From: a virus
Strand: one strand, 5' to 3'
Virus record (IMG/VR): IMGVR_UViG_3300046535_000869
Coordinates: 1 to 64,000 of that record
Length of the DNA stretch: 64,000 bases
A program made the translations under genes and the position numbers. The notes beneath the pieces are model-generated. The model made no database searches. It saw only the letters and a program-made list of their open reading frames with translations, and was not told the DNA's origin. Positions 1-64,000 of this stretch are shown here, one piece after another. The number at the start of each line of letters is the position of its first letter. The first letter of the stretch is position 1.

Positions 1-72
1 GTTGCCCGCGCAGCCGATGGTGGTCCCGGTGACGATGGTGAGCGCGAGTGCGAGCGCGAGTAGCTTCTTCAT
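1..72 (-). CDS. Lipoprotein, partial (5' end only)
   Basis: Only the first 24 codons lie in the window; the gene runs off the left edge. They encode a classic lipoprotein signal peptide: MKK, then a Leu/Ala-rich hydrophobic stretch, then a TIGC lipobox with Cys as the predicted lipidation site at residue 21. A strong GGAGGAG Shine-Dalgarno lies just upstream and overlaps the end of the preceding gene. Its place after holin-like and DUF5675 genes suggests a lysis-cassette lipoprotein such as an outer-membrane spanin, but that is inference because the mature part is missing. Confidence 0.7.
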   Translation of the reverse strand, partial: MKKLLALALALTIVTGTTIGCAGN

Positions 73-78
73 GGTGTC

Positions 79-294
79 TTATCTCCTCCCGGTTCCCGCC
101 GGGTCGGCGTTGGCGATCTCGTCGTGGACGGCCCGACAGACGTCCTCGTTGCACTTCGGCCAGTCAGCCGGGTGCTTTAGCGCTGAGTGCAGGAGCTGAC
201 TGGTCCGCCGGAGGCGGATCACCAGCGCCGCGCACCGCGTCAGTGCCTTGTCGCAGAATCCGCATTCGGACGGTCCTCTGTGGAGGTCATGCAT
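79..294 (-). CDS. Small Cys-rich hypothetical protein
   Basis: This 71-residue protein overlaps the end of the DUF5675 gene by 8 nt, which suggests translational coupling. It has five Cys, including a CGFC pair near the N-terminus and a PKCNEDVC pair in the C-terminal half, so metal binding or disulphides are possible. No transmembrane segment is apparent. I do not recognise the family. It sits between the DUF5675 protein and the lipoprotein, so a role in lysis is possible but unsupported by any motif. Confidence 0.65.
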   Translation of the reverse strand: MHDLHRGPSECGFCDKALTRCAALVIRLRRTSQLLHSALKHPADWPKCNEDVCRAVHDEIANADPAGTGRR

Positions 295-736
295 TCAGCG
301 GCCTCGGCTGTGCCGCGCGAATCGCAATCCACTTCGGCGCGTCGCCGAGCAGGGCCAGCCTCGTCGTGAACTCCGCGAGCGCCGCCCGCGAGAGTCCGAT
401 GGTCTCCTTCGCATGCACCTTCCCGATCCCGATGCAGCCGTCCGACTCGCCGGGATCGTTCATGGCATGAATACGGATGCCTGTACGGCCCGGTACGCCG
501 AGGATCTCCGGCAACCGATGGTCCGACCGAGGCGACCACAGCTCGCCGCGTAGTGAGCGCTGGCTGACCGAGTTGACGATCCGGTAAAGGCCCGGCGGAA
601 TCTCGACGCCGAGGCGCTCCAGCGTGAAGTACGTCGCCAGCCCCTCGATGAGCAACTCGCCGAGGATGGCGTCGTCGGCGGCTGGTCGTCGCTGCACCGC
701 GAAGACGGTCGACTTCAGGACCGACGGAGGCGTCAT
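287..736 (-). CDS. DUF5675 family protein (lysis-cassette candidate)
   Basis: The 149-residue product shows the DUF5675 pattern: an N-terminal segment with a TLE motif (residues about 38-40), a PPGLYRI strand near residue 48, and the GIRIHAMNDPGESDGCIGIG block near residues 85-105 with conserved His and Cys. The IHxxN...SxGC arrangement recalls L,D-transpeptidase-like folds. Members occur in phage and prophage genomes near lysis genes; the biochemical function is not established. It overlaps the upstream membrane-protein gene by 4 nt and the downstream Cys-rich gene by 8 nt. Cell-wall processing is inferred from the motif layout and position. Confidence 0.8.
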   Translation of the reverse strand: MTPPSVLKSTVFAVQRRPAADDAILGELLIEGLATYFTLERLGVEIPPGLYRIVNSVSQRSLRGELWSPRSDHRLPEILGVPGRTGIRIHAMNDPGESDGCIGIGKVHAKETIGLSRAALAEFTTRLALLGDAPKWIAIRAAQPRPLNA

Positions 737-1161
737 ACCGCTGGCGTCTCCGCGCGAGGCCCGTCGGCCGGATGGTCTGGGGTCGGCTGCGGCCCTGCCG
801 GTTGGACGATGTCGTTCCCGGCTTCGTCCTGCTTGCCGCGTAGGAACTTCGTCAGGTAGCGCCGGTCGTACCAGTCTCCGGCCGCGTCGGCCGTCAGGAG
901 CATCGACAGCGCGCCCATCAGGAGCGCGATCTCTGAGCTGGCGACAATCAGCGTGGAGATGCCGATAATGTTCAAGATGACAAGTCGGACCACCTTCCGG
1001 CGGACGTTGGCATACGCGATACGACTGCGCGCGCCGTTCAGGCCGCGATCTTTCAGCACCGCGCAGTCAGCGATGGCCATCGACAGGACGCCAGCAGTCG
1101 TCGCGACGCCGACGATGGTGAGCGCGAGGACGATAGCTTCAAGTGTGACGTGGTCGACCAT
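733..1161 (-). CDS. Two-TM membrane protein, holin candidate
   Basis: The 142-residue product has one hydrophobic segment near the N-terminus (about residues 6-30) and a longer hydrophobic region (about residues 60-95) that could form one or two helices, followed by a charged, Pro-rich tail. I chose the start at 1161 because a GGAG lies 9 nt upstream; an in-frame ATG at 1176 would add 5 residues. The upstream coiled-coil gene overlaps it. Size, topology and nearness to DUF5675 and lipoprotein genes fit a holin or antiholin, but no diagnostic motif was seen. Confidence 0.65.
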   Translation of the reverse strand: MVDHVTLEAIVLALTIVGVATTAGVLSMAIADCAVLKDRGLNGARSRIAYANVRRKVVRLVILNIIGISTLIVASSEIALLMGALSMLLTADAAGDWYDRRYLTKFLRGKQDEAGNDIVQPAGPQPTPDHPADGPRAETPAV

Positions 1162-1351
1162 TGGCCCGGACTCCATACACTTCGCTTTCGAGGCGAAGCA
1201 TTTCTGTCTCGACGGATTCGAGACGGCGTTTCGTTTGACTGCGGAGCACCAGATCCTCGTGAATCCGGGTCTCGGTGGTCTCGGTGACGGCCGGGCGCTT
1301 CTCGCGCCGACGGTCAGGGAACAAGCGACGGACCAACATTAGCCAGTCCAT
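1139..1351 (-). CDS. Small coiled-coil hypothetical protein
   Basis: The 70-residue product is highly charged, with a basic N-terminus (RRLFPDRRREKR) and a heptad-like Leu/Glu pattern (RRLESVETEMLRLESEV) that predicts a short coiled coil. It overlaps the next membrane-protein gene and follows the holin-like gene with a 3-nt gap. It fills an otherwise empty slot in a tightly packed operon, which is the main support for it being real. No family is recognised. Confidence 0.55.
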   Translation of the reverse strand: MDWLMLVRRLFPDRRREKRPAVTETTETRIHEDLVLRSQTKRRLESVETEMLRLESEVYGVRANGRPRHT

Positions 1352-1354
1352 ACC

Positions 1355-1597
1355 TCACGCTCCCTGCTTGGTCGCCGGGTTGCCGGTGTGCATCGTCGCC
1401 AGTACTTCAGCCGCCAGCGTGCCGCGCAGCGCGATAGTCTTCCACTCGTCCCGCTCGCATTTGAGCGCCGCGATTTGGGTCTGATAGTCCTTGCCCCAGA
1501 CCCAGTAGCCGCGATAGCTGCCGTAGAGGAGCGCGACGAGCAGGCCCGGAAAGCCGATGTGTGACAGCTTCTCGTAGAGGCTGTATAGCTCCTCCAT
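1355..1597 (-). CDS. Small single-TM protein, holin-like
   Basis: The 80-residue protein starts at an ATG that shares one base with the upstream stop (TAATG). It has an acidic N-terminus, one hydrophobic helix at about residues 15-35 rich in Gly, Leu and Tyr, then a soluble helical tail (QIAALKCERDEWK). Short proteins with one helix and a coiled-coil tail are common as phage holins or holin accessories. It directly follows the last tail gene and opens the lysis-type cassette. Function is inferred from topology and place. Confidence 0.65.
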   Translation of the reverse strand: MEELYSLYEKLSHIGFPGLLVALLYGSYRGYWVWGKDYQTQIAALKCERDEWKTIALRGTLAAEVLATMHTGNPATKQGA

Positions 1598-2217
1598 TAC
1601 GGGGCCTCCACGGTCGCGACCTCGGTGACGACCAGCCATTGGTTCGACGGCGAGCCGCCGGTCAGGTTGCCGTTCGAGTTCACCATCGTGAGCATCAGCG
1701 GCTGGCTGATGTGGTCGCTGTAGTCCCAGACGTCGCCGATGAGGCCCCAGCCGCCGCCGAAGGGTGCCGTCCGGTCGTCGAGGTACTCGCCGGGAATGAC
1801 GTACCTCCGACGACCAGCCGTCGCGAGCAGCGTGCTGAGCTGCGTCAGGACGGTTGAGTAGCCGGAGACGGTCGTTCGGCCAAGATAGCCGGTGACCTCG
1901 TGACCGTTCACCGTGCCGACCACGTACGAGTCGCCGGTCCCGACGTTGCTGTAGCCGGAGACCAGATTCCCGAACAGCATGATCCGCCGTGGCATGTTGA
2001 CGGCTCCGACGTCGGCAGGCGCGATCTCGAATGGCGTCGACGGGAGCGCCTTGAACTGCGCGTCGGTCATCGGCGTCGCGACGATCCCATTGCCGCCAGC
2101 GAGCGCGAGGATGCGTGTCTCGTGGTCGGCGAGGTCGGCGGCGATGTCGTTCGCGTCTTGGTAGCCGAGGGGTTCGTCGACGACAAACGGGATGCCGCCG
2201 TTGAGTGGTGTGTACAT
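1597..2217 (-). CDS. Tail-associated structural protein
   Basis: The 206-residue protein follows the tail hub gene with a 1-nt overlap. The first 40 residues contain a helix with a DANDIAADLADHE stretch, like the short helical leader at the head of many tail-fibre subunits. The rest is rich in Gly, Thr, Val and Ser, as expected of beta-rich fibre or adsorption domains. No enzymatic motif was seen. I infer a distal tail or receptor-binding accessory protein. Confidence 0.6.
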   Translation of the reverse strand: MYTPLNGGIPFVVDEPLGYQDANDIAADLADHETRILALAGGNGIVATPMTDAQFKALPSTPFEIAPADVGAVNMPRRIMLFGNLVSGYSNVGTGDSYVVGTVNGHEVTGYLGRTTVSGYSTVLTQLSTLLATAGRRRYVIPGEYLDDRTAPFGGGWGLIGDVWDYSDHISQPLMLTMVNSNGNLTGGSPSNQWLVVTEVATVEAP

Positions 2218-5200
2218 TATCGGAGTCCTTTGCCGGGAGCGCCGTCCGAGAACGCGCCAGTCGTCCGGTCACTGAGGAAGAAATACTTCGCCTTGTTCGC
2301 TGCCGACTCTGTCGTCCACGGCCCGAGTACGTCCCGGTCGCCGAGGACGCCAGCCGTCGAGAAGAACCGGTCGACGTCGACACAGGTCAGCTTTACGATG
2401 GGAGCCGTCGTCATGTCGTTCAGGAGATCCTGAATCCCCAGCACCCACAGCGGCCGATTGATCCAGCCAGCCGCGCCGACGCCGTCGTAGTCGTCGACCT
2501 GCACGATGGAGCCGAGGTTGATCTTAATGTTCGGCAGCGTAGCCGTGAGCGTCACGTACCGAGGCGGGTACTTGCCGAACGTCAGGTCGCGCCCGACGAC
2601 GTCCTTTGCCGTGACCGGGTCGTCGGTGTAAGGCATCTGTCGGAGGTCTTGCCGGGCGACGTGGCCTCTGTTATCGAAGATGGCCTTCGCGTCCTTCTGC
2701 ATCTCGCTCGCGACGAGGAACTGTCGCTGGAGCGCCGGGCGGTAGCCGTAGCTGTAGACGATCTGGTTCTCCATTTCCTCCAGCGCCCGGTCGATGTCGG
2801 TGTCGGCGGTGAGGTCGTGGATGTCCGTCAGGTGGATGACGTTCGACAGATCCTCGAAGTCGTTCAGGTGACAGGCGAACACTTGGCCGTGTTGGTTCTG
2901 CCCAAAGCGCACGCCGAACGAGTTGAAGAACTTGCCGAGGACGTCCCGGACGGAGGTCGGCTGATCGAGGTAGATCTGGCCACGATAGTACCGGCCGATC
3001 CGGTTCGTCTCGATGTCTTCCATGAGCGACAGGCAGGCTGTGTTGACGACCGGCGTGCCGTCGTCGAACAGCCTCGGGTCCAGCCAGCCGCCGCTCGTCC
3101 ACGCCTCGTCGGCAGGCGGGAGGATGAAGTTCTGGAGCATGTGGAACAGTTGCCGAACCGCGCCGTCGATGGTGCTTCCGGTCGAGTCGCCGACGTCCTC
3201 GATGGCACAGCACCTGAGCAAGATCTTCTCTGGCAGCGGGTCGAGCTTTGTGAAGATGACGGTGTACCAGTGGCCGTTGTAGACCTGATAGTTCGTCGAG
3301 AAGTGGTCCTCCCAGTGCGGCTTCGTCGGTGCGAGCCAGATGTCGCCGTACTGCGCCTCTGGGACTTGGTCGTAGATGCCGTCGACGGGTTGCGGCTGCG
3401 CGGTCGGGACGGTCGTGTCAACCGCCCGCTTCGTGAAGATAGACTCGATGTGCCTGATAGCGTGGCCGAAGACCACCAACCGGTTGTAGCTCGCCCCGTT
3501 AATGAGCTGCTTGCCAGCCGGAATCGCCGGGACAACTCCATCCTCCGGCTTCGACGACGTACCTCCCGGGATCTGAACAATCGGGTTGTCCGAGTAGGAG
3601 TCCCAATAGACGACGCCATGCCCAAGGTCAAGGGTCGACGTAACGCCCGGCCCGACCTCAACCTGCCAGTCGTACAACGGCCCCCAGTCCGAGTAGAAGG
3701 ACCGATGCCTGATGACCCGGTAGCCGGTGAGCGTGAAGCCAGTCGGCGGACTGAAGGCGTCCCATGAAATCTCGGCGTTGTGGATGCGCCCGGCCGTCGC
3801 GCTGCACCAGACCGGCGCGATGTAGCCCTCACCAGACTGCGCTCGGCCGCTGAAGTACGTCGGCCCGGTCGGGTCGGCGTCGGCTTTCATCATCGCGTAG
3901 ACCAGATAGAACTGGTTGATCCGAAGCGCGATCCAGTAGGCGCTTCCGTCTGGATTCTCCTGATGGTCCGTGCCTTCGTAATCTGTAAAGGATGTCGTCC
4001 CTGTGCCGACGAACGAGTACTTCTCAATCGTCCCATCCGGCAGGCCGTTTGTCTTTAGTTGGGAGTGTTGCCGGAAGTCGTCCCTGAAGGAGGCGTAGAC
4101 GCGATAGCCCTTGATCGCCCCAGCGTACGCATCCCATGACACGTCGACCTGTCCGCCAAGCCCGACGACGACCGTCGTATAAGCAGGCTCTGACTCCAGT
4201 CCTTCGTCTGAGCCATCGTCGATGACGGCCGTGACCGCATAGTGAAGCGGAGACGGATACGACTCCGTAAAGCCAAAGTTGGGGTTGTTCGGGAAGTGGA
4301 TATTCCCGGCGTCCGAGTACACAGCCGAGAGGCCAGTCGGCGCGGCTGCGCGCGGGAGCATCGTGTACCGCACGTTCGCGACGACGCCCGACGGCGGCTC
4401 GGTGAGGTTGTGCGCGAGGTCCGGGAAGATCCCGTAGCCGATTGGGACGTACGTCTGGAGCTGCTCCGTCGGCGCGTCCGGGAAGTCCTCGCCGATGACG
4501 CGCGACGGGATCGTCTTCTCTAGGTTGAAGTCGCTAAACTCCGAGCCGAGCACGTCGTTGAACGTGAGCGACCGCCGGAGGCCGCTGGATTTATGCCCGC
4601 GCCAGATGCCACGGAACCGGGTCCATGGCGTTTCGTTCGCCTCGATGGACGCCTGACTCGACAGGCTGATGCGGCCTTCCCGGTTCTGCCAATTCTGCGT
4701 GGCCTGTGCGGCTTCGAGCGCCGACAGCAGCCGGTCAGAGTCGTCGATTTCGACCTGACACTGGGCCATCTGGTACGGGCTTTGCCGAGTGGACAAGGCA
4801 CGCGTTATGCTGCCGAAGCTGATGACCTTGCCCAGCTTCCGTCCGCCTTGGTACGTCGGCGGGTGGTTCAGTGTGTCGAGCGAGAAGGATCTATCCATGT
4901 CGTCGTACCCAATCGTCATCCACACGCGGAAGACTTGGTTCCGGCCGGTCAGTAACCGGCCGTCGGTAGGGTCCGGTTGGACATCGATCTCCCCGCCTCC
5001 TACGCATGTGCCTTCCGGTGGAGGAGGCGACGGCGAGGCCGACGCGCTGGGCGAGACACTGGCCGATGGACTGACTGAGGCCGACGGTACCGCCGGGTCC
5101 GACATCGCGAAGAACAAGCCGTCGGCGGGCCAGTTCCCGGCCGCGTTGCCGGAGCTGTGCGACAGCGTGCGGACGACCGCCATCGTCGCGTAGTCGATCT

Positions 5201-6029
5201 TGAGCGCCGACATCGTCGCGAGGCTGTCGTCCGGTGCGATCCATGCCCAGATGGCCGAGTGGTCATCAAGGTCGAGCGCGAGGCTGATGTCGTTGAAGCT
5301 GTTCCCGACGGTATAGCTGCCCAGCGTCGACCCGCTCGACCCGTCGATGCGCCGGATGGTCTGCGCGTAGGTGTCAGGATACGACGCGCTTTTGTCGGTG
5401 AAGTGCGGGATGAACAGCTCCCCGGTGTCGGGATGGCACAGCCACTGCACGCCCCAGTTTTCGTTGTTCCCGCCCTCGGCCGTCAGGTCCGACAGCGCGA
5501 CGTCGTTGACCAAGTCCCACCGATGAATCGGCGACAGGTGTCCGGCCGTCCCGGTGTACTCGGCGCTCGCGCAGTCCTCCGCGTAGTAGAGGATGGTTCC
5601 GGCCGCGTTGACCGCGAAGCCGTTGATAGTGTGATACGGCAGGGTCCAGACCGTGCCAACGACGCCAGCATCAGAGACCGCCGTGATCTTGCAGTCGCGC
5701 TTCGGCGTGAACGTGCGCCCGTCCCGGCCTTGGTAGAACGTGTTGTTCCAGTCACAGGAGACAGGCCAACTGTTCCCGGTGTCGCCAGACAGGTACGTCG
5801 ACGGGTTCGCGATGACGTTGAAGCTGGCGTCGAGGATGCGAAGGCTGATCGCGCCGCCGCTCTGAAAATACTTGTGCGCCCAGACGAGCGACGGCAGGAT
5901 GGCACAGTACTGATGCCCCTGAAGCGAGATGCTGTCGGTCGTGATGGAGCCGTCGATGGCCGAGACGAGGCACGTCCGAAGACCAGCCTGTCGGCCGAAC
6001 AGCAGTTGATTCGGTCCAAACGTCGGCAT
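2217..6029 (-). CDS. Tail hub/tip protein with N-terminal propeller-like domain
   Basis: This 1270-residue protein has three parts. Residues 1-310 look like a beta-propeller or YncE-like domain, with recurrent WDLVND-type and RRIDGSSGSTLGSY strands. Residues about 312-338 are a Ser-Pro-Ala hinge of SPSAS type ending in PPPP. The remaining roughly 930 residues resemble large tail-tip proteins, with two fibronectin-III-like stretches (VDVSWDAYAGAIKGYRVYAS and ISWDAF...GYRVIRH) and a hub-like C-terminal part (DRALEEMENQIVYSYGYRP). It starts one base after the preceding stop region and overlaps the next gene. It probably sits at the tail tip and contacts the host. The hinge links it to two other SPSAS proteins in the window. 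Confidence 0.7.
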   Translation of the reverse strand: MPTFGPNQLLFGRQAGLRTCLVSAIDGSITTDSISLQGHQYCAILPSLVWAHKYFQSGGAISLRILDASFNVIANPSTYLSGDTGNSWPVSCDWNNTFYQGRDGRTFTPKRDCKITAVSDAGVVGTVWTLPYHTINGFAVNAAGTILYYAEDCASAEYTGTAGHLSPIHRWDLVNDVALSDLTAEGGNNENWGVQWLCHPDTGELFIPHFTDKSASYPDTYAQTIRRIDGSSGSTLGSYTVGNSFNDISLALDLDDHSAIWAWIAPDDSLATMSALKIDYATMAVVRTLSHSSGNAAGNWPADGLFFAMSDPAVPSASVSPSASVSPSASASPSPPPPEGTCVGGGEIDVQPDPTDGRLLTGRNQVFRVWMTIGYDDMDRSFSLDTLNHPPTYQGGRKLGKVISFGSITRALSTRQSPYQMAQCQVEIDDSDRLLSALEAAQATQNWQNREGRISLSSQASIEANETPWTRFRGIWRGHKSSGLRRSLTFNDVLGSEFSDFNLEKTIPSRVIGEDFPDAPTEQLQTYVPIGYGIFPDLAHNLTEPPSGVVANVRYTMLPRAAAPTGLSAVYSDAGNIHFPNNPNFGFTESYPSPLHYAVTAVIDDGSDEGLESEPAYTTVVVGLGGQVDVSWDAYAGAIKGYRVYASFRDDFRQHSQLKTNGLPDGTIEKYSFVGTGTTSFTDYEGTDHQENPDGSAYWIALRINQFYLVYAMMKADADPTGPTYFSGRAQSGEGYIAPVWCSATAGRIHNAEISWDAFSPPTGFTLTGYRVIRHRSFYSDWGPLYDWQVEVGPGVTSTLDLGHGVVYWDSYSDNPIVQIPGGTSSKPEDGVVPAIPAGKQLINGASYNRLVVFGHAIRHIESIFTKRAVDTTVPTAQPQPVDGIYDQVPEAQYGDIWLAPTKPHWEDHFSTNYQVYNGHWYTVIFTKLDPLPEKILLRCCAIEDVGDSTGSTIDGAVRQLFHMLQNFILPPADEAWTSGGWLDPRLFDDGTPVVNTACLSLMEDIETNRIGRYYRGQIYLDQPTSVRDVLGKFFNSFGVRFGQNQHGQVFACHLNDFEDLSNVIHLTDIHDLTADTDIDRALEEMENQIVYSYGYRPALQRQFLVASEMQKDAKAIFDNRGHVARQDLRQMPYTDDPVTAKDVVGRDLTFGKYPPRYVTLTATLPNIKINLGSIVQVDDYDGVGAAGWINRPLWVLGIQDLLNDMTTAPIVKLTCVDVDRFFSTAGVLGDRDVLGPWTTESAANKAKYFFLSDRTTGAFSDGAPGKGLR
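5016..5096 (-). repeat. SPSAS hinge repeat in tail hub gene
   Basis: About 27 codons encode tandem Ser-Pro-Ser-Ala-Ser/Val units ending in Pro-rich sequence. They separate the propeller-like N-terminal domain from the tail-tip domain. The same repeat type fills much of the genes at 6030-6707 and 35767-39996. Confidence 0.85.
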
Positions 6030-6707
6030 CTATTCGTCCAATCCTGCGAGGGTGAGCCATGCCGAGATGGCGTACGGCTGGGTGTCCAGCGGCGCGCCGT
6101 CCTCCGGGTCCGGCTGAATCTGAATCGCTCCGCCGTTCGTGCAGCTCGGAACGACCGGAGCCGGGTAGGCCAGCACCTCGATGCACAGTTGTGACAGCTC
6201 GACGAACGGGTCAGGGTCCGGCCGACTCAGGATCTCGATGGCAAGCTGTGACAGCTCGATGACCGGGTCGGCGTCCAGCAGCGCCAGCGCCTCAATCGGG
6301 AGCTGCGAGAGGTCGGCGAAGCTGGTCTCCGGGCTGACCGACGGACTGACCGAGGACGATGGCGACCGGCTGGCGCTCGGCGAGCGCGATGGTGAGGCCG
6401 AGGCAGACGGGCTGGCCGAATGCGACGGAGATGTCGAGAATGATTGCGAGGTCGACGACGACGGTGAGGTCGAGGCCGAGGCACTCAGCGACGAAGACGA
6501 CGACGGCGAGACGGAGGCTGACGGGCTGACCGAAGCCGAGGCTGATGCGCTCGGAGAGACAGAGGCCGACGGTGACTGCGAGGCACTCGGCGAATGCGAG
6601 GACGAGATCGGTTCGAGAATCGGGTCCGGCTTGCCGTCGACCCAGTTATCCCCGCTGTTCGGGCCGACGCCCGGTACCGGTTTGCCGTCGATGAAATTGT
6701 CGCCCAT
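6030..6707 (-). CDS. Ser-rich SPSAS repeat tail protein with LSQL repeats
   Basis: The 225-residue protein begins at an ATG that overlaps the upstream stop. Residues 1-35 contain two near-identical segments (NFIDGKPVPG and NWVDGKPDPI). Residues about 36-126 are SPSAS-type repeats. Residues 130-180 hold three copies of an LSQLxIE motif about 19 residues apart, a repeat style often seen in phage tail proteins. The C-terminus carries a CTNGGAIQIQPDPEDG block closely matching the block just after the hinge in the hub protein. This modular sharing suggests domain exchange between the neighbours. Likely a virion tail or fibre accessory; function unproven. Confidence 0.7.
   Translation of the reverse strand: MGDNFIDGKPVPGVGPNSGDNWVDGKPDPILEPISSSHSPSASQSPSASVSPSASASASVSPSASVSPSSSSSLSASASTSPSSSTSQSFSTSPSHSASPSASASPSRSPSASRSPSSSVSPSVSPETSFADLSQLPIEALALLDADPVIELSQLAIEILSRPDPDPFVELSQLCIEVLAYPAPVVPSCTNGGAIQIQPDPEDGAPLDTQPYAISAWLTLAGLDE
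6330..6602 (-). repeat. SPSAS tandem repeat block
   Basis: About 91 codons of Ser-Pro-Ser-Ala-Ser-like units, with variants containing Thr, Phe, Arg and His. The block is in frame within the 225-residue tail protein and is the middle-sized of three SPSAS blocks in the window. Confidence 0.85.
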
Positions 6708-9340
6708 TAGTTGATCGACGCGACCCAGTCGCTGACGAAGATGTTCCCGGCCGTGCCATCGACATCGACGAATGTCGTCGCGACGCCGTTGTCCGAGAAC
6801 GTGGCCGTCGTGCCGCAGACCTGATACCACGTCGAGGCCGACGTCAGCGTCGCCGTCGCGAGGACCGCATCAGCCGAGATGCCGACCGCCGGGTTCGCCT
6901 TCTGCATCAGCCTCGGCGCGTTCCCGTTGTAGCTCCCGTCCTTCTGGACCCACGCGCAGACATTTGCGCTGTGCGTGTTATTGACGGACGTGTACCGGAC
7001 GCCAGTTGTTAGCTTCCGCAGAGCGCTCGTCGGCGTCAGCTTCTCGGACGTGGTCGCCGGGCTGTGGACCGTTGTGCTCTCTTGCGCGACCGTGCCGTGC
7101 GCGTAGTCGGTGCGGTTCAGGCCAGCAGTCCGCTGGTAGTTCTGATAGGCGATCTCGTCCAGCGCGTAGAGCGTGCCGCTGACCTTCGTCGTTGAGGCGA
7201 ACAGGCAGTTGTTGAAGACGATCTTCGTATGCGCGAACGCCCACGCGACGTCGGCCCCGCTGTGCGTCGTATAGAGCGAGCCGTTCGACGTGCCGAAGTC
7301 ACAGCCGTCGAACCGGAGGCCCTCGGCGTAGACAGAGTTGGTACCGTTCCCGTCCATGCGAAGACCGTACGGTTGCGGGTAGGACGTGTCTCCGTACGCC
7401 TTGAAGTTCGTGAAGAATACGTCGGCGAGGTTCGCGCCGAAGGCGACGCCAGCCTGCGCGTTGCCAAAAAGCAGCGCGTCATGGATGACCAAGTTCCGCT
7501 GCTGTGTTTGGTTGACGTAGCCGTACTCGTTCCGCCACGCTGTTAGGCCGTTGATCGTGATGTTGTTCCCGCCAGCGATATATAGGCCGACGCCGACGCT
7601 CGTCTGGCTGTGAACCACGAACGGCCCAAGATTGATCCCGGTGTAGTCAGTTGTGTCAGCACCATTCCCGATGTAGACCCCACCGTTTCGAGTCCCACAG
7701 CACGAGCGAATATTAGTGAGCGTGAGGCCGGGATGGTTCCCTACGCCGACCATGTACCAAATGCCGTCGCTGAATTGCCCGTTGCCGCCATGCACCAGCA
7801 CGATGTCGTTCATCGTGAAGGTGCCGCTCAGCGTCCCGTTCAGCATCACGGTTTCGCACTGGTTGCCTTTGATGTCGGCATTGAACATGACCAGATGCTG
7901 GACGTTCCAGACGCCAGTGCCTAGCACGTTCGCCCCGTCGTCCCGGTAGAGAATGCTGCACGCGGCGTCGTAGACCGAGTCGTACTCGGCCGTGAACGTC
8001 CCGCCGGTTGTGGTCTTGGTTCCCCAGCACGATTGAGTGTTGTTCCGGTCGTAGCCGCAATACCTGAACGCCGTCCATGACAGGTCGACGATGGACAGCT
8101 CGCCGAACCTGCTGATCATCATGTTGGTCGAGCTGGACGACCGGACGATGACGTTCCGCGTGAGCAGGACGACCTCGGCCTGCACCTTGTCCGTCGTCGA
8201 CCCTTCGTGGAGGTAGGTCACGCCGCCGGTCCATGCGAGGCTCGACGCCCCGGCGTTCGTGTTCAGCGTGACCCGCTCGATGTGCGTGTTCGTCCGGTCA
8301 GTTGTCGCGATGCCGACTACGTCTCCGCTCAGCCAACCGGTGTCGTCAGCAACCGTGGCCGACGTCCCAGAGGCGGCGAGGTTCGCCGTCAGCAGCGTCC
8401 AGACGACGTCCTTGCCACTGGTGCGCGAGAGTCCGCCGGTCTTGAAGGTCGCTGTGTTCAGGACGTGAATCCCATGCGCGGCGTCAGAGGCTTCGACCAG
8501 CTCCAAGACCGCCGTCGAGGTCCGAGGAATCTCCGCGACGCCCGCCTCGCCGATGGTCATCTTGCCGCCGGGCCAGATGTCGAGCCAGCCGTCCAGCTTC
8601 AGGTAGTAGTTCGTCGACCCGGCCGTCCCGTACGCGAAGATGCCGTTGTAGCTGATGGCGAGCGCCGGGATGTTGGTGTTCGTCGAGCCGTTCCCGAAGG
8701 TGGTGGTCGCGGTGTTGTCGTTCGTGACCGTGACCGTCGAGGCCGTCGCCGGGTTGGTCGCCCCGTCGAGGAGGCCCTGCACGTACATATCGTCGCCAGC
8801 TCCGGGCGTGCCGGTCGCCGTTCGGACGACGAGCCTGATGGTGTTGTTCCCGACGCCGTCGCCGAACACGGTGATCTCGTTCGTCACGCTGGACGTGAAC
8901 CGGAGGATGTAGCTGTCGGTGCCGTTAGGCGTGAAGGCCGTCGGGCATTTCATGTGATGCCAGCCGCCGTTGTGCTCGGCTGTGGTATTCGACCCGCCGC
9001 CGACGAAGTCGCTGATGTTGGCCGTGACCGTGCATTGGTCGGTGCTGGTCGTGCTATTCCGAAGGATGCCGGTTAGGGTTCCAGTCGGCGACGTAACACG
9101 CGAGGCGATCCAGATTGCGAATCCCTCGACCTGCGAGTTGCCGAGGACGAACGTCGAGGAGTCGATGTTGCCGGTACCAACGCCGATCTGGCCGACCGGC
9201 GAGACGACGTTGTTCCCGGCCGCATCAGTCGTCAGCCAGTTGCCGGACAGGTTGATGTTCCCACCAGCGACGAAGATCGCCGCCTCCGCGCGCACGCTCG
9301 CGCACGCGAGGAACGCCAGAATCATGAGCAGCTTCTTCAC
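6707..9340 (-). CDS. Secreted-type beta-helix protein with G8-like segment
   Basis: The GTG start at 9340 forms a GTGA overlap with the previous gene and gives an 877-residue product. It opens with a typical signal peptide (MKKLLMILAFLACASVRAEA). Residues about 270-420 resemble a G8-type strand region, with GGKMTIGEAG, DDTGWLSGDVVGIATTD and VVLLTRNVIVRSSS. Residues about 430-700 are rich in Asn, Gly, Val and short turns, typical of a right-handed parallel beta-helix (NNITINGLTAW, NLVIHDALLF). The C-terminal 130 residues may be a carbohydrate-binding or capping domain. Position among tail genes suggests a tailspike or adsorption protein. The signal peptide is odd for a virion part, since virions assemble in the cytoplasm. 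Confidence 0.75.
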   Translation of the reverse strand: MKKLLMILAFLACASVRAEAAIFVAGGNINLSGNWLTTDAAGNNVVSPVGQIGVGTGNIDSSTFVLGNSQVEGFAIWIASRVTSPTGTLTGILRNSTTSTDQCTVTANISDFVGGGSNTTAEHNGGWHHMKCPTAFTPNGTDSYILRFTSSVTNEITVFGDGVGNNTIRLVVRTATGTPGAGDDMYVQGLLDGATNPATASTVTVTNDNTATTTFGNGSTNTNIPALAISYNGIFAYGTAGSTNYYLKLDGWLDIWPGGKMTIGEAGVAEIPRTSTAVLELVEASDAAHGIHVLNTATFKTGGLSRTSGKDVVWTLLTANLAASGTSATVADDTGWLSGDVVGIATTDRTNTHIERVTLNTNAGASSLAWTGGVTYLHEGSTTDKVQAEVVLLTRNVIVRSSSSTNMMISRFGELSIVDLSWTAFRYCGYDRNNTQSCWGTKTTTGGTFTAEYDSVYDAACSILYRDDGANVLGTGVWNVQHLVMFNADIKGNQCETVMLNGTLSGTFTMNDIVLVHGGNGQFSDGIWYMVGVGNHPGLTLTNIRSCCGTRNGGVYIGNGADTTDYTGINLGPFVVHSQTSVGVGLYIAGGNNITINGLTAWRNEYGYVNQTQQRNLVIHDALLFGNAQAGVAFGANLADVFFTNFKAYGDTSYPQPYGLRMDGNGTNSVYAEGLRFDGCDFGTSNGSLYTTHSGADVAWAFAHTKIVFNNCLFASTTKVSGTLYALDEIAYQNYQRTAGLNRTDYAHGTVAQESTTVHSPATTSEKLTPTSALRKLTTGVRYTSVNNTHSANVCAWVQKDGSYNGNAPRLMQKANPAVGISADAVLATATLTSASTWYQVCGTTATFSDNGVATTFVDVDGTAGNIFVSDWVASIN

Positions 9341-10398
9341 GATGCAACCTCCAGCCCAATCTCTGCCGCCACGTTGTTGACTTCCGGCTCGGTCCATGCC
9401 GCCGACGTGGCCGGGTTCGTCTCGTACATCTGCGTCCGATACTCAAACGTCGTCGGCAGCTCGAAGTCGTCCGCGTGCGGGTAGTCGACGCCGCCCTGCC
9501 GGACGAGCGTCTTCGCGGTTCTCACGCCCGCGTGCGTCTGGCGAAGGAACGGCGTGAGCTGCACGGCCAGCACGTCGCCTGAGATCGGGAGCGCCTCATA
9601 CTTGTAGCTGTCCTTGTCGCCCGGCGTGTCGCTGGAGTTGTACGTCGTCGTGTCCGGCGGGTTCTCATCGACCAGCGCGCCGTGGTCCGTGCCAGTGCTC
9701 GGCACGAAGTCGGCATTCGAGCCAGCCGCGACCGCGTCCGTCTTCGGGAGTCCAGTAAAGACGAACGGCAGCTTCGTCGACGTGCCGAGGAAGCCGTTCC
9801 CCGGAGCAGGCCCGAAGCCGTCGCGCACGTAGAGGTCATCGAATAGAACCACCGATGATCCGTTGATGTAGCCGTTCAGGCTGAACCGGTCCCATGCGTT
9901 CGCGCCGCCGTTGTTCGTGTTCAGGCCGGTCAGCGTCAGCTTCGTGACGGAGTCGACCTTCACGATGAACGTCCCGGCGGACCCATCGATGAGCGCCTCG
10001 ACCTCGATATAGAACCAGCGATAAGGGAACAGCGCGTAGCTAGACGTACCGTAGATTGTGCCGTCTCCCTTGCGCGCGACCAGATGGCCAGCATGGTCGA
10101 GGCCGAGGTAGACGTGTGTATAGCCGTTCAGGCCGTTCCCGATGGCACACATCACGGTCCCATCAGCCAGATGGTCCGAGTCGGTGAACCGCGTGCGGAA
10201 GCCGAGACCGGCGACCGCGTCGCTCGTCGGAAGGCCGCGCGAGACGACGGACCCAAGGGTCGCCAGAGCCAGCGACCCACCGATGCCGCGCTCGGTCGTG
10301 GTCGAGATGCCGATGATGCCGCCCGTCTGGTACTTCGTCAGGTGCGCGGCCGGGTCGCCGATAGCGTGGTCGAAGCCGTCGACCATCAGGATGGCCAT
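9337..10398 (-). CDS. LamG/concanavalin-like tail structural protein
   Basis: The 353-residue protein begins MAILMVDGFDH and has the strand pattern of phage proteins with a concanavalin/LamG-like sandwich: GFRTRF, MCAIGN, WFYIEVEALID, FIVKVDSVTKLTLTGL and VVLFDDLYVRD. Such proteins are common next to tail-tip genes and may bind sugars or decorate the tail. It overlaps the upstream gene by one base and the downstream gene by four. No catalytic residues are evident. Confidence 0.7.
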   Translation of the reverse strand: MAILMVDGFDHAIGDPAAHLTKYQTGGIIGISTTTERGIGGSLALATLGSVVSRGLPTSDAVAGLGFRTRFTDSDHLADGTVMCAIGNGLNGYTHVYLGLDHAGHLVARKGDGTIYGTSSYALFPYRWFYIEVEALIDGSAGTFIVKVDSVTKLTLTGLNTNNGGANAWDRFSLNGYINGSSVVLFDDLYVRDGFGPAPGNGFLGTSTKLPFVFTGLPKTDAVAAGSNADFVPSTGTDHGALVDENPPDTTTYNSSDTPGDKDSYKYEALPISGDVLAVQLTPFLRQTHAGVRTAKTLVRQGGVDYPHADDFELPTTFEYRTQMYETNPATSAAWTEPEVNNVAAEIGLEVAS

Positions 10399-11240
10399 CA
10401 GGCGACCACCGGAGGCCCGCTGCCCAGCTCGTCGAAGTTGAGCGCGATGTCGTAGACCTCGCCGTGCATCGTCGAGGACGCCGGGAGGACTGCGTCCTGG
10501 AACCTGACGTAGAACGGCTCAGACAGCCGACGGCTCGATGACTCGATGTCGAGGTCGATGACCATCGGGTTCACGATGCCGTGCTGCTCATCGATCCAGT
10601 CGAGGATGTTGTCGAACCCGGACAGGTTCGTCCGGCACGCCGCCTGGATGGCCCGATGCCGCGACTCGACGTCGTAGACCATCTGGACGCCGCGCTTGCT
10701 CGCGTTCCGAGAGGCCAGGTGCTCGACCGCGAAGACGTAGTTGTGCTGAATGTCGAACGGCTCCAGCGGGAGCCAGTCGCTCGCCAGGACGACCTCGCCG
10801 ATGGCGACGGTCACGTCGTTGGCGTCGGTCATGTTGTCGATTGACCAATACCGGAACGTCCGCGCGCCAGCCGACGGATAGGCCGTCCGCAGGTCCACCA
10901 GGGCCGCGCAGGAGAAGCCGTCCCGGTACCACTCCTTGATCGGGATGTTCACTGACAGGCTTGGCGCGGTCCAGACGTTCGTCGCGTTGGCTTGGACCCG
11001 GACGACCGTCCCTTCCTGGAACGTGTGCGCGAACAGGGCGACCATCGCGATCTCGCGCGCCGTCCCGAAGTCGCCGACCAGCCGGATCTGGTTCTCCAGA
11101 ATCCAGACCGGATTCGACGGGTCGCCGTTGCTGGCGAACTCCGGCGCGTAGTCCGCGCTGCGCTCGGTACCGGATTCCAGCGTCCAGGTGCCAGGCCGCT
11201 CGATGCTGTCCGACGGCGTGTAGTGGAGAGGCGCGCTCAT
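10398..11240 (-). CDS. Distal tail / tail tip structural protein
   Basis: The 280-residue protein starts with ATGA overlap at the end of the tape measure gene, the usual place for a distal tail (Dit-like) protein in siphophages. It shows beta-rich segments (TWTLESG, TFRYWSIDNMTDANDVTVAIGEV) and a C-terminal half with a conserved-looking DIESSSRRLSEPFYVRFQD stretch. The family is not recognised with certainty; the call rests on gene order and composition. Confidence 0.65.
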   Translation of the reverse strand: MSAPLHYTPSDSIERPGTWTLESGTERSADYAPEFASNGDPSNPVWILENQIRLVGDFGTAREIAMVALFAHTFQEGTVVRVQANATNVWTAPSLSVNIPIKEWYRDGFSCAALVDLRTAYPSAGARTFRYWSIDNMTDANDVTVAIGEVVLASDWLPLEPFDIQHNYVFAVEHLASRNASKRGVQMVYDVESRHRAIQAACRTNLSGFDNILDWIDEQHGIVNPMVIDLDIESSSRRLSEPFYVRFQDAVLPASSTMHGEVYDIALNFDELGSGPPVVA

Positions 11241-14200
11241 CCTTTGGCCACCTTCTTCACGGCCTTCCGTGTGCCAGCCACGTCGCGCAGCATCATGTCG
11301 GGAACCCAGGGGCCGACGTGCTCGTCGAGGAACCGCGTGAACGATGGGCCGTCCAGAATGACCGAGCCGCTGAAGTTTGGCGCGAAGGTGTTGCCCTCGT
11401 TCTTGTCGCCCAGCGCCCGGACCAGCTTGTCCTGCTGCACATTGGTCAGGATGGCTTCGCCGTCCCGGACCATCGCGACGCCACGGTCCGCGCCGTAGTT
11501 GCCCTTATAGATCCCTCCCAGGTCGAAGTGCTTCATCTGGGTCGGGTCGGTGTTGTAGATGCCGCCCCAGGCGTAGCCGTTCTGCGCGCCGGAGTTGTCA
11601 GGGCCTCCGCCGCCGTTATTCGAGTTATCTGGCGACGTCGGCGATCCGGGTCCGGGCTGGCTTTGGTCAGGACCGGGACTGCTCGTATCGCCGCCGGTCG
11701 GTGTGCCGTCGCGCGGCTTGAGCGTGTAGCCGCCGTGGTCGTCGTACACGATGTCGACCTTGACCTCTGGGTGCAGCTTCTCGAACTCCGCCTTGGCTTT
11801 CTGTGCGCCGGTCTTCGCGTCCTCCGGGAAGGTGACGCCCATGAACTTCCCGATGGCCTGAAGGATGTCGTTGGTCTTGTCGAGCGCCTGAACCATCTGG
11901 TCCTGCGCCGACATAAACTTCTCGCCGACCGTGCCGTTCGCCTCGGCCTGGTCGAGCAGCGCCTGCGTCCCGTCGTCGACCGCGTACCCGAACTTCTTCT
12001 GCAGCTCCCAGACCGTCTGAAGGTCCGGCTGCATCAGCTTCATCACGGCATCGCCGTCTTTGCCCTGCTTGATGAGGCTCTGATACGTCTGGGTGATCTG
12101 GCCTGACAGCCCTGCGAACATGTCCTGCGTGAGGAAGCCGCTGTTGCTCAAGCCGACCAGCGCCTGCCGCCAGCCGTCCGCCGCTTCGAGTGCCGGTCCA
12201 GCGATCTCGTCGTTCGCGACACCGACCGCTGCTGCCAGCTTGTCGAACGCGACGCCGCCCGCGAAGCCGGTCGCCTGGAGGATCTTCTGAAGGTTCTGAA
12301 CAGCCGGGCCGATGGTCTTGATGACCTCCGAGAAGGACGCCCCGCCCTTGATCATGGCCCCGAACGCGCCGAGGACCGCCGCCGCTTCGCCGCCCGCCTG
12401 CTGTTGGGACTTCGGCCCGGTCGCGTCGATGAGCGCGTTCGCCTTGTCGACACCAGCCTGGTCGCCGGACTTCGCCGCTGCGTCTCGCGCGTCGTACGCG
12501 CCAGCCGTGATGCCGACCGCCTTCGTGATACCAGCCGCCGCAGACTGTCCCTGCGCGCTGATGAAGTCGCTGACCGCCTTCGAGGCCGTCCCGAACTCGC
12601 CGTCCAGCTTGATGATGTCCTTCAGCTTCTGGCTGACGAGGCCGAGGCTGTCCGTCGAGGCGTCCGCGATCTGCTTGAAGGACTTGTCCAGCGCCTGCGT
12701 CGCTTCGGCCGTCGTTAGAACGCCCTGCTGAACCGCCGAGAAAATGTCGTGTTCCTTCTCTAGGTACGTGTCGAGGTTCTTCGTGTCGATGGGATGCTCA
12801 GCGATGATGTCGCCGAGGCTCATCAGCGCGCCGCCAGCGTTCGAGTAGCCTCCCTTGAGCGACCCAGCCGCCGCGTCGATCTTCTTCACCAGCGCGTCCG
12901 ACAGCGTCATCCCAAACGACTTCCCGATGTCCTCCGAGATCCGCTGCTCCGCCGACCGGCCCATGCTGCGAATCAGCCCGGTCACTGCGCCCGCGATGGC
13001 TCCAACCGCCGCGCCGACCGCCGTCCCGATCCCAGGGATGACCGACCCGATGGTCGCGCCGAGTTTCATCCCGGACAGCGCGCCGCCGATGGTGCGCTGG
13101 GCGGTGCTCCCTTCGCCGGTTGCGGAGATGACGCCGCTGACGCCGCCGACCACGTCGCCCGCGAGTGATCCGACGTTCGAGACGGTGTTCATCAGCCCGC
13201 CGAGACCGGACAGACCGCCGCTCAAGCCGCCAGCGCCTGGCTTGTGGATGTCCTTCCAGGTCTGGCTGAACTGATCCATCGCCTTCGACGTGAGGGACAG
13301 CGCGCCGACGATCTCGCCGATGCCTCCGAGGATGCCTCCCAGCGCGCCGCCGGAAATCTGGGCGAGCTGCGCGAACGCGCCAGCCAGCCCGGCGATAGAA
13401 TCCATCCAGCGTTTATTCGCGCCGACGATGGCGTTGACTTGGTTCAGCGGGAGCTTCAGCTTCTCGGCGATCTCCTGGGCCGTGAAGCCCTGCTCCTTCA
13501 TGCGCTGAACGCTTTCCTTCTCAGCGTCCGACAAGCCCAGCGCTGCACGTTCCGCCTCGATGAAGGCGTCACGGCTAATCTGGCCGACGTTTGTGGAGAA
13601 GGTGGTCCCGATCTGCATGCCCAGCTCGTTGACGCCGTGCAGCTCTCCGCTGAACGCCGCCATCGAGGCCGCGAGTTGTTTAAGGAAGTCAGGCTGACCC
13701 TCGAAGCCCTTATTGACCGCTGCCTGCGCGGCCGTCGTCTCGTCCCGATAGGTGTGAATGTCCTTCATCACCTCGTCGTAGAACGTGTCGACGACGACGC
13801 GCATCTTGCCGTAGAGCGCTGCGTTCAGCGCCTCGACGGCGTTGTCCTTGTCCTGTTCGAGCGCCTTGGTCTTCTGGATGTCGTCGTACTGCTTGTCGTA
13901 CCAGGTCTTCAGTCCCAGTAAGCGGCTGCTCAGTTCCATGCCGCTGTCCTTCGAGACGTCAGCCGTGTACTCGTCCCAGAAGCCCGTCGTCTTCGACAGC
14001 ATCTCCTGCGTCGCCGACTCCAGCTCCTTCGTGCTGCTCTTGGCTTCTTCGAGCGCCTTCTTATAGATCTCGATGGCCATCGGGCTGACCGCGCCCTGGA
14101 GCTGCTTCGAGATGTCGCCTGGAGACATGCCTGCGTCGAGCAGGTTCTTCAGCTCGATCTTCTTCGAGGACGACAGCGCGTTCAGTTGGTCGTGGGCTTC

Positions 14201-15817
14201 CTTGACCTGCGCCGCCAGCTTTTTCCAGGCCGCGTCCGCGTCCGGCGGAGGCCCGACCTTGTCCTGGCCTGGAAGGTTGCCCTCCTTGCGCCGCTTATTG
14301 ACCTCGGCGACCGCCTCGGCGAGCGTCTTAAACGACGTGCCGAGCGCCTCGTTGATGCGTTTCAAGTTGGCCGAGTCGACCTCGTCCTGCTTCGCTTGCG
14401 ACTGCGCGCGCGCCTTGCTCTCCGCGTAAAGCTGCCAGGCTTGGTAGCCGATAGTGACAGCCGCCGTGATACCTGCCAGCGCGACGATGATCGGACCAGA
14501 CGCGAGAATGAACCCGCCGAGCGCCGTCGCCGACGCCGCCTCGGCTGCTTCGAGCGCCCAGATCCGAACCGTCAGGACGCCGACCGTGTTGCCCAGCGTT
14601 GTCAGGAGGCCGCTGATGACGCCCCAGGATGTCGCAATCTTTGAGAACGCGAACATAACCGGGCCGACCGCCGCGAGTAGTCCGACGAAGGCGAACGTCG
14701 CGGTCTGGACCGGTCCAGGCAGTTGGCCGAAGGCGAAGCCGAGGCCCTGAACCAGCTTGATCGCTGCCTCCATCTTCGGCATCCAGCCCTCGATGGCGTT
14801 GAGGATGCCAGTCCCTAGTGGCTCGATGGCGATCTCGACCTGGTGCGTCAGGACCTTCCATTTGTCGGCATAGGACAGCGTGTCAAACGCCGCCTTCTCG
14901 ATGGTGTCGGTGCTGCCCTTAATCGACGCCATCAGCGCGTCGACGTTGAACTGGCCGCGCGCCATCGCGTCGGCCATCTGGATGCCAGCCCGCCCGAACG
15001 TCTGCACGGCGATAGTCGTCGCCGCCGAACTCGGACCGAGCTGTTGCATCCTCGCGATGACGTCCTTGAGGCCCTGTTCGAGTGGGATGTTCTCCTTGGC
15101 GAAGGTGCGCGCCGCAATCGTCAGGCCGGACATCGCCTGGCCGACGTTGACGCCGTTCTTCTCGAACTGGCCCAACATGACCGCGCTCTGCTCGACGCCG
15201 ATGCCGAGCTGACGGAAGGTCCCGCCGTACTCGACCAGGTCCTGCTGCAGCGTCCCAAACGCGATCCCGGTCTTCTGGGTCACAGCCAGGAGGAAGTCGA
15301 GCGTGCCGACCTGCTTGTCGGCGGTGATGCCCCAGGCCGCGAACAGCCGGGTCGCGTCCTGGATGGCGACATTGATCTCGGTCTTCGTGATACGCGAGAG
15401 GTTCAACATCGTCGTCGCCATCTTGTCGAGCTGTGGCCCGGTCAAGCCGAGGCGCTGGTTCAGGTCGTCGATGGCGGTCGTGACGTCCTTCGTGCTGTTC
15501 GGCACGCTGCCGAAGACCGTCTTGAACGAATCCTCCAGGCCGCTGAGCGCGTCGCCTGTTGCACCAGTCGAGGCGCGAATCGTGTCGAACGCCTCGTCGA
15601 AGTCGCTGGCGACCTTCATCGCGAACCCGCCGAAGGCCAGGATGGGTGCCGTGAGGCCGACGGACATGGCCTTCCCTGCGGTCGCGGCAGACGCCGTCAT
15701 GTCATCCGTCGCCTGCTTGAAGACCGACTTCGACTGGTCGAGGTCCTTCTTCAGCGAGGCGATGTCCGCCCGGATGGCGATGAGCGCTTGTCCGAGAACG
15801 CCGAGGTCTTCAGCCAA
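11237..15817 (-). CDS. Tail tape measure protein
   Basis: At 1526 residues this is the longest gene in the tail module and lies directly after the tail chaperones, as expected. It opens with a coiled-coil region (IRADIASLKKDLDQSKSVFK) followed by the TP901-like core (FDTIRASTGATGDALSGLEDSFK). Several hydrophobic stretches occur, at about residues 380-460 and 840-990, the latter very Gly/Ala-rich (GGILGGIGEIVGAL; IPGIGTAVGAAVGAIAGAV). Its length would set the tail length. The C-terminus is Gly/Pro/Asn-rich and then basic. It overlaps the next gene by 4 nt. No lytic transglycosylase or peptidase motif was noticed. Confidence 0.93.
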   Translation of the reverse strand: MAEDLGVLGQALIAIRADIASLKKDLDQSKSVFKQATDDMTASAATAGKAMSVGLTAPILAFGGFAMKVASDFDEAFDTIRASTGATGDALSGLEDSFKTVFGSVPNSTKDVTTAIDDLNQRLGLTGPQLDKMATTMLNLSRITKTEINVAIQDATRLFAAWGITADKQVGTLDFLLAVTQKTGIAFGTLQQDLVEYGGTFRQLGIGVEQSAVMLGQFEKNGVNVGQAMSGLTIAARTFAKENIPLEQGLKDVIARMQQLGPSSAATTIAVQTFGRAGIQMADAMARGQFNVDALMASIKGSTDTIEKAAFDTLSYADKWKVLTHQVEIAIEPLGTGILNAIEGWMPKMEAAIKLVQGLGFAFGQLPGPVQTATFAFVGLLAAVGPVMFAFSKIATSWGVISGLLTTLGNTVGVLTVRIWALEAAEAASATALGGFILASGPIIVALAGITAAVTIGYQAWQLYAESKARAQSQAKQDEVDSANLKRINEALGTSFKTLAEAVAEVNKRRKEGNLPGQDKVGPPPDADAAWKKLAAQVKEAHDQLNALSSSKKIELKNLLDAGMSPGDISKQLQGAVSPMAIEIYKKALEEAKSSTKELESATQEMLSKTTGFWDEYTADVSKDSGMELSSRLLGLKTWYDKQYDDIQKTKALEQDKDNAVEALNAALYGKMRVVVDTFYDEVMKDIHTYRDETTAAQAAVNKGFEGQPDFLKQLAASMAAFSGELHGVNELGMQIGTTFSTNVGQISRDAFIEAERAALGLSDAEKESVQRMKEQGFTAQEIAEKLKLPLNQVNAIVGANKRWMDSIAGLAGAFAQLAQISGGALGGILGGIGEIVGALSLTSKAMDQFSQTWKDIHKPGAGGLSGGLSGLGGLMNTVSNVGSLAGDVVGGVSGVISATGEGSTAQRTIGGALSGMKLGATIGSVIPGIGTAVGAAVGAIAGAVTGLIRSMGRSAEQRISEDIGKSFGMTLSDALVKKIDAAAGSLKGGYSNAGGALMSLGDIIAEHPIDTKNLDTYLEKEHDIFSAVQQGVLTTAEATQALDKSFKQIADASTDSLGLVSQKLKDIIKLDGEFGTASKAVSDFISAQGQSAAAGITKAVGITAGAYDARDAAAKSGDQAGVDKANALIDATGPKSQQQAGGEAAAVLGAFGAMIKGGASFSEVIKTIGPAVQNLQKILQATGFAGGVAFDKLAAAVGVANDEIAGPALEAADGWRQALVGLSNSGFLTQDMFAGLSGQITQTYQSLIKQGKDGDAVMKLMQPDLQTVWELQKKFGYAVDDGTQALLDQAEANGTVGEKFMSAQDQMVQALDKTNDILQAIGKFMGVTFPEDAKTGAQKAKAEFEKLHPEVKVDIVYDDHGGYTLKPRDGTPTGGDTSSPGPDQSQPGPGSPTSPDNSNNGGGGPDNSGAQNGYAWGGIYNTDPTQMKHFDLGGIYKGNYGADRGVAMVRDGEAILTNVQQDKLVRALGDKNEGNTFAPNFSGSVILDGPSFTRFLDEHVGPWVPDMMLRDVAGTRKAVKKVAKG

Positions 15818-15821
15818 TGCG

Positions 15822-16154
15822 TTATTTCCCCTTCTTTGCTTTCCAGCGTTTCACGCGATCCGACAGCTCCTCGACCATCTTGCGCTGTCGTTCGACTTCT
15901 TCCGGCGTCAGCTCGACGACCTCAACGGGAGGCGCGAGGAGCGACTCCAGAGTCGGGAGTCCCTTCGTGCCGACGAACTTCGCGTTCAACCAGGCCGAGA
16001 CCAGCCCTTGCTTGGCCTCTTCCTCATGCTGCCAGTCCGACGCTGCGATGGCCCGGTTCCACTGGACCGGCGTCATCGTCCAGAAGTCAATCTCCGAGAT
16101 GCCGTATCGCGCGGCTGTGACCAGGAAGGCGTCCCAGTCCCAGCCTACTGAGGG
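15822..16154 (-). CDS. Tail assembly chaperone, frameshifted second part
   Basis: The first ATG in this frame is at 16076 (84 residues), but the frame stays open and protein-like upstream to 16154, past the stop of the first chaperone. The upstream part reads WDWDAFLVTAARYGISEIDFW, very like the C-terminal part of tail chaperones, which commonly contain a YGIS..EFW..T pattern. A TGA at 16155-16157 limits how far upstream the shift can occur. The best reading is a -1 frameshift producing a fusion of about 233 residues with the 125-residue upstream chaperone. The C-terminal 40 residues are charged and helical. Confidence 0.75.
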   Translation of the reverse strand, partial: PSVGWDWDAFLVTAARYGISEIDFWTMTPVQWNRAIAASDWQHEEEAKQGLVSAWLNAKFVGTKGLPTLESLLAPPVEVVELTPEEVERQRKMVEELSDRVKRWKAKKGK

Positions 16155-16156
16155 TC
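16145..16156 (-). other. Putative -1 programmed frameshift site
   Basis: In the zero frame the end of the chaperone reads GAC CCT CAG TAG. In the -1 frame coding resumes as CCC TCA GTA GGC TGG GAC. A TGA just upstream in the -1 frame and the TAG just downstream in the zero frame force any shift into about 10 nt. The likely slip is of the Pro tRNA from CCT to the overlapping CCC. No canonical X XXY YYZ heptamer is present, which is unusual. Confidence 0.55.
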
Positions 16157-16522
16157 AACGGTGTCCTTTGCGCCCGCCTTCTCTTTCTTCTCGGAGCCAG
16201 GGAAGGCTTCGATGAAGGCATCCAGCACTTGCGGGTAGACGACCTCGAAGAACACGTCGGACCCGATCTCGTCAATCAGATCGCCGACCTCGTCGACCGT
16301 CCAGGGTTGCGGACGGTTGCGTGTCTTGAGCCGCGCGGTTTCCAGCGCCGCCCAGAACACGATGCCCAGCTCGCGCACGCCCGCCTGGTTGTTCGTCATC
16401 CGAGCGCCGACCGCCTGGATGGGAATCCCTAGGTACTCCTCGATGCGCCGGATAGCGTTCCAGCCGAACTGAATCTCGTACGCGCGGCCGTTGAGTTCAA
16501 TCTGCTTCGGTCCTTTTGCCAT
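16145..16522 (-). CDS. Tail assembly chaperone, first part
   Basis: The 125-residue protein lies between the tail tube and tape measure genes, the standard location. It reads MAKGPKQIELNGRAYEIQFG at the start, then a helical domain (IRRIEEYLGIP, VRELGIVFWAALE, WTVDEVGDLIDEIG), matching the helical tail-chaperone family that binds the tape measure during assembly. It is preceded by a GGGGCAGATC leader and a strong stem-loop that separates it from the tail tube gene. Its terminal codons carry the putative frameshift site. Confidence 0.8.
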   Translation of the reverse strand: MAKGPKQIELNGRAYEIQFGWNAIRRIEEYLGIPIQAVGARMTNNQAGVRELGIVFWAALETARLKTRNRPQPWTVDEVGDLIDEIGSDVFFEVVYPQVLDAFIEAFPGSEKKEKAGAKDTVDPQ

Positions 16523-16536
16523 GATCTGCCCCGTTC

Positions 16537-16580
16537 AAAAAAAGGTTGAGAGACCAGGCTGGCCTGGTGTGCCAGCCTGG
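16537..16580 (-). terminator. Stem-loop with T-tract after tail tube gene
   Basis: A perfect 10-bp stem (CCAGGCTGGC / GCCAGCCTGG, 16554-16580) with a 7-nt loop follows the major tail protein. Ten bases later comes a run of seven T on the minus strand, after TCTCTCAACC. The spacing is longer than in a textbook terminator, so partial termination or mRNA processing is possible. It would separate high tail-tube expression from lower chaperone expression. Confidence 0.6.
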
Positions 16581-16583
16581 GAA

Positions 16584-16976
16584 TTACGGAACGCTCGACC
16601 AGGTGTCGTCGACTTCCAGGTTGAGCGTGATGACCGACGCCGCCGAGTCCGGGAACTGAGGCGACATCTCGGAGATGATGGCCGAGGCCGTCTCGATCTC
16701 GCTGCCCAGCTCCTTGCGGATTACGTCGATGTAGTCCCGGTTGCGGAACGCCGCCTGAATGGCGTCGTAGCCGCTCGCGCCAGGCACGTACAGAGCCGTC
16801 AGCGACAGCTTCGACGTGTAGCGGCCAGGCGCGACACGCATGGCGGGAGAGTCCTTCGACGACATGTCGATGACCGCCACGGTCTCGCTCTGGGTTGCGC
16901 CGCGCTGTGCCGGGATCTGAATCCCGTTAATCAGCAGGACGACGTCGGTACCGTTAATTCCAATCGGATTACTCAT
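16584..16976 (-). CDS. Major tail (tube) protein
   Basis: The 130-residue protein has the compact beta-rich composition of siphophage tail-tube subunits: INGTDVVLLINGIQIPAQRGATQ at the start, an acidic middle and a C-terminal VITLNLEVDDTW strand. It lies between the tail-completion gene and the chaperones, the fixed position of the tube gene. A strong stem-loop follows it, as it does the capsid gene, in keeping with very high expression. Confidence 0.85.
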   Translation of the reverse strand: MSNPIGINGTDVVLLINGIQIPAQRGATQSETVAVIDMSSKDSPAMRVAPGRYTSKLSLTALYVPGASGYDAIQAAFRNRDYIDVIRKELGSEIETASAIISEMSPQFPDSAASVITLNLEVDDTWSSVP

Positions 16977-17018
16977 GCAGCCTCCTCCTCGTTTGACACT
17001 GGCGCGTCCTGCGCCCGT

Positions 17019-17450
17019 TCACGCTTGCATCGCCGTCAGGGTCAGCGTGACCATGCGGCCGTACATCGTCTTGTCCGTCGGTGCCTGGATAACGCTCCCG
17101 CACTCGGAGACGATGGTCGAAAACCCGCTGATCGCCAGCCGGTGTCGATGGAAGCCGTACGCTCCATCGCCCAGCCCGCGAATCCGTTGCGCGATCTGGT
17201 CGACCAGGCCAGACCCGTCGGCCGCTGTGTAGCAGGCGATGTCCTGTGTCCACGTCCGGCCGAGTGTGTTCTTCGTGTCGAACGGCACGTCGCCTATCGC
17301 CGGAAGGATGACGATGTAGGGCGGAACCATCCCGTCCGGTAAAGGCGAGACCGCTGCGATGGCCGGACCGCCCGCGTAGTCGGCGAGCATCGCCGTCAGC
17401 ACGGTGTCGCCAGCCATCCGGTCGAATAGCGCCTCGTCGACTTCGATCAT
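17019..17450 (-). CDS. Tail completion/terminator protein (DUF3168-like)
   Basis: The 143-residue product starts at an ATG overlapping the previous stop (ATGA at 17447-17450). It shows the DUF3168 arrangement: an N-terminal helix (ALFDRMAGDTVLTAML), a PPYIVIL strand, a WTQDIACYTAADGSGLVDQIAQRI segment and a C-terminal strand (MVTLTLTAM). Proteins of this family cap the tail tube at the head end. It lies between the HK97 gp10-like and tail tube genes, the expected order. Confidence 0.8.
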   Translation of the reverse strand: MIEVDEALFDRMAGDTVLTAMLADYAGGPAIAAVSPLPDGMVPPYIVILPAIGDVPFDTKNTLGRTWTQDIACYTAADGSGLVDQIAQRIRGLGDGAYGFHRHRLAISGFSTIVSECGSVIQAPTDKTMYGRMVTLTLTAMQA

Positions 17451-17857
17451 CCTGTGACTCCAAGGATCTGCCTGATGCGCGACTTCTGCATCTCCAGCGC
17501 GGGCCGAAACGCGGGCCTCGGTAGCTGGTGATACGTGCGCCCCAGACTGTCCGTCCCGCTGAAGCCCAGCTCCAGGCGCGGTTCGTACGGCACGTTGGAG
17601 CCGACCAGGCCGACGACGTTGCCGTCCTTGTCCTTCGTCACGCGAGACGTCACGGTCCGCTGCAGTTGTCCGGTGACCTTCTTCGGCGGTTCGCCAGGAG
17701 CTGACGGGTTCGTCCCATCCTTGTTTCCTCGGTTGATGAGGACCTTGACCTGGTCGCGAACCAAGATCACCGCGCGCGCCATGCGCTCCTCGACCGCGCC
17801 GGTCGACAGCTTCAGGACCTGCTCGACGTTCCACTGGATGATGGGCGAGGTCGCCAT
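17447..17857 (-). CDS. HK97 gp10-like head-tail/tail component
   Basis: The 136-residue protein begins MATSPIIQWNVEQVLKLS at an ATG overlapping the upstream stop by one base. It carries the HK97 gp10 pattern: an N-terminal amphipathic helix, the PSAPGEPPKKVTGQLQRTV segment near residue 55, YEPRLELGFSG and the PRPAFRPALE motif near the C-terminus. These proteins act in neck or tail joining. Gene order on both sides agrees. Confidence 0.85.
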   Translation of the reverse strand: MATSPIIQWNVEQVLKLSTGAVEERMARAVILVRDQVKVLINRGNKDGTNPSAPGEPPKKVTGQLQRTVTSRVTKDKDGNVVGLVGSNVPYEPRLELGFSGTDSLGRTYHQLPRPAFRPALEMQKSRIRQILGVTG

Positions 17858-18192
17858 CAGACCGCCGCCTGTCCGTACTGCTGTTCCTGGAGCAGCCATT
17901 CCTGGTGATGGTCCGGCCGCGACGTCGGCTTCTCCGCGATGACCAGGAAGTCCCGCCCGTCCACCTGAACCCGGTCGTCCCGCTTGATGGCGTAGCCTGG
18001 GTCGGTGTAGCCGACGTGGCTGACCTGACTGCCCAGCCGGTAGCCGATCTCGCGCTCGGCCGCTCCCGCCGCATGGAACCTGAACGGGAGCGCGGCATCC
18101 TGGACGACCGGCATCGAGACGAACCGACCGTGGTCGGACGTGCTCGTCGGCCGGGTCCAGACCGCGACCATGTTCAGGAGATGCGTGATCAC
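17857..18192 (-). CDS. Head closure protein
   Basis: The GTG start at 18192 makes a GTGA overlap with the connector gene, giving 111 residues. It contains a beta-barrel-type pattern (YRLGSQVSHVGYTDPGYAIKRDDRVQVDGRDFLVIAEK) typical of head-closure/head-tail stopper proteins, where DRVxxxGxxFxVxx is recurrent. It lies between the connector and gp10-like genes, the canonical position for this function. Confidence 0.75.
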   Translation of the reverse strand: MITHLLNMVAVWTRPTSTSDHGRFVSMPVVQDAALPFRFHAAGAAEREIGYRLGSQVSHVGYTDPGYAIKRDDRVQVDGRDFLVIAEKPTSRPDHHQEWLLQEQQYGQAAV

Positions 18193-19148
18193 ATCATCCT
18201 CACGTACGGCTCGATGGCCCTGAGCACGTCCGGCGGGAGCATCGTCGTGATGTCCGCCCCAGCCAGCCGCCCGGACGCGAACTGCGCCGACCAGTCGCCG
18301 ATGTGCTCGGAGACCACCTCCGGGTCGTGCGGGTTGACCTTCCGCAGATACCAGTTCTTGACCGCCTCGACGACGCAGCGTTCGAGCGTCGACGGAAGCG
18401 TCGCGACCTCCACGGACGACCCGCCAGGCGCGGTCTCGTCGGTCAGTAGCCCGTTCAGGACGATGGTCTCGTCGGTGCGCTCGCGCACAATGAACCGGCC
18501 GTTGTTCTTGCGGTTCGCGAACCCGCGCAGCCGGACGATCTCGCCAGGAACCACCAGTGGCATGACCGGCGCGTCGTCGATGGCCGTCAGCACGCTCGTC
18601 CCGCTGGCCGTGATGGCTGCGACCGAATAGCCGGAGGCGACGATGTCGTCGTTGTGCGTGAGGTAGCCGCCGACGTAGGTCGCCTGCCAGGGAGCGCGCC
18701 CGTCCTGCTCCAGGCGGTCGACCGCCAGCCAGACGTGAATCGGCGCGTTGTCCGGCCAGCCAGACTCCCTGAAGACGATCCCAGCCTCGGCGTTGTGGAT
18801 GAAGATCCGGTCCAGGTTCAGGTTCGAGTTGTCGGCGTTGTTCTTGTCGTAGACGACGCCCGCGTCGCTGTGCTCGACCAGCTCGATGGACATGATCGGC
18901 GTCGTCTCTAGCAGCACGTTCGTCCGGCCGGTCCCGCTGAACCGCTCCTTGACTCGCTGCCGCAGGATGTATGGCCGGTCGATGTACTCCGTGATGGCCG
19001 CGCTCGCATCGGCGATCCGGTCTTCGAGCCAGGCGTCGCGCGCCGCGTCTGTGTCCGTCAGGTTCAGGTTCGCCTTCACGGTGTCCAGCGTCGCGAACGC
19101 CTCCGACTGAGGCGGGTAGAGGACCGTCACCAGGCCAGTGATACTCAT
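18189..19148 (-). CDS. Head-tail connector (gp6-like adaptor)
   Basis: The 319-residue protein opens with the helical adaptor pattern (LDTVKANLNLTDTDAARDAWLEDRIADASAAITEYIDRPYI) of gp6/gp15-like connectors, in which such a helix pair plus the phrase IxRxxxxRF binds the portal ring. At 319 residues it is much longer than usual adaptors of about 100, with a central beta-rich insertion (residues about 75-250) before a C-terminal helical segment. This is the first virion gene after glycan island 1. It overlaps the last island gene by 4 nt. Confidence 0.8.
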   Translation of the reverse strand: MSITGLVTVLYPPQSEAFATLDTVKANLNLTDTDAARDAWLEDRIADASAAITEYIDRPYILRQRVKERFSGTGRTNVLLETTPIMSIELVEHSDAGVVYDKNNADNSNLNLDRIFIHNAEAGIVFRESGWPDNAPIHVWLAVDRLEQDGRAPWQATYVGGYLTHNDDIVASGYSVAAITASGTSVLTAIDDAPVMPLVVPGEIVRLRGFANRKNNGRFIVRERTDETIVLNGLLTDETAPGGSSVEVATLPSTLERCVVEAVKNWYLRKVNPHDPEVVSEHIGDWSAQFASGRLAGADITTMLPPDVLRAIEPYVRMM

Positions 19149-20353
19149 GCGATGGCGACCTCCGTTGGGACATCCAGGTGCAGCTCGTCGCCGCCCGTCT
19201 CCAGCGCCAGCTCAAACTTCTTCGCCACGTTCTCCCAGGTGAACTCCGGCCGGTGGACCCGGTCGTAGCCTGCCTGGCCGAGCGCGACCCGCGTCGCCTT
19301 ATCTCCGTAGAGCTTGTCCAGCGCCTGGAGCATCAGCTCCTTGTCCGCCAGCCCGCCGATGACGTTCACGTCGTTCACGGTCGCCGCCGTCGACGTGCAG
19401 GGAACCTTCAGCACCGCGTCGCCTGGCCACTCGCCGAGCGCCGCCCAGTCCGGCACGATCTGCGGAATGCCGCAGGCCATCGCCTCCATCGTCGGGAGGC
19501 CCCAACCCTCGCCCTGGGTCGTGGTCATCATCGCGTCGAAGCAGTTGTAGATGCCCGCCAGGTACTGCTCCGAGACGCCGACGCCGGGAACCATCTTTGA
19601 GCTGGTGATAATCAGCTTGTTCCCGATGCCGTAGTAGTCGCAGAGCTGACGCACGTCCCAGCCCTTGTCGCCGGTCGGAGCCAGGTGCAGGTAGAGGTAG
19701 GCGTTGTCGATGCGCCTGGTCTTCACCCACTCGGCGAAGTACGCGATGGTCAGGTCCAGCCGCTTCCGAGGCTGGTTCCGGTTGATGTTGCCGACGATAA
19801 ATAGGTCCTCGCCGAGCCGCTTCGTGATACCCATCCGCTCGCGGGTCGCCGCCCGGTCCATCGGGCGGTAGATGCTGGTGTCGACGCCGTGCGGGATGAT
19901 GGTCGCCTTCCCGGAGTAGCCGCCCTTGCGGGCCTCGTCCAGGCCGAACTGCGTGTAGAAGATCGCCAGGCTCAGCCCGTTCAGCTCTCGGCCCTGGCAG
20001 TTCTTCCCGTCAACCGGCATGTAGGCGACGACCGGGAGCGCCGACGCGAACCGCTGAACGTAGTGCTTGACGTTCCAAGGGTCGTTCATCACCACCAGGA
20101 GGTCCGGCCGGATCTCCTTCAGGAGCGCCGGAACGCGCTGGATGCCGAAGGCGTCTCCGCCTCCTGCCGCCGGGTAGACCGCGTACGGGTGTGGCCCCTT
20201 ACAGGTCGGCCCATGCGGGTCGCCGAAGTAGTTGATGCCCAGAACGCTCACGTCCGCGACCGCGCCGAGAGGCGTGCAGACGTTCCGCGTCACGCGCGCG
20301 AACCCGGTCTCGATGCAGGCGTCGCCGTTCCAGAGATACTTCCGCTTGCTCAC
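19145..20353 (-). CDS. Glycosyltransferase, GT4/GT-B type
   Basis: The GTG start at 20353 overlaps the upstream stop (GTGA), giving 402 residues. The C-terminal half shows the GT4 signature: IIPHGVDTSIYRP, LFIVGNINRNQPRKRLDLTI, TTTQGEGWGLPTMEAMACGIPQIVPDWAALGE with the conserved EGxGLPxxEAxAxG, and a final helical segment. It should transfer a sugar from a nucleotide donor. As the last gene of glycan island 1 it abuts the connector gene without a break, so it is co-transcribed with virion genes. Acceptor unknown. Confidence 0.9.
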   Translation of the reverse strand: MSKRKYLWNGDACIETGFARVTRNVCTPLGAVADVSVLGINYFGDPHGPTCKGPHPYAVYPAAGGGDAFGIQRVPALLKEIRPDLLVVMNDPWNVKHYVQRFASALPVVAYMPVDGKNCQGRELNGLSLAIFYTQFGLDEARKGGYSGKATIIPHGVDTSIYRPMDRAATRERMGITKRLGEDLFIVGNINRNQPRKRLDLTIAYFAEWVKTRRIDNAYLYLHLAPTGDKGWDVRQLCDYYGIGNKLIITSSKMVPGVGVSEQYLAGIYNCFDAMMTTTQGEGWGLPTMEAMACGIPQIVPDWAALGEWPGDAVLKVPCTSTAATVNDVNVIGGLADKELMLQALDKLYGDKATRVALGQAGYDRVHRPEFTWENVAKKFELALETGGDELHLDVPTEVAIA

Positions 20354-21246
20354 CGGCAAACCTCCCAGAATCCGTCCGCGATATCCTTCCAATCGAACCG
20401 CCGCAGGACCGCCTTCCGCTCCGCCTCGGTCACGGCCCGCCGTGGCTTCCGCAGAATCTCCTCGACGGACTCACGAACCGCCGCCGGTTCGGCCTCCGTC
20501 ACGTACTCCGCGTGCTCGCCATACCAGCCCCGGTAGTGCGGCTGGTCGAACGTAATCGGCCGCGCCCCGCAGGCCAGGCCCTCCAGCATGGGCAGCTCGA
20601 ACCCCTCGCCGCGCCGGAGACCAGAGACGTAGGCGCTCTGCGAGTAGGCGTCGACCAGGGCCTTGTCCGAGATGCCGACCCGGCACTCGACGTGCTCGCC
20701 CAGCTTCAGGTCCGGCCCCAGGTGGAACATTTTGCCGCCGACGTTCTTGACCGCCTGCGCGCATTCGCCAACACATTCGCTCTCCGAGACGTAACCGGAG
20801 GTCGCCATCAGGAACCGGCCATCGAGACCAGGCGTCTGCTGGAAGACCGAGCCATCGACGCCCAGAGGCGCGTGGTAGAACCGGAACGGGAGGTCCTGCC
20901 CAGGAGCCAGGTAGCCGTCCTGCCGCGCGTAGGACTCCAGGTCGTAGTAGCTCCAGACCGCCCGCGCGCCCGACCAGAGAGGGACCCAGACGTTCGGGTC
21001 GGCCGTCTCCGTCGACCGGAGGCAGTACTGGAGGACGACGTACGGCTTGCCCTGCTCCTTGACCAGCTCCGGCAGGTCCGTCGTCGGGTGTAGGTTCCGC
21101 AGGCCGATGACATGGTGAACCACCACGTCCGCCGCCTGGATGGTCGAGACCAGCCGGACGTCCTTCGGCGCGTGCGCCGCCAGCGCCATCGTGATGCGCG
21201 TCATCGCCCGGCCGAGCGCCTGGTGAGGCCAGAGGTAGACGTTCAC
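20350..21246 (-). CDS. Glycosyltransferase-like protein, GT4-related
   Basis: The 298-residue product uses a GTG start in a GTGA overlap. The C-terminal half carries VSGLRRGEGFELPMLEGLACGARPITFDQPHYRGWYGEH, the donor-binding pattern of GT-B enzymes. The N-terminal domain is short (HPTTDLPELVKEQGKPYVVLQY). It is clearly related to the protein at 46585-47442 in island 2, which shares the EGxxCGARPIxFxxPHYRxWY block, so the two islands hold paralogs. Confidence 0.8.
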   Translation of the reverse strand: MNVYLWPHQALGRAMTRITMALAAHAPKDVRLVSTIQAADVVVHHVIGLRNLHPTTDLPELVKEQGKPYVVLQYCLRSTETADPNVWVPLWSGARAVWSYYDLESYARQDGYLAPGQDLPFRFYHAPLGVDGSVFQQTPGLDGRFLMATSGYVSESECVGECAQAVKNVGGKMFHLGPDLKLGEHVECRVGISDKALVDAYSQSAYVSGLRRGEGFELPMLEGLACGARPITFDQPHYRGWYGEHAEYVTEAEPAAVRESVEEILRKPRRAVTEAERKAVLRRFDWKDIADGFWEVCR

Positions 21247-22031
21247 GCCTGCCCTCCGCTGGCCGTGAGCCAAGCCTTCGCGTCCCGAATCTCCGACCAG
21301 GGAATCGCGACCGCCTCGGCCGTGTTCCGGCCCGCGCAGACCGTGCAGCTTTCTGGCGTCTCCGTCTGCGTCAGGAACGCCCGGACCTTGGCCTCCGTCA
21401 CGCCCTCCACCTTCAGTCCATCCGTCCCATCCGGCCGGTCGAGCAGGAGCCGAGGGATGTACGGCGACGTGCAGCAGCGGTAGAAGTAGCCACGGTCGAC
21501 GACCCGGCTGAACGTCTTGAACCAGCAGGCGTCGAACCGCTTCGCCGCCGCCGCAGGAGCCGTCTTGGTCGTCAGGAGCTGGCTGAAGTTGGGGTACTTG
21601 CGCTCATCCTTCAGCTCGAACTGGACGCCCTCATCCGCCGCCTTGGCCCGAATCCAGGCGATGTCCGCGTCGGTCAGCTTGCCAGGGTAGGCGCTGACCA
21701 CCAGCACGTCGAACGCCTGCCAGAACTCCGGCTTCATCAACTTGAGCGTCTGGCCGTTCGTCCAGACCTCCACCTTGTCCGCGATGTCCGAATCGGTCGC
21801 GATGTGTAGGAGGTCGACCAGGCCCTTGTGCAGCGTCGGCTCACCGCCGAGCATCCCGTAGGCGTCCGCGTGCAGGACCGCGCCCAGGTGCTCCAGGTCC
21901 CGCTCCATCTGCTTCGGGTCGACTTCCTCGACCGGCTTGCCACGGAACATCGGGACGAAGTGGTTACAAGATACACAGTCGTTCTGACAGAGCGACGTGA
22001 CGTTCGTCTCCAGGTGCGGGATGTGGATCAT
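21243..22031 (-). CDS. Radical SAM protein
   Basis: The 262-residue protein shows a radical SAM cluster motif near the N-terminus, with three Cys spaced CX3CX2C (LCQNDCVSCNH) at residues 15-22, a GGEPTLH motif near residue 62 typical of the SAM-binding GGE, and later strands VEVWTNG and VVSAYPG. The C-terminal part carries extra Cys (CWFKTF, YRCCTS, CTVCAG) that could bind an auxiliary cluster as in SPASM-type enzymes. The substrate is unknown. Lying within a sugar-modifying island, it may act on a sugar or on a modified amino acid. Confidence 0.85.
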   Translation of the reverse strand: MIHIPHLETNVTSLCQNDCVSCNHFVPMFRGKPVEEVDPKQMERDLEHLGAVLHADAYGMLGGEPTLHKGLVDLLHIATDSDIADKVEVWTNGQTLKLMKPEFWQAFDVLVVSAYPGKLTDADIAWIRAKAADEGVQFELKDERKYPNFSQLLTTKTAPAAAAKRFDACWFKTFSRVVDRGYFYRCCTSPYIPRLLLDRPDGTDGLKVEGVTEAKVRAFLTQTETPESCTVCAGRNTAEAVAIPWSEIRDAKAWLTASGGQA

Positions 22032-22714
22032 GGCGTGACTCCCACCAGCTCGATCTGCTCGAACACGTCCAGCCCGGAATTAGGTGTCGCGTTGAAGACC
22101 TTCACGCCCATCGCCGCGCAGCCCTCGCGCGCCGCGACGAACGCTCGACGCATTACCGCCGGGTTGGGCGGGAAGCTCTGGAAGCCCTTCGGCCAGTAAT
22201 CCGCCGAGAAGTGGTTCGCGTCCGGGCCGTCCGTCGTCCATGTCCGACCGCCCTCGACGACGCCGTCCAGGTTCCAGCGGAAGTCGTTGCCGAGCAGGAC
22301 GATCTCCGCGCAGCCCATGAACACGGCGAGCTGCAGCATCAGGTGCATCACCGTCCCGCCCCACTCGAAGGGAGGCGCGACCGCGAAGCCGGGATGCTCG
22401 ACCGGGCCTCGATTGAACGGCACGCCGACGCAGTCCTCGAACCCAGCGTGTCGCCGTAAGTCGTTCGGGATGAACTTCACTGAATCCACGGATTTGAGGT
22501 CATTCGAGTACTGTTTCGCGTCCAAAGCGTCCTCTAACGCCCAAAATGTGGTCTGATAACCGATCCGCGCGAAGTCGATGTAGATGCGGTTACAGCCGAA
22601 CGTCAGCTCGTTCTTCAGACTCGTCAAGTCCATCTGGCCGAGGCTCGGTCCGTTGCCGAACAGGTAGATGGTCCGGCCCGCATGCGCGCCCTGGAAGTCG
22701 GCAAGGTTCTTCAT
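22028..22714 (-). CDS. MptE-like/DUF115 (MAF-type) protein
   Basis: The 228-residue protein shows the family pattern: FGNGPSLGQMDLTSLKNELTFGCNRIYIDF at the N-terminus, a Rossmann-like GCAEIVLLGNDF motif, and a DGPDANHFSADYWPKG stretch. Relatives include the MAF flagellin glycosylation factors of bacteria, which transfer nonulosonic acids, and the archaeal pterin pyrophosphokinase MptE. Together with the CMP-sugar synthetase gene in the same operon this suggests sugar transfer, but the activity is not demonstrated here. Confidence 0.75.
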   Translation of the reverse strand: MKNLADFQGAHAGRTIYLFGNGPSLGQMDLTSLKNELTFGCNRIYIDFARIGYQTTFWALEDALDAKQYSNDLKSVDSVKFIPNDLRRHAGFEDCVGVPFNRGPVEHPGFAVAPPFEWGGTVMHLMLQLAVFMGCAEIVLLGNDFRWNLDGVVEGGRTWTTDGPDANHFSADYWPKGFQSFPPNPAVMRRAFVAAREGCAAMGVKVFNATPNSGLDVFEQIELVGVTP

Positions 22715-23154
22715 GCCGCCGCCTTCTGCCGGTTCAGGACCGCGATGGCCTGGTCGACGTGCTCATCCTGGAGACCCTCCGCCCAGGTCGTTCTGACCAG
22801 GTGGTCGGAGACGTAGCCCATGTCGGCGTCGTCGTCCAGGACCACGTACCCGTCGACCGGCTCGGCCGTGTTGTTCAGCCAGTCGTAGATCTCGGTCCCG
22901 CGATCTTCGCCAGCCAGGTCCGCCGTCACGTCGATGACCTCCGCCAGCACGCCCGCCGAACCGAGTAGCCGGACGACGTCGCAGCTCGGCGACAGCCGCC
23001 AGGTCGACGTGACCACGATGACGGCCCCTGTCGCCTCCGTGATGACGTTCAGCCGCGCGATGGCGTCCAGGTCCAGCCAGCGCCGCCCGGCCCAGTCCGG
23101 CCAGCGCTCGAAGCCGTTGAGCACGCCGTCGAAGTCGAGGAAGACCACCTTCAC
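22711..23154 (-). CDS. HAD-like phosphatase
   Basis: The GTG start at 23154 gives 147 residues. It opens KVVFLDFDGVLNG, the HAD motif I DxDGV with both Asp, followed by VIVVTSTWRLS (motif II, Thr/Ser) and a DDDADMGYVSDH motif IV-like Asp cluster near residue 118. The short cap resembles the HAD proteins of phage nucleotide or sugar metabolism. A sugar-phosphate phosphatase role in the island is plausible. Confidence 0.8.
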   Translation of the reverse strand: MKVVFLDFDGVLNGFERWPDWAGRRWLDLDAIARLNVITEATGAVIVVTSTWRLSPSCDVVRLLGSAGVLAEVIDVTADLAGEDRGTEIYDWLNNTAEPVDGYVVLDDDADMGYVSDHLVRTTWAEGLQDEHVDQAIAVLNRQKAAA

Positions 23155-24278
23155 GCGCCGACTCCCGCGCGCGCCCGCGCGAACCGCTCCACCACGTCCG
23201 AACACTCCTCGTCCGAGATGGCCAGGTTCGGCCGGAGCCTGACCGTCCGATCTCCTGTCGGGAGCATGATGGTCGACTCCTCGTGCCACATGGCCAGGAC
23301 GAAGGCGTCCCGGACGACCTTGGACTCGAAGTCCATCGCCAGGAGGAGGCCGACGTTCCGCGCCCCGATGGCCGTCGCCAGCTCCTTGCCCTTACGCTTG
23401 ACGTTCGCCAGGATGTCGTACCGGTCGTACGCGCCGAGGATGGCCCGGCAGCGGATCATGTCCAGAAGGTCGCCGTCCCAGGTCGCCTCCAGGTGGTCCG
23501 GCGTCTCGAAGATGGCCCCGAACTTATCCGCGACCATCACGCCAGAGACCTGAGCCTTCTTCCCGAAGCAGACGATGTCCGGCGCGAAGCCGAGCTGCTC
23601 GAAGTACCACATGGTCCCGGTCCCGCCGAACCCGGTCTGAATCTCGTCGAATATCAGCGGAATCCCGGTCCGCGTGCAGAACCGCCGCGCGTCCGCCAGG
23701 AAGGCCCGGTCGACGACCCGGTCGCCAGCCGTGCATTGGATAGGCTCGATGATGACCGCCGCCAGGTCCATCGGCCAGTCGGCCGTCTGCCGCCCGCCTT
23801 GGCAGTAGAAGTCCGCCTGCGGGTAGTCCTTCGTCCGGCTCCAGGCAGGCCCGCCGGGAGCCGCCAGCATCCCAGCGACGCCGCTGATGCCGTGATAACT
23901 GTCGGCGAGTACGAGTATGCGCCGACGTTTAGTCGCCGCCTGCGCGACCTTGATGGCCGCGTCGACCGCGCTTGCCCCGGTCGTCGTGTAGTGGAAGAAC
24001 GTGAACGCCGACATGGCCGGGTGCAGCTCGAACGCCCGCGCGAAGCGTTCCGCCGAGTCCGTCGCCATCTCGCAGTTGGTAATCTTCACGCCCGCGTGAC
24101 GAAGGACCTCCGCGTGGAAGGTGTCGTTGTCGAAGGCCGGATGGTTGTAGCCCAGCGGGAGTGACGAGTACAGGCCGAACAGGTCCAGGACCTCCCGACC
24201 GGTATTCAGGTCGTAGAGGTAGGAACCGTGGCTCCGCGCCACGTCAATCTTGATGCCAAACTTGGAGGTCCTGTGCAT
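23151..24278 (-). CDS. PLP-dependent class-III aminotransferase (lysine 6-aminotransferase-like)
   Basis: The 375-residue protein has class-III aminotransferase motifs: HYTTTGASAVDAAIKVAQ, DSYHGISGVAGML, the PLP Asp in IFDEIQTGFGGTGTMW, and the Lys Schiff-base candidate in VCFGKKAQVSGVM near residue 240. The FGKKxQVxGVM form resembles L-lysine 6-transaminases more than glutamate-semialdehyde enzymes. It is slightly shorter than usual members of about 430. In this setting it could aminate a keto-sugar intermediate or an amino-acid substituent for a glycan; that is inference. Confidence 0.85.
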   Translation of the reverse strand: MHRTSKFGIKIDVARSHGSYLYDLNTGREVLDLFGLYSSLPLGYNHPAFDNDTFHAEVLRHAGVKITNCEMATDSAERFARAFELHPAMSAFTFFHYTTTGASAVDAAIKVAQAATKRRRILVLADSYHGISGVAGMLAAPGGPAWSRTKDYPQADFYCQGGRQTADWPMDLAAVIIEPIQCTAGDRVVDRAFLADARRFCTRTGIPLIFDEIQTGFGGTGTMWYFEQLGFAPDIVCFGKKAQVSGVMVADKFGAIFETPDHLEATWDGDLLDMIRCRAILGAYDRYDILANVKRKGKELATAIGARNVGLLLAMDFESKVVRDAFVLAMWHEESTIMLPTGDRTVRLRPNLAISDEECSDVVERFARARAGVGA

Positions 24279-24279
24279 C

Positions 24280-25371
24280 TCAGTCCCGGTAAATGTGCTC
24301 GACGCCGTCCCGGCTCACGGCCAGCCGTGAGGCCCGGCCCTTCCCGGCCGCTGTGATCTGATGCCACTTGCCGCGCTCGATGAAGACCAGGTCGCCCTTC
24401 TTGACCGTCCGGGTCTGGTCCTCGATGGCGAACTTGTACTCGCCCTCCAGGATGAACCACCACTCGTCCCAGTCGGCGTGGTAGTGCCGCCGGTTCCCCT
24501 CGCCAGGGAGCTGACTGATGATGGTCGCGCTGTTCGACGGCGACTGGACGACCCGCCAGCCGAAGGACTGCCCCGCCGGGAACCGCTTCAGCAGCTCCGG
24601 GATGTTGACCAGCGGAACCGAGCCAGCCAGGTCGTTGGCCGACACGCCGTCGTCGTCCAGGACCTTCCCGGCATCGCACTGTGAGAACGCTGTGGACGTC
24701 CAGTACCGAGGCTTGACCGCGCCCGCGCGCCGCCGCGCGAGGACCAGCTCTGCGTCCTGAAAGTCCTGCTCGGTGTCGATGTCGATGGCCGCGTCGCCAG
24801 ACAGCCGGAGCCGCCGGACCCGCGACCCGAACCCATAGCTCCCGCATTTCTCGAAGGCCCCTCGCCGCCAGCCGAAGATGCCGTTGCAGAAGATCTCGAC
24901 CGGCTCCAGCTTCTGGCTGGGCAGCATCGGGAGCGCCGGGTCGAAGTTGATAGCCGTCTCGCCGAGCATCGTCTCTGCCTGGACCGCCCTCACCGAGACC
25001 ACCACGTCCGCGTCGTCCAGCGCCAGGACGGCTGCGCGCATGTCCTGCGCCGACAGGAACGGCGAGGTCGGCGTGATCTGGAACAGCCGGTTGACCTCCG
25101 GCATCGCCGCCAGGAAGTCCGCGACAAAGTGGTCGGTTGTGGCCTTGTCTCCAGCCAGCTCCGCCGACCGCCGGTAGCTGCTCGCGCCCAGCTCCTCGCC
25201 GAGGTTGAGAATCTCGTCGCTCTCGGAGTTGACGTAGACCTTATCGAACAGCCCGGACTCCCGCGCCGTCTCGACGACCCAGGCCAGGAGAGGCTTGCCG
25301 CCGAGGAAGCGGAGGTTCTTCCGAGGCACGCGCGTGCTGTGCAGGCGGGCCGGAATCATCGCGACCTTCAT
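24280..25371 (-). CDS. CMP-sugar synthetase (NeuA/KdsB-like) fused to a cupin
   Basis: The 363-residue protein begins MKVAMIPARLHSTRVPRKNL, the acylneuraminate cytidylyltransferase nucleotide-binding motif (IPARxxSxRxPxKNL), with QITPTSPFLSAQDM further on as in NeuA enzymes. Residues about 230-345 form a cupin: GWRVVQSPSNSATI, HYHADWDEWWFILEGEYKF with the metal-binding HxH...E, and GDLVFIERGKWHQI. The cupin resembles sugar-modifying or sensor cupins. Such a fusion would activate a keto-deoxy sugar (nonulosonate or Kdo-like) as its CMP form. Substrate not determined. Confidence 0.85.
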   Translation of the reverse strand: MKVAMIPARLHSTRVPRKNLRFLGGKPLLAWVVETARESGLFDKVYVNSESDEILNLGEELGASSYRRSAELAGDKATTDHFVADFLAAMPEVNRLFQITPTSPFLSAQDMRAAVLALDDADVVVSVRAVQAETMLGETAINFDPALPMLPSQKLEPVEIFCNGIFGWRRGAFEKCGSYGFGSRVRRLRLSGDAAIDIDTEQDFQDAELVLARRRAGAVKPRYWTSTAFSQCDAGKVLDDDGVSANDLAGSVPLVNIPELLKRFPAGQSFGWRVVQSPSNSATIISQLPGEGNRRHYHADWDEWWFILEGEYKFAIEDQTRTVKKGDLVFIERGKWHQITAAGKGRASRLAVSRDGVEHIYRD

Positions 25372-25877
25372 CGCGGTCTCCAGAGGACCATCGTGTCCTG
25401 CCGGAACATGACCGGAATCGGCTCAGGCTGCTCGCTCAGGAAGGTGAGCATCGCCAGCGTGACCTTGTCGAAGCTGGTCATCATGTCGTGGCAGACGAGC
25501 GCGTACTTGGTCAGCCGCCAGGCGTTGCGGAGGTCGACGAGCGCCTCGTCGTAGCCGTGATGGCCGTCGACATAGGACAGGTCGACCGGCGCGGTCTCGG
25601 CGGGTATCAGCGACTGCGACGGCCCGTCGAGGAACCGGACCTTCCCGCGATGCCCAGCTTTCTCCAGCAGCTCGACGATGTGTCTGTGGCTCCCGCGCCC
25701 CAGCCCGCCGTGGATGGTTCCCCAGGTGTCACAAAGTGTCAGGTCGATCTCCGGGTTCGCCGCGACGACCGTCCGCACGCAACCGCCCTCGTTGACGCCG
25801 ATGCCAAGGTACGTCTTGGCGCGCGGAGCCAGCTCGTTGAGGATCTCCCAGGAGCAGTGAGAGGCGGGCCAGTTCAC
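25368..25877 (-). CDS. Class I SAM methyltransferase-like protein (CmcI/Methyltransf_24 type)
   Basis: The GTG start at 25877 gives 169 residues, with GTGA overlap. The N-terminal part shows a SAM-binding strand (TYLGIGVNEGGCVRTV) and the DLSYVDGHHGYDEALVDLRNAW motif, which matches the VDGxHxY motif of Methyltransf_24-type proteins. A sugar O-methyltransferase role is a guess from the island. Confidence 0.75.
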   Translation of the reverse strand: MNWPASHCSWEILNELAPRAKTYLGIGVNEGGCVRTVVAANPEIDLTLCDTWGTIHGGLGRGSHRHIVELLEKAGHRGKVRFLDGPSQSLIPAETAPVDLSYVDGHHGYDEALVDLRNAWRLTKYALVCHDMMTSFDKVTLAMLTFLSEQPEPIPVMFRQDTMVLWRPR

Positions 25878-26557
25878 GCCGCCCTCCACTTCTGGAGCGC
25901 GACCCAGCCGCCGAACTGCGCGCGCGCCAGGGACTCGTCGTCGAACAGGAAGCCCGCCGCCTCAAGGGCCGAGACTGTCTTGGCACGGTCCTCGCCAGGC
26001 GGGACTTGATGGAATTCGATGAACAGGTGCGTCGCCGAGGCCAGCGCGCCAGGCATCCCGCGTACGGCCGCGTCCTCCGCGCCCTCGATGTCCATCTTGA
26101 TGACATCCGCCCGCCGACCAGACAGCGCCAGGATGGTGTCGAGGCTCTCGCACTCGACCAGGACAGCGTGACCCGCACTGCCGTGTACGGCCCCAGCGAT
26201 GGACATGGACAGCCCAGGCTCCGGTTTGATGAGCCGCATCAGCCCGTCACCAGCGCCGACCGCGACGCAATGCAGGTCGACCCGCTTGTCGTTGAGGTAC
26301 AGCTCGGCCAGCATGTCAGCCCGCTCCCGCTCCGCCTCGATGGCGACGACTACTAGGGTCGGCTTCCCGAACTTCAGCGCCAGGGCCGTGTAGAACCCGT
26401 ACTCCGCGCCCGCGTCAACCACCACGTCGGCCGACCGGACCGCGTCAACGAACGCCTGTGAGTAGGGTTCCCACCGAACGTTGGCCTGCTCCGTCCCGAC
26501 CATTAGGTCATGGCAGATGTCCAGGGTCGCCTTCTGGCCGTAGGTCTTCTCGGTCAC
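25874..26557 (-). CDS. FkbM-family methyltransferase
   Basis: The 227-residue protein shows the FkbM pattern: VVVDAGAEYGFYTALALKFG (SAM motif I), VVAIEAERERADML, and DVIKMDIEGAEDAAVRG, the diagnostic KMDIEGAE motif, followed by FIEFH. FkbM enzymes methylate hydroxyls of sugars and polyketides. It overlaps both neighbours by 4 nt, so it belongs to the island operon. Confidence 0.9.
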   Translation of the reverse strand: MTEKTYGQKATLDICHDLMVGTEQANVRWEPYSQAFVDAVRSADVVVDAGAEYGFYTALALKFGKPTLVVVAIEAERERADMLAELYLNDKRVDLHCVAVGAGDGLMRLIKPEPGLSMSIAGAVHGSAGHAVLVECESLDTILALSGRRADVIKMDIEGAEDAAVRGMPGALASATHLFIEFHQVPPGEDRAKTVSALEAAGFLFDDESLARAQFGGWVALQKWRAA

Positions 26558-27108
26558 TTGACCATCTCCGGCATGAAGGAACAGTAGAGCCAGTGGAACA
26601 TCATCATCGCCACGTCCTCGGCGACCGCGTTGCTGTCGGTCTCCAGGTCGATGGTGATGTCCGCCTTCTCCGAGACCGGCCCGCGCTTGCCGACAACCGC
26701 CGCGACGTGCATATTCAGGAACTTCGCGCGCGCGACCGCCTTGGTCAGGTTGGCTGACTTCCCGGACCCGCTGAAGACCACCAGGAGGTCGCCCGGCTCG
26801 CCGAGGGTGTCGAGCTGGGCCGCGAACATATTGTCCGCGCCGAAGTCGTTGACCGCTGAGGACAGCATGAACCCGCTGTTCAAGGAGACCGCCCGCATGC
26901 CAGCGCCAGCCTCGCGCAGCACGTTCAGCGACAGGCCGAGCGCCAGGTGGTCAGTGACCGTGCCGCCGCCGCCGTTGGCCGCTGTGTAGATGGTCCCGCC
27001 ATTGTCGTTGACCCGCTGCACCAGGAGCCGGAGCGCTTCGGCCCGCTCGAACGGGAGCTTCGCCGCCTTCTGGGCAACCGCGTCGACGTACGACCAGCAC
27101 GTCTTCAC
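26554..27108 (-). CDS. SIS-domain sugar isomerase (GmhA-like)
   Basis: The GTG start at 27108 gives 184 residues. It matches phosphoheptose isomerase-like SIS proteins: GGTIYTAANGGGGTVTDHLALGL, a Ser-rich phosphosugar motif (LLVVFSGSGKSANLTKAV), and DITIDLETDSNAVAEDVAMMMFHWL at the C-terminus, typical of GmhA/DiaA. Aldo-keto isomerisation of a sugar phosphate is expected. This fits a route towards a deoxy or heptose-type sugar with the neighbouring genes. Confidence 0.85.
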   Translation of the reverse strand: MKTCWSYVDAVAQKAAKLPFERAEALRLLVQRVNDNGGTIYTAANGGGGTVTDHLALGLSLNVLREAGAGMRAVSLNSGFMLSSAVNDFGADNMFAAQLDTLGEPGDLLVVFSGSGKSANLTKAVARAKFLNMHVAAVVGKRGPVSEKADITIDLETDSNAVAEDVAMMMFHWLYCSFMPEMVK

Positions 27109-27662
27109 GGCTTCCTCCAGGCCCCGATGCCGCCCCAGTCGCCCCTGACGGTCCACTCCAGCTTCTCGCCAGCCAGGCCCGCCCAGTACGCCGGGACGCC
27201 GCCCTTCTCCCAGACCTCGAACGCGCTCGCCGCCGCGTTGATGTCGTGGAAGACGATCCAGCCGCCGGACCGTACCAGCTTCCCGTAGTCGTCCACGTCC
27301 GCCGTGACGCCGTCGAGGCTGTGGTCGCCGTCGATGAACAGCATGTCAACCGGGTCGCCATCGAGCTGCTCGACCACCTTGAGCCAGGTCGCCTTGTGAT
27401 GGCTGTCGCCGGAGATACAGATGACGCCGACCAGGGCCGCGTTCCGCTTGGCGGTCTGGGCCTGGTTCATCCCGGTCGTCGAGCCTTCGATCTTGTCGAC
27501 CGTCACGGTCTTCCCGGACGCGATATTCGACAGGAGCTGCGTGACGCCGCCAGGCCCGGTCCCAATCTCCAGGATGGTCTTCGGCTTGACCTCCTCGGCC
27601 AGCCAGCGCGAGAACGGCTGGATCTCGTCCGGCCATTGGAGCATCGGCAGGGTGACCTTCAT
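27105..27662 (-). CDS. Class I SAM methyltransferase (Methyltransf_24 type)
   Basis: The 185-residue protein shows TILEIGTGPGGVTQLLSN (motif I), KTVTVDKIEG, VDMLFIDGDHSLDGVTADVDDYG with a FIDGDH motif, and WIVFHDI. These define Methyltransf_24 or cephalosporin hydroxylase-like methyltransferases. It overlaps the SIS gene by 4 nt. Probably a glycan O-methyltransferase. Confidence 0.85.
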   Translation of the reverse strand: MKVTLPMLQWPDEIQPFSRWLAEEVKPKTILEIGTGPGGVTQLLSNIASGKTVTVDKIEGSTTGMNQAQTAKRNAALVGVICISGDSHHKATWLKVVEQLDGDPVDMLFIDGDHSLDGVTADVDDYGKLVRSGGWIVFHDINAAASAFEVWEKGGVPAYWAGLAGEKLEWTVRGDWGGIGAWRKP

Positions 27663-28357
27663 GGCTTCACCGTCCGACGCTCAGCGTCCGACCAGGGAGC
27701 CAGCCGCCCGTCGCGAATCGGAGCCAGGGTCAGCTCAGGGTAGACCGCCTCCGGGAGGTTGAACGCCAGCATCCCGCCGGTCCCTGTGCCTGGATGGATA
27801 CTGTCGTACCTGGCCGCGACCGCCGCCCGCTCGGCCCGCGACTTGACGAGGAACTTGTGGTGCTCGATGAGGACCGGCGCTTCAGAGCCGCCGCCGAACG
27901 GCGATCCACAATGGATGCTCGTCCGCCCGCCCGCCATCGCCTTCACGCTCAGGCGCGTCTGGTGGTCCGGGAATAGCTGCGGCGACAGGATGACCCAGCC
28001 AGGCGTCTGCCAGAGGCTCGCGCGGGCGAACTTCCAGTGGTCTGCCGCGAAGTAGCGCTCCTCCGCCAGCCAGTCCGCCATCGCAGGCGAGGCTTTCTCG
28101 TCGTCGTCTAGCCGCAGGATGTACTTGCCGGAGCACTCCGCGACCGCGTAGTCGTGGACCGACTCCAGGTAGCCGTGTGACTGAACCGGGACGATCTTGC
28201 AGGGAAGCTGCCTGGCGAGGTCCTCGGCGTCTTGGCCGTCAGCCGCGATGACGAACTCAGCCCGGCAGCGCTCAGCCAGCGCCGACATGGCGCTGAGGAA
28301 CGGCCAGGCGTGTCGCTCGCCCTTGCTGACGCAGAGGATAGTGAGGTTCGGTTGCAT
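27659..28357 (-). CDS. Glycosyltransferase family 2-like
   Basis: The 232-residue protein reads LTILCVSKGERHAWPFLSAM at the start (GT2 strand 1), EFVIAADGQDAEDLARQL and KYILRLDDDEKASPAM, the DxD metal-binding motif of GT-A enzymes. It is the first gene of island 1 and follows a 98-nt spacer after the decoration gene. The start has a GGGGCAG leader similar to that of the chaperone gene. Confidence 0.8.
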   Translation of the reverse strand: MQPNLTILCVSKGERHAWPFLSAMSALAERCRAEFVIAADGQDAEDLARQLPCKIVPVQSHGYLESVHDYAVAECSGKYILRLDDDEKASPAMADWLAEERYFAADHWKFARASLWQTPGWVILSPQLFPDHQTRLSVKAMAGGRTSIHCGSPFGGGSEAPVLIEHHKFLVKSRAERAAVAARYDSIHPGTGTGGMLAFNLPEAVYPELTLAPIRDGRLAPWSDAERRTVKP

Positions 28358-28396
28358 CTGCCCCTGACGAACCGATGTGGTCCCGATGATAGAGAG

Positions 28397-28428
28397 AAGG
28401 CCCGACGACCTGGTTGCCGCCGGGCCTT
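28397..28428 (-). terminator. Stem-loop after the decoration-like gene
   Basis: An 8-bp stem (AAGGCCCG / CGGGCCTT) lies downstream of the decoration-like gene and is followed by CTCTCT on the minus strand. It lacks a T-tract, so termination would be weak. It resembles the stem-loops after the capsid and tail tube genes. Confidence 0.5.
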
Positions 28429-28455
28429 GTGATTACGTGCTCAAGCCGTCAGCCG

Positions 28456-28974
28456 TTAGGCTGGCGGGTTGTGGTCGAACCCGCCGAGGACTGCGACGCA
28501 GCCGCCGATGGTCACCACGTCGACGCCGGAGGCCGACAGCGTGGGCGTCAAGGACAGCTTGACGTACCGCTTCGCGCCGCTCAGGTCGATGTTCACGAGT
28601 CCGCCCGCGTCCAGGTCGATGGCCGCGCCGCTGTTCAGGGCGGTCACGGTCAGCGTGTCCGGCGCGTCGCCGTAATCGGCGTACGCATCGGCGACGCCGT
28701 CGTCGTCCGAGTCCTGGATGCCGATGGCGAAGATCGCCGTGTGGCCCGACGCCAGGACGGCGTGTACCGGGATGGCCGGGATGAGGCTCAGCGCCACGTC
28801 CGGGTCGCAGCGGTCAATCGCGATGCCCGCGATGGCCGTCCCGCTCCCGCCGTGGCCCGCGCCGACAATCGATCCGGCCGCGATGCCAACCACTCGCTTC
28901 GTGTAGGCTCCAGCGTTCTCCTGTCCCGCGAGCGCGGCTCCAGGCGTGACGCCAGGGCTGTCTGTCAAGTTCAT
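28456..28974 (-). CDS. Capsid decoration-like structural protein
   Basis: The 172-residue protein is Gly/Ala-rich with many small residues, opening MNLTDSPGVTPGAALAGQ. It follows the major capsid gene after a short gap and ends before a stem-loop, the usual location of head decoration or fibre proteins. It has a DSDDDGVADAY acidic loop that could bind Ca2+ and a beta-rich C-terminal half (RYVKLSLTPTLSASGVDVVTIGG). No homology to a named decoration protein is claimed. Confidence 0.65.
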   Translation of the reverse strand: MNLTDSPGVTPGAALAGQENAGAYTKRVVGIAAGSIVGAGHGGSGTAIAGIAIDRCDPDVALSLIPAIPVHAVLASGHTAIFAIGIQDSDDDGVADAYADYGDAPDTLTVTALNSGAAIDLDAGGLVNIDLSGAKRYVKLSLTPTLSASGVDVVTIGGCVAVLGGFDHNPPA

Positions 28975-29007
28975 GTTCGAGTCCTCCCTAAGAAAGCCTT
29001 GTTGAGA

Positions 29008-29033
29008 GAAGGCCGACCACCAGGTCAGCCTTC
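29008..29033 (-). terminator. Stem-loop after the major capsid gene
   Basis: An 11-bp stem with one U-G wobble (GAAGGCTGACC / GGTCGGCCTTC) and a 4-nt loop lies 16 nt past the capsid stop. It is followed by TCTCAACAAGG, with no T-run. The same TCTCAAC follows the stem-loop after the tail tube gene. Partial termination or transcript stabilisation are alternatives. Confidence 0.55.
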
Positions 29034-29049
29034 CCTTGGTGTCACGCTC

Positions 29050-30270
29050 TTACTGCGCCCACTTCACGCCGGTCAGGTGCGCGATGGCCTCACGGTGCTG
29101 CGGAACCAGGTCGACCTCGTTGATCACGCGAAGCGCCGAGGCGTTCCGCTGATAAAGCGAGAAGACCGAGCCGTCCGACTGGACGATGGTTCCCTGGTCC
29201 GTCATGTCCACCTGAATCTGTGCGCCCTGGCCGAGCATCAGCTCGTCGCCGTCGTACAGGAAGATCAGGGACTCGTCCGCCCCGGTGCCGAGCGTGCTCG
29301 GAATCTGGGTTGACGAATCGAACGGGAAGCCCCACAGGGTTCCCTTGGACATCTCCGGTGCGAACACCTGGTTGCCGTTGCCGTCGCGCGCGGTGAACAG
29401 ATAGATCTTCGTGCGCGGTGACATCGCCCAGGCCCCGCCCGTCATCGGGACGTTGCCGTTCTCCATCGCGAGGAGCAGCCGACCCAGGTCGCCGGTCACT
29501 TCGGCCAGCTTCTGTGCGTCGGTCCCGGTGAAGGTCGTCGAGGCCAGGCGGTTCGCCGATGGCGTCCAGTACTGGAGGCCCTTCGGACGGTGCGCCGAAC
29601 CCGGCGACGTCAGGAACACGGAGTCCTCGCCGATGGCCAGCGCGCGCAGCGTGCTGTTGCGAACGATCTGCGCGACGCGCGGCCCGCCCCGACGGAGGAA
29701 CGTGTTGGAGAACGGCACGAGCGCCTTCTCCTGGTGCGCGCGCATGATGATCTGGTCGGTGCTGGGCTGAGAATCGCGAATCTCCTCAACCTCTCCGCCC
29801 CAGCTCACCGCCGCGTCAGCCGTGACGCGCGGCATGTCGACCTGTCCGGCCGAGATGTCGATGGTCGCCTTCACGCGCCGACGGACAACCGTCATGGGTG
29901 CGAGAAGGTCAATCACCTGTTGGCTCTGCTCCGGCGCGAAGAACACGCCGCCAGCGTCCGCGACGCCCGACTCCAGGGCCTTCGTCACGAAGTCCTTCTG
30001 GTTGTCGGGAATCATCGACCCGGCCTTCTTCACGTTGTCGATGGCGATGTCCTTGCTGCCCTTCGCGCCCTGGAGCGCGATGGCGATGTAGCCGAGCATC
30101 AGCCCGCGCTGTTCGGCTTCGTAGGCGCGGTCGACTTCGTTCCCGGCGAGCTGTGCGGCCTTCTCGGACACGCCCAGGTCCGCCCGGCGCTCGTGCATCG
30201 TCTTGAGCGCTTCGGCGACGACCTCGCCTGCGGTGTTGCGTACGAGATCTGTCAATTCCTTCGTGTTCAT
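29050..30270 (-). CDS. Major capsid protein, HK97 fold
   Basis: The 406-residue protein has an N-terminal helical segment of about 110 residues that could act as a scaffold (delta) domain, followed by HK97-type sequence: GGVFFAPEQSQQVIDLLAPMTVVRRR, TDAAVSWGGEVEEIRDSQPSTDQI (spine helix and E-loop region), LFTARDGNGNQV and a C-terminal LYQRNASALRVINEVD. Such delta domains are removed by the prohead protease encoded just upstream. It starts with ATGA overlap on the 39-residue ORF and has a good GGCAGGAGCC leader. A stem-loop follows. Confidence 0.92.
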   Translation of the reverse strand: MNTKELTDLVRNTAGEVVAEALKTMHERRADLGVSEKAAQLAGNEVDRAYEAEQRGLMLGYIAIALQGAKGSKDIAIDNVKKAGSMIPDNQKDFVTKALESGVADAGGVFFAPEQSQQVIDLLAPMTVVRRRVKATIDISAGQVDMPRVTADAAVSWGGEVEEIRDSQPSTDQIIMRAHQEKALVPFSNTFLRRGGPRVAQIVRNSTLRALAIGEDSVFLTSPGSAHRPKGLQYWTPSANRLASTTFTGTDAQKLAEVTGDLGRLLLAMENGNVPMTGGAWAMSPRTKIYLFTARDGNGNQVFAPEMSKGTLWGFPFDSSTQIPSTLGTGADESLIFLYDGDELMLGQGAQIQVDMTDQGTIVQSDGSVFSLYQRNASALRVINEVDLVPQHREAIAHLTGVKWAQ

Positions 30271-30386
30271 GGCTCCTGCCTCCCTCGTGGCTGCTGCCGC
30301 GCCGTCTCCCGGCGATCTCCGGTTAACGGCTTCTCCTCGTGGCCAGACGGAGTGTCTGGTTCGGCGCGGTCGAGCGCCTCAGCCAC
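30267..30386 (-). CDS. Small ORF coupled to the capsid gene
   Basis: A GTG-started 39-codon ORF begins after a good CAGGAA Shine-Dalgarno 14 nt beyond the protease stop, and its TGA overlaps the capsid ATG (ATGA). The peptide is hydrophilic and rich in Arg, Glu, Gln and Pro. Both ends fit the operon's stop/start style. It may serve only for translational coupling, or encode a head-maturation peptide. No homology seen. Confidence 0.45.
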   Translation of the reverse strand: MAEALDRAEPDTPSGHEEKPLTGDRRETARQQPRGRQEP

Positions 30387-30400
30387 GAAGTAGTTCCTGC

Positions 30401-33400
30401 CTAGTCGACTCGTCCGGTGACGAGCATGAGCTGTTCGCTGATCGCCGCCTTCAGCGCCGACCGAATCAGGTCGGGCGAGATGGCTAGATCAATGTCCTTC
30501 TCTTCGTCGAGCACTAGAACCTGCTCGTTGTCGTCCAGCGCGCGCCCCATCGTGATGGGTAGCGGGTCGGCCGGGCCGTCCGTGGCTGGCGGAATCACTT
30601 CCGCTGGCGCTTCGGTTGCGGTTTGTAGTGTCGCCAGCACTTCGTCGAGGAGCGCCGTCGCATTGCGAATGCGCTGCTCGTTGGCAGACGACAAGACCCG
30701 GCCAGCCTTCAGCACTTGGACCGCCTCGTCCAGGTCGGCGAGCGCGACCGAAATGGCCGCTTTCGTCTCCGTGGTCGCCCGACGGTCGCCAGCGCAGAGT
30801 GACAACGTCCGGTGCTTCAACATCAGCGAAGCCTCGGTATGAGATTTGCCTTGCGGTCCGAACCGCTTGGAGACCCAGCTCGCCGCGCGATAGCGGGAAC
30901 CGGTCGCCTGGACCGACGTGATGAGGTCCCGCTGGTCGGCCAGCTTCGTCAGGGCCGCGTCGAGCGCCGCCGTCAGCGCCAGGCCGTCCTGCTCCTGGAT
31001 GATGCTCGCGAAGCGGCACAGCTCCCGGACATGCGCGCCGGAGTAGCCAGCCGTGGCGTCGACCGCCTTGATGGTGTCGACCGCGTCGAGGCCCGGTAGC
31101 CAGCGCGCCAGCATCTGCTTGCGTGCGACGTCATCCGGGAGGTCGAACTTCAGGACATCGTGGAACCGGCCCGGCCGGTCAATCAGCGCCTTCGGGAGCA
31201 GCTCCGGGTAGTTCGTGGTCAGGATGGTGACGACGCCCTTGGTCTGGCGAATGCCGTCCATCTCGGACTTGAGCATGTCGACCGTGTAGCCATCCAGCCA
31301 GTTGTCCACGTCCTCGACGAAGATGATGCTTGGAGCCAGCTCCCGCGCCATCTCGAAGGCGTGTACCATCCCGCCGAACGCGCCCATCCGGGCGAAGTCC
31401 CTGGCCGCGACCCAGATGAACGTCGACTTGGAGTTGTTCAGGAGCAGCCGACCGGTCAGGGTCTTCCCGGTTCCGGGAGGCCCGACCACCATTAGCCCGC
31501 GATTGTCGAAGTCCGCGCCCTTCTCTTCGATGAGCGTCGCGACACGCTTGATGGCCTTGGCGTTCTCCGGCGCGAGGAAGACCTCGTCGAAGCCCTCCGA
31601 GCCGCGCTCCAGGAACTCGCCAGAGATGTTGAACGCCTCGCCCTTGAGGTACTTGAGGCCAGCCGCGCGCTCCTGTACGTCCGAAACGAACCGTTCCATC
31701 GCGCCCTTCTTGTCGCGCTCGATGTAGGTCGTCACGTCCAGGCCGTACCAGGCAGGCGTCACGCGGAGGCACATCTTGATGCCGTGGAACTCCTCGTGCT
31801 CCCAGGTCAGGAAGCGCATCCCGTCGACCAGGAAGTCCTGCTCGATCTTGGAGTTGAGGCGAATCATCTCCCACGTCGGCGGAACTTCCTTGCCGTCCCA
31901 GTCGGTGTTGCGAATGTCCTCGACGTCGCAATCGACGAGCTGCTCGTCCAGCGACTTCAGGAAGCTGCCCATGCGGGCCGAGGCAACCTGGAAGCGGGAC
32001 TCGCTCAGAGCCTTCACGTCGCAGTCGATGAACCGCGCCGCCAGGGCCTGCTCGATGTCGCCCGCCGGAATCTGCTCGCGGGTCACGTCGAACGCTTTAC
32101 TCAGGCTCTTGTTCCAGCGGACCGGGTCCACGTCCTCGACACGCGCGAAGACCTTGGCTACCCGATCTTCGGCAGACTCTATTGAGGCTGCGCCAGGACC
32201 GGCGTTGATGGCGTCGGAGTCGTCCAGGATGCTCTGCGCGCTGGACGCGATGACCGCGACCTGCTCGGCGATGGTCTGGCAGACGCTCAGGACGCCGTTC
32301 ATCACGCGGTTCTCGTTGGCTTCCTCGGCGTCCTCGGCCGGGTTCGGCGTCGGCTCAACCTGCTCGACCGCCAGGAGGCCAGCGACATCAGACGCCGCCT
32401 GCTCCAGCACGTCCGAGGCGTCGCTGAGCATGGAGGCCATCGTCTGGAAGGCCGCGCGCTCCTCGGCGTCGTCGGCGTCGTCCGGGACCGGCGTCGGCCC
32501 GACCGGCGACATTGGCACGACACCAGCCGCCGCGCTGACGTCCAGCGGGCTGTCCTTGGCCTCGACGACGACCGGCTCGATGACCGGCTCGGCAGACGCC
32601 TCGATGGCGATGGGCTGGCCGTCCAGGAGGATCTGCTCGTCCAGCTCGTCCGTCACGCGCGCGTGAGTTTCCGGGAGCGCCTCGGCCGTTGCCTTGGCCT
32701 CCGGGATTGTTTCACGTGGAACACTGGTCTTGGCGACCTTCAGCTCGGACAGGACCGAGAAGACCTTCCGGCCGGTCGGGTCCGCCTGCGCGCGAAGGGT
32801 CTCGACCTGCTTCCGGGTCAGAATCGACTCGCCGCGCTTCATCAGGTCCAGGGTCTTCTCGGCCCAGGCTTTCAATGGCGCGACGTCGATGCCCTTGGAC
32901 CGGGCGATGACCAGCGCCTCTGGATGGGCTGGAACCGGGCAGATCGAATGTTCGAGCAGGCCCTGCTTCAGGAAGTTGACGCCCGTCTCGGACATCTCCC
33001 ACTCGGTCGGGAGGAACCCGACGGAGCAGGCGTTCAGGAAGCCGCCCTGGATCATGCGGTACACGGTGTCCGCGAACGGGTACACATCCGGCCCGATGAA
33101 CTGGTCGGTCGCCCGGAGCATGGAGCCGTCGTTGATCGTCTCCAGCGCGCGGCCGACTGGCAGCGCGCCGTGGTCGTGCGCCCAGAGGACGACCGGGTTG
33201 GTCTTGTAGTCCTTGAGGTCCCAGCCCTTCACGGCCAGGCTGTCGCCCTCCCGGTCCAGGTTGGCGTTCGACAGGACGAACGGAATCGTCCGGCTCTCCG
33301 GGTCCGCCTTCATGGCCGACAGGTCGACCAGGCCAGACTTGAAGACCACGTACGGTGCGAGGTCGTCGCCCGATGCGCCCTTCTTGACCAGGGCCTTCCA

Positions 33401-33430
33401 GTCAGCAGCCGTGATGAGCGTGCGGTCCAT
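30401..33430 (-). CDS. Prohead protease fused to AAA+ ATPase
   Basis: One 1009-residue frame, started at the ATG at 33430, preceded by AGGAG 12 nt upstream; a TTG start at 33481 would add 17 residues. Residues about 45-185 form an HK97-type prohead protease (S78/U35): LSNANLDREGDSLAVKGWDL, the His in VVLWAHDH at 83-87, and the Ser in ACSVGFLP near 136. Residues 250-430 are an acidic, low-complexity linker. Residues 560-830 are a complete AAA+ module: Walker A GPPGTGKT (650-657), Walker B IIFVEDVDN (702-710), sensor 1 TILTTN (735-740), Arg finger LIDRPGRF (749-756) and sensor 2 GAHVRE. The last 180 residues are helical. It precedes the capsid gene. Prohead proteases are usually about 200-250 residues without an ATPase. 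The fusion is continuous with no sign of frameshift. Confidence 0.9.
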   Translation of the reverse strand: MDRTLITAADWKALVKKGASGDDLAPYVVFKSGLVDLSAMKADPESRTIPFVLSNANLDREGDSLAVKGWDLKDYKTNPVVLWAHDHGALPVGRALETINDGSMLRATDQFIGPDVYPFADTVYRMIQGGFLNACSVGFLPTEWEMSETGVNFLKQGLLEHSICPVPAHPEALVIARSKGIDVAPLKAWAEKTLDLMKRGESILTRKQVETLRAQADPTGRKVFSVLSELKVAKTSVPRETIPEAKATAEALPETHARVTDELDEQILLDGQPIAIEASAEPVIEPVVVEAKDSPLDVSAAAGVVPMSPVGPTPVPDDADDAEERAAFQTMASMLSDASDVLEQAASDVAGLLAVEQVEPTPNPAEDAEEANENRVMNGVLSVCQTIAEQVAVIASSAQSILDDSDAINAGPGAASIESAEDRVAKVFARVEDVDPVRWNKSLSKAFDVTREQIPAGDIEQALAARFIDCDVKALSESRFQVASARMGSFLKSLDEQLVDCDVEDIRNTDWDGKEVPPTWEMIRLNSKIEQDFLVDGMRFLTWEHEEFHGIKMCLRVTPAWYGLDVTTYIERDKKGAMERFVSDVQERAAGLKYLKGEAFNISGEFLERGSEGFDEVFLAPENAKAIKRVATLIEEKGADFDNRGLMVVGPPGTGKTLTGRLLLNNSKSTFIWVAARDFARMGAFGGMVHAFEMARELAPSIIFVEDVDNWLDGYTVDMLKSEMDGIRQTKGVVTILTTNYPELLPKALIDRPGRFHDVLKFDLPDDVARKQMLARWLPGLDAVDTIKAVDATAGYSGAHVRELCRFASIIQEQDGLALTAALDAALTKLADQRDLITSVQATGSRYRAASWVSKRFGPQGKSHTEASLMLKHRTLSLCAGDRRATTETKAAISVALADLDEAVQVLKAGRVLSSANEQRIRNATALLDEVLATLQTATEAPAEVIPPATDGPADPLPITMGRALDDNEQVLVLDEEKDIDLAISPDLIRSALKAAISEQLMLVTGRVD

Positions 33431-33496
33431 ATTTGGCAGATGCTCCTGGGTGTCCAGACGGAGACACGTTGAGTCTGCCAAGAGTTTTACGGACGC

Positions 33497-33540
33497 GCTA
33501 GGGGGTAAGGTCTGGAGGACGCGAACTTCCCGAACTTCGC
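33497..33540 (-). promoter_or_regulatory. 44-bp repeated element, copy A (ahead of protease-ATPase gene)
   Basis: This 44-bp sequence matches the element at 52206-52249 at 37 of 44 positions, with no gap. It lies 67 nt upstream of the protease-ATPase start. On the minus strand it contains a tandem GAAGTTCGG GAAGTTCGC. It is in an otherwise non-coding gap between small genes and the head module. A late promoter, an operator or a processing site are possible. Confidence 0.55.
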
Positions 33541-33586
33541 GGAGGGACGGCCAGATCCTTGCTAGGGACCTGGCACGGCAGGCGGA

Positions 33587-33697
33587 TTAGCGGTCGGCTT
33601 CCAGGCTGGCCTCGTCCAGGGAGTCGGTGGTCAGGACGACCTCGAACTTGTGACCGGCCCGCTTCCAGGCGGTCGAGTTACTGGTTGCTGTCGCCAC
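33587..33697 (-). CDS. Short ORF of 36 residues
   Basis: A GTG-started ORF overlaps the end of the zinc-knuckle gene in a different frame. The peptide has a plausible ordered stretch (HKFEVVLTTDSLDEASLE). No strong Shine-Dalgarno site is seen. It may be real, given the packing of the operon, but the evidence is thin. Confidence 0.4.
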   Translation of the reverse strand: MATATSNSTAWKRAGHKFEVVLTTDSLDEASLEADR

Positions 33698-33821
33698 GCT
33701 TCAGTAGTTCCGGGCAATCCTTGATCGTGTGTAGCTCTGACCCGCAGTAGGAGCACCGCCGGACGCGTCGCCCCTGTTTCCGCTCGATTGACTCCCAGTC
33801 AGCCTTCGTGGTCTCAGCCAT
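33678..33821 (-). CDS. CCHC zinc-knuckle microprotein
   Basis: A 47-residue protein with an excellent AGGAGGTCGAC Shine-Dalgarno. It contains CSYCGSELHTIKDC, an exact C-X2-C-X4-H-X4-C zinc knuckle preceded by a basic KQGRRVRR segment, as in nucleic acid-binding zinc knuckles of retroviral nucleocapsids and some bacterial proteins. It overlaps the upstream gene by 8 nt. RNA or single-stranded DNA binding is inferred. Confidence 0.75.
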   Translation of the reverse strand: MAETTKADWESIERKQGRRVRRCSYCGSELHTIKDCPELLKRGDSNQ

Positions 33822-33915
33822 GTCGACCTCCTACCTGGCCGTCATCCCGCGTGAGGCGAATCGGCTCGCCCGCGTCGGTGACGAAGCCGTGCTTGCCTTC
33901 GTAGACCAGGGTCAT
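33814..33915 (-). CDS. Small hypothetical protein, 33 residues
   Basis: The ATG at 33915 overlaps the stop of the preceding gene (ATGA). The product reads MTLVYEGKHGFVTDAG, then a hydrophilic tail. An in-frame ATG two codons upstream would lengthen it slightly. Its end overlaps the zinc-knuckle gene start by 8 nt. Function unknown. Confidence 0.5.
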   Translation of the reverse strand: MTLVYEGKHGFVTDAGEPIRLTRDDGQVGGRHG

Positions 33916-34214
33916 TGGCATGGGTGACACCATTCGCAGTGCTCGCTGCACTTGATAACTTCCTCCTCGGCGAGCGTGTCGGCCGCGCACTTCCAGAGGC
34001 CGTCGCTGACAGTCCCAGCGTTCGCGATGACGTGCTCGTGGAGGTCTGACTTCGCGAAGATGTAGCCGGTCGGAGCCTGGAGCAGCAGCTCGAACCATGA
34101 GCCGTCCTCGCGGACCTCGATGGTGACGTTCAGCTCGGCCGCGCGCCGCCGAGCGATCTTCCGAGCCGCCTGACCGGCCTGGCGTTCTGAGACTGAGGAG
34201 TAGAAGGCGCTCAT
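33912..34214 (-). CDS. Hypothetical protein with C-terminal Cys cluster
   Basis: The 100-residue protein has a basic N-terminal helix (RQAGQAARKIARRRAAEL), a beta segment (GSWFELLLQAPTGYIFA) and ends KCSEHCEWCHPCQ, with four Cys likely to bind zinc. It overlaps the next gene by 4 nt and is preceded by an ATGA overlap. I do not recognise the family. Confidence 0.65.
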   Translation of the reverse strand: MSAFYSSVSERQAGQAARKIARRRAAELNVTIEVREDGSWFELLLQAPTGYIFAKSDLHEHVIANAGTVSDGLWKCAADTLAEEEVIKCSEHCEWCHPCQ

Positions 34215-34594
34215 CGGCAGAACTCCATGCCGAGGAAGCGCTGGCTGGCGTCGTTCCGGTTGTCCTGGTACTGCGTGCCGACCGCGACCACCTTGCCCTC
34301 GGAGATGACCACGTAGAGGTTCCGGTCCAGCTCGCGGTTGTTGCCGGAGCCGACGTAGACGTAGACGTCCAGGGTCGCGATGCCGGGCATCCCAGGAACC
34401 TCGCCGATGACCTTGGTGTCGGCCAGCCGGTTGAGGTCGCCCAGGTCCGCGCCGGGAACCCAGAGTAGGGCGTTGGCCGACCAGGAGCCGGTCGCCGTTT
34501 CGCGCACGCCGATCTCGCAGACCGCCGAGCCGCCGACCGCTTCCCGCGCCGCCGCGTTGATTGCCTTCCGCATCGCGCTCGTCATCTTCATCAT
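34211..34594 (-). CDS. Hypothetical protein downstream of promoter P34.6
   Basis: I place the start at 34594, where GGAGG lies 5 nt upstream, rather than the in-frame ATG at 34606 that overlaps the Shine-Dalgarno. The roughly 127-residue product has an N-terminal helix (MRKAINAAAREAVGG) and a beta-rich middle (WSANALLWVPGADLG, IATLDVYVYVGSG). It is the first gene after the promoter at 34616-34644. Function unknown. Confidence 0.7.
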   Translation of the reverse strand: MMKMTSAMRKAINAAAREAVGGSAVCEIGVRETATGSWSANALLWVPGADLGDLNRLADTKVIGEVPGMPGIATLDVYVYVGSGNNRELDRNLYVVISEGKVVAVGTQYQDNRNDASQRFLGMEFCR

Positions 34595-34615
34595 CACCGC
34601 CTCCATATCCCTTAG

Positions 34616-34644
34616 ATTAGCATATCAATAGGCCAGGCCGTCAA
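34616..34644 (-). promoter_or_regulatory. Sigma70-like promoter within repeated inverted-repeat element
   Basis: On the minus strand TTGACG is followed by a 17-bp spacer and GCTAAT (or TATGCT at 14 bp). The -35 lies in an inverted repeat (about 34631-34665). The same arrangement recurs at 34964-35013, including ATTGATATGCTAA, indicating a duplicated regulatory unit. Confidence 0.7.
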
Positions 34645-34669
34645 GTCTATTCGACGGCCCAGGCCAGAT

Positions 34670-34954
34670 TTATTTGAGGCCCGCCAGGGCCTCCCGGCCA
34701 GCCTCGGTGATGGCTAGGTCCGGCGTCGTGTGGCCGCTGAGCCAGATATGCTCGGCGGAGATGAGGCCAGCCTGGAGCAGGTTGCCCAAGGTCTGGGTGT
34801 TCAGGCCGGTCTCGATGATGGCCGGGACCACGAAGGTCCGGCGCGTCTGGCGCGACCGGCCGGTCCGGCTTGGCGTCACCTGGAAGGGTTCCATCGAGGC
34901 CAGGGTCCGAAGGGCGTTGGCTTGCTGCGCGGTCAATGTCGTCGTCGTCATCAT
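34670..34954 (-). CDS. Hypothetical protein, possible winged-helix fold
   Basis: The 94-residue protein reads LTAQQANALRTLASMEPFQV, a basic segment, then ETGLNTQTLGNLLQAGLIS and LAITEAGREALAGL, a helix-turn and wing pattern often seen in small phage transcription factors or MarR-like folds. Its promoter lies directly upstream, with a very short leader and an AGGT near the ATG. DNA binding is inferred. Confidence 0.6.
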   Translation of the reverse strand: MMTTTTLTAQQANALRTLASMEPFQVTPSRTGRSRQTRRTFVVPAIIETGLNTQTLGNLLQAGLISAEHIWLSGHTTPDLAITEAGREALAGLK

Positions 34955-34963
34955 GGGACCTAC

Positions 34964-34992
34964 TTTAGCATATCAATGACCGGGCCTGTCAA
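34964..34992 (-). promoter_or_regulatory. Sigma70-like promoter, second copy of repeated element
   Basis: On the minus strand a consensus TTGACA is followed by 17 bp and GCTAAA (or TATGCT at 14 bp). The -35 lies in a 13-bp inverted repeat (34978-34990 / 35001-35013, one mismatch), which also sits 9 nt after the stop of the preceding gene. It drives the gene at 34670-34954. Confidence 0.75.
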
Positions 34993-35013
34993 ATCTATTC
35001 GACAGACCCGGTC
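34978..35013. repeat. Inverted repeat overlapping a promoter
   Basis: GACCGGGCCTGTC and GACAGACCCGGTC pair with one wobble around a 10-nt loop. It could be an operator for the embedded promoter, or a terminator of the upstream gene. On the plus strand it is followed by GATTTATTTT. A related but shorter hairpin lies at about 34631-34665 with the same loop core (TCTATTCGAC). Confidence 0.7.
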
Positions 35014-35022
35014 GATTTATTT

Positions 35023-35427
35023 TCAGAACAGGATGTCCTGGCTACCGGCCAGGTTCGCCTCCTCCTTCGCCTCGTACTCCTCGACCGCCAGGTGAGCCGC
35101 TTCCTTCGCCGCCCAGTAGGCGTCCTCGTCGAGCTGGGCCTGGAAGACCTCGGCCTCGTAGCGCTCGCGCTCTTGGGCCTCGGTCCAGGTCGACGGGTCG
35201 TCGTGCTCCGGGAGGCACTCGACCGGCTCGATGACCTCGACTACGTTCCAGAGGCCGGAGCGCGAGGTCACCTGGTATTCGAGGCGGACCTCGTCGCCGA
35301 CGACCGCGCCGGACATCTGGCCCTTGACGAGGTTGAGGGTCGCCAGGTGGGCTGGCGCGTTGGGGCAGACCACCACGAAGTAGCGCCCGTCGAAGTTTGT
35401 CACGGTCCCGAACATGGTCTTGGTCAT
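35023..35427 (-). CDS. Cold-shock/OB-fold-like protein with acidic tail
   Basis: The 134-residue protein starts at 35427 with a good AGGAG leader. Residues 1-65 resemble an OB-fold of CspA type: MFGTVTNFDGRYFVVV, VGDEVRLEYQVTSRSGLWNVVEV. The tail from residue 75 is helical and strongly acidic (TEAQERERYEAEVFQAQLDEDAYWAAKEAAHLAVEEYE). RNA or ssDNA binding is plausible. Lies in a small-gene cluster between promoters. Confidence 0.6.
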   Translation of the reverse strand: MTKTMFGTVTNFDGRYFVVVCPNAPAHLATLNLVKGQMSGAVVGDEVRLEYQVTSRSGLWNVVEVIEPVECLPEHDDPSTWTEAQERERYEAEVFQAQLDEDAYWAAKEAAHLAVEEYEAKEEANLAGSQDILF

Positions 35428-35449
35428 CGTCGTCTCCTGGAAGCTGCGG

Positions 35450-35668
35450 TTAGTAGCGCGCGTAGCCGTCGGGGTTGCCCTCGTCGAGGTCGCCGCCTTC
35501 GAGCGCGTCCTCGTCATCGTCCTCGTCGGCGACTTCGTAGGAGGACCCGCCGAACCCGTCCGGGTTGCCCTCGTCCAGGTCGCCGCCTTCGAGCACGATG
35601 TCGTTGAGGTCGAGGCCGTCGAGGTCGCTGTCGAGGCTGAAGTCGTTGTTGAGGTCCTGAATCGTCAT
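35450..35668 (-). CDS. Acidic protein with duplicated motif
   Basis: Start at 35668 (GGAG six nt upstream) rather than the ATG two codons earlier. The 72-residue product is extremely acidic, and the motif LEGGDLDEGNPDG occurs twice, at about residues 26 and 56. Asp-rich loops could bind Ca2+, or the protein could mimic DNA. It is under the strong promoter at 35708-35736. Function unknown. Confidence 0.65.
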   Translation of the reverse strand: MTIQDLNNDFSLDSDLDGLDLNDIVLEGGDLDEGNPDGFGGSSYEVADEDDDEDALEGGDLDEGNPDGYARY

Positions 35669-35707
35669 CGCCATCTCCTTTGTCAGTCACCATCGACTAA
35701 CAAGACG

Positions 35708-35736
35708 ATGATATGCTCAACGAATGAGCATGTCAA
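35708..35736 (-). promoter_or_regulatory. Strong sigma70-like promoter with palindromic spacer
   Basis: On the minus strand: consensus TTGACA, 17-bp spacer, TATCAT. The spacer, with the flanking -35 and -10 bases, holds a 7-bp inverted repeat ATGCTCA / TGAGCAT (35713-35731) around 5 nt, an ideal operator. It is 40 nt upstream of the acidic-protein gene. Confidence 0.85.
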
Positions 35737-35766
35737 CAACTATCTTGGGGTCCGCGAAAGATTCTT

Positions 35767-38700
35767 TTAGTCCAGGAGGGACAGGTCGCCGCCCGCCAGG
35801 AGGATCTTGTCCTCCAGCTCCCGCCGCTGCCGGTGAACCAGGAGGATGTCCAGCGTCCTGGCCCGGCCCGCCGCCAGGGAGCCGCCCTTCCCGACCGAGG
35901 CCCAGCTTCGCGACGCCTTCGCCTGCCCGCCCGCGACGATGCCGCCTTTCGTGGTCACGCTGGCGAACGCGCGCGCGCTGACCGCCTTCCCGGTGCTGGT
36001 CGCCCCGCCGCGCCCGATGATCGCGAAGGACCAGGACATCGACGTCGGAGCCGACCCAGCCGAGACGCCGCCGCCCGATCCGACGTAGCCGTAGGTTACC
36101 GGCTTGGGCTTCGGCGGGATGGCAAGGTTGCCGCCTTCCCACTCGACGAACGCGCCGCCGATCCAGCGCCCGCGCTCCGGCATGAGCGCGCCGCCGTCGG
36201 TCAGGACGCCCGCTGTCAGGACTTTGGGCTTGCGCCGCGCGTGCCGCCCGAAGGTCGGGTAGCCGTTCCCGGACCCGTACGCGCCGCCGGTCCCGACGTA
36301 GTCGAACTCCACCGAGGATGACGGGCTGGCGCTGACGGAGGACGACGGAGAGACCGAGGCCGACGGCGAGCGCGACGCCGAGGGGCTGACAGACGGCGAG
36401 GCCGAGGCGCTCGGCGACCTGGAAGCGCTGGGCGAGACCGATGGACTCTGTGAGGCGCTGGGCGACCGGGACGGCGACGCCGACGCGCTGGCGCTACTCG
36501 ACGGGCTGACCGACGGACTGACCGAGGCGGACGGCGACTTCGACGCGGACGGGCTGACCGAGGGACTGGCGCTCGCCGACGGCGACGTGCTGGCCGAGGG
36601 GCTAACGCTGGGACTCGCGCTCGCGGACGGTGACCGGGAGGCGCTCGGCGAGACTGACGGACTCTGGCTGGCCGAGGGAGAGACCGACGCCGAAGGACTG
36701 ACAGACGCGCTCGCGCTCGCGGACGGCGAGACGCTGGCCGACGGCGACACGGACGGCGACTGGCTCGCGGACGGCGATGTGCTCGCCGAGGGAGAGACGC
36801 TCGGACTGGCGCTGGCGCTCGGCGACCTGGAGGCGGACGGGCTGACGCTAGGCGACGCCGACGCCGACGGTGAAATGCTCGGTGAGCCAGCCGACGGCGA
36901 CAGGGAACTCGACGGCGACAGGGAGCTGCTCGGAGAGACCGAGGCCGAAGCACTCGATGACGGGCTGACGCTGGCCGACGGAGAGACGGAGGCTGACGGG
37001 CTGACCGACGGCGATTGGCTCGCGGACGGACTGACCGACGGCGACTGCGAGGCTGAGGGGCTGACCGACGCGCTGGGCGAGACAGAGGCCGACGGCGACA
37101 CGGACGCGCTCGGCGAGACGCTGGCGCTGGGCGAGACGCTGGCTGACGGCGAGACCGAGGGACTGGCCGATGCGGACGGCGAGACCGAGGGACTCTCAGA
37201 CGCCGACGGGCTGACACTGGCGCTCGGACTGACCGAGGCCGATGGACTCACGGAAGCCGACGCGCTCGCGCTGGGACTGACACTCGCAGACGGCGAGATG
37301 CTCGGCGACTGGCTGGCCGACGGGCTAACCGAGGCCGATGGAGAGACGCTTGGCGACTCTGACGCGGACGGAGAAACCGAAGCACTCGGCGAGACCGAGG
37401 GGCTGGCGCTCGCGCTCGGACTGACCGACGCAGACGGCGACACGCTCGGCGACGCCGATGCGGACGGCGACACGGAGGCCGACGGGCTGACACTCGCCGA
37501 CGGACTGATGCTGGGCGACGCGCTCGCACTCGGCGACACGCTGGCCGATGGCGAGACCGACGGTGATTGCGAGGCGCTCGGTGAGACGCTGGCCGAAGGA
37601 CTGACCGACGCGCTCGGACTGACCGACGGAGACGCCGAGGCGCTGGGCGAGACGCTCGCGCTGGGGCTGACCGATGGACTCTGCGATGCGCTCGGCGAAA
37701 CCGACGCCGACGGAGAGACAGACGCAGAAGGCGAGACACTCGCGCTGGCCGAGGCCGACGGCGAGACGCTCGCGCTCGGCGAGACCGACGGCGACTGTGA
37801 CGCCGACGGGCTAACGCTCGCCGAAGGACTGACGCTCGGACTCTGACTGGCCGAGGGTGAGACGCTCGCGCTGGGCGACACGCTCGCGCTCGGACTGACC
37901 GACGGACTCGCTGACGCGCTCGGACTGACGCTCGGCGATTGTGAAGCAGACGGAGAGACCGACGCCGAGGGGCTAATGCTGGCGCTCGGCGAAATCGACG
38001 GAGACTGACTCGCGCTCGGCGAGACGCTTGGACTCTGCGATGCTGACGGGCTAACCGATGCGCTTGGCGAGACGCTCGCTGATGGCGAGACCGATGGCGA
38101 CGCCGACGCCGACGGCGAGACAGACGCGCTGGGGCTAACACTGGGTGACTGTGACGCGGACGGCGAGACGCTCGCGCTCGGAGACTTCGAGGCGCTGGGC
38201 GACACGCTCGGCGATTGCGAGGCAGACGGAGAGACCGACGGCGACTGACTCGCCGAGGGACTAACCGACGCCGACGGCGACACAGAAGCAGACGGACTGA
38301 CCGACGCCGACGGCGAGACCGACGGACTCGATGAGGCTGACGGGCTAACGCTCGGCGACTGCGAGGCTGAGGGGCTGACCGACGCGCTGGGCGAGACGCT
38401 GGCGCTGGGGCTGACAGACGGCGACGCCGACGCCGAGGGACTGACGCTCGCCGACGGCGAGATGCTGGGCGACTGTGAGGCCGATGGCGACACGCTGGCG
38501 GACGGCGACTTCGACGCCGACGGCGAGACAGACGGACTCTGTGACGCTGATGGACTAACGCTGGCCGACGGGCTGACGCTCGGCGACTGACTCGCGCTGG
38601 GGCTGACACTCGCGCTGGGCGACACGCTCGGAGAGGCCGACGCCGACGGCGAGACCGACGCAGACGGGCTAACCGATGGAGAGGCGCTCGCGCTTGGCGA

Positions 38701-39996
38701 GACGCTCGCCGACGGACTGATGCTCGGAGAAGCGCTGGCGCTTGGCGACTTCGACGCTGAAGGCGAGACCGACGGCGACGCGCTCGCTGAGGGAGAGACC
38801 GACGCGGACGGGCTGACAGAGGCACTCGCTGACGCCGACGGAGAGACGCTCGGCGACTCGGCCTTGTTGAACGCCGTGACCTCGGTCGTGTTCAGGATCG
38901 CGACAGCCGCCTGCACGTCCACCGTCTCGATGGCGTGGCTGAGCGACGCCGACGGACTCACGCTCGCCGACGGTGACTTCGAGGCGCTCGGACTGACGCT
39001 CGCGCTGGGCGACTTCGACGGCGACGATGACGCCGACGGCGAGACGCTTGGACTCTGCGAGGCGGACGGTGAGACGGACGCGCTCGGCGAAACGCTGGCG
39101 CTTGGAGACTTCGAGGCCGACGGGCTGACGCTCGCACTCGGAGAGACACTCGGACTTTGTGAGGCCGATGGGCTGACAGATGGCGACTGGCTGGCGCTGG
39201 GGCTGACCGACGCGCTTGGACTGACGCTCGCCGAAGGGCTGACCGACGCTGAAGGCGAGACCGACGCCGACGGCGATAGCGACGATGACCCGGTACTGCT
39301 CTCGACCAGCGCGACGAAGATGTGGTTCGAGTCGCCAGTGATCGCCGTGACCGACGGGTTGCTCGTTTCCCCGGTCGACGTGTTGATCCTGAACTCCGAC
39401 CAGCAGCTCACCGCGTTCGCGTTGTTCCTCGACCGCGTCGTCGCGCCAGTCGTGAAGTTGGTCGAGACCGTCAGCGCGGTGCCGCTGCCGTTGGCTTCCT
39501 TGCCCAGCGCCGAGAAGTACAGGCGTGAGAGACTCGCCAAGCTGCTGAAGGCCGTCGAGCCGAAGCCCGCGTTCGCCGCGATGTTGTTGAACTGACTGGT
39601 CGCGCCATGCACCAGCGAGCTGCCCGCCGCGACCGTGAACTTCCAGCCGACCATGACCTTGTCGGAGCTGGACGGAGCAACCGTCGCCGTGAAGACCGTG
39701 CCGATGGCGTTCGTGCCAGACGAGACGAACCGCCAGAGCGACGTGCAGACGCCGTCCGAGGCCGCGCCGGTCGGGCTGTAGGTGTACTCCTCCAGCTTCG
39801 TCCATGTCCCGGTGCCGCCAGTGATGGACGTGTGGTCGTTCGTCGTGCCGGTCGTGGTCGAGTTGTTGTCGGTGGTGATGACGACGAGCGCGATGTCGCC
39901 TGACGCCGACAGGGCGTTCGTCGTCGTGGTCAGCGTGATCGCCGTCGCGCCGCTGACGCCGTTGACGCCGAGTGTGCCGACGGAGGTGATCGCCAT
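35767..39996 (-). CDS. Giant Ser-rich repeat (SPSAS) virion-type protein
   Basis: The 1409-residue protein has three parts. Residues 1-238 are a beta-rich globular domain ([13 protein letters not shown] ... [10 protein letters not shown]) like fibre or adhesin heads. Residues about 239-1228 are nearly continuous Ser-Pro-Ser-Ala-Ser/Val units, with one non-repeat insert ([19 protein letters not shown], near residues 352-380). Residues 1229-1409 hold a Gly-rich domain with repeats of GxGGxxxxGxA type ([30 protein letters not shown]) and end in a basic helix. Such Ser/Pro stalks are usually extended and often O-glycosylated; adjacency to island 2 supports but does not prove that. It probably forms a fibre. 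Confidence 0.8.
36313..39282 (-). repeat. Large SPSAS tandem repeat block
   Basis: About 990 codons of Ser-Pro-Ser-Ala-Ser/Val-type units, with variants containing Gln, Lys, Arg, Leu and Thr. The nucleotide sequence is diverged between units, though protein periodicity is strict, which suggests selection on the protein. The opposite strand of this repeat gives long spurious open frames. Repeat copy number should be treated with caution, because assemblers can collapse or expand such tracts. Confidence 0.9.
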
Positions 39997-39999
39997 CGG

Positions 40000-41787
40000 C
40001 TAGAACTGCTTGATGGCGATGCCTGACGGGAAGTCGACCTCAACGTCCGCGCCGGTCGTGACCAGCGTGAACGGGAAGAACGCGACCGGGACCGACTGCG
40101 TGTCGTCAGCGCTCACGTCCCGGTAGAGCACCATGCCGCCCAGCGTCTGCGCCGTCGTGACCGCCGGGAAGACCGGCGACGTGGCCGACAGCGTCGCGAG
40201 ATCGTTCGTGTCGTCCTCCGCGACGGAACGCCCGGCCATCGTCTGCCGCGTCACGCCTGCCGCCTCCTTGCTCGTCACGTCGCCCGCGCTGCCGTCGTCG
40301 AGCGTCTGAAGATCCGGGTCGAAGACGTACGTCGACAGGACCAGCGTCATCTTGAGTGTCGACGTGTCGAGGTCGAGCGTGCCGATGAGTAGCTCCTTCT
40401 TCGCCCGGTTGTAGAGGTACTGCGCGCTCGCGCCTGCCGGTTGGATCGGCCCAATCCATGCGTAGTTCGTGGCCGCGCCAAGCGTCGGCGGATTTGCCGC
40501 GCCCTTGAGGAGCGTGTTCGTCGGCGTGTAGTCTCCTGTCTCTCCAGTCGCACTCACGTACTGCGGGTCAACGGCGAGATCGTGTGCTCCGGCGCTGATC
40601 GCGCTATATCCGCCAGCCGTGTTGTTGTAGACGTTGTTGAAGTCCATCAAGTGTCCGCCATAGCGGTCATTCGTCGCTGTCGTTCCACCTGAAAGCAGGA
40701 GTCCGTACCCACCATTGTTCGTCAAATTGTTGTTGTTGACGATTGTTCCAGCAGCGGTTTGGACAGACAAAGCTGTATCAGCACAACTGTCGATGACGTT
40801 CCCTGTGATTATCGAGTTAAGCGCAATATCAGAACCTGACCCGGAGTGATCGTGGATAGCTGGCGAGGCTGCGCGACAACGGGTGATGACGTTACTGATG
40901 AACGCGCACCCTTTTGATGTGTCAAAGACAGGCCCACGATAGTTGTCGATGATGTTGCCGACTAACCGAGTAAAATAGAGACCTCCATACAGCGCGTAGT
41001 AGGTTCCGGCTGAAGTGCTTCCAGAATTACGGATGATGTTGTCTGTGAAGGAGACGATTCCAGCTACAAACGTCCCATCGAACCCGTTCTGGTCATAGAT
41101 GCAGCTATCAACGGAAGCGCCGCCGTTCCCTTGGATGAAGCCGTTGTCGGTAAGAAAATTCGTCCCGGTCGGGACCATCTTGAGTTCGCGGAAGATCCAG
41201 CCATTGGCCTGATAGAACATCAACCCATTACAGGTCAGGTAAGGACGCCCGTTGTAGCCGAGTACGGTAATCGGTGCCTCTAATGTTGACCCCAGTAGTT
41301 GGTTGTACCCCGTCTGTGCGACATCAGGCGTACTACCGAGGGCAGGATCGGTACTGCCTCCTGCCGCTCGGACGTTGACGATGTTACCAGCGATGAGAGG
41401 AGAGGCGAGCAGGGGAGCCGTGATCGTTCCGCCGATGGACACATTTCTGAAGTCGGCCCACGCGCCGCCGATGCGCGCCGACTGGCCGGTTCCGGTCCCG
41501 GTGTTTCGGTCGACGCCGATGGTGTTCGTGTTCGTGCGGCTGGTGATGACGTAGTAGCCGTCGCCAGCGATCCGAATCACGTTCCCGATCATCTGCGACG
41601 TGAAGCCGCCAGTGACGGACGTGACCGCGCCGGTCCCGACCGTGACGACGTCCGTCAGGCTGAGTTGTGGACTCGCCTGATCGGAGTAGTTCGTCCCGGC
41701 CCCGCTGATCGTGGAGTCGAAGCCTCCACCGTTCAGCTCGTCACCGTCGACGCGAATCCACCACTGTTGTGAGGCGAGGATCGACAT
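40000..41787 (-). CDS. Parallel beta-helix fibre/spike protein
   Basis: The 595-residue protein opens MSILASQQWWIRVDG. Residues about 100-430 hold a repeated Asn/Gly-rich coil pattern typical of right-handed beta-helices: VDSCIYDQNGF, GIVSFTDNIIRNSGS, RLVGNIIDNYRG, GTIVNNNNLTNNGG. The C-terminal 170 residues are a globular domain. The region encoding the coils is AT-richer than its neighbours, suggesting separate acquisition. Likely a host-surface binding or depolymerase fibre; no catalytic residues assigned. Confidence 0.75.
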   Translation of the reverse strand: MSILASQQWWIRVDGDELNGGGFDSTISGAGTNYSDQASPQLSLTDVVTVGTGAVTSVTGGFTSQMIGNVIRIAGDGYYVITSRTNTNTIGVDRNTGTGTGQSARIGGAWADFRNVSIGGTITAPLLASPLIAGNIVNVRAAGGSTDPALGSTPDVAQTGYNQLLGSTLEAPITVLGYNGRPYLTCNGLMFYQANGWIFRELKMVPTGTNFLTDNGFIQGNGGASVDSCIYDQNGFDGTFVAGIVSFTDNIIRNSGSTSAGTYYALYGGLYFTRLVGNIIDNYRGPVFDTSKGCAFISNVITRCRAASPAIHDHSGSGSDIALNSIITGNVIDSCADTALSVQTAAGTIVNNNNLTNNGGYGLLLSGGTTATNDRYGGHLMDFNNVYNNTAGGYSAISAGAHDLAVDPQYVSATGETGDYTPTNTLLKGAANPPTLGAATNYAWIGPIQPAGASAQYLYNRAKKELLIGTLDLDTSTLKMTLVLSTYVFDPDLQTLDDGSAGDVTSKEAAGVTRQTMAGRSVAEDDTNDLATLSATSPVFPAVTTAQTLGGMVLYRDVSADDTQSVPVAFFPFTLVTTGADVEVDFPSGIAIKQF

Positions 41788-41796
41788 GCCCTTCCC

Positions 41797-43902
41797 TTAC
41801 TGCTTGACGAACGCCTGACAGTTGACGCCGGTCGTGTCTGGGCAGAGTCGGAACAGGTTCTGCGGAACGCCGTCAATCGCCTCCTGCTGAAACAGGCCCG
41901 GCAGCGTCGTGAAGGTGATGACCGGCGGAGGCGGAGGCGGAGGCGCGGTCCCGCCGTTCAGTGGAGACGTCCCGGTCCCATCCCAGAGCACGTCATCGTA
42001 GAGCTTCATCACGAACCGGCGAGGATGCGACCCGTACGGCAGAAACGTCACGCGAGCGAAAGCGGTGTTCGGAGGGAGCGTGATGGTCGGCGTCTCGACG
42101 TAGATATCGAAGAACACGCCGACGGCCCCTTGGACGATAGAATCGGAGACGAGATAGTCGCTATTCGGCACGCCCCAGAGCGCCGTCGTGCAGCCGGACA
42201 GGTACGCGCCTGTGATCTTAATCGGATGCACGTAGCCAGTCGTGATGTCGACACAGCGGCTTCCGTAGTACCGGTCGATGTAGCCCAGCGGCGCGCCATT
42301 ACCGAGGCTGCTCTGCTGGATCACTACAGGGTTACGGAACCAGCCTTCGTTGACGTCTTCCGCCTGACGTGCGCCGATGCCGATGAAGTCGTTGATGCTC
42401 CGCACGTTGTCGAGGACCGGGAGGTGGGCCTCGTCGAAGAAGCGGCCCGGATCTTCAATGCCCCACGTCTCGAAGCCGACGAATCCGTTGCCGACGCTGA
42501 GCGCATGGTCGACCAGTATCGGCGGGTTGTTGTTGGTGTAGGGAGGCGCGAACAGCACGTCCGGCATCGCCCCAGCGACCGACGGATACAGCCCGGACTT
42601 TCCATGAAAGCCGAACAGGTTCCAGCCGACCGTGTTGTTCCAGCATTCGTTCCCGTCGAAGGTGTTCTGGATGCCGTGAAACCAGCCGCACGCGCCCTCG
42701 ACGCCGGGTTTATTGTTCAGGAAGTTGACGCCCGCCTGAATCTCCGACACGTCGGAGAAGTTCGTGAGGTTGGCGAAGCCGATGTTTCTCAGGAAGCTGT
42801 TCCTGACTTCGTAGCCGTCCTCTGTGATGAAGCCCGCGCCTTGGAAGCCGGTCGCGATGTTCTCGACGACGAGCGTGTCCGAGGTGCCGTGCGTGACGTG
42901 GCCCCACTTCCCGCGCCCCTGCCCGATGAGGACCATGTCGACCGTCCGACGCTCGACCGCGCAGCCACCGCCGTGAACATGGTGCGCGTGAAAGGCGTAC
43001 TTCCCGATCTGGTTCGTCCCGATGTGCGATTGGTCCGCCGATGTCGAGTTGAGGTCGTCGACCGTTGTTCGACCGAGGCCGACGAGCGCGCCGCCTTGGA
43101 TGTCCCAGCAGGCCGTATCGCCGATATTGGCGACGTGACCGGCGGTCCCGTTCGCGTTCTCTGACCGGATGACGACGTTGCGCGTGACGTTGAGGATCTT
43201 CGGCCGGATGGCGAGCCGCCCATCGTGCGCGAAGACCGCCGCGTGCGCGAACGACAAACCGCGCGACAGGCCGATGCTCGTCCCGTTGACCGACGTGATG
43301 AACGTGGCAGGCTCGACGATGGGCGAGTCCGGGAAGACCGCCGGGTTCGTGCTGAGCAGCTTGACCTCGTCGCCGACGCGCCATCCGCTCGGCACGCCGC
43401 AGAGGGTGATGAACGAGCTGCCGGGCTGCGCGTCGAAGCACAAGTCCGCGCCCGGCGTCCGGTACGGTTCGTTGATCTTGATGGTGCCGAAGCTGGCGAT
43501 GCCGTTGCCCCACTGGAACGGATCTTGCCCAAGGTCAATCGGCACGTTGCGAATCTGGAGGTCGACGCGCACGCCAGCCGGAATCGGGTCGGCTGGTGTG
43601 CCGAGGTCGAGCGTCCCGCCCGGCAGGATGAGCAGCGTCGTGACCTTCGCTGAGGTATTCGCCGACCGGCTGACCTTCAGCGTCCCGCCGACCTCGATGT
43701 AGTCGAAGACACTGCCGTCCGGGAGCGTGACCGTCTGTCCGGCCGCGACGATGAGCTGCGCCGGGAGGTCGGTGCGCCGCTTGACGAACTCCGACGCGCC
43801 GATGGTGACGCGGTCCGGCTGGACTGTCGCCATGATCATCTGGGCTGAGGCCGTCGAGGCGATGAACAGCGACGCAAGCAGGAAGCGGAATGTCTTACGC
43901 AT
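41797..43902 (-). CDS. G8-domain beta-helix protein with signal peptide
   Basis: I start at 43902 (AAGGAG, 7 nt spacer; ATGCGTAA overlaps the upstream stop), giving 701 residues. It has a clear signal peptide, MRKTFRFLLASLFIASTASAQ. Residues about 45-150 match a G8 domain, with IVAAGQTVTLPDGSVFDYIEVGG, LLILPGGTLDLGT and GIASFGTIKINE strands, followed by SGWRVGDEVKLLSTNP. Residues about 230-520 form a beta-helix with Asn/Gly coils, and a HAHHVHGGGC His-rich stretch near residue 293. A Pro-run of seven precedes the C-terminal domain. G8 proteins such as CEMIP act extracellularly. A polysaccharide or host-surface activity is inferred. Confidence 0.8.
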   Translation of the reverse strand: MRKTFRFLLASLFIASTASAQMIMATVQPDRVTIGASEFVKRRTDLPAQLIVAAGQTVTLPDGSVFDYIEVGGTLKVSRSANTSAKVTTLLILPGGTLDLGTPADPIPAGVRVDLQIRNVPIDLGQDPFQWGNGIASFGTIKINEPYRTPGADLCFDAQPGSSFITLCGVPSGWRVGDEVKLLSTNPAVFPDSPIVEPATFITSVNGTSIGLSRGLSFAHAAVFAHDGRLAIRPKILNVTRNVVIRSENANGTAGHVANIGDTACWDIQGGALVGLGRTTVDDLNSTSADQSHIGTNQIGKYAFHAHHVHGGGCAVERRTVDMVLIGQGRGKWGHVTHGTSDTLVVENIATGFQGAGFITEDGYEVRNSFLRNIGFANLTNFSDVSEIQAGVNFLNNKPGVEGACGWFHGIQNTFDGNECWNNTVGWNLFGFHGKSGLYPSVAGAMPDVLFAPPYTNNNPPILVDHALSVGNGFVGFETWGIEDPGRFFDEAHLPVLDNVRSINDFIGIGARQAEDVNEGWFRNPVVIQQSSLGNGAPLGYIDRYYGSRCVDITTGYVHPIKITGAYLSGCTTALWGVPNSDYLVSDSIVQGAVGVFFDIYVETPTITLPPNTAFARVTFLPYGSHPRRFVMKLYDDVLWDGTGTSPLNGGTAPPPPPPPVITFTTLPGLFQQEAIDGVPQNLFRLCPDTTGVNCQAFVKQ

Positions 43903-44611
43903 AAGTGTTCTCCTTGAGGAACTCGTCAAACCGTCCGGCGGTCTGGCCCCAGCCCGGCACGCTGTCGGACTCGGTCCAGCCGTCGGTGTACTTCTGGTTG
44001 CGAAACTCGTCCTTCGACCAGCGCGAAGGCGTCAGGTTCTTGTCGTGTCGGATGTCGATGTTCGGGAGCGCCGACATGCACGCGATGACGTCCAGGTCGT
44101 CGATGCCGCCGTGTCGGATCTTCCGCGTGCCAGGCTCGTAGCCCATACGCTGGGTGAAGCCCTCGCGCTCGACGCGCAGGCAGCGCTGGCGGTAGTGCTC
44201 AGCCAGGAGCAGCCGGTTCGCAAAGAGGCCGCTGGTCTGGTTGCAGAAGTAGAACAGGGCCTTCCCGGAGGCCGCGTCGACCTTCCAGACGTTCTGGTTG
44301 TAGTAGTAGGCGTCGTGACGCCGGACGGACAGGTCGAAGTGGCTGTCGTGATACAGCACGTCGTGCTCGACGAGGAACGCCACGTCGGTGGATATCATCA
44401 GCAGCCCGGCCATGATCTGCTGGAACATCGTGAGCTGGCCAGGCCGCGCGTTCAGGACGACGTTCTTCCAGCCGGTCGGCAGATCGGTCCGCTCCAGCGT
44501 GACCGCGACGATGGGCCGATGGCCGCGCGCCTCGTCGAGCCGACGACGAACCGCCTCCAGGATGGCCGGGTTGCCGCGACCGTGCGAGTAGTACACCAGG
44601 CCGGACGTCAC
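43895..44611 (-). CDS. Glycosyltransferase-like protein (GT-A type)
   Basis: The 238-residue protein reads GLVYYSHGRGNPAILEAVRR at the start, then VAVTLERTDL, MFQQIMAGLLMISTDVAFLVEHDVLYHDSHFD. The EHDVLYH stretch with hydrophobic approach looks like the metal-binding region of GT-A transferases (ExD rather than DxD). It ends within the island 2 block and overlaps the G8 gene by 8 nt. Substrate unknown. Confidence 0.65.
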   Translation of the reverse strand: MTSGLVYYSHGRGNPAILEAVRRRLDEARGHRPIVAVTLERTDLPTGWKNVVLNARPGQLTMFQQIMAGLLMISTDVAFLVEHDVLYHDSHFDLSVRRHDAYYYNQNVWKVDAASGKALFYFCNQTSGLFANRLLLAEHYRQRCLRVEREGFTQRMGYEPGTRKIRHGGIDDLDVIACMSALPNIDIRHDKNLTPSRWSKDEFRNQKYTDGWTESDSVPGWGQTAGRFDEFLKENTYA

Positions 44612-45597
44612 GCGACACGCTCCTCGGCTGGGTAGATGAACTCACGGCCCGCCGTGAGCACGGTGTCGAGCGCCGCCTGGCCGACCGGCTCGTGCCAGCC
44701 AGGGATGGGTGCGAACTTCGCAATCAGCCAGGCCAGCGGGAGCCGCTGACCGGCCCAGGCGTTCGTCATCCACAGATGGCGCGAGTAGGCCCGCGCCACG
44801 TCCGGCTGGTTGCCTAGCGGGTATGGGAAGCTGAAGCCGTGCTGGGTCCTGAACAGGTGCGAGTACCAGGTCGACCGGTTGACGACGTGCCGCCCGCCAG
44901 ACAGCCAGCTCTTGCAGGCGATCTCGACGCCGTACTGGCCCCAGCTCCCATGCCGGTTGTCCAGACCGCCGAGCGCGTTGAACCGCGCGCGCTCCATGAA
45001 GAAACACGCCCCTATCGAGGACATCACATCCTGGATCTGGTTGTTATCGCAGCGGGTCTTGTACGCGCCCCAGTACTGGAAGTGGAGGTCGTGGTCGAAC
45101 CGCCAGAAGTCCGTCCGCCGGTTGCCCCGCTTCTGCCAGACCATCACCTTGTCGAAGCCGAGCGTCGACAGGCAGCTCGCGCACTTGTCCAGCGCCGGAC
45201 CCTGGTAGGTCCTGGCCTGGCACGACCGGCACTGCCAGTCGAAGACGTGCAGGTTGAACATCCGAGGAATCTGGGTGACATCCGGGCCGAGCGCCTCCGC
45301 CGCCTCGATGAGCTTCACGTCGAAGCCCTCATCGACGCCGCAATGTGCGTCCAGCTTCATCACATACTTGGCCCGCGACAGCCGAGCGCCCAGGTTGGTC
45401 GCCTCCCGCTGGCCGACCGCCGCGCCAGGCTGCACCACGGTCACGCGAGGATGCGTGTCCAGGGCCTCGACCGGCCAGCCGCCATCGCAGACCGCGATGA
45501 CCTCCGTGGCCGCGCGCGCGTGCGCGAGGATGTCCTCGACCGTGTTCTTGAGGAACGGCTCGTTCCGCGCCGGGATGATGACGCTCAGGTCTAGCAC
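44608..45597 (-). CDS. GT2 glycosyltransferase with inserted zinc ribbon
   Basis: The GTG at 45597 gives 329 residues: VLDLSVIIPARNEPFLKNTV, VIAVCDGGWP, YVMKLDAHCGVDEGFD (metal-binding DxH), GGLDNRHGSWGQYGVEIACKSWLSGG. Within the catalytic core an insert, CRSCQARTYQGPALDKCASC (two CXXC pairs), is a likely zinc ribbon. The same core in the 48124-49341 enzyme lacks it. Overlaps the Cys-rich gene upstream. A sugar transferase with possible regulatory or RNA/protein-binding insert. Confidence 0.8.
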   Translation of the reverse strand: MLDLSVIIPARNEPFLKNTVEDILAHARAATEVIAVCDGGWPVEALDTHPRVTVVQPGAAVGQREATNLGARLSRAKYVMKLDAHCGVDEGFDVKLIEAAEALGPDVTQIPRMFNLHVFDWQCRSCQARTYQGPALDKCASCLSTLGFDKVMVWQKRGNRRTDFWRFDHDLHFQYWGAYKTRCDNNQIQDVMSSIGACFFMERARFNALGGLDNRHGSWGQYGVEIACKSWLSGGRHVVNRSTWYSHLFRTQHGFSFPYPLGNQPDVARAYSRHLWMTNAWAGQRLPLAWLIAKFAPIPGWHEPVGQAALDTVLTAGREFIYPAEERVA

Positions 45598-45863
45598 GGC
45601 CCGGCCCCCCGCCAGCTCGCCGAGCACTTCCAGCCGGTGCTGTGCATCCTGAACGCCTCGACGACCAGCGGGCCGATCTTCATCCAGACGAACGTGCGGT
45701 CCCGGTAGTACTCGAACCAGCCCCAGTCTTCCGGCCGAATGTAGATCGGGCCGACCCGAACGTCGACGCATAGCCCGCAGGAGTAGCCCTCGCCGTGGCC
45801 TTGTGGGCAGGTTGATGCCTTCGATGGCATCGTATCGCCGGTTTTTGATGCGTCTCGTAGCAT
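45591..45863 (-). CDS. Small Cys-containing hypothetical protein
   Basis: A 90-residue protein with start overlapping the methyltransferase stop (TGATG). It contains STCPQGHGEGYSCGLCVDVRVG and a Trp/Tyr-rich stretch (EDWGWFEYYRDRTFVWMKIG). The Cys motif may bind zinc or iron. It is embedded in island 2 and overlaps the downstream GT2 gene. Function unknown. Confidence 0.7.
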   Translation of the reverse strand: MLRDASKTGDTMPSKASTCPQGHGEGYSCGLCVDVRVGPIYIRPEDWGWFEYYRDRTFVWMKIGPLVVEAFRMHSTGWKCSASWRGAGPC

Positions 45864-46588
45864 CAGCGTCCCACGTCCAGCGGTCCCGGAGCGTTGACCC
45901 AGAGGAAGGACCGATGCTCGTCCCGCTCGACGCCGACCGCCCCGTCCTTCGCTCCGAGGATGAACCACGGTTTGATGTCGTACGCCCGCGTGAAGGCGTC
46001 GACGACGAGCTGCACATGCAGCCCCGCGCCAGGCTTGCTGCCGTAGTAGTCGTGGCCCGCGATGATGCCGCCGAACCGGACCTTCCGCGACCACTCGACG
46101 ATGTCGTTCGTGACGTTCTGGAAGTTGTGATGCCCGTCGATGTAGACGAAGTCCAGCGACCGGTCCGGCACGCCGCGCACCGCCTCCATGCTCCGGGAGA
46201 CCGCCAGCGCCGCGTACTTGTAGGGAGCCAGCCGCTTGGAGGCCAGCCGGTGATAGTTGTCGAAGACCGTCTGGTTCCGCTTCTGGTCCCGGTAGTCGTC
46301 CCGGAGGTTGTACGGATCGACGCCTGTGTAGTGGAGCTGTGGGTTTGCCGCCAGGAGCACCTCGGCGAACTCGCCCTCCATGACGCCGATCTCGACGCCC
46401 CGGTTGAAGTTGTATCGCCAGAAGAACCTCGCCAGCTCCTTCCGGGTCGATGGGATGACGACCGGGTGCCTGGCGTCCGGCGGACCGTCGCCGTCTCGGC
46501 CCAGCGCCGGGAGGCGGAAGAACTCGGCGAGCTGGTCGAGCGTCTCCGCCTGGGCCGTCGCAGGTCTATTGTCCACTGCTGAGGTCAT
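45863..46588 (-). CDS. Class I SAM methyltransferase (Methyltransf_24)
   Basis: The 241-residue protein shows NRGVEIGVMEGEFAEVLLA, LHYTGVDPYN, and SLDFVYIDGHHNFQNVTNDI, the FVYIDGxHxF motif, and GGIIAGHDYY. It belongs to the same methyltransferase group as the genes at 25368 and 27105 in island 1. Likely a glycan O-methyltransferase. Confidence 0.85.
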   Translation of the reverse strand: MTSAVDNRPATAQAETLDQLAEFFRLPALGRDGDGPPDARHPVVIPSTRKELARFFWRYNFNRGVEIGVMEGEFAEVLLAANPQLHYTGVDPYNLRDDYRDQKRNQTVFDNYHRLASKRLAPYKYAALAVSRSMEAVRGVPDRSLDFVYIDGHHNFQNVTNDIVEWSRKVRFGGIIAGHDYYGSKPGAGLHVQLVVDAFTRAYDIKPWFILGAKDGAVGVERDEHRSFLWVNAPGPLDVGR

Positions 46589-47442
46589 AGCACCCTTTCC
46601 CAGAAGCCTCGGCAGATGCGAGGCCAGTTGAACCGCGCCGCCCCTTCGTCAATCTCTGCCTGGCTGACCGGAACCGGCTTCCGGCTCAGGGTGTCCTGGA
46701 GCCAGTCGGTCACCTCTGGCCGGGACAGCTCCGGGACGAAGATGGCCAGCCCGTCGTACCAGGTGCGGTAGTGTGGCCGGTTGAACACAATCGGCCTGGC
46801 CCCGCAGAGCAGGCCCTCCGCCGCCGGTAGCTCGAAGCCCTCGACCCGACGCAGCCCCGACACGTACTCGGCCGAGCTGTACAGCCCAGCTACTACCTCG
46901 TCGGAGACATCAGTATGGCAGACTACGCCGCTCCGGCGAAGGTTCGGACCGAGATGTGCTACGGTTTTCCCATTTGCCCAGGCTGCGCGCGCGCACTCCT
47001 TGACACTTTCTGTCAGCCAGGACTGGCCGGTCGTGACGATGCCGAAGGTCCGGTCCGTGCCTCGTGGGTAGAAGACCGCCGGGTCGACGCCCAGGGCCGA
47101 GTGATAGAACGGGAACTCGACCTGGAGCGCGTCTTCGAGGAGCAGCTCCTTGAGGTTGTAGTAGGACCAGACCAGCTTCGCCCCGGCCCAGAGGCGCAGC
47201 CAGGCGTCCGTCCTCGGCTTCTGGGTCGACCTCACGGCATACTGGATGACGGCGTACTTGCCGGTCTTCTTGATGAGGCCCGCCTGCTCGGTGAACTGCT
47301 CGACCCGCCCGTTGACGTGGAGGATGGTCAGCCGGGCCTGCTCAGGCCCGACCCAGGTGACGCAGCTCGGCGCGGAGCGCTTGAGCGCCTCGCTGACCCG
47401 TTTCATCGCCCGGTCGTCTGGTGTGACCATGTGGACCCGCAC
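46585..47442 (-). CDS. Glycosyltransferase-like protein, paralog of island 1 enzyme
   Basis: The 285-residue protein starts at a GTG overlapping the upstream TAG by one base, or at the ATG at 47430. Its C-terminal block VSGLRRVEGFELPAAEGLLCGARPIVFNRPHYRTWYDG closely matches the protein at 20350-21246. The overall GT-B order is kept: AVIQYAVRST, YYNLKELL, WLTESVKECARAAW. Duplication between islands is clear from sequence. Confidence 0.8.
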   Translation of the reverse strand: MRVHMVTPDDRAMKRVSEALKRSAPSCVTWVGPEQARLTILHVNGRVEQFTEQAGLIKKTGKYAVIQYAVRSTQKPRTDAWLRLWAGAKLVWSYYNLKELLLEDALQVEFPFYHSALGVDPAVFYPRGTDRTFGIVTTGQSWLTESVKECARAAWANGKTVAHLGPNLRRSGVVCHTDVSDEVVAGLYSSAEYVSGLRRVEGFELPAAEGLLCGARPIVFNRPHYRTWYDGLAIFVPELSRPEVTDWLQDTLSRKPVPVSQAEIDEGAARFNWPRICRGFWERVL

Positions 47443-48017
47443 TACCCGATCTCCGCGATAATGGCCGGGTTCCAGACCACGTTGCGCCGAGGCCAGGTCC
47501 AGGAATTCATAAAGTCGAAGTCGCCCTCGAACCGATGGCCGAACGTGCTCAGCCGATCCGGGATGTTCGGGACCAGCATCATCGGCGTCCCGACGTTGCC
47601 GTTCCGTAGGTCCTGGTCGGCCCAGAGGACCCGCCCATCCGCCCGGTAGCGCATGCGGAACAGGACCGGGAACAGCCGCCGCCGCCCGATGAGGCCCGCG
47701 ATGGCGTCCGCCTGGTGCGACCGATGGCCCTTGACGTAGGTGTCGTCGTCGTCCATGAACGCCAGCCAGCCGCCCCTCGCCTGCGGGAGCGCCGCGTTGC
47801 GCTCGGTGTGGCCCCAGTCGCCCGCCGGAGGCTTCCCGCGCGCGAGGAGGATCTCATCGCCAGGCCAGAGGTCGATGGACGCCAGGGTCGCCGCCAGGCT
47901 CTCCCGGCCGGTCGTCGCGACGATGAAGCTGATGCTGGTCGACCGGAGCGCCCGGTCGTCGGCCGTGATGCGCTCGACCACCACCTCGACGTCCTTGCCC
48001 TTCCGTGGCCCCTTCAT
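47442..48017 (-). CDS. Glycosyltransferase family 2-like
   Basis: The 191-residue protein reads SISFIVATTGRESLAATLASI and ILLARGKPPAGDWGHTERNAALPQARGGWLAFMDDDDTY, where DDDD is the GT-A metal motif. Only the catalytic half is present, so it may work with a partner. The start overlaps the TM-protein stop (ATGA). Confidence 0.8.
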   Translation of the reverse strand: MKGPRKGKDVEVVVERITADDRALRSTSISFIVATTGRESLAATLASIDLWPGDEILLARGKPPAGDWGHTERNAALPQARGGWLAFMDDDDTYVKGHRSHQADAIAGLIGRRRLFPVLFRMRYRADGRVLWADQDLRNGNVGTPMMLVPNIPDRLSTFGHRFEGDFDFMNSWTWPRRNVVWNPAIIAEIG

Positions 48018-48127
48018 CGCGGCCCTCGGTAGACGACAAGGAGCAGGATGGCCGTCGTGACCGCCACGGCAATCGCGCCAGCCGCCAGCACGTACTTGAG
48101 GACGACCAGCCCTGTTGCCAGCGTCAC
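48014..48127 (-). CDS. Single-TM microprotein
   Basis: A 37-residue protein from a GTG start (GTGA overlap) to a TGA that overlaps the next ATG. It is nearly all hydrophobic (LKYVLAAGAIAVAVTTAILLLVVYRG), one transmembrane helix. It could anchor the glycosyltransferases around it at the membrane. No family known. Confidence 0.75.
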   Translation of the reverse strand: MTLATGLVVLKYVLAAGAIAVAVTTAILLLVVYRGPR

Positions 48128-49341
48128 AGGTAGCCCAACCTCAATGACTTGCGCTCCAGCGTGACCGCGACGCCCGGCTTGCCGTCGTGGTACGTGACCC
48201 AGAGCCGCTTCCGCTGGCCCGGATAGACAGGCCCGACGCCCAGGGCCTCGTTCGTGACCGTCAGGTCCAACCGAGCGCCATCTTTGACCGCCGCCCGGAC
48301 CACGTCCGCGACGTCGACCGTCTCCGCCTCCGACACGCCGTACCGCGCCGACAGGATGGTGAGGCCAGTAGGTTCTGGTGCTGCGCCGCCGGTAGGTTTT
48401 GCCGCCGACATCGCCGCCGCCGGAGTGTCGCCCAGGTAGCCGCGCGCGGCCCGGAACGCCTCGTCGAGGTCGGTCGGCCAGGATGGCACGCTTCCTGATT
48501 GCGCCGAGAACTTCTCAATCAGCCAGCGAAGGTCGTGAACCCGCCCGGCCCACTGGTCGAGCATCCAGTGCCGAACACACCACGCCGAGCCGAGCTTCAG
48601 CTCCCGCTTGTCGATGAAGTAGCCGCGCCCATGTTGCGGCCCCTTATGGAGATGCGCGTACCAGGTGCGCTTCGTGACCGCGACGTGTCCGCCGCCGAGC
48701 CACGTCTTGAGGCCCAGCTCCTGGAACTCCTGGATGAACGTCCCGTAGGTCGCCGGGTTGTCGTCCAGCCCGCCCAGCCAGTCGAAATGCCGCCGGTCCA
48801 TCACCCAGCACGAACCCTGGCTCGACATCTCGTCGTCGACCTCGTACGCCGGGTTGCCCAGCCGCGCCTTGATGCGCTCGTTCCAGATGGTGCCGTGCAG
48901 CCCGCACTTCGGGTCGTTCGGCCGCGCAAACGGGTAGCTCAGGTAGTGGTAGTCGACGTCCAGCTTGCCGACATCCTGGATGGCCCAGGCGTCCGCATCG
49001 AGCCGCTTGCGCCGAGGAACCAGGATGCTGTGGTCGTCCGGGAGGTCCCGCTGAACCTGCTCGTCGAAGCCAGGCGCGACCATACAATGGGCGTCCAGCT
49101 TCATCAGCACGTCCGCCGAGGCCATCGCCACGCCGTCGTTAATCCCGGCCCGCATGCCGCCCGCTGTGCCTTTATGGAGGACCTTGACGCGCGGGTCGGC
49201 CGGGAGGGGCGTCTCCGGCCAGTAGCCGTCGAGGACGGCGATGACCTCGATGTCACCAGTAGCCTTCTCCAGCAGATCCTGGACGGTACGGCCGAGGAAC
49301 TTCTCGCCGCGTGACGGGAGGATAATACTCAGCTTCGCCAT
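48124..49341 (-). CDS. GT2 glycosyltransferase fused to DUF3395-like domain
   Basis: The 405-residue protein has a GT2 core (residues 1-300): LSIILPSRGEKFLGRTV, VIAVLDGYWP, DVLMKLDAHCMVAPGFD, WLGGLDDNPATYG. It is closely related to the enzyme at 44608-45597, sharing the MKLDAHC motif. Residues about 325-405 (LTILSARYGVSEAETVDVAD ... VYPGQRKRLWVTYHDGKPGV) match DUF3395, found at the C-terminus of DnaJC11-type proteins. This domain pairing is rare. A linker of Ala/Pro joins them. It starts island 2. Confidence 0.8.
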   Translation of the reverse strand: MAKLSIILPSRGEKFLGRTVQDLLEKATGDIEVIAVLDGYWPETPLPADPRVKVLHKGTAGGMRAGINDGVAMASADVLMKLDAHCMVAPGFDEQVQRDLPDDHSILVPRRKRLDADAWAIQDVGKLDVDYHYLSYPFARPNDPKCGLHGTIWNERIKARLGNPAYEVDDEMSSQGSCWVMDRRHFDWLGGLDDNPATYGTFIQEFQELGLKTWLGGGHVAVTKRTWYAHLHKGPQHGRGYFIDKRELKLGSAWCVRHWMLDQWAGRVHDLRWLIEKFSAQSGSVPSWPTDLDEAFRAARGYLGDTPAAAMSAAKPTGGAAPEPTGLTILSARYGVSEAETVDVADVVRAAVKDGARLDLTVTNEALGVGPVYPGQRKRLWVTYHDGKPGVAVTLERKSLRLGYL

Positions 49342-49368
49342 TGGCCCCGCTGGCGCGCTCCTGACCGG

Positions 49369-49773
49369 TTAGGGTTTGTTCTCGAAGCTGAAGGTCGGTG
49401 TGACCTTGACCTCGTCGTCTGTGTGCGCGATGTTGTACGGCCCATCGTCGAACCGCTCGACCCAGACCAGGTCGCCCGCCGCCGACGTGACGTAGTAGCC
49501 GTAGGCCGGTCCAGCCGCCCCGGTGAACAGGAAGCTCTGCCGCGCGTAGGTCGCCAGGCTCGGCTCGCCGACCGCGACGCCCCACGCGCCAGCCGGGAGC
49601 GTCTTCGCCGCGTAGCCGCCGCCCGCCATCTCGACCAGGTTATCCAGCCGCGTCGCGACCGACGGTGTGTAGTCGTTGGCGTACAGGTGCAGCGTGAACG
49701 GCGAGAGGCTCGACGTGTTCAAGATGGCGTTGAGGATGTCGGCCGATGCCGCCGACGGAATAACCAGCGTCAT
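49369..49773 (-). CDS. Small virion-type structural protein
   Basis: The 134-residue protein starts 4 nt inside the portal-MuF end. It reads FTLHLYANDYTPSVATRLDNLVEMAGGGYAAKTL and ends with acidic strands (VWVERFDDGPYNIAHTDDEVKV). This pattern, LYxNDxTP with a later GGGY, is common in small phage proteins encoded near head or tail genes. Exact role unknown. Confidence 0.65.
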   Translation of the reverse strand: MTLVIPSAASADILNAILNTSSLSPFTLHLYANDYTPSVATRLDNLVEMAGGGYAAKTLPAGAWGVAVGEPSLATYARQSFLFTGAAGPAYGYYVTSAAGDLVWVERFDDGPYNIAHTDDEVKVTPTFSFENKP

Positions 49774-52166
49774 ACGGCCTCGTCCTTATCTGTGTGAATC
49801 TTCGCAATCAGCCCGCGCTCGTCCCGCTCGACGGTCTGGGTTACCCGACCTGCCGTGAGCTGCTTGGGTGCCTTCGGCGCTTCGACGGTGATGTGAATCT
49901 CCGGCAGGCCCTTCGACATCTGCCGCCTCAGCTCCGCCTTGACGGCCCGCTCTTGGGTACGGAAGGCCGATCCCAGCTTGGTCTTCAGAAGCCGGACGTA
50001 CGCCATCCGCTCGGCGTCCAGGGCCTTCCAGCGCGACTTCCGAAGCATCCCCGCCAGCTCGCCGCCCGCCTCGTCGCCGCCGCCGCGCGCGAGAGGCGTG
50101 ATGACCGTGCAGCGACAGTTACAGTCGTCCTCTGGCCCGCCCATCTCGCCAGGGTACGGCCCGCTGTTCCCGGAGGTCTCAGACTCGAAGTCATCGTCGA
50201 CCGCCTGGACCTGGCCGTCCATCTCGACATGGCTGGCCGACTCGGTATTCCGAACCCTGTCATCTTGAGTGGACAACCACTCTTTTTCCTCGAATCCTGC
50301 TTGCGACATGCCCTCCAGCGCCCCGAAGTTGGAGGACCGGGTGATCTCGGTCGTCGCAATCAGGTCGGCCCGGAACTCGTCCGCCAGGTCGAAGACCTCG
50401 GTGATCCGGTCCGAGATGTCGTCGAAGGTCTCGCCCTCCTCCAGGCCGTCAGCGATAGCGTTGGCGATGTCTTCCTTGGTCGACTCGTTGATCATGCCGG
50501 TGACGCGGTCCGCGCCCCAGCTCCGCATGTGGTTGATGACGTTCGGGTCGGACAGGTCGAACGGGTTCTCAATGGCCGCGTCGGTCAGGACTTGCTGCCC
50601 GAAGTGGCCGATGACCGACCGGATGACCGGACGCCCGGCCCGGATGATGACCTGCGCGTCGGCCGCGTTGGCGATCTCGTGCGGGTCCGGCCCATCCGCT
50701 TTCTCACGCGCGCGTGAGACTTTCGCGACCCGACCCTTGAGCCGCTTCGGCGGAACTGCGTCGCCACTGGTCGTCGCCGCAGGCGGGAGCGCGGAGTCCG
50801 GCTCAGGCTGAGGCGTGCCAGGGTCCGGCTTCGGGTTGAACGCCTCGGCCGTGAACGACGTGACCGGCGTCAGGTTGAACGGGACCATGTGAACCTTGCC
50901 CCGGTTGTTCGGGAGAGGCTCACGCCCAGCGAAGCCGCGCCACTCGTCCAGGTCGAACGCTTCCGGCTTGGCCTGCCAGACCTTGAGGATGAACTCGCGG
51001 TCCTCCTGGACCGGGTTCACGTAGTCGATGACCAGGCGCTCGTCGAACAACGGCATCAGGGTCTCCTGCATCTGCGCCCGGAGGAACTCCGCGCGAGGCA
51101 CAATGACCCTGGACTGGTAGATGAAGTCGGCCGACTCGATGGTCGACCGGTTGCTGTTCTCGATGACGCCCGCGATCTCTGGCGGGATGCCCAGCGTTTG
51201 CAGGATGTTATCCCGCTGTTGCTTGCGAATCTCGCCGAACTGTTGCTGCTCGAAGCTGGGACTGAGCTGGTGGACGTCGACCTTCGCGCCGAGGAAGGCA
51301 GGCATCCAGCCCGCGCCGACCCGCTGGAACTTCGACAGCCACTTCTCCTCGACCCGCTGCAGCTCCGACAAGCCGAGGCCCAGGCCCGCGATAAGGACCG
51401 GCGGAACCGCCCGATTACGGAAGAAATCCTTGATGTACTTGGCCGCGTATTCGTCCGTCTCCAGCTCGTCGGCGAGGACCTGGGCGATGCCAGTGCCACG
51501 GCTGAACGGGTTGGCGGGCGACGGATGGTACGCCCAGAACATGTTCGGTTTCGGCACGTCCCATGTGCCGCCAGGCCCGACGATGCGGTAGAAGCCGCCG
51601 GTCGAGGCCGGGAGCGCCGTAATCCAGGTCGGCGGAATCGGGAGCGCCTTGACCGGCATCCGGTACTGGTTCAGCTCCAGCAGCCAGGAGGTCTCGCCAA
51701 CCAGGTCCAGATGGGTCTGGGCGAGCTGCATCGAGACCAGGCCAGGGAAGTACTCGTTCCCGGCCGTCAGGAGGTCGATGACCGGATGGTTGGGTAACTC
51801 GCGCAGCTTGCCAGCTTTGATGTACTGGCTCATCAGCTCGGCGCGAACCTTGCTTGATGCGCGCTGCAGCCGCTTGTCGCGGAACGCCTTGCCAGGCTGG
51901 AGCGAGGTACCCGGATCTAGGGTAGGCACGTAAACGTGCCAGGTGAGGCCCGCGACATCCTCAGAGATTTTCTGGAGGAAGGACCGGAGCCAGGGCATCG
52001 TGTCGTACGCCCGGAGCATGCCGTCCGTGCCGAGGCGCGGAGCCGTCGACCAGGACGGCCAGACGGAGCCGCCGATGCCGCCTGTCCCAGCGAAGATCTT
52101 GGACGCCGCGCTGCTCACCAGCGACGCAGCTCGACCGAGGATGGACGGAGTGTTTCGCCTGGACAA
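49770..52166 (-). CDS. Portal protein fused to MuF-type head morphogenesis domain
   Basis: The 798-residue protein begins with a TTG at 52166; upstream is AAGG, and no better start was found. The portal part covers about residues 1-470: DTMPWLRSFLQKISEDVAGL, KYIKDFFRNRAVPPVLI, NILQTLGIPPEIAGVIENSNRSTIESADF and IVDYVNPVQEDREF-type strands. A Pro-rich linker (470-520) leads to a MuF/SPP1 gp7-like domain: ATTEITRSSNFGALEGMSQ, WLSTQDDRVRNTESASHVEMDGQ, YPGEMGGPEDDCNCRC. Portal-MuF fusions are known in some phages. It forms the head vertex and may carry DNA-ejected protein. An inverted repeat spans the start. Confidence 0.9.
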   Translation of the reverse strand: MSRRNTPSILGRAASLVSSAASKIFAGTGGIGGSVWPSWSTAPRLGTDGMLRAYDTMPWLRSFLQKISEDVAGLTWHVYVPTLDPGTSLQPGKAFRDKRLQRASSKVRAELMSQYIKAGKLRELPNHPVIDLLTAGNEYFPGLVSMQLAQTHLDLVGETSWLLELNQYRMPVKALPIPPTWITALPASTGGFYRIVGPGGTWDVPKPNMFWAYHPSPANPFSRGTGIAQVLADELETDEYAAKYIKDFFRNRAVPPVLIAGLGLGLSELQRVEEKWLSKFQRVGAGWMPAFLGAKVDVHQLSPSFEQQQFGEIRKQQRDNILQTLGIPPEIAGVIENSNRSTIESADFIYQSRVIVPRAEFLRAQMQETLMPLFDERLVIDYVNPVQEDREFILKVWQAKPEAFDLDEWRGFAGREPLPNNRGKVHMVPFNLTPVTSFTAEAFNPKPDPGTPQPEPDSALPPAATTSGDAVPPKRLKGRVAKVSRAREKADGPDPHEIANAADAQVIIRAGRPVIRSVIGHFGQQVLTDAAIENPFDLSDPNVINHMRSWGADRVTGMINESTKEDIANAIADGLEEGETFDDISDRITEVFDLADEFRADLIATTEITRSSNFGALEGMSQAGFEEKEWLSTQDDRVRNTESASHVEMDGQVQAVDDDFESETSGNSGPYPGEMGGPEDDCNCRCTVITPLARGGGDEAGGELAGMLRKSRWKALDAERMAYVRLLKTKLGSAFRTQERAVKAELRRQMSKGLPEIHITVEAPKAPKQLTAGRVTQTVERDERGLIAKIHTDKDEAV

Positions 52167-52181
52167 TTGGGCCTTGTCCAG
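52159..52181. repeat. Inverted repeat spanning the portal start codon
   Basis: CTGGACAA and TTGTCCAG form an 8-bp perfect inverted repeat with a 7-nt loop, with the TTG start lying within the right arm of the minus-strand copy. In mRNA it would sequester the start and Shine-Dalgarno, suggesting translational control. Confidence 0.65.
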
Positions 52182-52193
52182 TTTTATGACGAG

Positions 52194-52370
52194 CTACTCT
52201 GAATTGCTAGAGGGTCGGGTCCGAGGGACGCGAACTTCCCGAACGTCGCCGCGATACGGGTCGGACGACCACTCCTCAATCGGCGGACAGGGACACTCGA
52301 AGACGTGCATGCGGTGGACGGTACAGAGGAACTCGCCACAGCCTTGAGGACACCGAACCCATGCAGGCAT
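52194..52370 (-). CDS. Cys-rich small protein
   Basis: Start at 52370 (MPAWVRCPQGCGEFLCTVHRMHVFECPCPP). Six Cys plus His in the first 30 residues suggest zinc binding. The last 20 codons lie in the 44-bp repeated element shared with the region ahead of the protease gene, so the 3' end may be regulatory as well as coding. An alternative TTG/ATG upstream at 52409 would add 13 residues. Confidence 0.65.
   Translation of the reverse strand: MPAWVRCPQGCGEFLCTVHRMHVFECPCPPIEEWSSDPYRGDVREVRVPRTRPSSNSE
52206..52249 (-). promoter_or_regulatory. 44-bp repeated element, copy B (ahead of portal gene)
   Basis: Matches copy A at 33497-33540 at 37 of 44 positions without gaps, including an identical 19-bp core (GGACGCGAACTTCCCGAAC). 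It lies 40 nt upstream of the portal TTG and overlaps the end of the preceding Cys-rich gene. Two copies ahead of two head-gene blocks suggest a shared late regulatory signal. Confidence 0.55.
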
Positions 52371-52405
52371 GGTTCTTGCCTTGGGAACAGTTCTTGCCTG
52401 GCGCG

Positions 52406-52564
52406 TCACAGACGCCGGTCCTTCAGGTAGGCCAGGCCGGTCCAGACCGCCAGGCCGAGGAAGATCGCCCGGCCTGGCGTGCCAGGGATGAAGACAAACG
52501 ACAGCGCCACGAACGCACCACTCATCAGCCCGCCGAGCATGTTAGGCTCCATTCCAAACGACAT
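52406..52564 (-). CDS. Two-TM small membrane protein
   Basis: Start at 52564 with a good AGGAG leader, 52 residues. Hydrophobic segments: MLGGLMSGAFVALSFVFIPG and RAIFLGLAVWTGLAYL. It overlaps the end of the zinc-ribbon gene. Function unknown. Confidence 0.65.
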   Translation of the reverse strand: MSFGMEPNMLGGLMSGAFVALSFVFIPGTPGRAIFLGLAVWTGLAYLKDRRL

Positions 52565-52793
52565 CGAACTCCTGGCCCTCGACGACGACCGGGATGGCTG
52601 GCCGAGGCTGGAGGCGCTCGTCTGGGATTTTGTTCCTGGCGATCTGCTCCTCGGCCCGGCGGACCTGGTCGCGCTCACGCTCGAAGACCGACTGCTCGAA
52701 CAGGCCCAGCCGCGTCGCGCAGCGCCGACAGTGACCGCGCGTCTGAACCCATCGAACCTGGCATGCCTTACACATCTGCGTCTTGAAGCTCAT
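52542..52793 (-). CDS. Zinc-ribbon protein
   Basis: Start at 52793 with ATGA overlap, 83 residues. Residues 8-25 hold CKACQVRWVQTRGHCRRC, two CXXC knuckles, followed by a long charged helix and a short C-terminal strand (VVVEGQEFDVVW). Likely nucleic acid binding. Confidence 0.7.
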   Translation of the reverse strand: MSFKTQMCKACQVRWVQTRGHCRRCATRLGLFEQSVFERERDQVRRAEEQIARNKIPDERLQPRPAIPVVVEGQEFDVVWNGA

Positions 52794-53158
52794 CGCGACC
52801 TCCGCTCGATCTCGCGCTGGCAGTACCAGAGCGCCTTCTTCAGGTCCTCCAGCTCGTGGCCCTTCTCGTCCGCACGCCACAGGTACTTGATCGCGTTGCC
52901 GACGTTGAAGTTGAAATGCTCGACGATGGTGATGCACTCGACGCCGGACGGGTGCGCGTTGTAGTGCTTCGGATGGTTGACCGTCTCCTTCGGCGGAAGG
53001 ACGCCAGCTATCGACTTGTCAATCGCGCGCGACTGCCGCCGACGCATGGCCATCAGCACCGACGCCGGGTCGCCCGCGCAGTTCCCGCAGATGTCGCCGA
53101 CCATGATCGGCAGCTCGCAGACGATACACACGTTCGGACTCACTGAGGTCTCCGCCAT
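52790..53158 (-). CDS. DUF3310 (SaV-like) protein with N-terminal zinc motif
   Basis: The 122-residue protein has an N-terminal CIVC...CGNC zinc motif (residues 11-27). The C-terminal half is a clear DUF3310: NHPKHYNAHPSGVECITIVEHFNFNVGNAIKYLWR, then DEKGHELEDLKKALWYCQREIERR. DUF3310 proteins are common in phages; function unknown, sometimes annotated as nucleotide kinase. Confidence 0.9.
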   Translation of the reverse strand: MAETSVSPNVCIVCELPIMVGDICGNCAGDPASVLMAMRRRQSRAIDKSIAGVLPPKETVNHPKHYNAHPSGVECITIVEHFNFNVGNAIKYLWRADEKGHELEDLKKALWYCQREIERRSR

Positions 53159-53167
53159 CGTCGTCTC

Positions 53168-53329
53168 CTAGTGTTTGTAGAGGAATGTCACCGTGGCCGT
53201 GATGCAGAGCGCCGAGGCCCAGTAGCAGGCGTCGGCCAGGGAGCGCGCCCAGGTCCATCGGATGATGTTCGCCGCGTACAGGACCATAATTATAAAATTA
53301 AACATGCGAGGGTCAGACAGCCAGCGCAT
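53168..53329 (-). CDS. Small membrane protein
   Basis: Start at 53329 (CCGGAG leader), 53 residues. Two hydrophobic stretches (FNFIIMVLYAANIIRW and ADACYWASALCITATVTFLY) suggest two TM helices. The ATG lies within the 3' end of the HNH gene. Function unknown. Confidence 0.6.
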   Translation of the reverse strand: MRWLSDPRMFNFIIMVLYAANIIRWTWARSLADACYWASALCITATVTFLYKH

Positions 53330-53756
53330 CTCCGGTCCCCCACGTCCTGACCGCGTGACAATTCGCACAGACTAAATCGCACTTGGCGATCTCGGTCATC
53401 ATCAATCTCACGCTCATAGTGCCGGTCACGGCACGGCCGATCTGAAACTTCTTCTTCGCTGGCTCGCGGTGGTCGAAGTGCATGGCTGCTGGAGCAAACG
53501 ACCCGCCGCAATCGCTACATGCCTCGGCCTTCAGTTGGCGCACGATACGCTTCTTAATCGTGGAGACTCGTAATCGCGCCCTGCGAACGGAAGCGCGGTA
53601 TCGTTCTGGATCTTTCCGCCGCCGCTCCTTCATGTCTTCTGCAAGGCACGGCTTACACCATCGGTGGAGGCCGTCTTTCGATTTGGCCGATTTGCAGTAG
53701 TCGCTGAGAGGTCTATCCGTGCGACACCTGATGCAGTTCTTCGTTCCGGCTCTCAA
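53313..53756 (-). CDS. HNH endonuclease
   Basis: A TTG start at 53756 overlaps the upstream TGA (TTGA), giving 147 residues. N-terminal CIRCRTDRPLSDYCKSAKSKDGLHRWCKPC forms a zinc finger; the C-terminal half has ACSDCGG, MHFDHREPAKKKF (the HNH His pair) and CDLVCANCHAVRT, the usual HNH core of phage free-standing endonucleases. May be a homing or packaging-associated nuclease. Confidence 0.88.
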   Translation of the reverse strand: MRAGTKNCIRCRTDRPLSDYCKSAKSKDGLHRWCKPCLAEDMKERRRKDPERYRASVRRARLRVSTIKKRIVRQLKAEACSDCGGSFAPAAMHFDHREPAKKKFQIGRAVTGTMSVRLMMTEIAKCDLVCANCHAVRTWGTGDALAV

Positions 53757-54034
53757 TGGTCGCCTCGCAGCCCAGCCAAGATCGTCGGTGACGCCGCCTC
53801 GATGGAGTACTGGCCGACGGCCCGCTGGACGATGATGCCCTTCCCGGCGAACCACGCGCGCGGTTGCGCCGCGCCCGGCCGGTAGACGCTGGTGACCGGC
53901 ACGTTCAGCACAACTTCCGTCGCCGCGATACAGGCGTCCGACAGGTGAATCGTCCAGACCTCGCGCAGCCCGCGCCGCATGTTGTTCTGGTTGAAGTGGA
54001 GCCGGAACTTCCGCGCCTTCATCGACAGCGCCAT
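53753..54034 (-). CDS. Hypothetical protein
   Basis: A 93-residue protein starting with a one-base overlap of the upstream stop. It has a basic start (MALSMKARKFRLHF), then EVWTIHLSDACIAATEVVLN and a beta-rich end (AWFAGKGIIVQRAV). No family recognised. Confidence 0.7.
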   Translation of the reverse strand: MALSMKARKFRLHFNQNNMRRGLREVWTIHLSDACIAATEVVLNVPVTSVYRPGAAQPRAWFAGKGIIVQRAVGQYSIEAASPTILAGLRGDH

Positions 54035-54183
54035 CAGTCGCCCTTCCGCGCGACGATGGTCTGCGTGTGCTCCAGACCGCAGCCTGAGCAGACCAGGTAC
54101 AGGTACGAATGTACGTGAGGCGGAGCCGGGCTGATGATCTTGACGATGAACAGCTCGCTGCACTTCGGACACACGATGTCCAT
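54034..54183 (-). CDS. Zinc-ribbon microprotein
   Basis: Start at 54183 (TGATG overlap), 49 residues: MDIVCPKCSELFIV, then YLYLVCSGCGLEHTQTIV, two CXXC pairs 32 residues apart. A typical small zinc ribbon. Function unknown. Confidence 0.75.
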   Translation of the reverse strand: MDIVCPKCSELFIVKIISPAPPHVHSYLYLVCSGCGLEHTQTIVARKGD

Positions 54184-54689
54184 CACGAGATGCGTATCTG
54201 GCATCGGACGCCGCATGCCTTCCCGGATTCCTTGTCCATCACGATGGCCGACTGCTGCGACATCGCGATGTCCGCCAGGCGAACCTCAATCTCGCTCGGC
54301 CTCCAGCCCTTCGTCGCGTCATCAGGCTTGACGCCGTACATCAGCTCCTGGGCCGACTCGCCAGGCTTCAGCGTCTTGTCGAGGCTCTCCCGCATCTGCG
54401 CCAGGACGATGTCGAGCCTAGCCGTGATGTCGCCCAGCGTATCAGAGCCGAGGTTGATCGGGACAGGCGTGTAGCCCGCGTCCTCGACGGCCTGTGCCAG
54501 CTCCGCGTCAGCGTCCGCCTCGGCCAGCTTCGTCGCCGCCAGCGCGGTCCGCGCGTCCGAGTAGCCCTCGTCGAATCGCTTCCTGAACGCCCGCCGGAAC
54601 GCGCCGACGAAGATCCTGACCCAGAGGACGCCCGCGACCAGCAGCCCGCCGACCACCATCCCGCCGATGAGGAACAGCAGCGGAATCAT
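54183..54689 (-). CDS. Membrane-anchored hypothetical protein
   Basis: The 168-residue protein has one N-terminal TM helix (LLFLIGGMVVGGLLVAGVLWVRIFVG), then a basic and helical segment (ARTALAATKLAEADADAELAQAVEDAG) and a soluble C-terminal half. Unknown function. It abuts the HTH gene upstream. Confidence 0.7.
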   Translation of the reverse strand: MIPLLFLIGGMVVGGLLVAGVLWVRIFVGAFRRAFRKRFDEGYSDARTALAATKLAEADADAELAQAVEDAGYTPVPINLGSDTLGDITARLDIVLAQMRESLDKTLKPGESAQELMYGVKPDDATKGWRPSEIEVRLADIAMSQQSAIVMDKESGKACGVRCQIRIS

Positions 54690-54904
54690 CAGTTGACCAG
54701 AGGAAGAACGCCGCTCTTGAACAGGTACGACCGGAGGTTGCGCCAGGGAATCTTGTAGCAGCGCCCCACATAGACGCCGCGAATGTCGCCAGCCTTGATG
54801 AGTTCTCGGACGGTCTTCCCGGAGATGCCAATCAGCTCGACCGCGTGCCGCGTGCCGAGCGTTGGACCGTCTTCTTTGTGCTGCATGTCGTGGAGCGTCG
54901 GCAT
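54689..54904 (-). CDS. Excisionase-family HTH protein
   Basis: Start at 54904 (TGATG overlap), 71 residues. The segment GTRHAVELIGISGKTVRELIKAGDIRGVYVGRCYKIPWRNLRSYL is a helix-turn-helix with wing, like MerR/excisionase HTH_17. It could regulate phage genes or recombination directionality. No integrase was seen in the window. Confidence 0.75.
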   Translation of the reverse strand: MPTLHDMQHKEDGPTLGTRHAVELIGISGKTVRELIKAGDIRGVYVGRCYKIPWRNLRSYLFKSGVLPLVN

Positions 54905-54978
54905 CAGGTCTTTGTCCCTTTGCCCCGGATCTTGGTTTTCCAGTCCTTCGCCTTGGGAAGCGGAGGGTTCTTGCTCAT
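54904..54978 (-). CDS. Basic 24-residue micro-ORF
   Basis: Start ATG overlaps the upstream TGA (ATGA), and its TGA overlaps the downstream ATG (TGATG). The peptide is Lys/Arg-rich (KAKDWKTKIRGKGTKT). Perfect fit at both ends argues it is translated, if only for coupling. Confidence 0.55.
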   Translation of the reverse strand: MSKNPPLPKAKDWKTKIRGKGTKT

Positions 54979-55082
54979 CGGTAGCCTCGCGCGAGGTACT
55001 CGATGTAGACGAGCGCCCCGAAGATGATGATCGCTTCGACGGTGAAGTAGACGACGTCACGCCGCGAACCGGGCCAGCTCAT
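54975..55082 (-). CDS. Single-TM microprotein
   Basis: A 35-residue protein with ATGA overlaps at both ends. One TM helix (VVYFTVEAIIIFGALVYIEYL). Function unknown. Confidence 0.65.
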   Translation of the reverse strand: MSWPGSRRDVVYFTVEAIIIFGALVYIEYLARGYR

Positions 55083-55540
55083 CGACGCCCTTTCCACTCG
55101 TTCCGCGTCAGTGCCAGCACGTCCCAGTAGTCGCCGTAGATGTACTCGCCGTCGACCTTCGCCATCGGGTATTTGCCGCCCTCGATGACGCGGCAGCAAT
55201 CGTACGTTCCGTAGATGTGGCTCAACTTCTCGGTGACAAGGTTCCGCACCGTGACGCGAATATCAGGCGCGTTGTTGTAGCGCATGTAACCGAGACCGGA
55301 GGCGTGCCAGCCCTCCGGCGCGATCTCCATACTGACGACCCGGCCCTGACAGAGTATTTCGCCGGGCGCGTCGGTTGCCCACTCGAAGATGTAGTGCTTG
55401 CCGACCTCGCAATCGAGCAGCGTCAACTGGCGCGCGTAGACAGGCTCGACGCGGAAGCTATACACGTCAGGCTTCGCCTCGGCCAACTTCGGCACGAACG
55501 GCAGGCAGGACAGGAGACCGAGGAACCAGCGCCGGGTCAT
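55079..55540 (-). CDS. Exported protein with Tat-like signal
   Basis: The 153-residue protein begins MTRRWFLGLLSCLPFVPKLAEA, with a twin-arginine TRRWFL motif and a cleavage-type AEA end. The mature part has DCEVGKHYIFEW and YDCCRVIEGG, with several Cys that may form disulphides in the periplasm. No family recognised. Could alter the host envelope, for instance in exclusion. Confidence 0.7.
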   Translation of the reverse strand: MTRRWFLGLLSCLPFVPKLAEAKPDVYSFRVEPVYARQLTLLDCEVGKHYIFEWATDAPGEILCQGRVVSMEIAPEGWHASGLGYMRYNNAPDIRVTVRNLVTEKLSHIYGTYDCCRVIEGGKYPMAKVDGEYIYGDYWDVLALTRNEWKGRR

Positions 55541-55761
55541 AGCGCGACTCCTGGGATGGCGTTCGGAGCCAGGACCTTCAGCGTGAACTCCTCGCCGGTC
55601 TGCGTGACCTCCAGGATGCTCACATAGTCAGAGCCGTTGCGGACAGCCTGCAGCATCGACTGGATGGCAACCATGTTCAGCATCAGCTTCATCCCAGGCC
55701 GAATCAGCGCCCGGCCGATGTGCGTGTCCGGTGGAGCATCCACGGTGCCGTCGGCGTTCAT
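55537..55761 (-). CDS. Hypothetical protein
   Basis: A 74-residue protein, ATGA overlap with the upstream gene. Contains a Met-rich helix (MKLMLNMVAIQSMLQAV) and a C-terminal beta pair (VSILEVTQTGEEFTLKVL). Family unknown. Confidence 0.65.
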   Translation of the reverse strand: MNADGTVDAPPDTHIGRALIRPGMKLMLNMVAIQSMLQAVRNGSDYVSILEVTQTGEEFTLKVLAPNAIPGVAL

Positions 55762-56000
55762 GCCTTCTTCGCCTCAACCGGGACGACCGGCTTCTTCTTC
55801 GGAGGAACCAGCGCGACCGTCTTCACCAGCGTCGACCGCCCAGGAGGCACGCCATCCGCGATGGGCTTCGCCTCGTAGCCGCCTTCGACGATGTAGACGC
55901 CGACCGGAGCGCCGCCGTTCTCGCGCGAGTACTTCGCCGCCCAGTCGTCAGCCCGCCACTGGAGCGCGGCCCGACAACGGTTCCGAGGAGGAGCTGGCAT
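55758..56000 (-). CDS. Hypothetical protein
   Basis: An 80-residue protein with a helical start (RCRAALQWRADDWAAKYS), VGVYIVEGGYEAK and a Lys/Pro/Val-rich tail. No family recognised. Confidence 0.6.
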   Translation of the reverse strand: MPAPPRNRCRAALQWRADDWAAKYSRENGGAPVGVYIVEGGYEAKPIADGVPPGRSTLVKTVALVPPKKKPVVPVEAKKA

Positions 56001-56354
56001 CTAGTGTGCGACTTCCTTCCGACTTGTCCGCTGGGTGAACCGGGAGACTTGCTGGTCCGGGAGCCAGGGATTGCCCTGGTCCGGCCGGGCCATGCGCTTC
56101 AGCGCCGCCTGGCGCTTCTCCGCCTCGGCGACCTCAAGCCGCCGCTTCTCGCCAGCCGCCTCCAGGAGGAGGTCGTCACGCCTGGCGTGAATGACCCTGA
56201 CCGGCTTGATGAGGGTGTCGATGGCCTTGTCCTGTGCTGAACTGAACAGCCCGACCAGGAGGCGCTGCGCTAGGCTAAGCGCCGGAGAGTACGCGAACGC
56301 CAGCAGACAGAGGCCAGCCAGCGCGGACCATAGCTCGAAGGGTGTGACCCTCAC
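56001..56354 (-). CDS. Membrane-anchored hypothetical protein
   Basis: A 117-residue protein with a TM helix near the N-terminus (LWSALAGLCLLAFAYSPALSLA) and a charged helical middle (LLLEAAGEKRRLEVAEAEKRQAAL). It lies just upstream in the operon of the KTSC gene end. Function unknown. Confidence 0.65.
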   Translation of the reverse strand: MRVTPFELWSALAGLCLLAFAYSPALSLAQRLLVGLFSSAQDKAIDTLIKPVRVIHARRDDLLLEAAGEKRRLEVAEAEKRQAALKRMARPDQGNPWLPDQQVSRFTQRTSRKEVAH

Positions 56355-56602
56355 GATGGAACCTGGTCATGGTTGAGCGCCTCAACCTCAGCGTCCGACA
56401 GCCGAACGCCCTTATGGTCCGGGTGCGAACCCAGCCGCTGGAGCCAGCTTCCCTTGGACGGTGCGCGGAGGAGCGCCGCGTGCATCTCCGCCGTCACGCC
56501 GTCGAACTTGTAGAACCGTCCGTCTTTATACTTCACGACCAGGCCAGCGGGCCGTAGCCCGACCGCCTCAACGTGCGAACTCGTCACCGTCGTCATCAGC
56601 AT
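56351..56602 (-). CDS. KTSC domain protein
   Basis: An 83-residue protein: VTSSHVEAVGLRPAGLVVKYKDGRFYKFDGV, then MHAALLRAPSKGSWL. The order S-x-I/V...F/Y..G-x-Y-x-F...A.S.G..L is that of the KTSC domain, a small RNA/protein-associated domain. It has an AAGGA leader and lies 35 nt below a candidate promoter. Confidence 0.85.
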   Translation of the reverse strand: MLMTTVTSSHVEAVGLRPAGLVVKYKDGRFYKFDGVTAEMHAALLRAPSKGSWLQRLGSHPDHKGVRLSDAEVEALNHDQVPS

Positions 56603-56636
56603 ACCAGTCCTTGTGGGTTGGGCCAGGATGAGGCAC

Positions 56637-56666
56637 AGGATAGCACCCTACCGGCCCAGCCGTAAA
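56637..56666 (-). promoter_or_regulatory. Candidate sigma70-like promoter
   Basis: On the minus strand TTTACG, an 18-bp spacer and TATCCT. It lies in a 73-nt gap between the 82-residue and KTSC genes, one of the few real gaps in this cluster. Match to consensus is moderate. Confidence 0.5.
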
Positions 56667-56675
56667 GATCTTCTG

Positions 56676-56924
56676 TTAACTTGCCGCCTCGCCCAGCCCG
56701 CCGGTCTTCCGCTCCAGGTGGGTCAAGGTCTCCAGGCAGAGCGCCTGCCAGCGGGTCGTGATGGCCGTCTGCCGCTTCGCCAGCTCGACCAGGTCGAGGA
56801 CCGTCCCGGTCAGCCGAGCCATGTGTAGCTCGGCCCGCATCTGGGTAATCGCTTCCTGCATCTGCCTGTCCGGGTCCGGCAGGACGCCCTCCCGGCTTTC
56901 GATCCGTACGCTGACAGGTATCAT
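56676..56924 (-). CDS. Helical hypothetical protein
   Basis: An 82-residue, mostly helical protein (MQEAITQMRAELHMARLTGTVLDLVELAKRQTAI). Family unknown. It stands 9 nt after the preceding gene. Confidence 0.65.
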   Translation of the reverse strand: MIPVSVRIESREGVLPDPDRQMQEAITQMRAELHMARLTGTVLDLVELAKRQTAITTRWQALCLETLTHLERKTGGLGEAAS

Positions 56925-56933
56925 CCTCGTCTC

Positions 56934-57185
56934 CTATTCGTAAACCACCGTGATGCCGTCCATCCCGGCTGCGTTGAGCTGCTTCGTCATCGCCTCCGCC
57001 GTGGCTTGCCCGGTCGCCTGAATGTACTGGTAGTACGCGTCGGCCTCGGCCTTCATCAGACGACGCCGCCAGCGGAGGTAGCGGTTGATCCGCCGCCGCG
57101 TCGGCGACCTGACCTTGACGAGGAACAGCGCCAGCCCGATGTTCGACAGATCCTTCTTCGTCTTCCGAGGAAGCCGGGTCTTCAT
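56934..57185 (-). CDS. Basic hypothetical protein, paralog of next gene
   Basis: The 83-residue protein starts MKTRLPRKTKKDLS and contains RRINRYLRWRRRL. The same RLPRKxKKxL ... RxLRWxR pattern is in the 109-residue gene at 57182-57511, in the same order, suggesting a tandem duplication. Strongly basic; nucleic acid binding is plausible. Confidence 0.65.
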   Translation of the reverse strand: MKTRLPRKTKKDLSNIGLALFLVKVRSPTRRRINRYLRWRRRLMKAEADAYYQYIQATGQATAEAMTKQLNAAGMDGITVVYE

Positions 57186-57511
57186 GCTGGCCGACTTGTC
57201 CCGGCGATGATGCCGATGTCAGGGCCAGCCCAGACGAGGCCGGTCTTCCGCTCCCAGCGGAGCAACCGGCTGACCAGCTTGTAGTCGCCTCTCCGCATGC
57301 GGAGCGCGAACGCACGCTTCGCCAGCGCCTTCTTCATCTTCCGAGGAAGCCGAGGCCCATGTTGACCGAGCACGGCAAGCTGTCCCAGCGGCTTACGCAG
57401 CCCGACGATGGCGTCCGTCGCCAGCCTGCCGTGCTCGGCCAAGTCCTTCATCGACGCCGTCATCTGGTCGACAGCCGCGATGATGAGCGCGGTGGCCTCG
57501 TCTCCGATCAT
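57182..57511 (-). CDS. Basic hypothetical protein with helical N-terminus
   Basis: Start at 57511 (ATGA overlap), 109 residues: MIGDEATALIIAAVDQMTAS, a helix, then RLPRKMKKALAKRAFAL and LVSRLLRWERKTG. Its C-terminal half parallels the 83-residue protein after it. Function unknown. Confidence 0.7.
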   Translation of the reverse strand: MIGDEATALIIAAVDQMTASMKDLAEHGRLATDAIVGLRKPLGQLAVLGQHGPRLPRKMKKALAKRAFALRMRRGDYKLVSRLLRWERKTGLVWAGPDIGIIAGTSRPA

Positions 57512-57630
57512 CGAATAACTAGCCAGCGCGCGATGCTCGCACCGATGAGCAGCGCCAGTGTGACGACCCAGATCGGCGCGTCCAGCTCGACGTTCAGTCG
57601 GCCGTGCCTGACGCTCACGTCGAACGTCAC
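57508..57630 (-). CDS. Single-TM microprotein
   Basis: A GTG-started 40-residue protein with GTGA overlap on the Tad2-like gene and its stop overlapping the next ATG. A beta-like start (VTFDVSVRHGRLNVELD) leads to one TM helix (WVVTLALLIGASIARWLV). Function unknown. Confidence 0.7.
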   Translation of the reverse strand: MTFDVSVRHGRLNVELDAPIWVVTLALLIGASIARWLVIR

Positions 57631-57878
57631 AGGATGACCCAGTCGTCCGCCGCGAGGTCGCCTTCGCTGACGAGTAGCTTGTGACCGCCAGCGATCCTGT
57701 CGCCGATGCTGTCCGCGATGTAGATGTGCAGGAAGCCGCCCTGCATGAAGATCTGGTCACCGTCCGGCCAGCTCAGTCGACGGGCGGACTGCCCGGCGAG
57801 GAGCGCGGTGATGAGGACGTCGCCGAATCGGCGCTGTGTCTTGGAAGCTGTCGGTGTAGCTGTCGGTGAACCTGCCAT
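57627..57878 (-). CDS. DUF2829/Tad2-like protein (anti-Thoeris candidate)
   Basis: The 83-residue protein has FGDVLITALLAGQSARRLSW, then a beta region (GGFLHIYIADSIGD) and an ADDWVIL end. This matches DUF2829: FxxALxxLxxGxxVxRxxW at the start and DL.A.DW.. at the end. Tad2 of this family sequesters the Thoeris signal molecule gcADPR. It lies beside a strong terminator. The anti-defence role is inferred by family. Confidence 0.7.
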   Translation of the reverse strand: MAGSPTATPTASKTQRRFGDVLITALLAGQSARRLSWPDGDQIFMQGGFLHIYIADSIGDRIAGGHKLLVSEGDLAADDWVIL

Positions 57879-57893
57879 CGTCGTCTCCTGAAG

Positions 57894-57922
57894 AAAAGCA
57901 GGCCAGCGCGGTGCTGGCCTGC
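57894..57922 (-). terminator. Rho-independent terminator
   Basis: A perfect 10-bp stem (GCAGGCCAGC / GCTGGCCTGC), 5-nt loop, then TTTTCTT on the minus strand. It ends the unit containing the Ig-like and small genes and precedes the Tad2-like gene. Best terminator in the window. Confidence 0.88.
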
Positions 57923-57932
57923 CGGTGAACGC

Positions 57933-58244
57933 TTACTGTTTGAACGGCGTGCCTGCCGCGAACGCGAACGCCGCCTCGTCGCCGACCTTGATCTCGACCG
58001 CGATGTTGTCGGTCAGGACGCCGTCGGTGACGCTCACGATGGCCGCGCTCGACAGCGGGCCGACCGCGCTCAGGAGCTTCGAGTTCGGGTCGCCCGCCGG
58101 GTCATCCAGCACCTTGACGATGGACTCGTCAGCCGACGTGAAGACGAGCGTGCCGCCCAGGGGCTGCGGGTTGCCCTTGCTGTCGACTGCACCGCCGATG
58201 GTGACGAGAACATTCTCGTCGGCTTCGATTGAGACATTGAACAT
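57933..58244 (-). CDS. Ig-like structural protein
   Basis: A 103-residue protein: NVLVTIGGAVDSKGNPQPLGGTLVFTSADESIVKVLDD and AAIVSVTDGVLTDNIAVEIKVG. This is a bacterial Ig-like (BIG2) strand pattern seen in capsid or tail decorations. A terminator follows, as for abundant proteins. It is the kind of protein that might decorate a virion. Confidence 0.65.
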   Translation of the reverse strand: MFNVSIEADENVLVTIGGAVDSKGNPQPLGGTLVFTSADESIVKVLDDPAGDPNSKLLSAVGPLSSAAIVSVTDGVLTDNIAVEIKVGDEAAFAFAAGTPFKQ

Positions 58245-58265
58245 GGTGACTCTCCTTGGTGGTTG

Positions 58266-58514
58266 TTAGATAGCCTGCTTGAATGGTTTACCGAACGTGA
58301 CCTTGAACCCGACCGCGACACCAGCCGACACGGCGTCGAAGACGTCCTGATACGGCGCGCGAACATCGAACGATACGCCGCTTCGGAGCGTGACCTCTGT
58401 GCCATCCCGGCCCTCGTCGCCCAGTGCGTCTACTTCGGCTGCGAGGAACATCGCCCTGTTCTGTCCGTGATGGTCGACCATGACGACGTACGGCCCGACG
58501 CGCTTCGCTGTCAT
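58266..58514 (-). CDS. Hypothetical protein
   Basis: An 82-residue protein beginning MTAKRVGPYVVMVDHHGQNRAM and ending VGFKVTFGKPFKQAI. The final GxPFKQ resembles the GTPFKQ end of the Ig-like protein after it, a shared tail motif. Function unknown. Confidence 0.65.
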   Translation of the reverse strand: MTAKRVGPYVVMVDHHGQNRAMFLAAEVDALGDEGRDGTEVTLRSGVSFDVRAPYQDVFDAVSAGVAVGFKVTFGKPFKQAI

Positions 58515-58630
58515 TGGCTGCTCCTTACTGCTCTGGCCCGAACCTTGAGACGCTGCACAGATCGGGCCAGCGATGCGACACGCCGCTTCAGGCCGAGAAT
58601 AGACGGGTCGCGTCCCTTCGTCTTCGTCAT
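58511..58630 (-). CDS. Small basic protein
   Basis: Start at 58630, 39 residues, Lys/Arg-rich helix (LKRRVASLARSVQRLKVRARAV). Its stop overlaps the next start. It is the first gene after the promoter at 58719-58748. Nucleic acid binding is plausible. Confidence 0.6.
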   Translation of the reverse strand: MTKTKGRDPSILGLKRRVASLARSVQRLKVRARAVRSSQ

Positions 58631-58718
58631 CGTACCGCCTTCGTGTAACTTCGATTGCGAGGTTGTCGTCGACCGGGTTGTCACGCCGGTCACATCATCG
58701 CCGTCTTCACGCGGGAGG

Positions 58719-58748
58719 ATGATAAGACCAAGCCGCCGCCGTTGTCAA
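58719..58748 (-). promoter_or_regulatory. Sigma70-like promoter after terminase gene
   Basis: On the minus strand: TTGACA, 18-bp spacer, TATCAT. It lies just past the terminase stop, in the roughly 120-nt gap before the small basic protein. -35 and -10 match consensus almost as well as those of the 35.7-kb promoter. Confidence 0.75.
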
Positions 58749-58752
58749 GTGA

Positions 58753-59967
58753 TTAGTAGAAGATCGGGAATGGCGCGCCGAACTCCAGGCTCGCCCGCGA
58801 CCCAGACGTGAACGCCGAGCGCGCCAGCGCCAGCGCGCAGACCGCGTCATCGTGCAGCCCGGACGGAGCCGAGTATCGCACGCCGGTCCGCGTCGACTCG
58901 AACTCGAATGCCTCCAGCTCGTCGACGATGACGCCCTCCGGGAATCGAATGGCCCGCTGCTGAATCGCGAGCGCCAGGCCCTCCATGATCTGCTGCTTCG
59001 ACGATGCGCTGAACTTGAAGCCCTCGTATTTGCCAGACGGGTTGCGCCGCTGGATGGCCTCGACTACCGGGTCGCCGACGCCGGTCGAATCAATCAGCGC
59101 GCGCGCGGTCCCAGTCGCCTCCAAGATCGCCGCGACGGTTTCTCCCCACGGCTTCTGGAACCGCACGAACCGACACGCGCGCCCGTCCTCGTCGAGCGCG
59201 ATGCCGACCGTCCAGTCGAAGGACTTCGCCAAGTCCCAGCCCCAGACAACCGGAGGCTCGTCCGTCAGATTCCCGACGCAGGCGCGAATGGCCGAGAGGC
59301 CGAACGGGTTGCCCGCGTCGTCCGACGGCTCCGCCAGGTACAGCTCCCGGAAGACTGCCTCTGGAAGCTGCTGCCGCGCGTCCTCCACTTCCTCGGCCGA
59401 CAGGAAGCCCGCCAGGACCGCGTCGTGGCAGACGATCTTCGCGTATGACATGTTCGGCGCGTGACTCTGCGCCTTGCGCGCGATGTGGTACGCCCAGTTC
59501 CGCCGCCCCTTCACGTTGCCGATGATCCGAACGGGACCTTCCGTCGCCGTCAGCGTCGACCGGACCGCGTGCCAGGCTTCCTCCTTGACGCGCGTCGCCT
59601 CGTCGATGACCGCCGCGTAGACGTCGTCGCCGTACAGGGAGTCGGGATGGTCCGCGCCCTTGCACCAGATGATCGCGCCGTTCTTGAGGGTCAGCGTCAG
59701 CTCGGTCTCGTTGGCATGGTAGACGCGCCGAGGGAGCGCATGCTTCAGCCGCCGGAAGACCATCTTGGCCTGGTCGCGAATCGGCGAGACCCACCAGAAG
59801 TTCTGGTGCGCCTGCCCCATCATCGCTTGCTCGGTCAGCCAGACCATGCAGCCGGTCGTCTTCCCGACCTTGGTCGAGGCTTCGACGATGCCGTAGCGGG
59901 CATCGCCGAACAGGGCCGTCAGTTGGTAGTCGGCGAGTTTAGGACGTGTGTACGTCCACGCCGTCAT
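58753..59967 (-). CDS. terL: Terminase large subunit
   Basis: The 404-residue protein has the packaging ATPase and nuclease signatures: Walker A EASTKVGKTTG (residues about 29-39), Walker B VYAAVIDEATR (near 117-127), a coupling motif IIGNVKG, and nuclease Asp in VWGWDLAKSFDWTV, ALIDSTGVGD and GLHDDAVCALALA. The order matches TerL. The small subunit lies upstream with a 4-nt overlap. Confidence 0.95.
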   Translation of the reverse strand: MTAWTYTRPKLADYQLTALFGDARYGIVEASTKVGKTTGCMVWLTEQAMMGQAHQNFWWVSPIRDQAKMVFRRLKHALPRRVYHANETELTLTLKNGAIIWCKGADHPDSLYGDDVYAAVIDEATRVKEEAWHAVRSTLTATEGPVRIIGNVKGRRNWAYHIARKAQSHAPNMSYAKIVCHDAVLAGFLSAEEVEDARQQLPEAVFRELYLAEPSDDAGNPFGLSAIRACVGNLTDEPPVVWGWDLAKSFDWTVGIALDEDGRACRFVRFQKPWGETVAAILEATGTARALIDSTGVGDPVVEAIQRRNPSGKYEGFKFSASSKQQIMEGLALAIQQRAIRFPEGVIVDELEAFEFESTRTGVRYSAPSGLHDDAVCALALARSAFTSGSRASLEFGAPFPIFY

Positions 59968-60362
59968 TGTGGAGAGGACAGATTGAGCGTGAAGGCCAGC
60001 GGTTCGCCGTCAGCTCCCGCGTGCTCCAGCTTCGTCGGCGCGTCCAGGCCCAGGAGCTTCGCCCGCCGGTCCATCACCGCGACGACCGCGCGAACGGCCT
60101 TCTCGTCGCCAGCCTTGACCTTGGGCCAGAGCGCCAGCACCAGCTTGTCGCACCGCTCCAGCTCCAGCTCGCGTAGCTTCTCGGCCTTCTTCGCCGACAG
60201 CGCCGCCAGCTCGCCGAGCGCGGCCTGGACATCCCGATACGCCGTCTGATGGTTGACGCCGAGCTGCGCGCCGATCTGCCGGTAGCGTACGCCCGCGATC
60301 CTTAGCTCCAGGGCCTTCCCGCGCCGCTCTATCGCCGCTTCCGATTGGCCAGTCTTAGGCAT
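59964..60362 (-). CDS. terS: Terminase small subunit
   Basis: The start is at 60362 (ATGCCTAA overlap with the methyltransferase), giving 132 residues. It shows a helix-turn-helix (RYRQIGAQLGVNHQTAYRDVQAAL) followed by a long coiled-coil region (ALSAKKAEKLRELELERCDKLV), as in small terminase DNA-recognition and oligomerisation parts. It overlaps terL. Confidence 0.85.
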   Translation of the reverse strand: MPKTGQSEAAIERRGKALELRIAGVRYRQIGAQLGVNHQTAYRDVQAALGELAALSAKKAEKLRELELERCDKLVLALWPKVKAGDEKAVRAVVAVMDRRAKLLGLDAPTKLEHAGADGEPLAFTLNLSSPQ

Positions 60363-61761
60363 CGATCTTCTTCGCCTTCTTCCCCGTGAACGCTTCCCAG
60401 CGGTCGATGGCAACCTGCACGTACGTCGGGTCCAGCTCGATGGCGAAGACCTTCCGGGAGGTCATCTCGCCCGCGATGATCGTCGACCCGGAGCCTGAGA
60501 ACGGCTCGAAGACCTCCAGGATGGCATGGTTCCGCATCGGCCGGGCCATGCACTCGACCGGCTTCTGGGTACTGTGAATCGTGTCGCCCGTCTTATCGCG
60601 CGTCTCGATATCCCAGACCGTCGAGTCCATCCCTTCAGGGAGCGCGTCGACCTCGGTGGAGCCGCACGTCTGACAGGTGTGGACGGTCGGAACAATCGGC
60701 CAGACCGTCGACTGGTTCCGCTTCCCGCCCCAGTGACCGGTCCGGTTGTCCTTGACCGCGTAGAAGCAGGTTTCGTGCTGCCAGTGGTAGTGACCGCGCG
60801 AGAGGACGATCCGTGGCTTACGCCAGATGATCTGGCTCCTGACGCCGAACGCCGCCTTCGTCAACGAGTCCTGGACCTCCGAGCAGGCGACCGAGGCGTG
60901 CCAGACGTACGCGACATCGCCAGGGAACAGCTTCCAGACCTCGGTCCAGTCCGCCCGGTCGTCGTTCATCACCTTGCCCATGCGGTCGGACTTGTTCACG
61001 CCCGCGCGCGTCCGCCACTCCGGGTCGTACTCGACGCCGTACGGCGGGTCCGTGACCATCAGGAGAGGCTTGGCCCCAGCCAGCAGCCGGTCGACCGCCT
61101 CAGCCGACGTGGAGTCGCCGCAGAGCAGCCGGTGCGGCCCCAGCTCGAACAGGTCGCCAAGCTGGATCTCGGTGTGCTGCTTGGCCGGGACGGAGTCCGG
61201 GTCGGTTAACCCACCGTTAGGTTTCGCGTCCGCTTCGTACAGCGCCGCCAGCTCGTCCTCGTTCCAGAAGGTGCTCAGGTCGACGCCGTCCGCCGCCAGG
61301 GCCTTCAGGACCTCGGTGTCCCAGCCGTCCGCCAGCTCAGCCGCCCGGTTGTCGAAGATGGCCAGGCGCGCCTTCTGCTCAGGCGTCAGCCCGCGCCGCC
61401 GGACCGCGATGATCGTGTTGCCGTCCGCCTCGACCACCTGGACCTTCGTCAGCCCGGCTTCGCCAGCCGCCTCGATGGTCGCGTTCCCGGCCAGGACGAC
61501 GTTGTCCTCGTCGATGACGATGCTCCTGGCTGCGCCGACCTCGTTCAGGGCATCCACGATGGTGCCGACGTTGCGAGGCGTGTGCTTCCGGGCGTTCTTC
61601 GGGTCGGGAACCAGGTCGGAGATGTGGGTCGTCGGGCCGTCGCCAGCCGAGGGAGCGACCGGAGGAGGCTGCTCGGTGACGAGCTGTGTCGCGCGCGGCT
61701 TGGTCTTCTTTGGCGGAACTTCAGCCTGCAGAGCGAGATGCGCGCCGTCTGACTCGGCCAT
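60355..61761 (-). CDS. ParB-like domain fused to DNA methyltransferase
   Basis: The 468-residue protein has a ParB/sulfiredoxin-like N-terminal domain (ISDLVPDPKNARKHTPRNVGTIVDAL; VIDEDNVVLAGNATIEAAGEAG, residues about 47-180) and a DNA amino-methyltransferase (residues 200-460): the catalytic DPPYGVEY (near 230) and the SAM-binding FEPFSGSGSTIIAGEMTSRKVFAIELDPTYV (near 410). It carries a Cys pair insert (CQTCGS). Motif order suggests beta-class N6-adenine or N4-cytosine methylation, which could protect phage DNA. Such fusions recur in phages. Confidence 0.92.
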   Translation of the reverse strand: MAESDGAHLALQAEVPPKKTKPRATQLVTEQPPPVAPSAGDGPTTHISDLVPDPKNARKHTPRNVGTIVDALNEVGAARSIVIDEDNVVLAGNATIEAAGEAGLTKVQVVEADGNTIIAVRRRGLTPEQKARLAIFDNRAAELADGWDTEVLKALAADGVDLSTFWNEDELAALYEADAKPNGGLTDPDSVPAKQHTEIQLGDLFELGPHRLLCGDSTSAEAVDRLLAGAKPLLMVTDPPYGVEYDPEWRTRAGVNKSDRMGKVMNDDRADWTEVWKLFPGDVAYVWHASVACSEVQDSLTKAAFGVRSQIIWRKPRIVLSRGHYHWQHETCFYAVKDNRTGHWGGKRNQSTVWPIVPTVHTCQTCGSTEVDALPEGMDSTVWDIETRDKTGDTIHSTQKPVECMARPMRNHAILEVFEPFSGSGSTIIAGEMTSRKVFAIELDPTYVQVAIDRWEAFTGKKAKKIDA

Positions 61762-61794
61762 TCTCGCCTAGAGTAGCACAGACCAGCCAGGTCG

Positions 61795-61923
61795 TCAGAA
61801 TCTCCGCCTCCAGGCGTACGCCCAGAGCATCAGCGGGAGAGGCCAGGGCGACCCGGCCATCCAGAGGACCGAGCCGGTCAGGAGCGTCAGGACGAACCGG
61901 TCGCGCGGACCGAGCCGCCTCAT
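61795..61923 (-). CDS. Single-TM microprotein
   Basis: A 42-residue protein with ATGA overlap on the helicase gene. A TM helix (FVLTLLTGSVLWMAGSPWPLPLMLW) ends in a basic RRRF. Function unknown. Confidence 0.6.
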   Translation of the reverse strand: MRRLGPRDRFVLTLLTGSVLWMAGSPWPLPLMLWAYAWRRRF

Positions 61924-63125
61924 CTCCGCCTCCGTGATGTCCTCGGCGCGCCGAGGTAGGTGTTCGTCAACTGCGTGTCGCCTGACCAGACGGCCCACTG
62001 CTCGCCGCCCTTGCCGCCCGCCACCAGCTTCAGGTCCTCGATCTTCCCGAACTGGTCGACGTTGCCGACCATGTCGACAATCATACCGTGAGACTTGCCA
62101 GGCGACGGCCGAACCGCCCGGCCGACCTGTTGGTAGTACTTGGTCAGGCTGAGCGTCGGGTGCGCCAGGACGACCGTGTCCAGCTCCGGGAAGTCGAAGC
62201 CGAGGCCCAGGACGCCGACGTTGGCGATGACCTTCAGCTTCCCGGCCTTGAAGTCGGTAATAAGAGCCGCGCGTTCCCATCGGCCGGTTTCCCCGGTGAC
62301 GACCTCGGCCTGTCCAGAGAACGCCGTCGCCAGCTCCTCGGCCTCGTCAACGTAGCGCGTGAAGACCAGAACGTGCTGCCGCCCGATGGTCAGCAGCCGC
62401 CGGACGACCCGCTCCAGCCGAGCACTAAAGGCCGTCGCTTTCAGGTGCGCCTTGAGGGACTCGTCGTCGAAGTCCGAGCCGGTCGTGTTCCGCTTGACCG
62501 CGCCCGCGTAGAAGCCCGGAACCCGGTGGTACTCCAGCGGAGCCAGGAAGCCCTGCCGGAACAGGTCGCCGGTCTGGGTCACATGCAGGACATCAGTGAA
62601 GACGCGCGGACGGGTCCGGGTCAGAAACTTCAGGATGGCCCCGCCGTAGCCGTCGACCGTCAGCCGGTACGGCGTCGCCGTCAAGCCGAGGATCTTCGCG
62701 CCCTGTAGCTTCTCGAAGAATTGCCGGTACATGGTCCCGGCGACCGCGCCGACCAGATGGGCCTCGTCGACGATGACGTACTTGGTCCCGGCGAACGGCG
62801 CGACATCGTTGACGACGCTGCCGATGGTCGCGAGGGTGATCTGCCCGGTCGTCTTCTCGCCCATTGATGCCGACCATACGCTCGGAGCGTAGCCGTAGCT
62901 CAGGAGCTTCTCGGCGTTCTGTTCGAGGATCTCCTTGGTCGGCTGGAAGACGATGGTCCGCCCGCCGAGCTGCGTCGCCAGGTTCGCGATGATGAGCGCC
63001 TTCCCAGACCCGGTCGGTGCGACGATGAGGCCGTGCCTTGGCTTCGTCGGCGACTGCGGCTGGGACAGGAACGTCACGCCCGCGTGAACGGCCGCTGCCT
63101 GGTAGCCCCGGAGCGCGTAGCTCAC
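61920..63125 (-). CDS. SF2 DEAH-box helicase
   Basis: The 401-residue protein shows SF2 motifs: Q-region LRGYQAAAV, motif I APTGSGKALI, Ia IVFQPTKEI, II VDEAH, III LTATPYR, IV VLVFTRYVDEA, V NVGVLGLGFDFP and VI QQVGRAVRPSPGK. In motif I the usual Thr/Ser after GK is Ala (GSGKA), an unusual change. A role in DNA replication or transcription is expected. The C-terminus is basic (RTSRRRR). Confidence 0.92.
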   Translation of the reverse strand: MSYALRGYQAAAVHAGVTFLSQPQSPTKPRHGLIVAPTGSGKALIIANLATQLGGRTIVFQPTKEILEQNAEKLLSYGYAPSVWSASMGEKTTGQITLATIGSVVNDVAPFAGTKYVIVDEAHLVGAVAGTMYRQFFEKLQGAKILGLTATPYRLTVDGYGGAILKFLTRTRPRVFTDVLHVTQTGDLFRQGFLAPLEYHRVPGFYAGAVKRNTTGSDFDDESLKAHLKATAFSARLERVVRRLLTIGRQHVLVFTRYVDEAEELATAFSGQAEVVTGETGRWERAALITDFKAGKLKVIANVGVLGLGFDFPELDTVVLAHPTLSLTKYYQQVGRAVRPSPGKSHGMIVDMVGNVDQFGKIEDLKLVAGGKGGEQWAVWSGDTQLTNTYLGAPRTSRRRR

Positions 63126-63319
63126 GCCGAGAACTCCTCGATGAAGCAGCCCGCCGGAAGGCCGCGACTGAGCGTGACGCCGATGCCGCCGGTATCAACT
63201 CGACACAGCCGACAGTCCGCCGGGACAGGTTCGAGGAAGGCCCGCGACTCCCGCTTGCCGTCGTCGACCGATGCGCCGACGACAACGTCGTTTTTGTTCA
63301 GGAGCACCCAGACCTTCAT
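63122..63319 (-). CDS. Hypothetical protein
   Basis: Start at 63319 (ATGA overlap), 65 residues: KVWVLLNKNDVVVGASVDDGKRE, then CRLCRVDTGGIGV. Possibly a small OB or zinc-associated protein. Function unknown. Confidence 0.65.
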   Translation of the reverse strand: MKVWVLLNKNDVVVGASVDDGKRESRAFLEPVPADCRLCRVDTGGIGVTLSRGLPAGCFIEEFSA

Positions 63320-63759
63320 GCCTTGCTCCAGTAGCCGTAGACGCAGCGCGTCCCGCCGCGCGACGGGTTGTAGATGTCGTGGATGACGCCGTCGATGACC
63401 GCGACGATGTGCTTGGAGCAGTTGACGACCAGCCGCCCCTTCGGCAGCTCGCTCGCCTTGAGATGTACCGTGCAGCCGGTCCCGATGCCCATCGTTGGCG
63501 TCCACTTCCAGCCGATCCGGGCCATGTACTTCCGCGTCGTCGGCTTATAGACGCCGGACTGCGAGGTCGACCGGCCCGCGCTTTTGCGTCCGCGCGTCAC
63601 ACGCTCGACCCGGCCGAGCGCGTCGATCCCATCCGCGACGACCTGATACGGGAGGCTGGTCGCGATGGCGATGGCCCGCGTGACGCAGTCGTTTTGCCGC
63701 TTGACCGACGGGTAGCCCGCCGCCTTCCGCCCGCCGTCGTTGTAGGTCCAGGTGATCAT
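63316..63759 (-). CDS. Hypothetical protein with NDCVTRA motif
   Basis: I place the start at the ATG at 63759, 9 nt past AGGAG, giving 147 residues. It contains QNDCVTRAIAIATSLPYQVV, GWKWTPTMGIGTGC, SKHIVAVIDGVIHDIYNPSRGG, an arrangement (Cys in NDC, His in SKH, Asp in HD) reminiscent of a papain-like cysteine peptidase fold. This is seen in several phage proteins of unknown function. Catalysis is inferred. Confidence 0.6.
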   Translation of the reverse strand: MITWTYNDGGRKAAGYPSVKRQNDCVTRAIAIATSLPYQVVADGIDALGRVERVTRGRKSAGRSTSQSGVYKPTTRKYMARIGWKWTPTMGIGTGCTVHLKASELPKGRLVVNCSKHIVAVIDGVIHDIYNPSRGGTRCVYGYWSKA

Positions 63760-63785
63760 CGTCATCATCTCCTTAGCTGCAGGGT

Positions 63786-63986
63786 TTAGGCTCGTTCCGC
63801 CCAGTACTGATAGAAGGCCGTTCGGTAGATATCGCTCGGCTTCGGAGCCATCAATTCCTCGGCGACCGCCTTGGCCTCGGTCTCGGTCTCGAAGTATTGA
63901 ACCGCGCCGTCGCGCTTCAATGGAGCCTGGCGCGTCCCAGCCGCTCCGCCAGAGACGCGACACATTACGATAAAGTCGCCCGCCAC
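63786..63986 (-). CDS. Hypothetical protein, 5' end uncertain
   Basis: A GTG-started 66-residue protein (FIVMCRVSGG ... EAKAVAEELMAPKPSDIYRTAFYQYW). The frame is open to the window edge, so the true start may lie beyond. Function unknown. Confidence 0.55.
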   Translation of the reverse strand: MAGDFIVMCRVSGGAAGTRQAPLKRDGAVQYFETETEAKAVAEELMAPKPSDIYRTAFYQYWAERA

Positions 63987-64000
63987 CGTCGCCGTCCGCG

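Follow-up and report, generated by a model that had tools for sequence, protein, structure and literature searches.

An S78 prohead protease fused to, or encoded beside, a YjoB/Bcs1-type AAA+ ATPase in the head-gene region of phages

The DNA analysed here (the window) comprises 64 000 nucleotides, positions 1 to 64 000 of a 102 082-base IMG/VR virus record (IMGVR_UViG_3300046535_000869). A gene on its minus strand, whose position had been given correctly in an earlier note made from the sequence alone, encodes in one frame of 1009 residues an S78 prohead protease, an acidic linker, an N-domain of the ATPase, an AAA+ core and a helical tail, in this order (Table 1). The plus strand over the same interval is full of stops when its frames are read. 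In the AlphaFold model of the full chain, the protease and the block formed by the N-domain and the AAA+ core were predicted with confidence; the linkers were disordered or helical. The gene is placed directly before the major capsid gene, as had been claimed, with 130 bp between the two. About 105 residues precede the HK97 fold of the capsid protein and resemble a delta domain.

Table 1. Positions in the window of the fusion gene, its parts and the head genes
Feature	Position	Strand	Basis or remark
HK97-fold major capsid protein gene	29050..30270	-	Pfam Phage_capsid PF05065, E 1.4e-29, match from residue 107
Protease-AAA+ fusion gene, 1009 aa, stop codon included	30401..33430	-	ATG at 33430, stop at 30401
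Helical tail, residues 846-1009	30404..30895	-	GRVLSxxN motif near residue 910
AAA+ core, residues 621-845	30896..31570	-	Pfam AAA; PDB sequence and fold matches
Sensor 1 N740 and arginine fingers R752, R755, residues 738-757	31160..31219	-	All conserved in 81/81
Walker B region, residues 702-709, E706-D707-x-D709	31304..31327	-	E, D and D conserved in 81/81
Walker A GPPGTGKT, residues 650-657	31460..31483	-	K656 and T657 conserved in 81/81
ATPase N-domain, residues 438-620, YjoB/Bcs1-like beta sheet and helices	31571..32119	-	Model pLDDT 89; fold match
Linker, residues 216-437	32120..32785	-	AlphaFold model
S78 (HK97 gp4-like) prohead protease domain, residues 46-180	32891..33295	-	Pfam S78, phrog_80, TIGR01543; pLDDT ~90
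Portal protein fused to Mu gpF-like domain	49770..52166	-	Pfam PF04860, E 2e-30; PF04233, E 1.2e-15
Terminase large subunit	58753..59967	-	Pfam PF03237 and PF17289

The portal gene lies 16 kb upstream of the fusion gene, past inserted genes, and the terminase gene farther upstream. Glycosyltransferases, a beta-helix protein and a repeat protein are encoded between portal and fusion gene (30-50 kb of the window), and a 1409-residue frame at 35767-39996 (minus strand) contains a very extended series of [11 protein letters not shown]-type repeats. The distance between portal and fusion gene is much shorter in most relatives than in the window. A capsid gene adjoins the fusion gene or lies near it in the majority of relatives, generally on the downstream side; portal genes are mostly found upstream. 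A sugar-modification cassette occupies 22000-28400 of the window (minus strand), with a class-III aminotransferase, a cytidylyltransferase-cupin fusion and a SIS isomerase; its neighbours are methyltransferase-like and glycosyltransferase-like by eye.

The protease domain was recognized by Pfam (Peptidase_S78, PF04586, residues 79-180, E 2.4e-5, 25 bits against a cut-off of 21), by PHROGs (head maturation protease phrog_80, E 3.9e-17) and by NCBIfam (TIGR01543, with a score under the family's own cut-off). The motifs LDREGD (57-62), WAHDH (83-87) and ACSVGF (134-139, all counted from the ATG) were found where the earlier note had placed them. In the family alignment, the catalytic residues H85, S136 and E160 are invariant (77/77, 78/78 and 78/78, respectively). 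The domain, the catalytic H/S/E residues and the location just ahead of the capsid gene are shared with HK97 gp4-type proteases (PF04586/TIGR01543). Known proteases of this type stand alone or are fused to scaffold or to capsid protein, and none was seen with an ATPase, unlike the fusion described here. Fusions to the major capsid protein (NCBIfam NF045541; phrog_617) are not mentioned in the earlier note.

In the AlphaFold model, the linker is acidic and disordered over residues 226-318 and helical over 319-408; no convincing family match was obtained for it. It possibly includes a scaffold-like segment. The GRVLSxxN motif of the tail was present in 51/95 sequences of the family, and the tail of the window protein has a weak match to phrog_3017, a family of head maturation proteases (E 0.015). 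Tail and helical linker together might thus, as a weak inference, act as a scaffold through which the machine enters the prohead.

The AAA+ core was matched by Pfam AAA over residues 647-763 (E 3.2e-19). The elements of a classical AAA ATPase, namely Walker A, Walker B, sensor 1 and two arginine fingers, were all found across 81 sequences. A complete AAA+ module had been proposed before; its Walker A, sensor 1 and arginine fingers were retained as described, and its Walker B is present but reads E-D-x-D, not D-E-x-D. Judged from the alignment, the catalytic residues of both protease and ATPase are retained across the family. Among PDB sequences, those of p97/Cdc48 and FtsH come nearest to the AAA core. 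In a tree of AAA sequences, the phage proteins formed one group (support 97/95) and FtsH and Cdc48 were set apart from the rest (100/100); the longest rows were placed uncertainly. The aromatic-Gly pore loop 1 of threading enzymes is not conserved in the phage family (position 685: L 19, F 17, V 14, I 7). An FtsH-type protein would combine an FtsH-clade AAA core, an aromatic pore loop and a zinc metalloprotease; these were not found here, and the protease is of the S78 serine type. Similarity to the defence ATPase IetA was weak and restricted to part of the AAA core, and this candidate was rejected.

The acidic linker had been noticed from the sequence; the N-domain that separates it from the AAA+ core, folded and about 180 residues long (438-620), had been missed. 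Its sequence had no match in Pfam, PHROGs or the PDB sequences, and the BCS1_N profile of Pfam did not match at E 1. When the N-domain alone was compared with PDB folds, Bcs1 was among the best matches (E 1.5e-3), besides helix-grip folds. The full model matched Bacillus subtilis YjoB (7w42) best (E 3e-18), followed by Bcs1 (E 4e-16 to 7e-13), over about 400 columns; the fold matches of FtsH and p97 mostly covered the core alone. TM-scores to YjoB and Bcs1 were moderate (about 0.4-0.5 by target length) with a large rmsd, so that the domain arrangement differs from that of YjoB and Bcs1 or is uncertain. In a library of viral structures, several proteins named BCS1 ranked high among the matches listed, and none of the 50 matches listed had a name or a length suggesting a fusion.

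Based on these models, the ATPase is called YjoB/Bcs1-type. Bcs1, the mitochondrial AAA+ translocase of the folded Rieske protein, resembles it in N-domain and AAA fold by structure search. The phage protein differs in having no BCS1_N sequence match, no N-terminal membrane helix (highest 19-residue hydropathy 1.36) and a fused protease; because the first two features are absent, it is not called Bcs1 proper. YjoB is stand-alone and cellular. So are six AAA+ proteins (L221-L226) that matched the N-domain profile in about 1560 prokaryote genomes sampled (E 5e-6 to 4e-12 in the genome search, down to 6e-15 on local re-scoring); neither YjoB nor these six were seen tied to phage heads. The six relatives come from genomes that had been sampled in the phyla of a Planctomycetota centre and of a Chloroflexi-type (Anaerolineae) one. 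The E-D form of Walker B is common to most of the cellular proteins matching the profile. No fused prophage was detected with this profile in the same genomes, the positive control recovering 10/10 viral records. The same N-domain is carried, for instance, by the stand-alone proteins at L223 1303-2649 and L224 808-2169 and by those of L221 and L222; the L223 copy adjoins a gene resembling a WYL-type regulator by eye. Gene 14 of Xanthomonas phage phiXF1, which is annotated as YjoB, was rejected as a relative: it has an AAA domain without the S78 protease and without the N-domain. This protein (L228 4746-8762, 1338 residues) has a divergent AAA at its C end, preceded by about 1100 residues without a Pfam match.

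Relatives of the ATPase part were found in at least 176 IMG/VR contigs. The alignment scans returned 176 and 179 relatives, of which 80 were kept per scan, and these counts are lower bounds. With the ATPase part as query, an IMG/VR scan had recovered 10 relatives, 43-68% identical; neither the whole protein nor the capsid protein gave a match, the peptide patterns probably being too specific. After removal of duplicates, 95 ATPase genes were retained, window included. The protease is N-terminal of the AAA+ part within one frame in 82 of them. The order AAA+-protease-capsid in one frame was observed in four (L002, L004, L006 and L014), and the protease is encoded by a touching gene in six, with the ATPase gene first in L011, L082, L170 and L172 and the protease gene first in L029 and L073. 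In the remaining three, the frame is ended by the contig end. An uninterrupted protease-AAA+ frame is thus far beyond chance. The idea that the fusion arose by chimeric assembly or a frame error, the objection raised in the earlier note itself, has a negligible probability: the split in L073 is perhaps a frame break and looks like one inside the protease end, but there is no such sign in the window, and an assembly join or frameshift is ruled out by the same fused order in 82 non-redundant sequences, at 25-65% identity to the window.

ATPase and protease were linked in 92/92 assessable non-redundant loci. Among controls, the protease or the N-domain was present in 0/15 unrelated viral AAA+ loci (among the matches listed from a distant viral scan with GPPGTGKT) and in 0/80 cellular FtsH/Cdc48 loci. 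A quick tree built from 92 sequences requires about seven changes of arrangement (well-supported branches force fewer), and the linkage was never lost; the nearest relative of the window is L002, with the order ATPase-protease-capsid. The window gene thus belongs to a conserved phage head-region family that pairs an S78 prohead protease with a YjoB/Bcs1-type AAA+ ATPase, either in one chain or through neighbouring genes. Since linkage was kept through rearrangement and order was not, this count argues for a working partnership of ATPase and protease.

The four AAA+-protease-capsid chains share protease and capsid protein in one chain with the known prohead protease/major capsid fusions, and differ from them by an AAA+ module of about 400 residues ahead of the protease. 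Frames of this order have an in-frame ATG at the start of the capsid part (L014 9810, L015 2897, L012 4619, L016 6008). A nested capsid product made from an internal start is possible, the ribosome-site evidence being weak. The separate proteases of L170 (9280-11238), L172 (6544-8481), L082 (4936-7230) and L011 (3891-5714) continue into a long second portion, which by eye is similar to Mu protease I and a scaffold tail. The longest fusion (L044 6642-12782) has 2046 residues, about 1170 of them after the AAA+ part.

The architecture appears undescribed, as the earlier note had supposed, within Pfam, PHROGs, NCBIfam, the PDB, INPHARED and the open-access literature. Three different queries against 50 697 phage records returned no fused relative, and no description of a protease-AAA+ fusion was found in the open-access literature searched. 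A survey of composite mobilome ATPases with protease domains does not use the word 'prohead' in its main text (PMC8297831). The nearest published idea is that stand-alone BCS1 and MoxR-vWA-metallopeptidase pairs aid virion assembly in jumbo phages (PMC7824862). There too, an AAA+ chaperone is proposed for assembly, in one case with a peptidase partner. BCS1 is stand-alone there, the peptidase is unrelated, and the relevant section makes no link to an S78 protease (PMC7824862).

We favour the reading that the fusion is an ATP-dependent remodeller of head proteins, physically coupled to maturation proteolysis, and give it a probability of about 0.5. The AAA+ parts would assemble as a ring on or in the prohead. 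The ring would spend ATP in remodelling folded head proteins, which may be the scaffold or delta domains, capsid-protein intermediates or the protease itself, and the attached protease would cut the substrates so presented at a few specific sites. The helical linker and the tail would carry the machine into the prohead as scaffold, and ATP, whose access within the prohead is assumed, would time or drive maturation. The Bcs1 heptamer encloses a large cavity that accepts a folded substrate, and its cycle is concerted, unlike that of threading AAA+ enzymes (PMC11143374, PMC12219900). Remodelling is favoured over processive unfolding or degradation because the pore loop is not conserved and because the protease may lie on either side of the ATPase or on another chain. 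The constant linkage, compared with the controls and maintained through rearrangement, and the four loci in which the capsid protein itself is fused also speak for the remodeller, as do the nearby capsid and portal genes, the retained catalytic residues, the YjoB/Bcs1 fold matches and the E-D Walker B shared with most cellular N-domain proteins. The moderate TM-scores, the missing Bcs1 membrane helix and the weak matches behind a scaffold role of tail and linker speak against it. Its more specific form is put forward tentatively: a Bcs1/YjoB-type ring motor in the prohead would remodel folded head proteins and hand them to its own protease, so that ATP drives or gates shell maturation in place of a downhill run after assembly.

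ATP-driven unfolding of scaffold, suggested in the earlier note, is possible but less favoured, given a threading motif that is not conserved, a YjoB/Bcs1-type fold and the folded state of the Bcs1 substrate (PMC11143374). Its fullest version, which we consider unlikely, is an FtsH-like AAA+ protease: the ring would thread scaffold or delta domains, unfold them and pass them to the attached protease. As in FtsH, Lon and similar enzymes, AAA+ and protease are on one chain, and FtsH is among the nearest PDB sequences to the core; the fold, however, is nearer to YjoB/Bcs1, the AAA clade and the protease family are different, and the tree and the pore loop both point away from FtsH. A protease that may come before the ATPase, after it or on a separate chain fits a coaxial chamber poorly, and prohead proteases cut at few sites.

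It is rather doubtful that the AAA+ part serves as an activation ring, gathering or aligning protease copies or ringing the portal vertex, with its ATP state gating self-activation and little mechanical work done elsewhere. Herpes-type assemblin proteases are activated by oligomerization, and such a role would agree with a linkage that tolerates both domain orders. However, the hydrolysis residues are fully conserved, which suggests ATP turnover, and the L002, L004, L006 and L014 chains would bring one ATPase per capsid subunit unless an internal start or a cleavage separates them. More improbable is an AAA+ passenger of the head, merely freed by the protease and acting elsewhere, either ejected with the DNA or as a chaperone on host processes. 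Phages are known to carry passengers released by the protease, and the weak likeness to IetA would suit such a role; but that likeness is confined to part of the AAA core, and the linkage to protease and capsid gene was kept despite repeated rearrangement.

In the usual view, prohead maturation drives itself, by a protease that becomes packaged, makes its cuts and then leaves. An energy-dependent step in capsid maturation would follow from a conserved ATPase that stays coupled to this protease, through repeated rearrangement, across at least 176 viral contigs from the environment, and the powering or timing of shell maturation by ATP was not found described for any phage. If the remodeller reading is true, Bcs1-type rings, so far known mainly for one mitochondrial substrate, would gain a viral role.

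The capsid protein of L011, one of the split-gene loci, is Mu gpT-like by eye, and the Mu gpT and Mu portal families each occurred once in a pooled scan of neighbour genes. From these Mu-like neighbours, the partnership of ATPase and protease may span more than one head type. Among the neighbour genes of the relatives, four encode intein splicing domains and one a TROVE/Ro60 protein.
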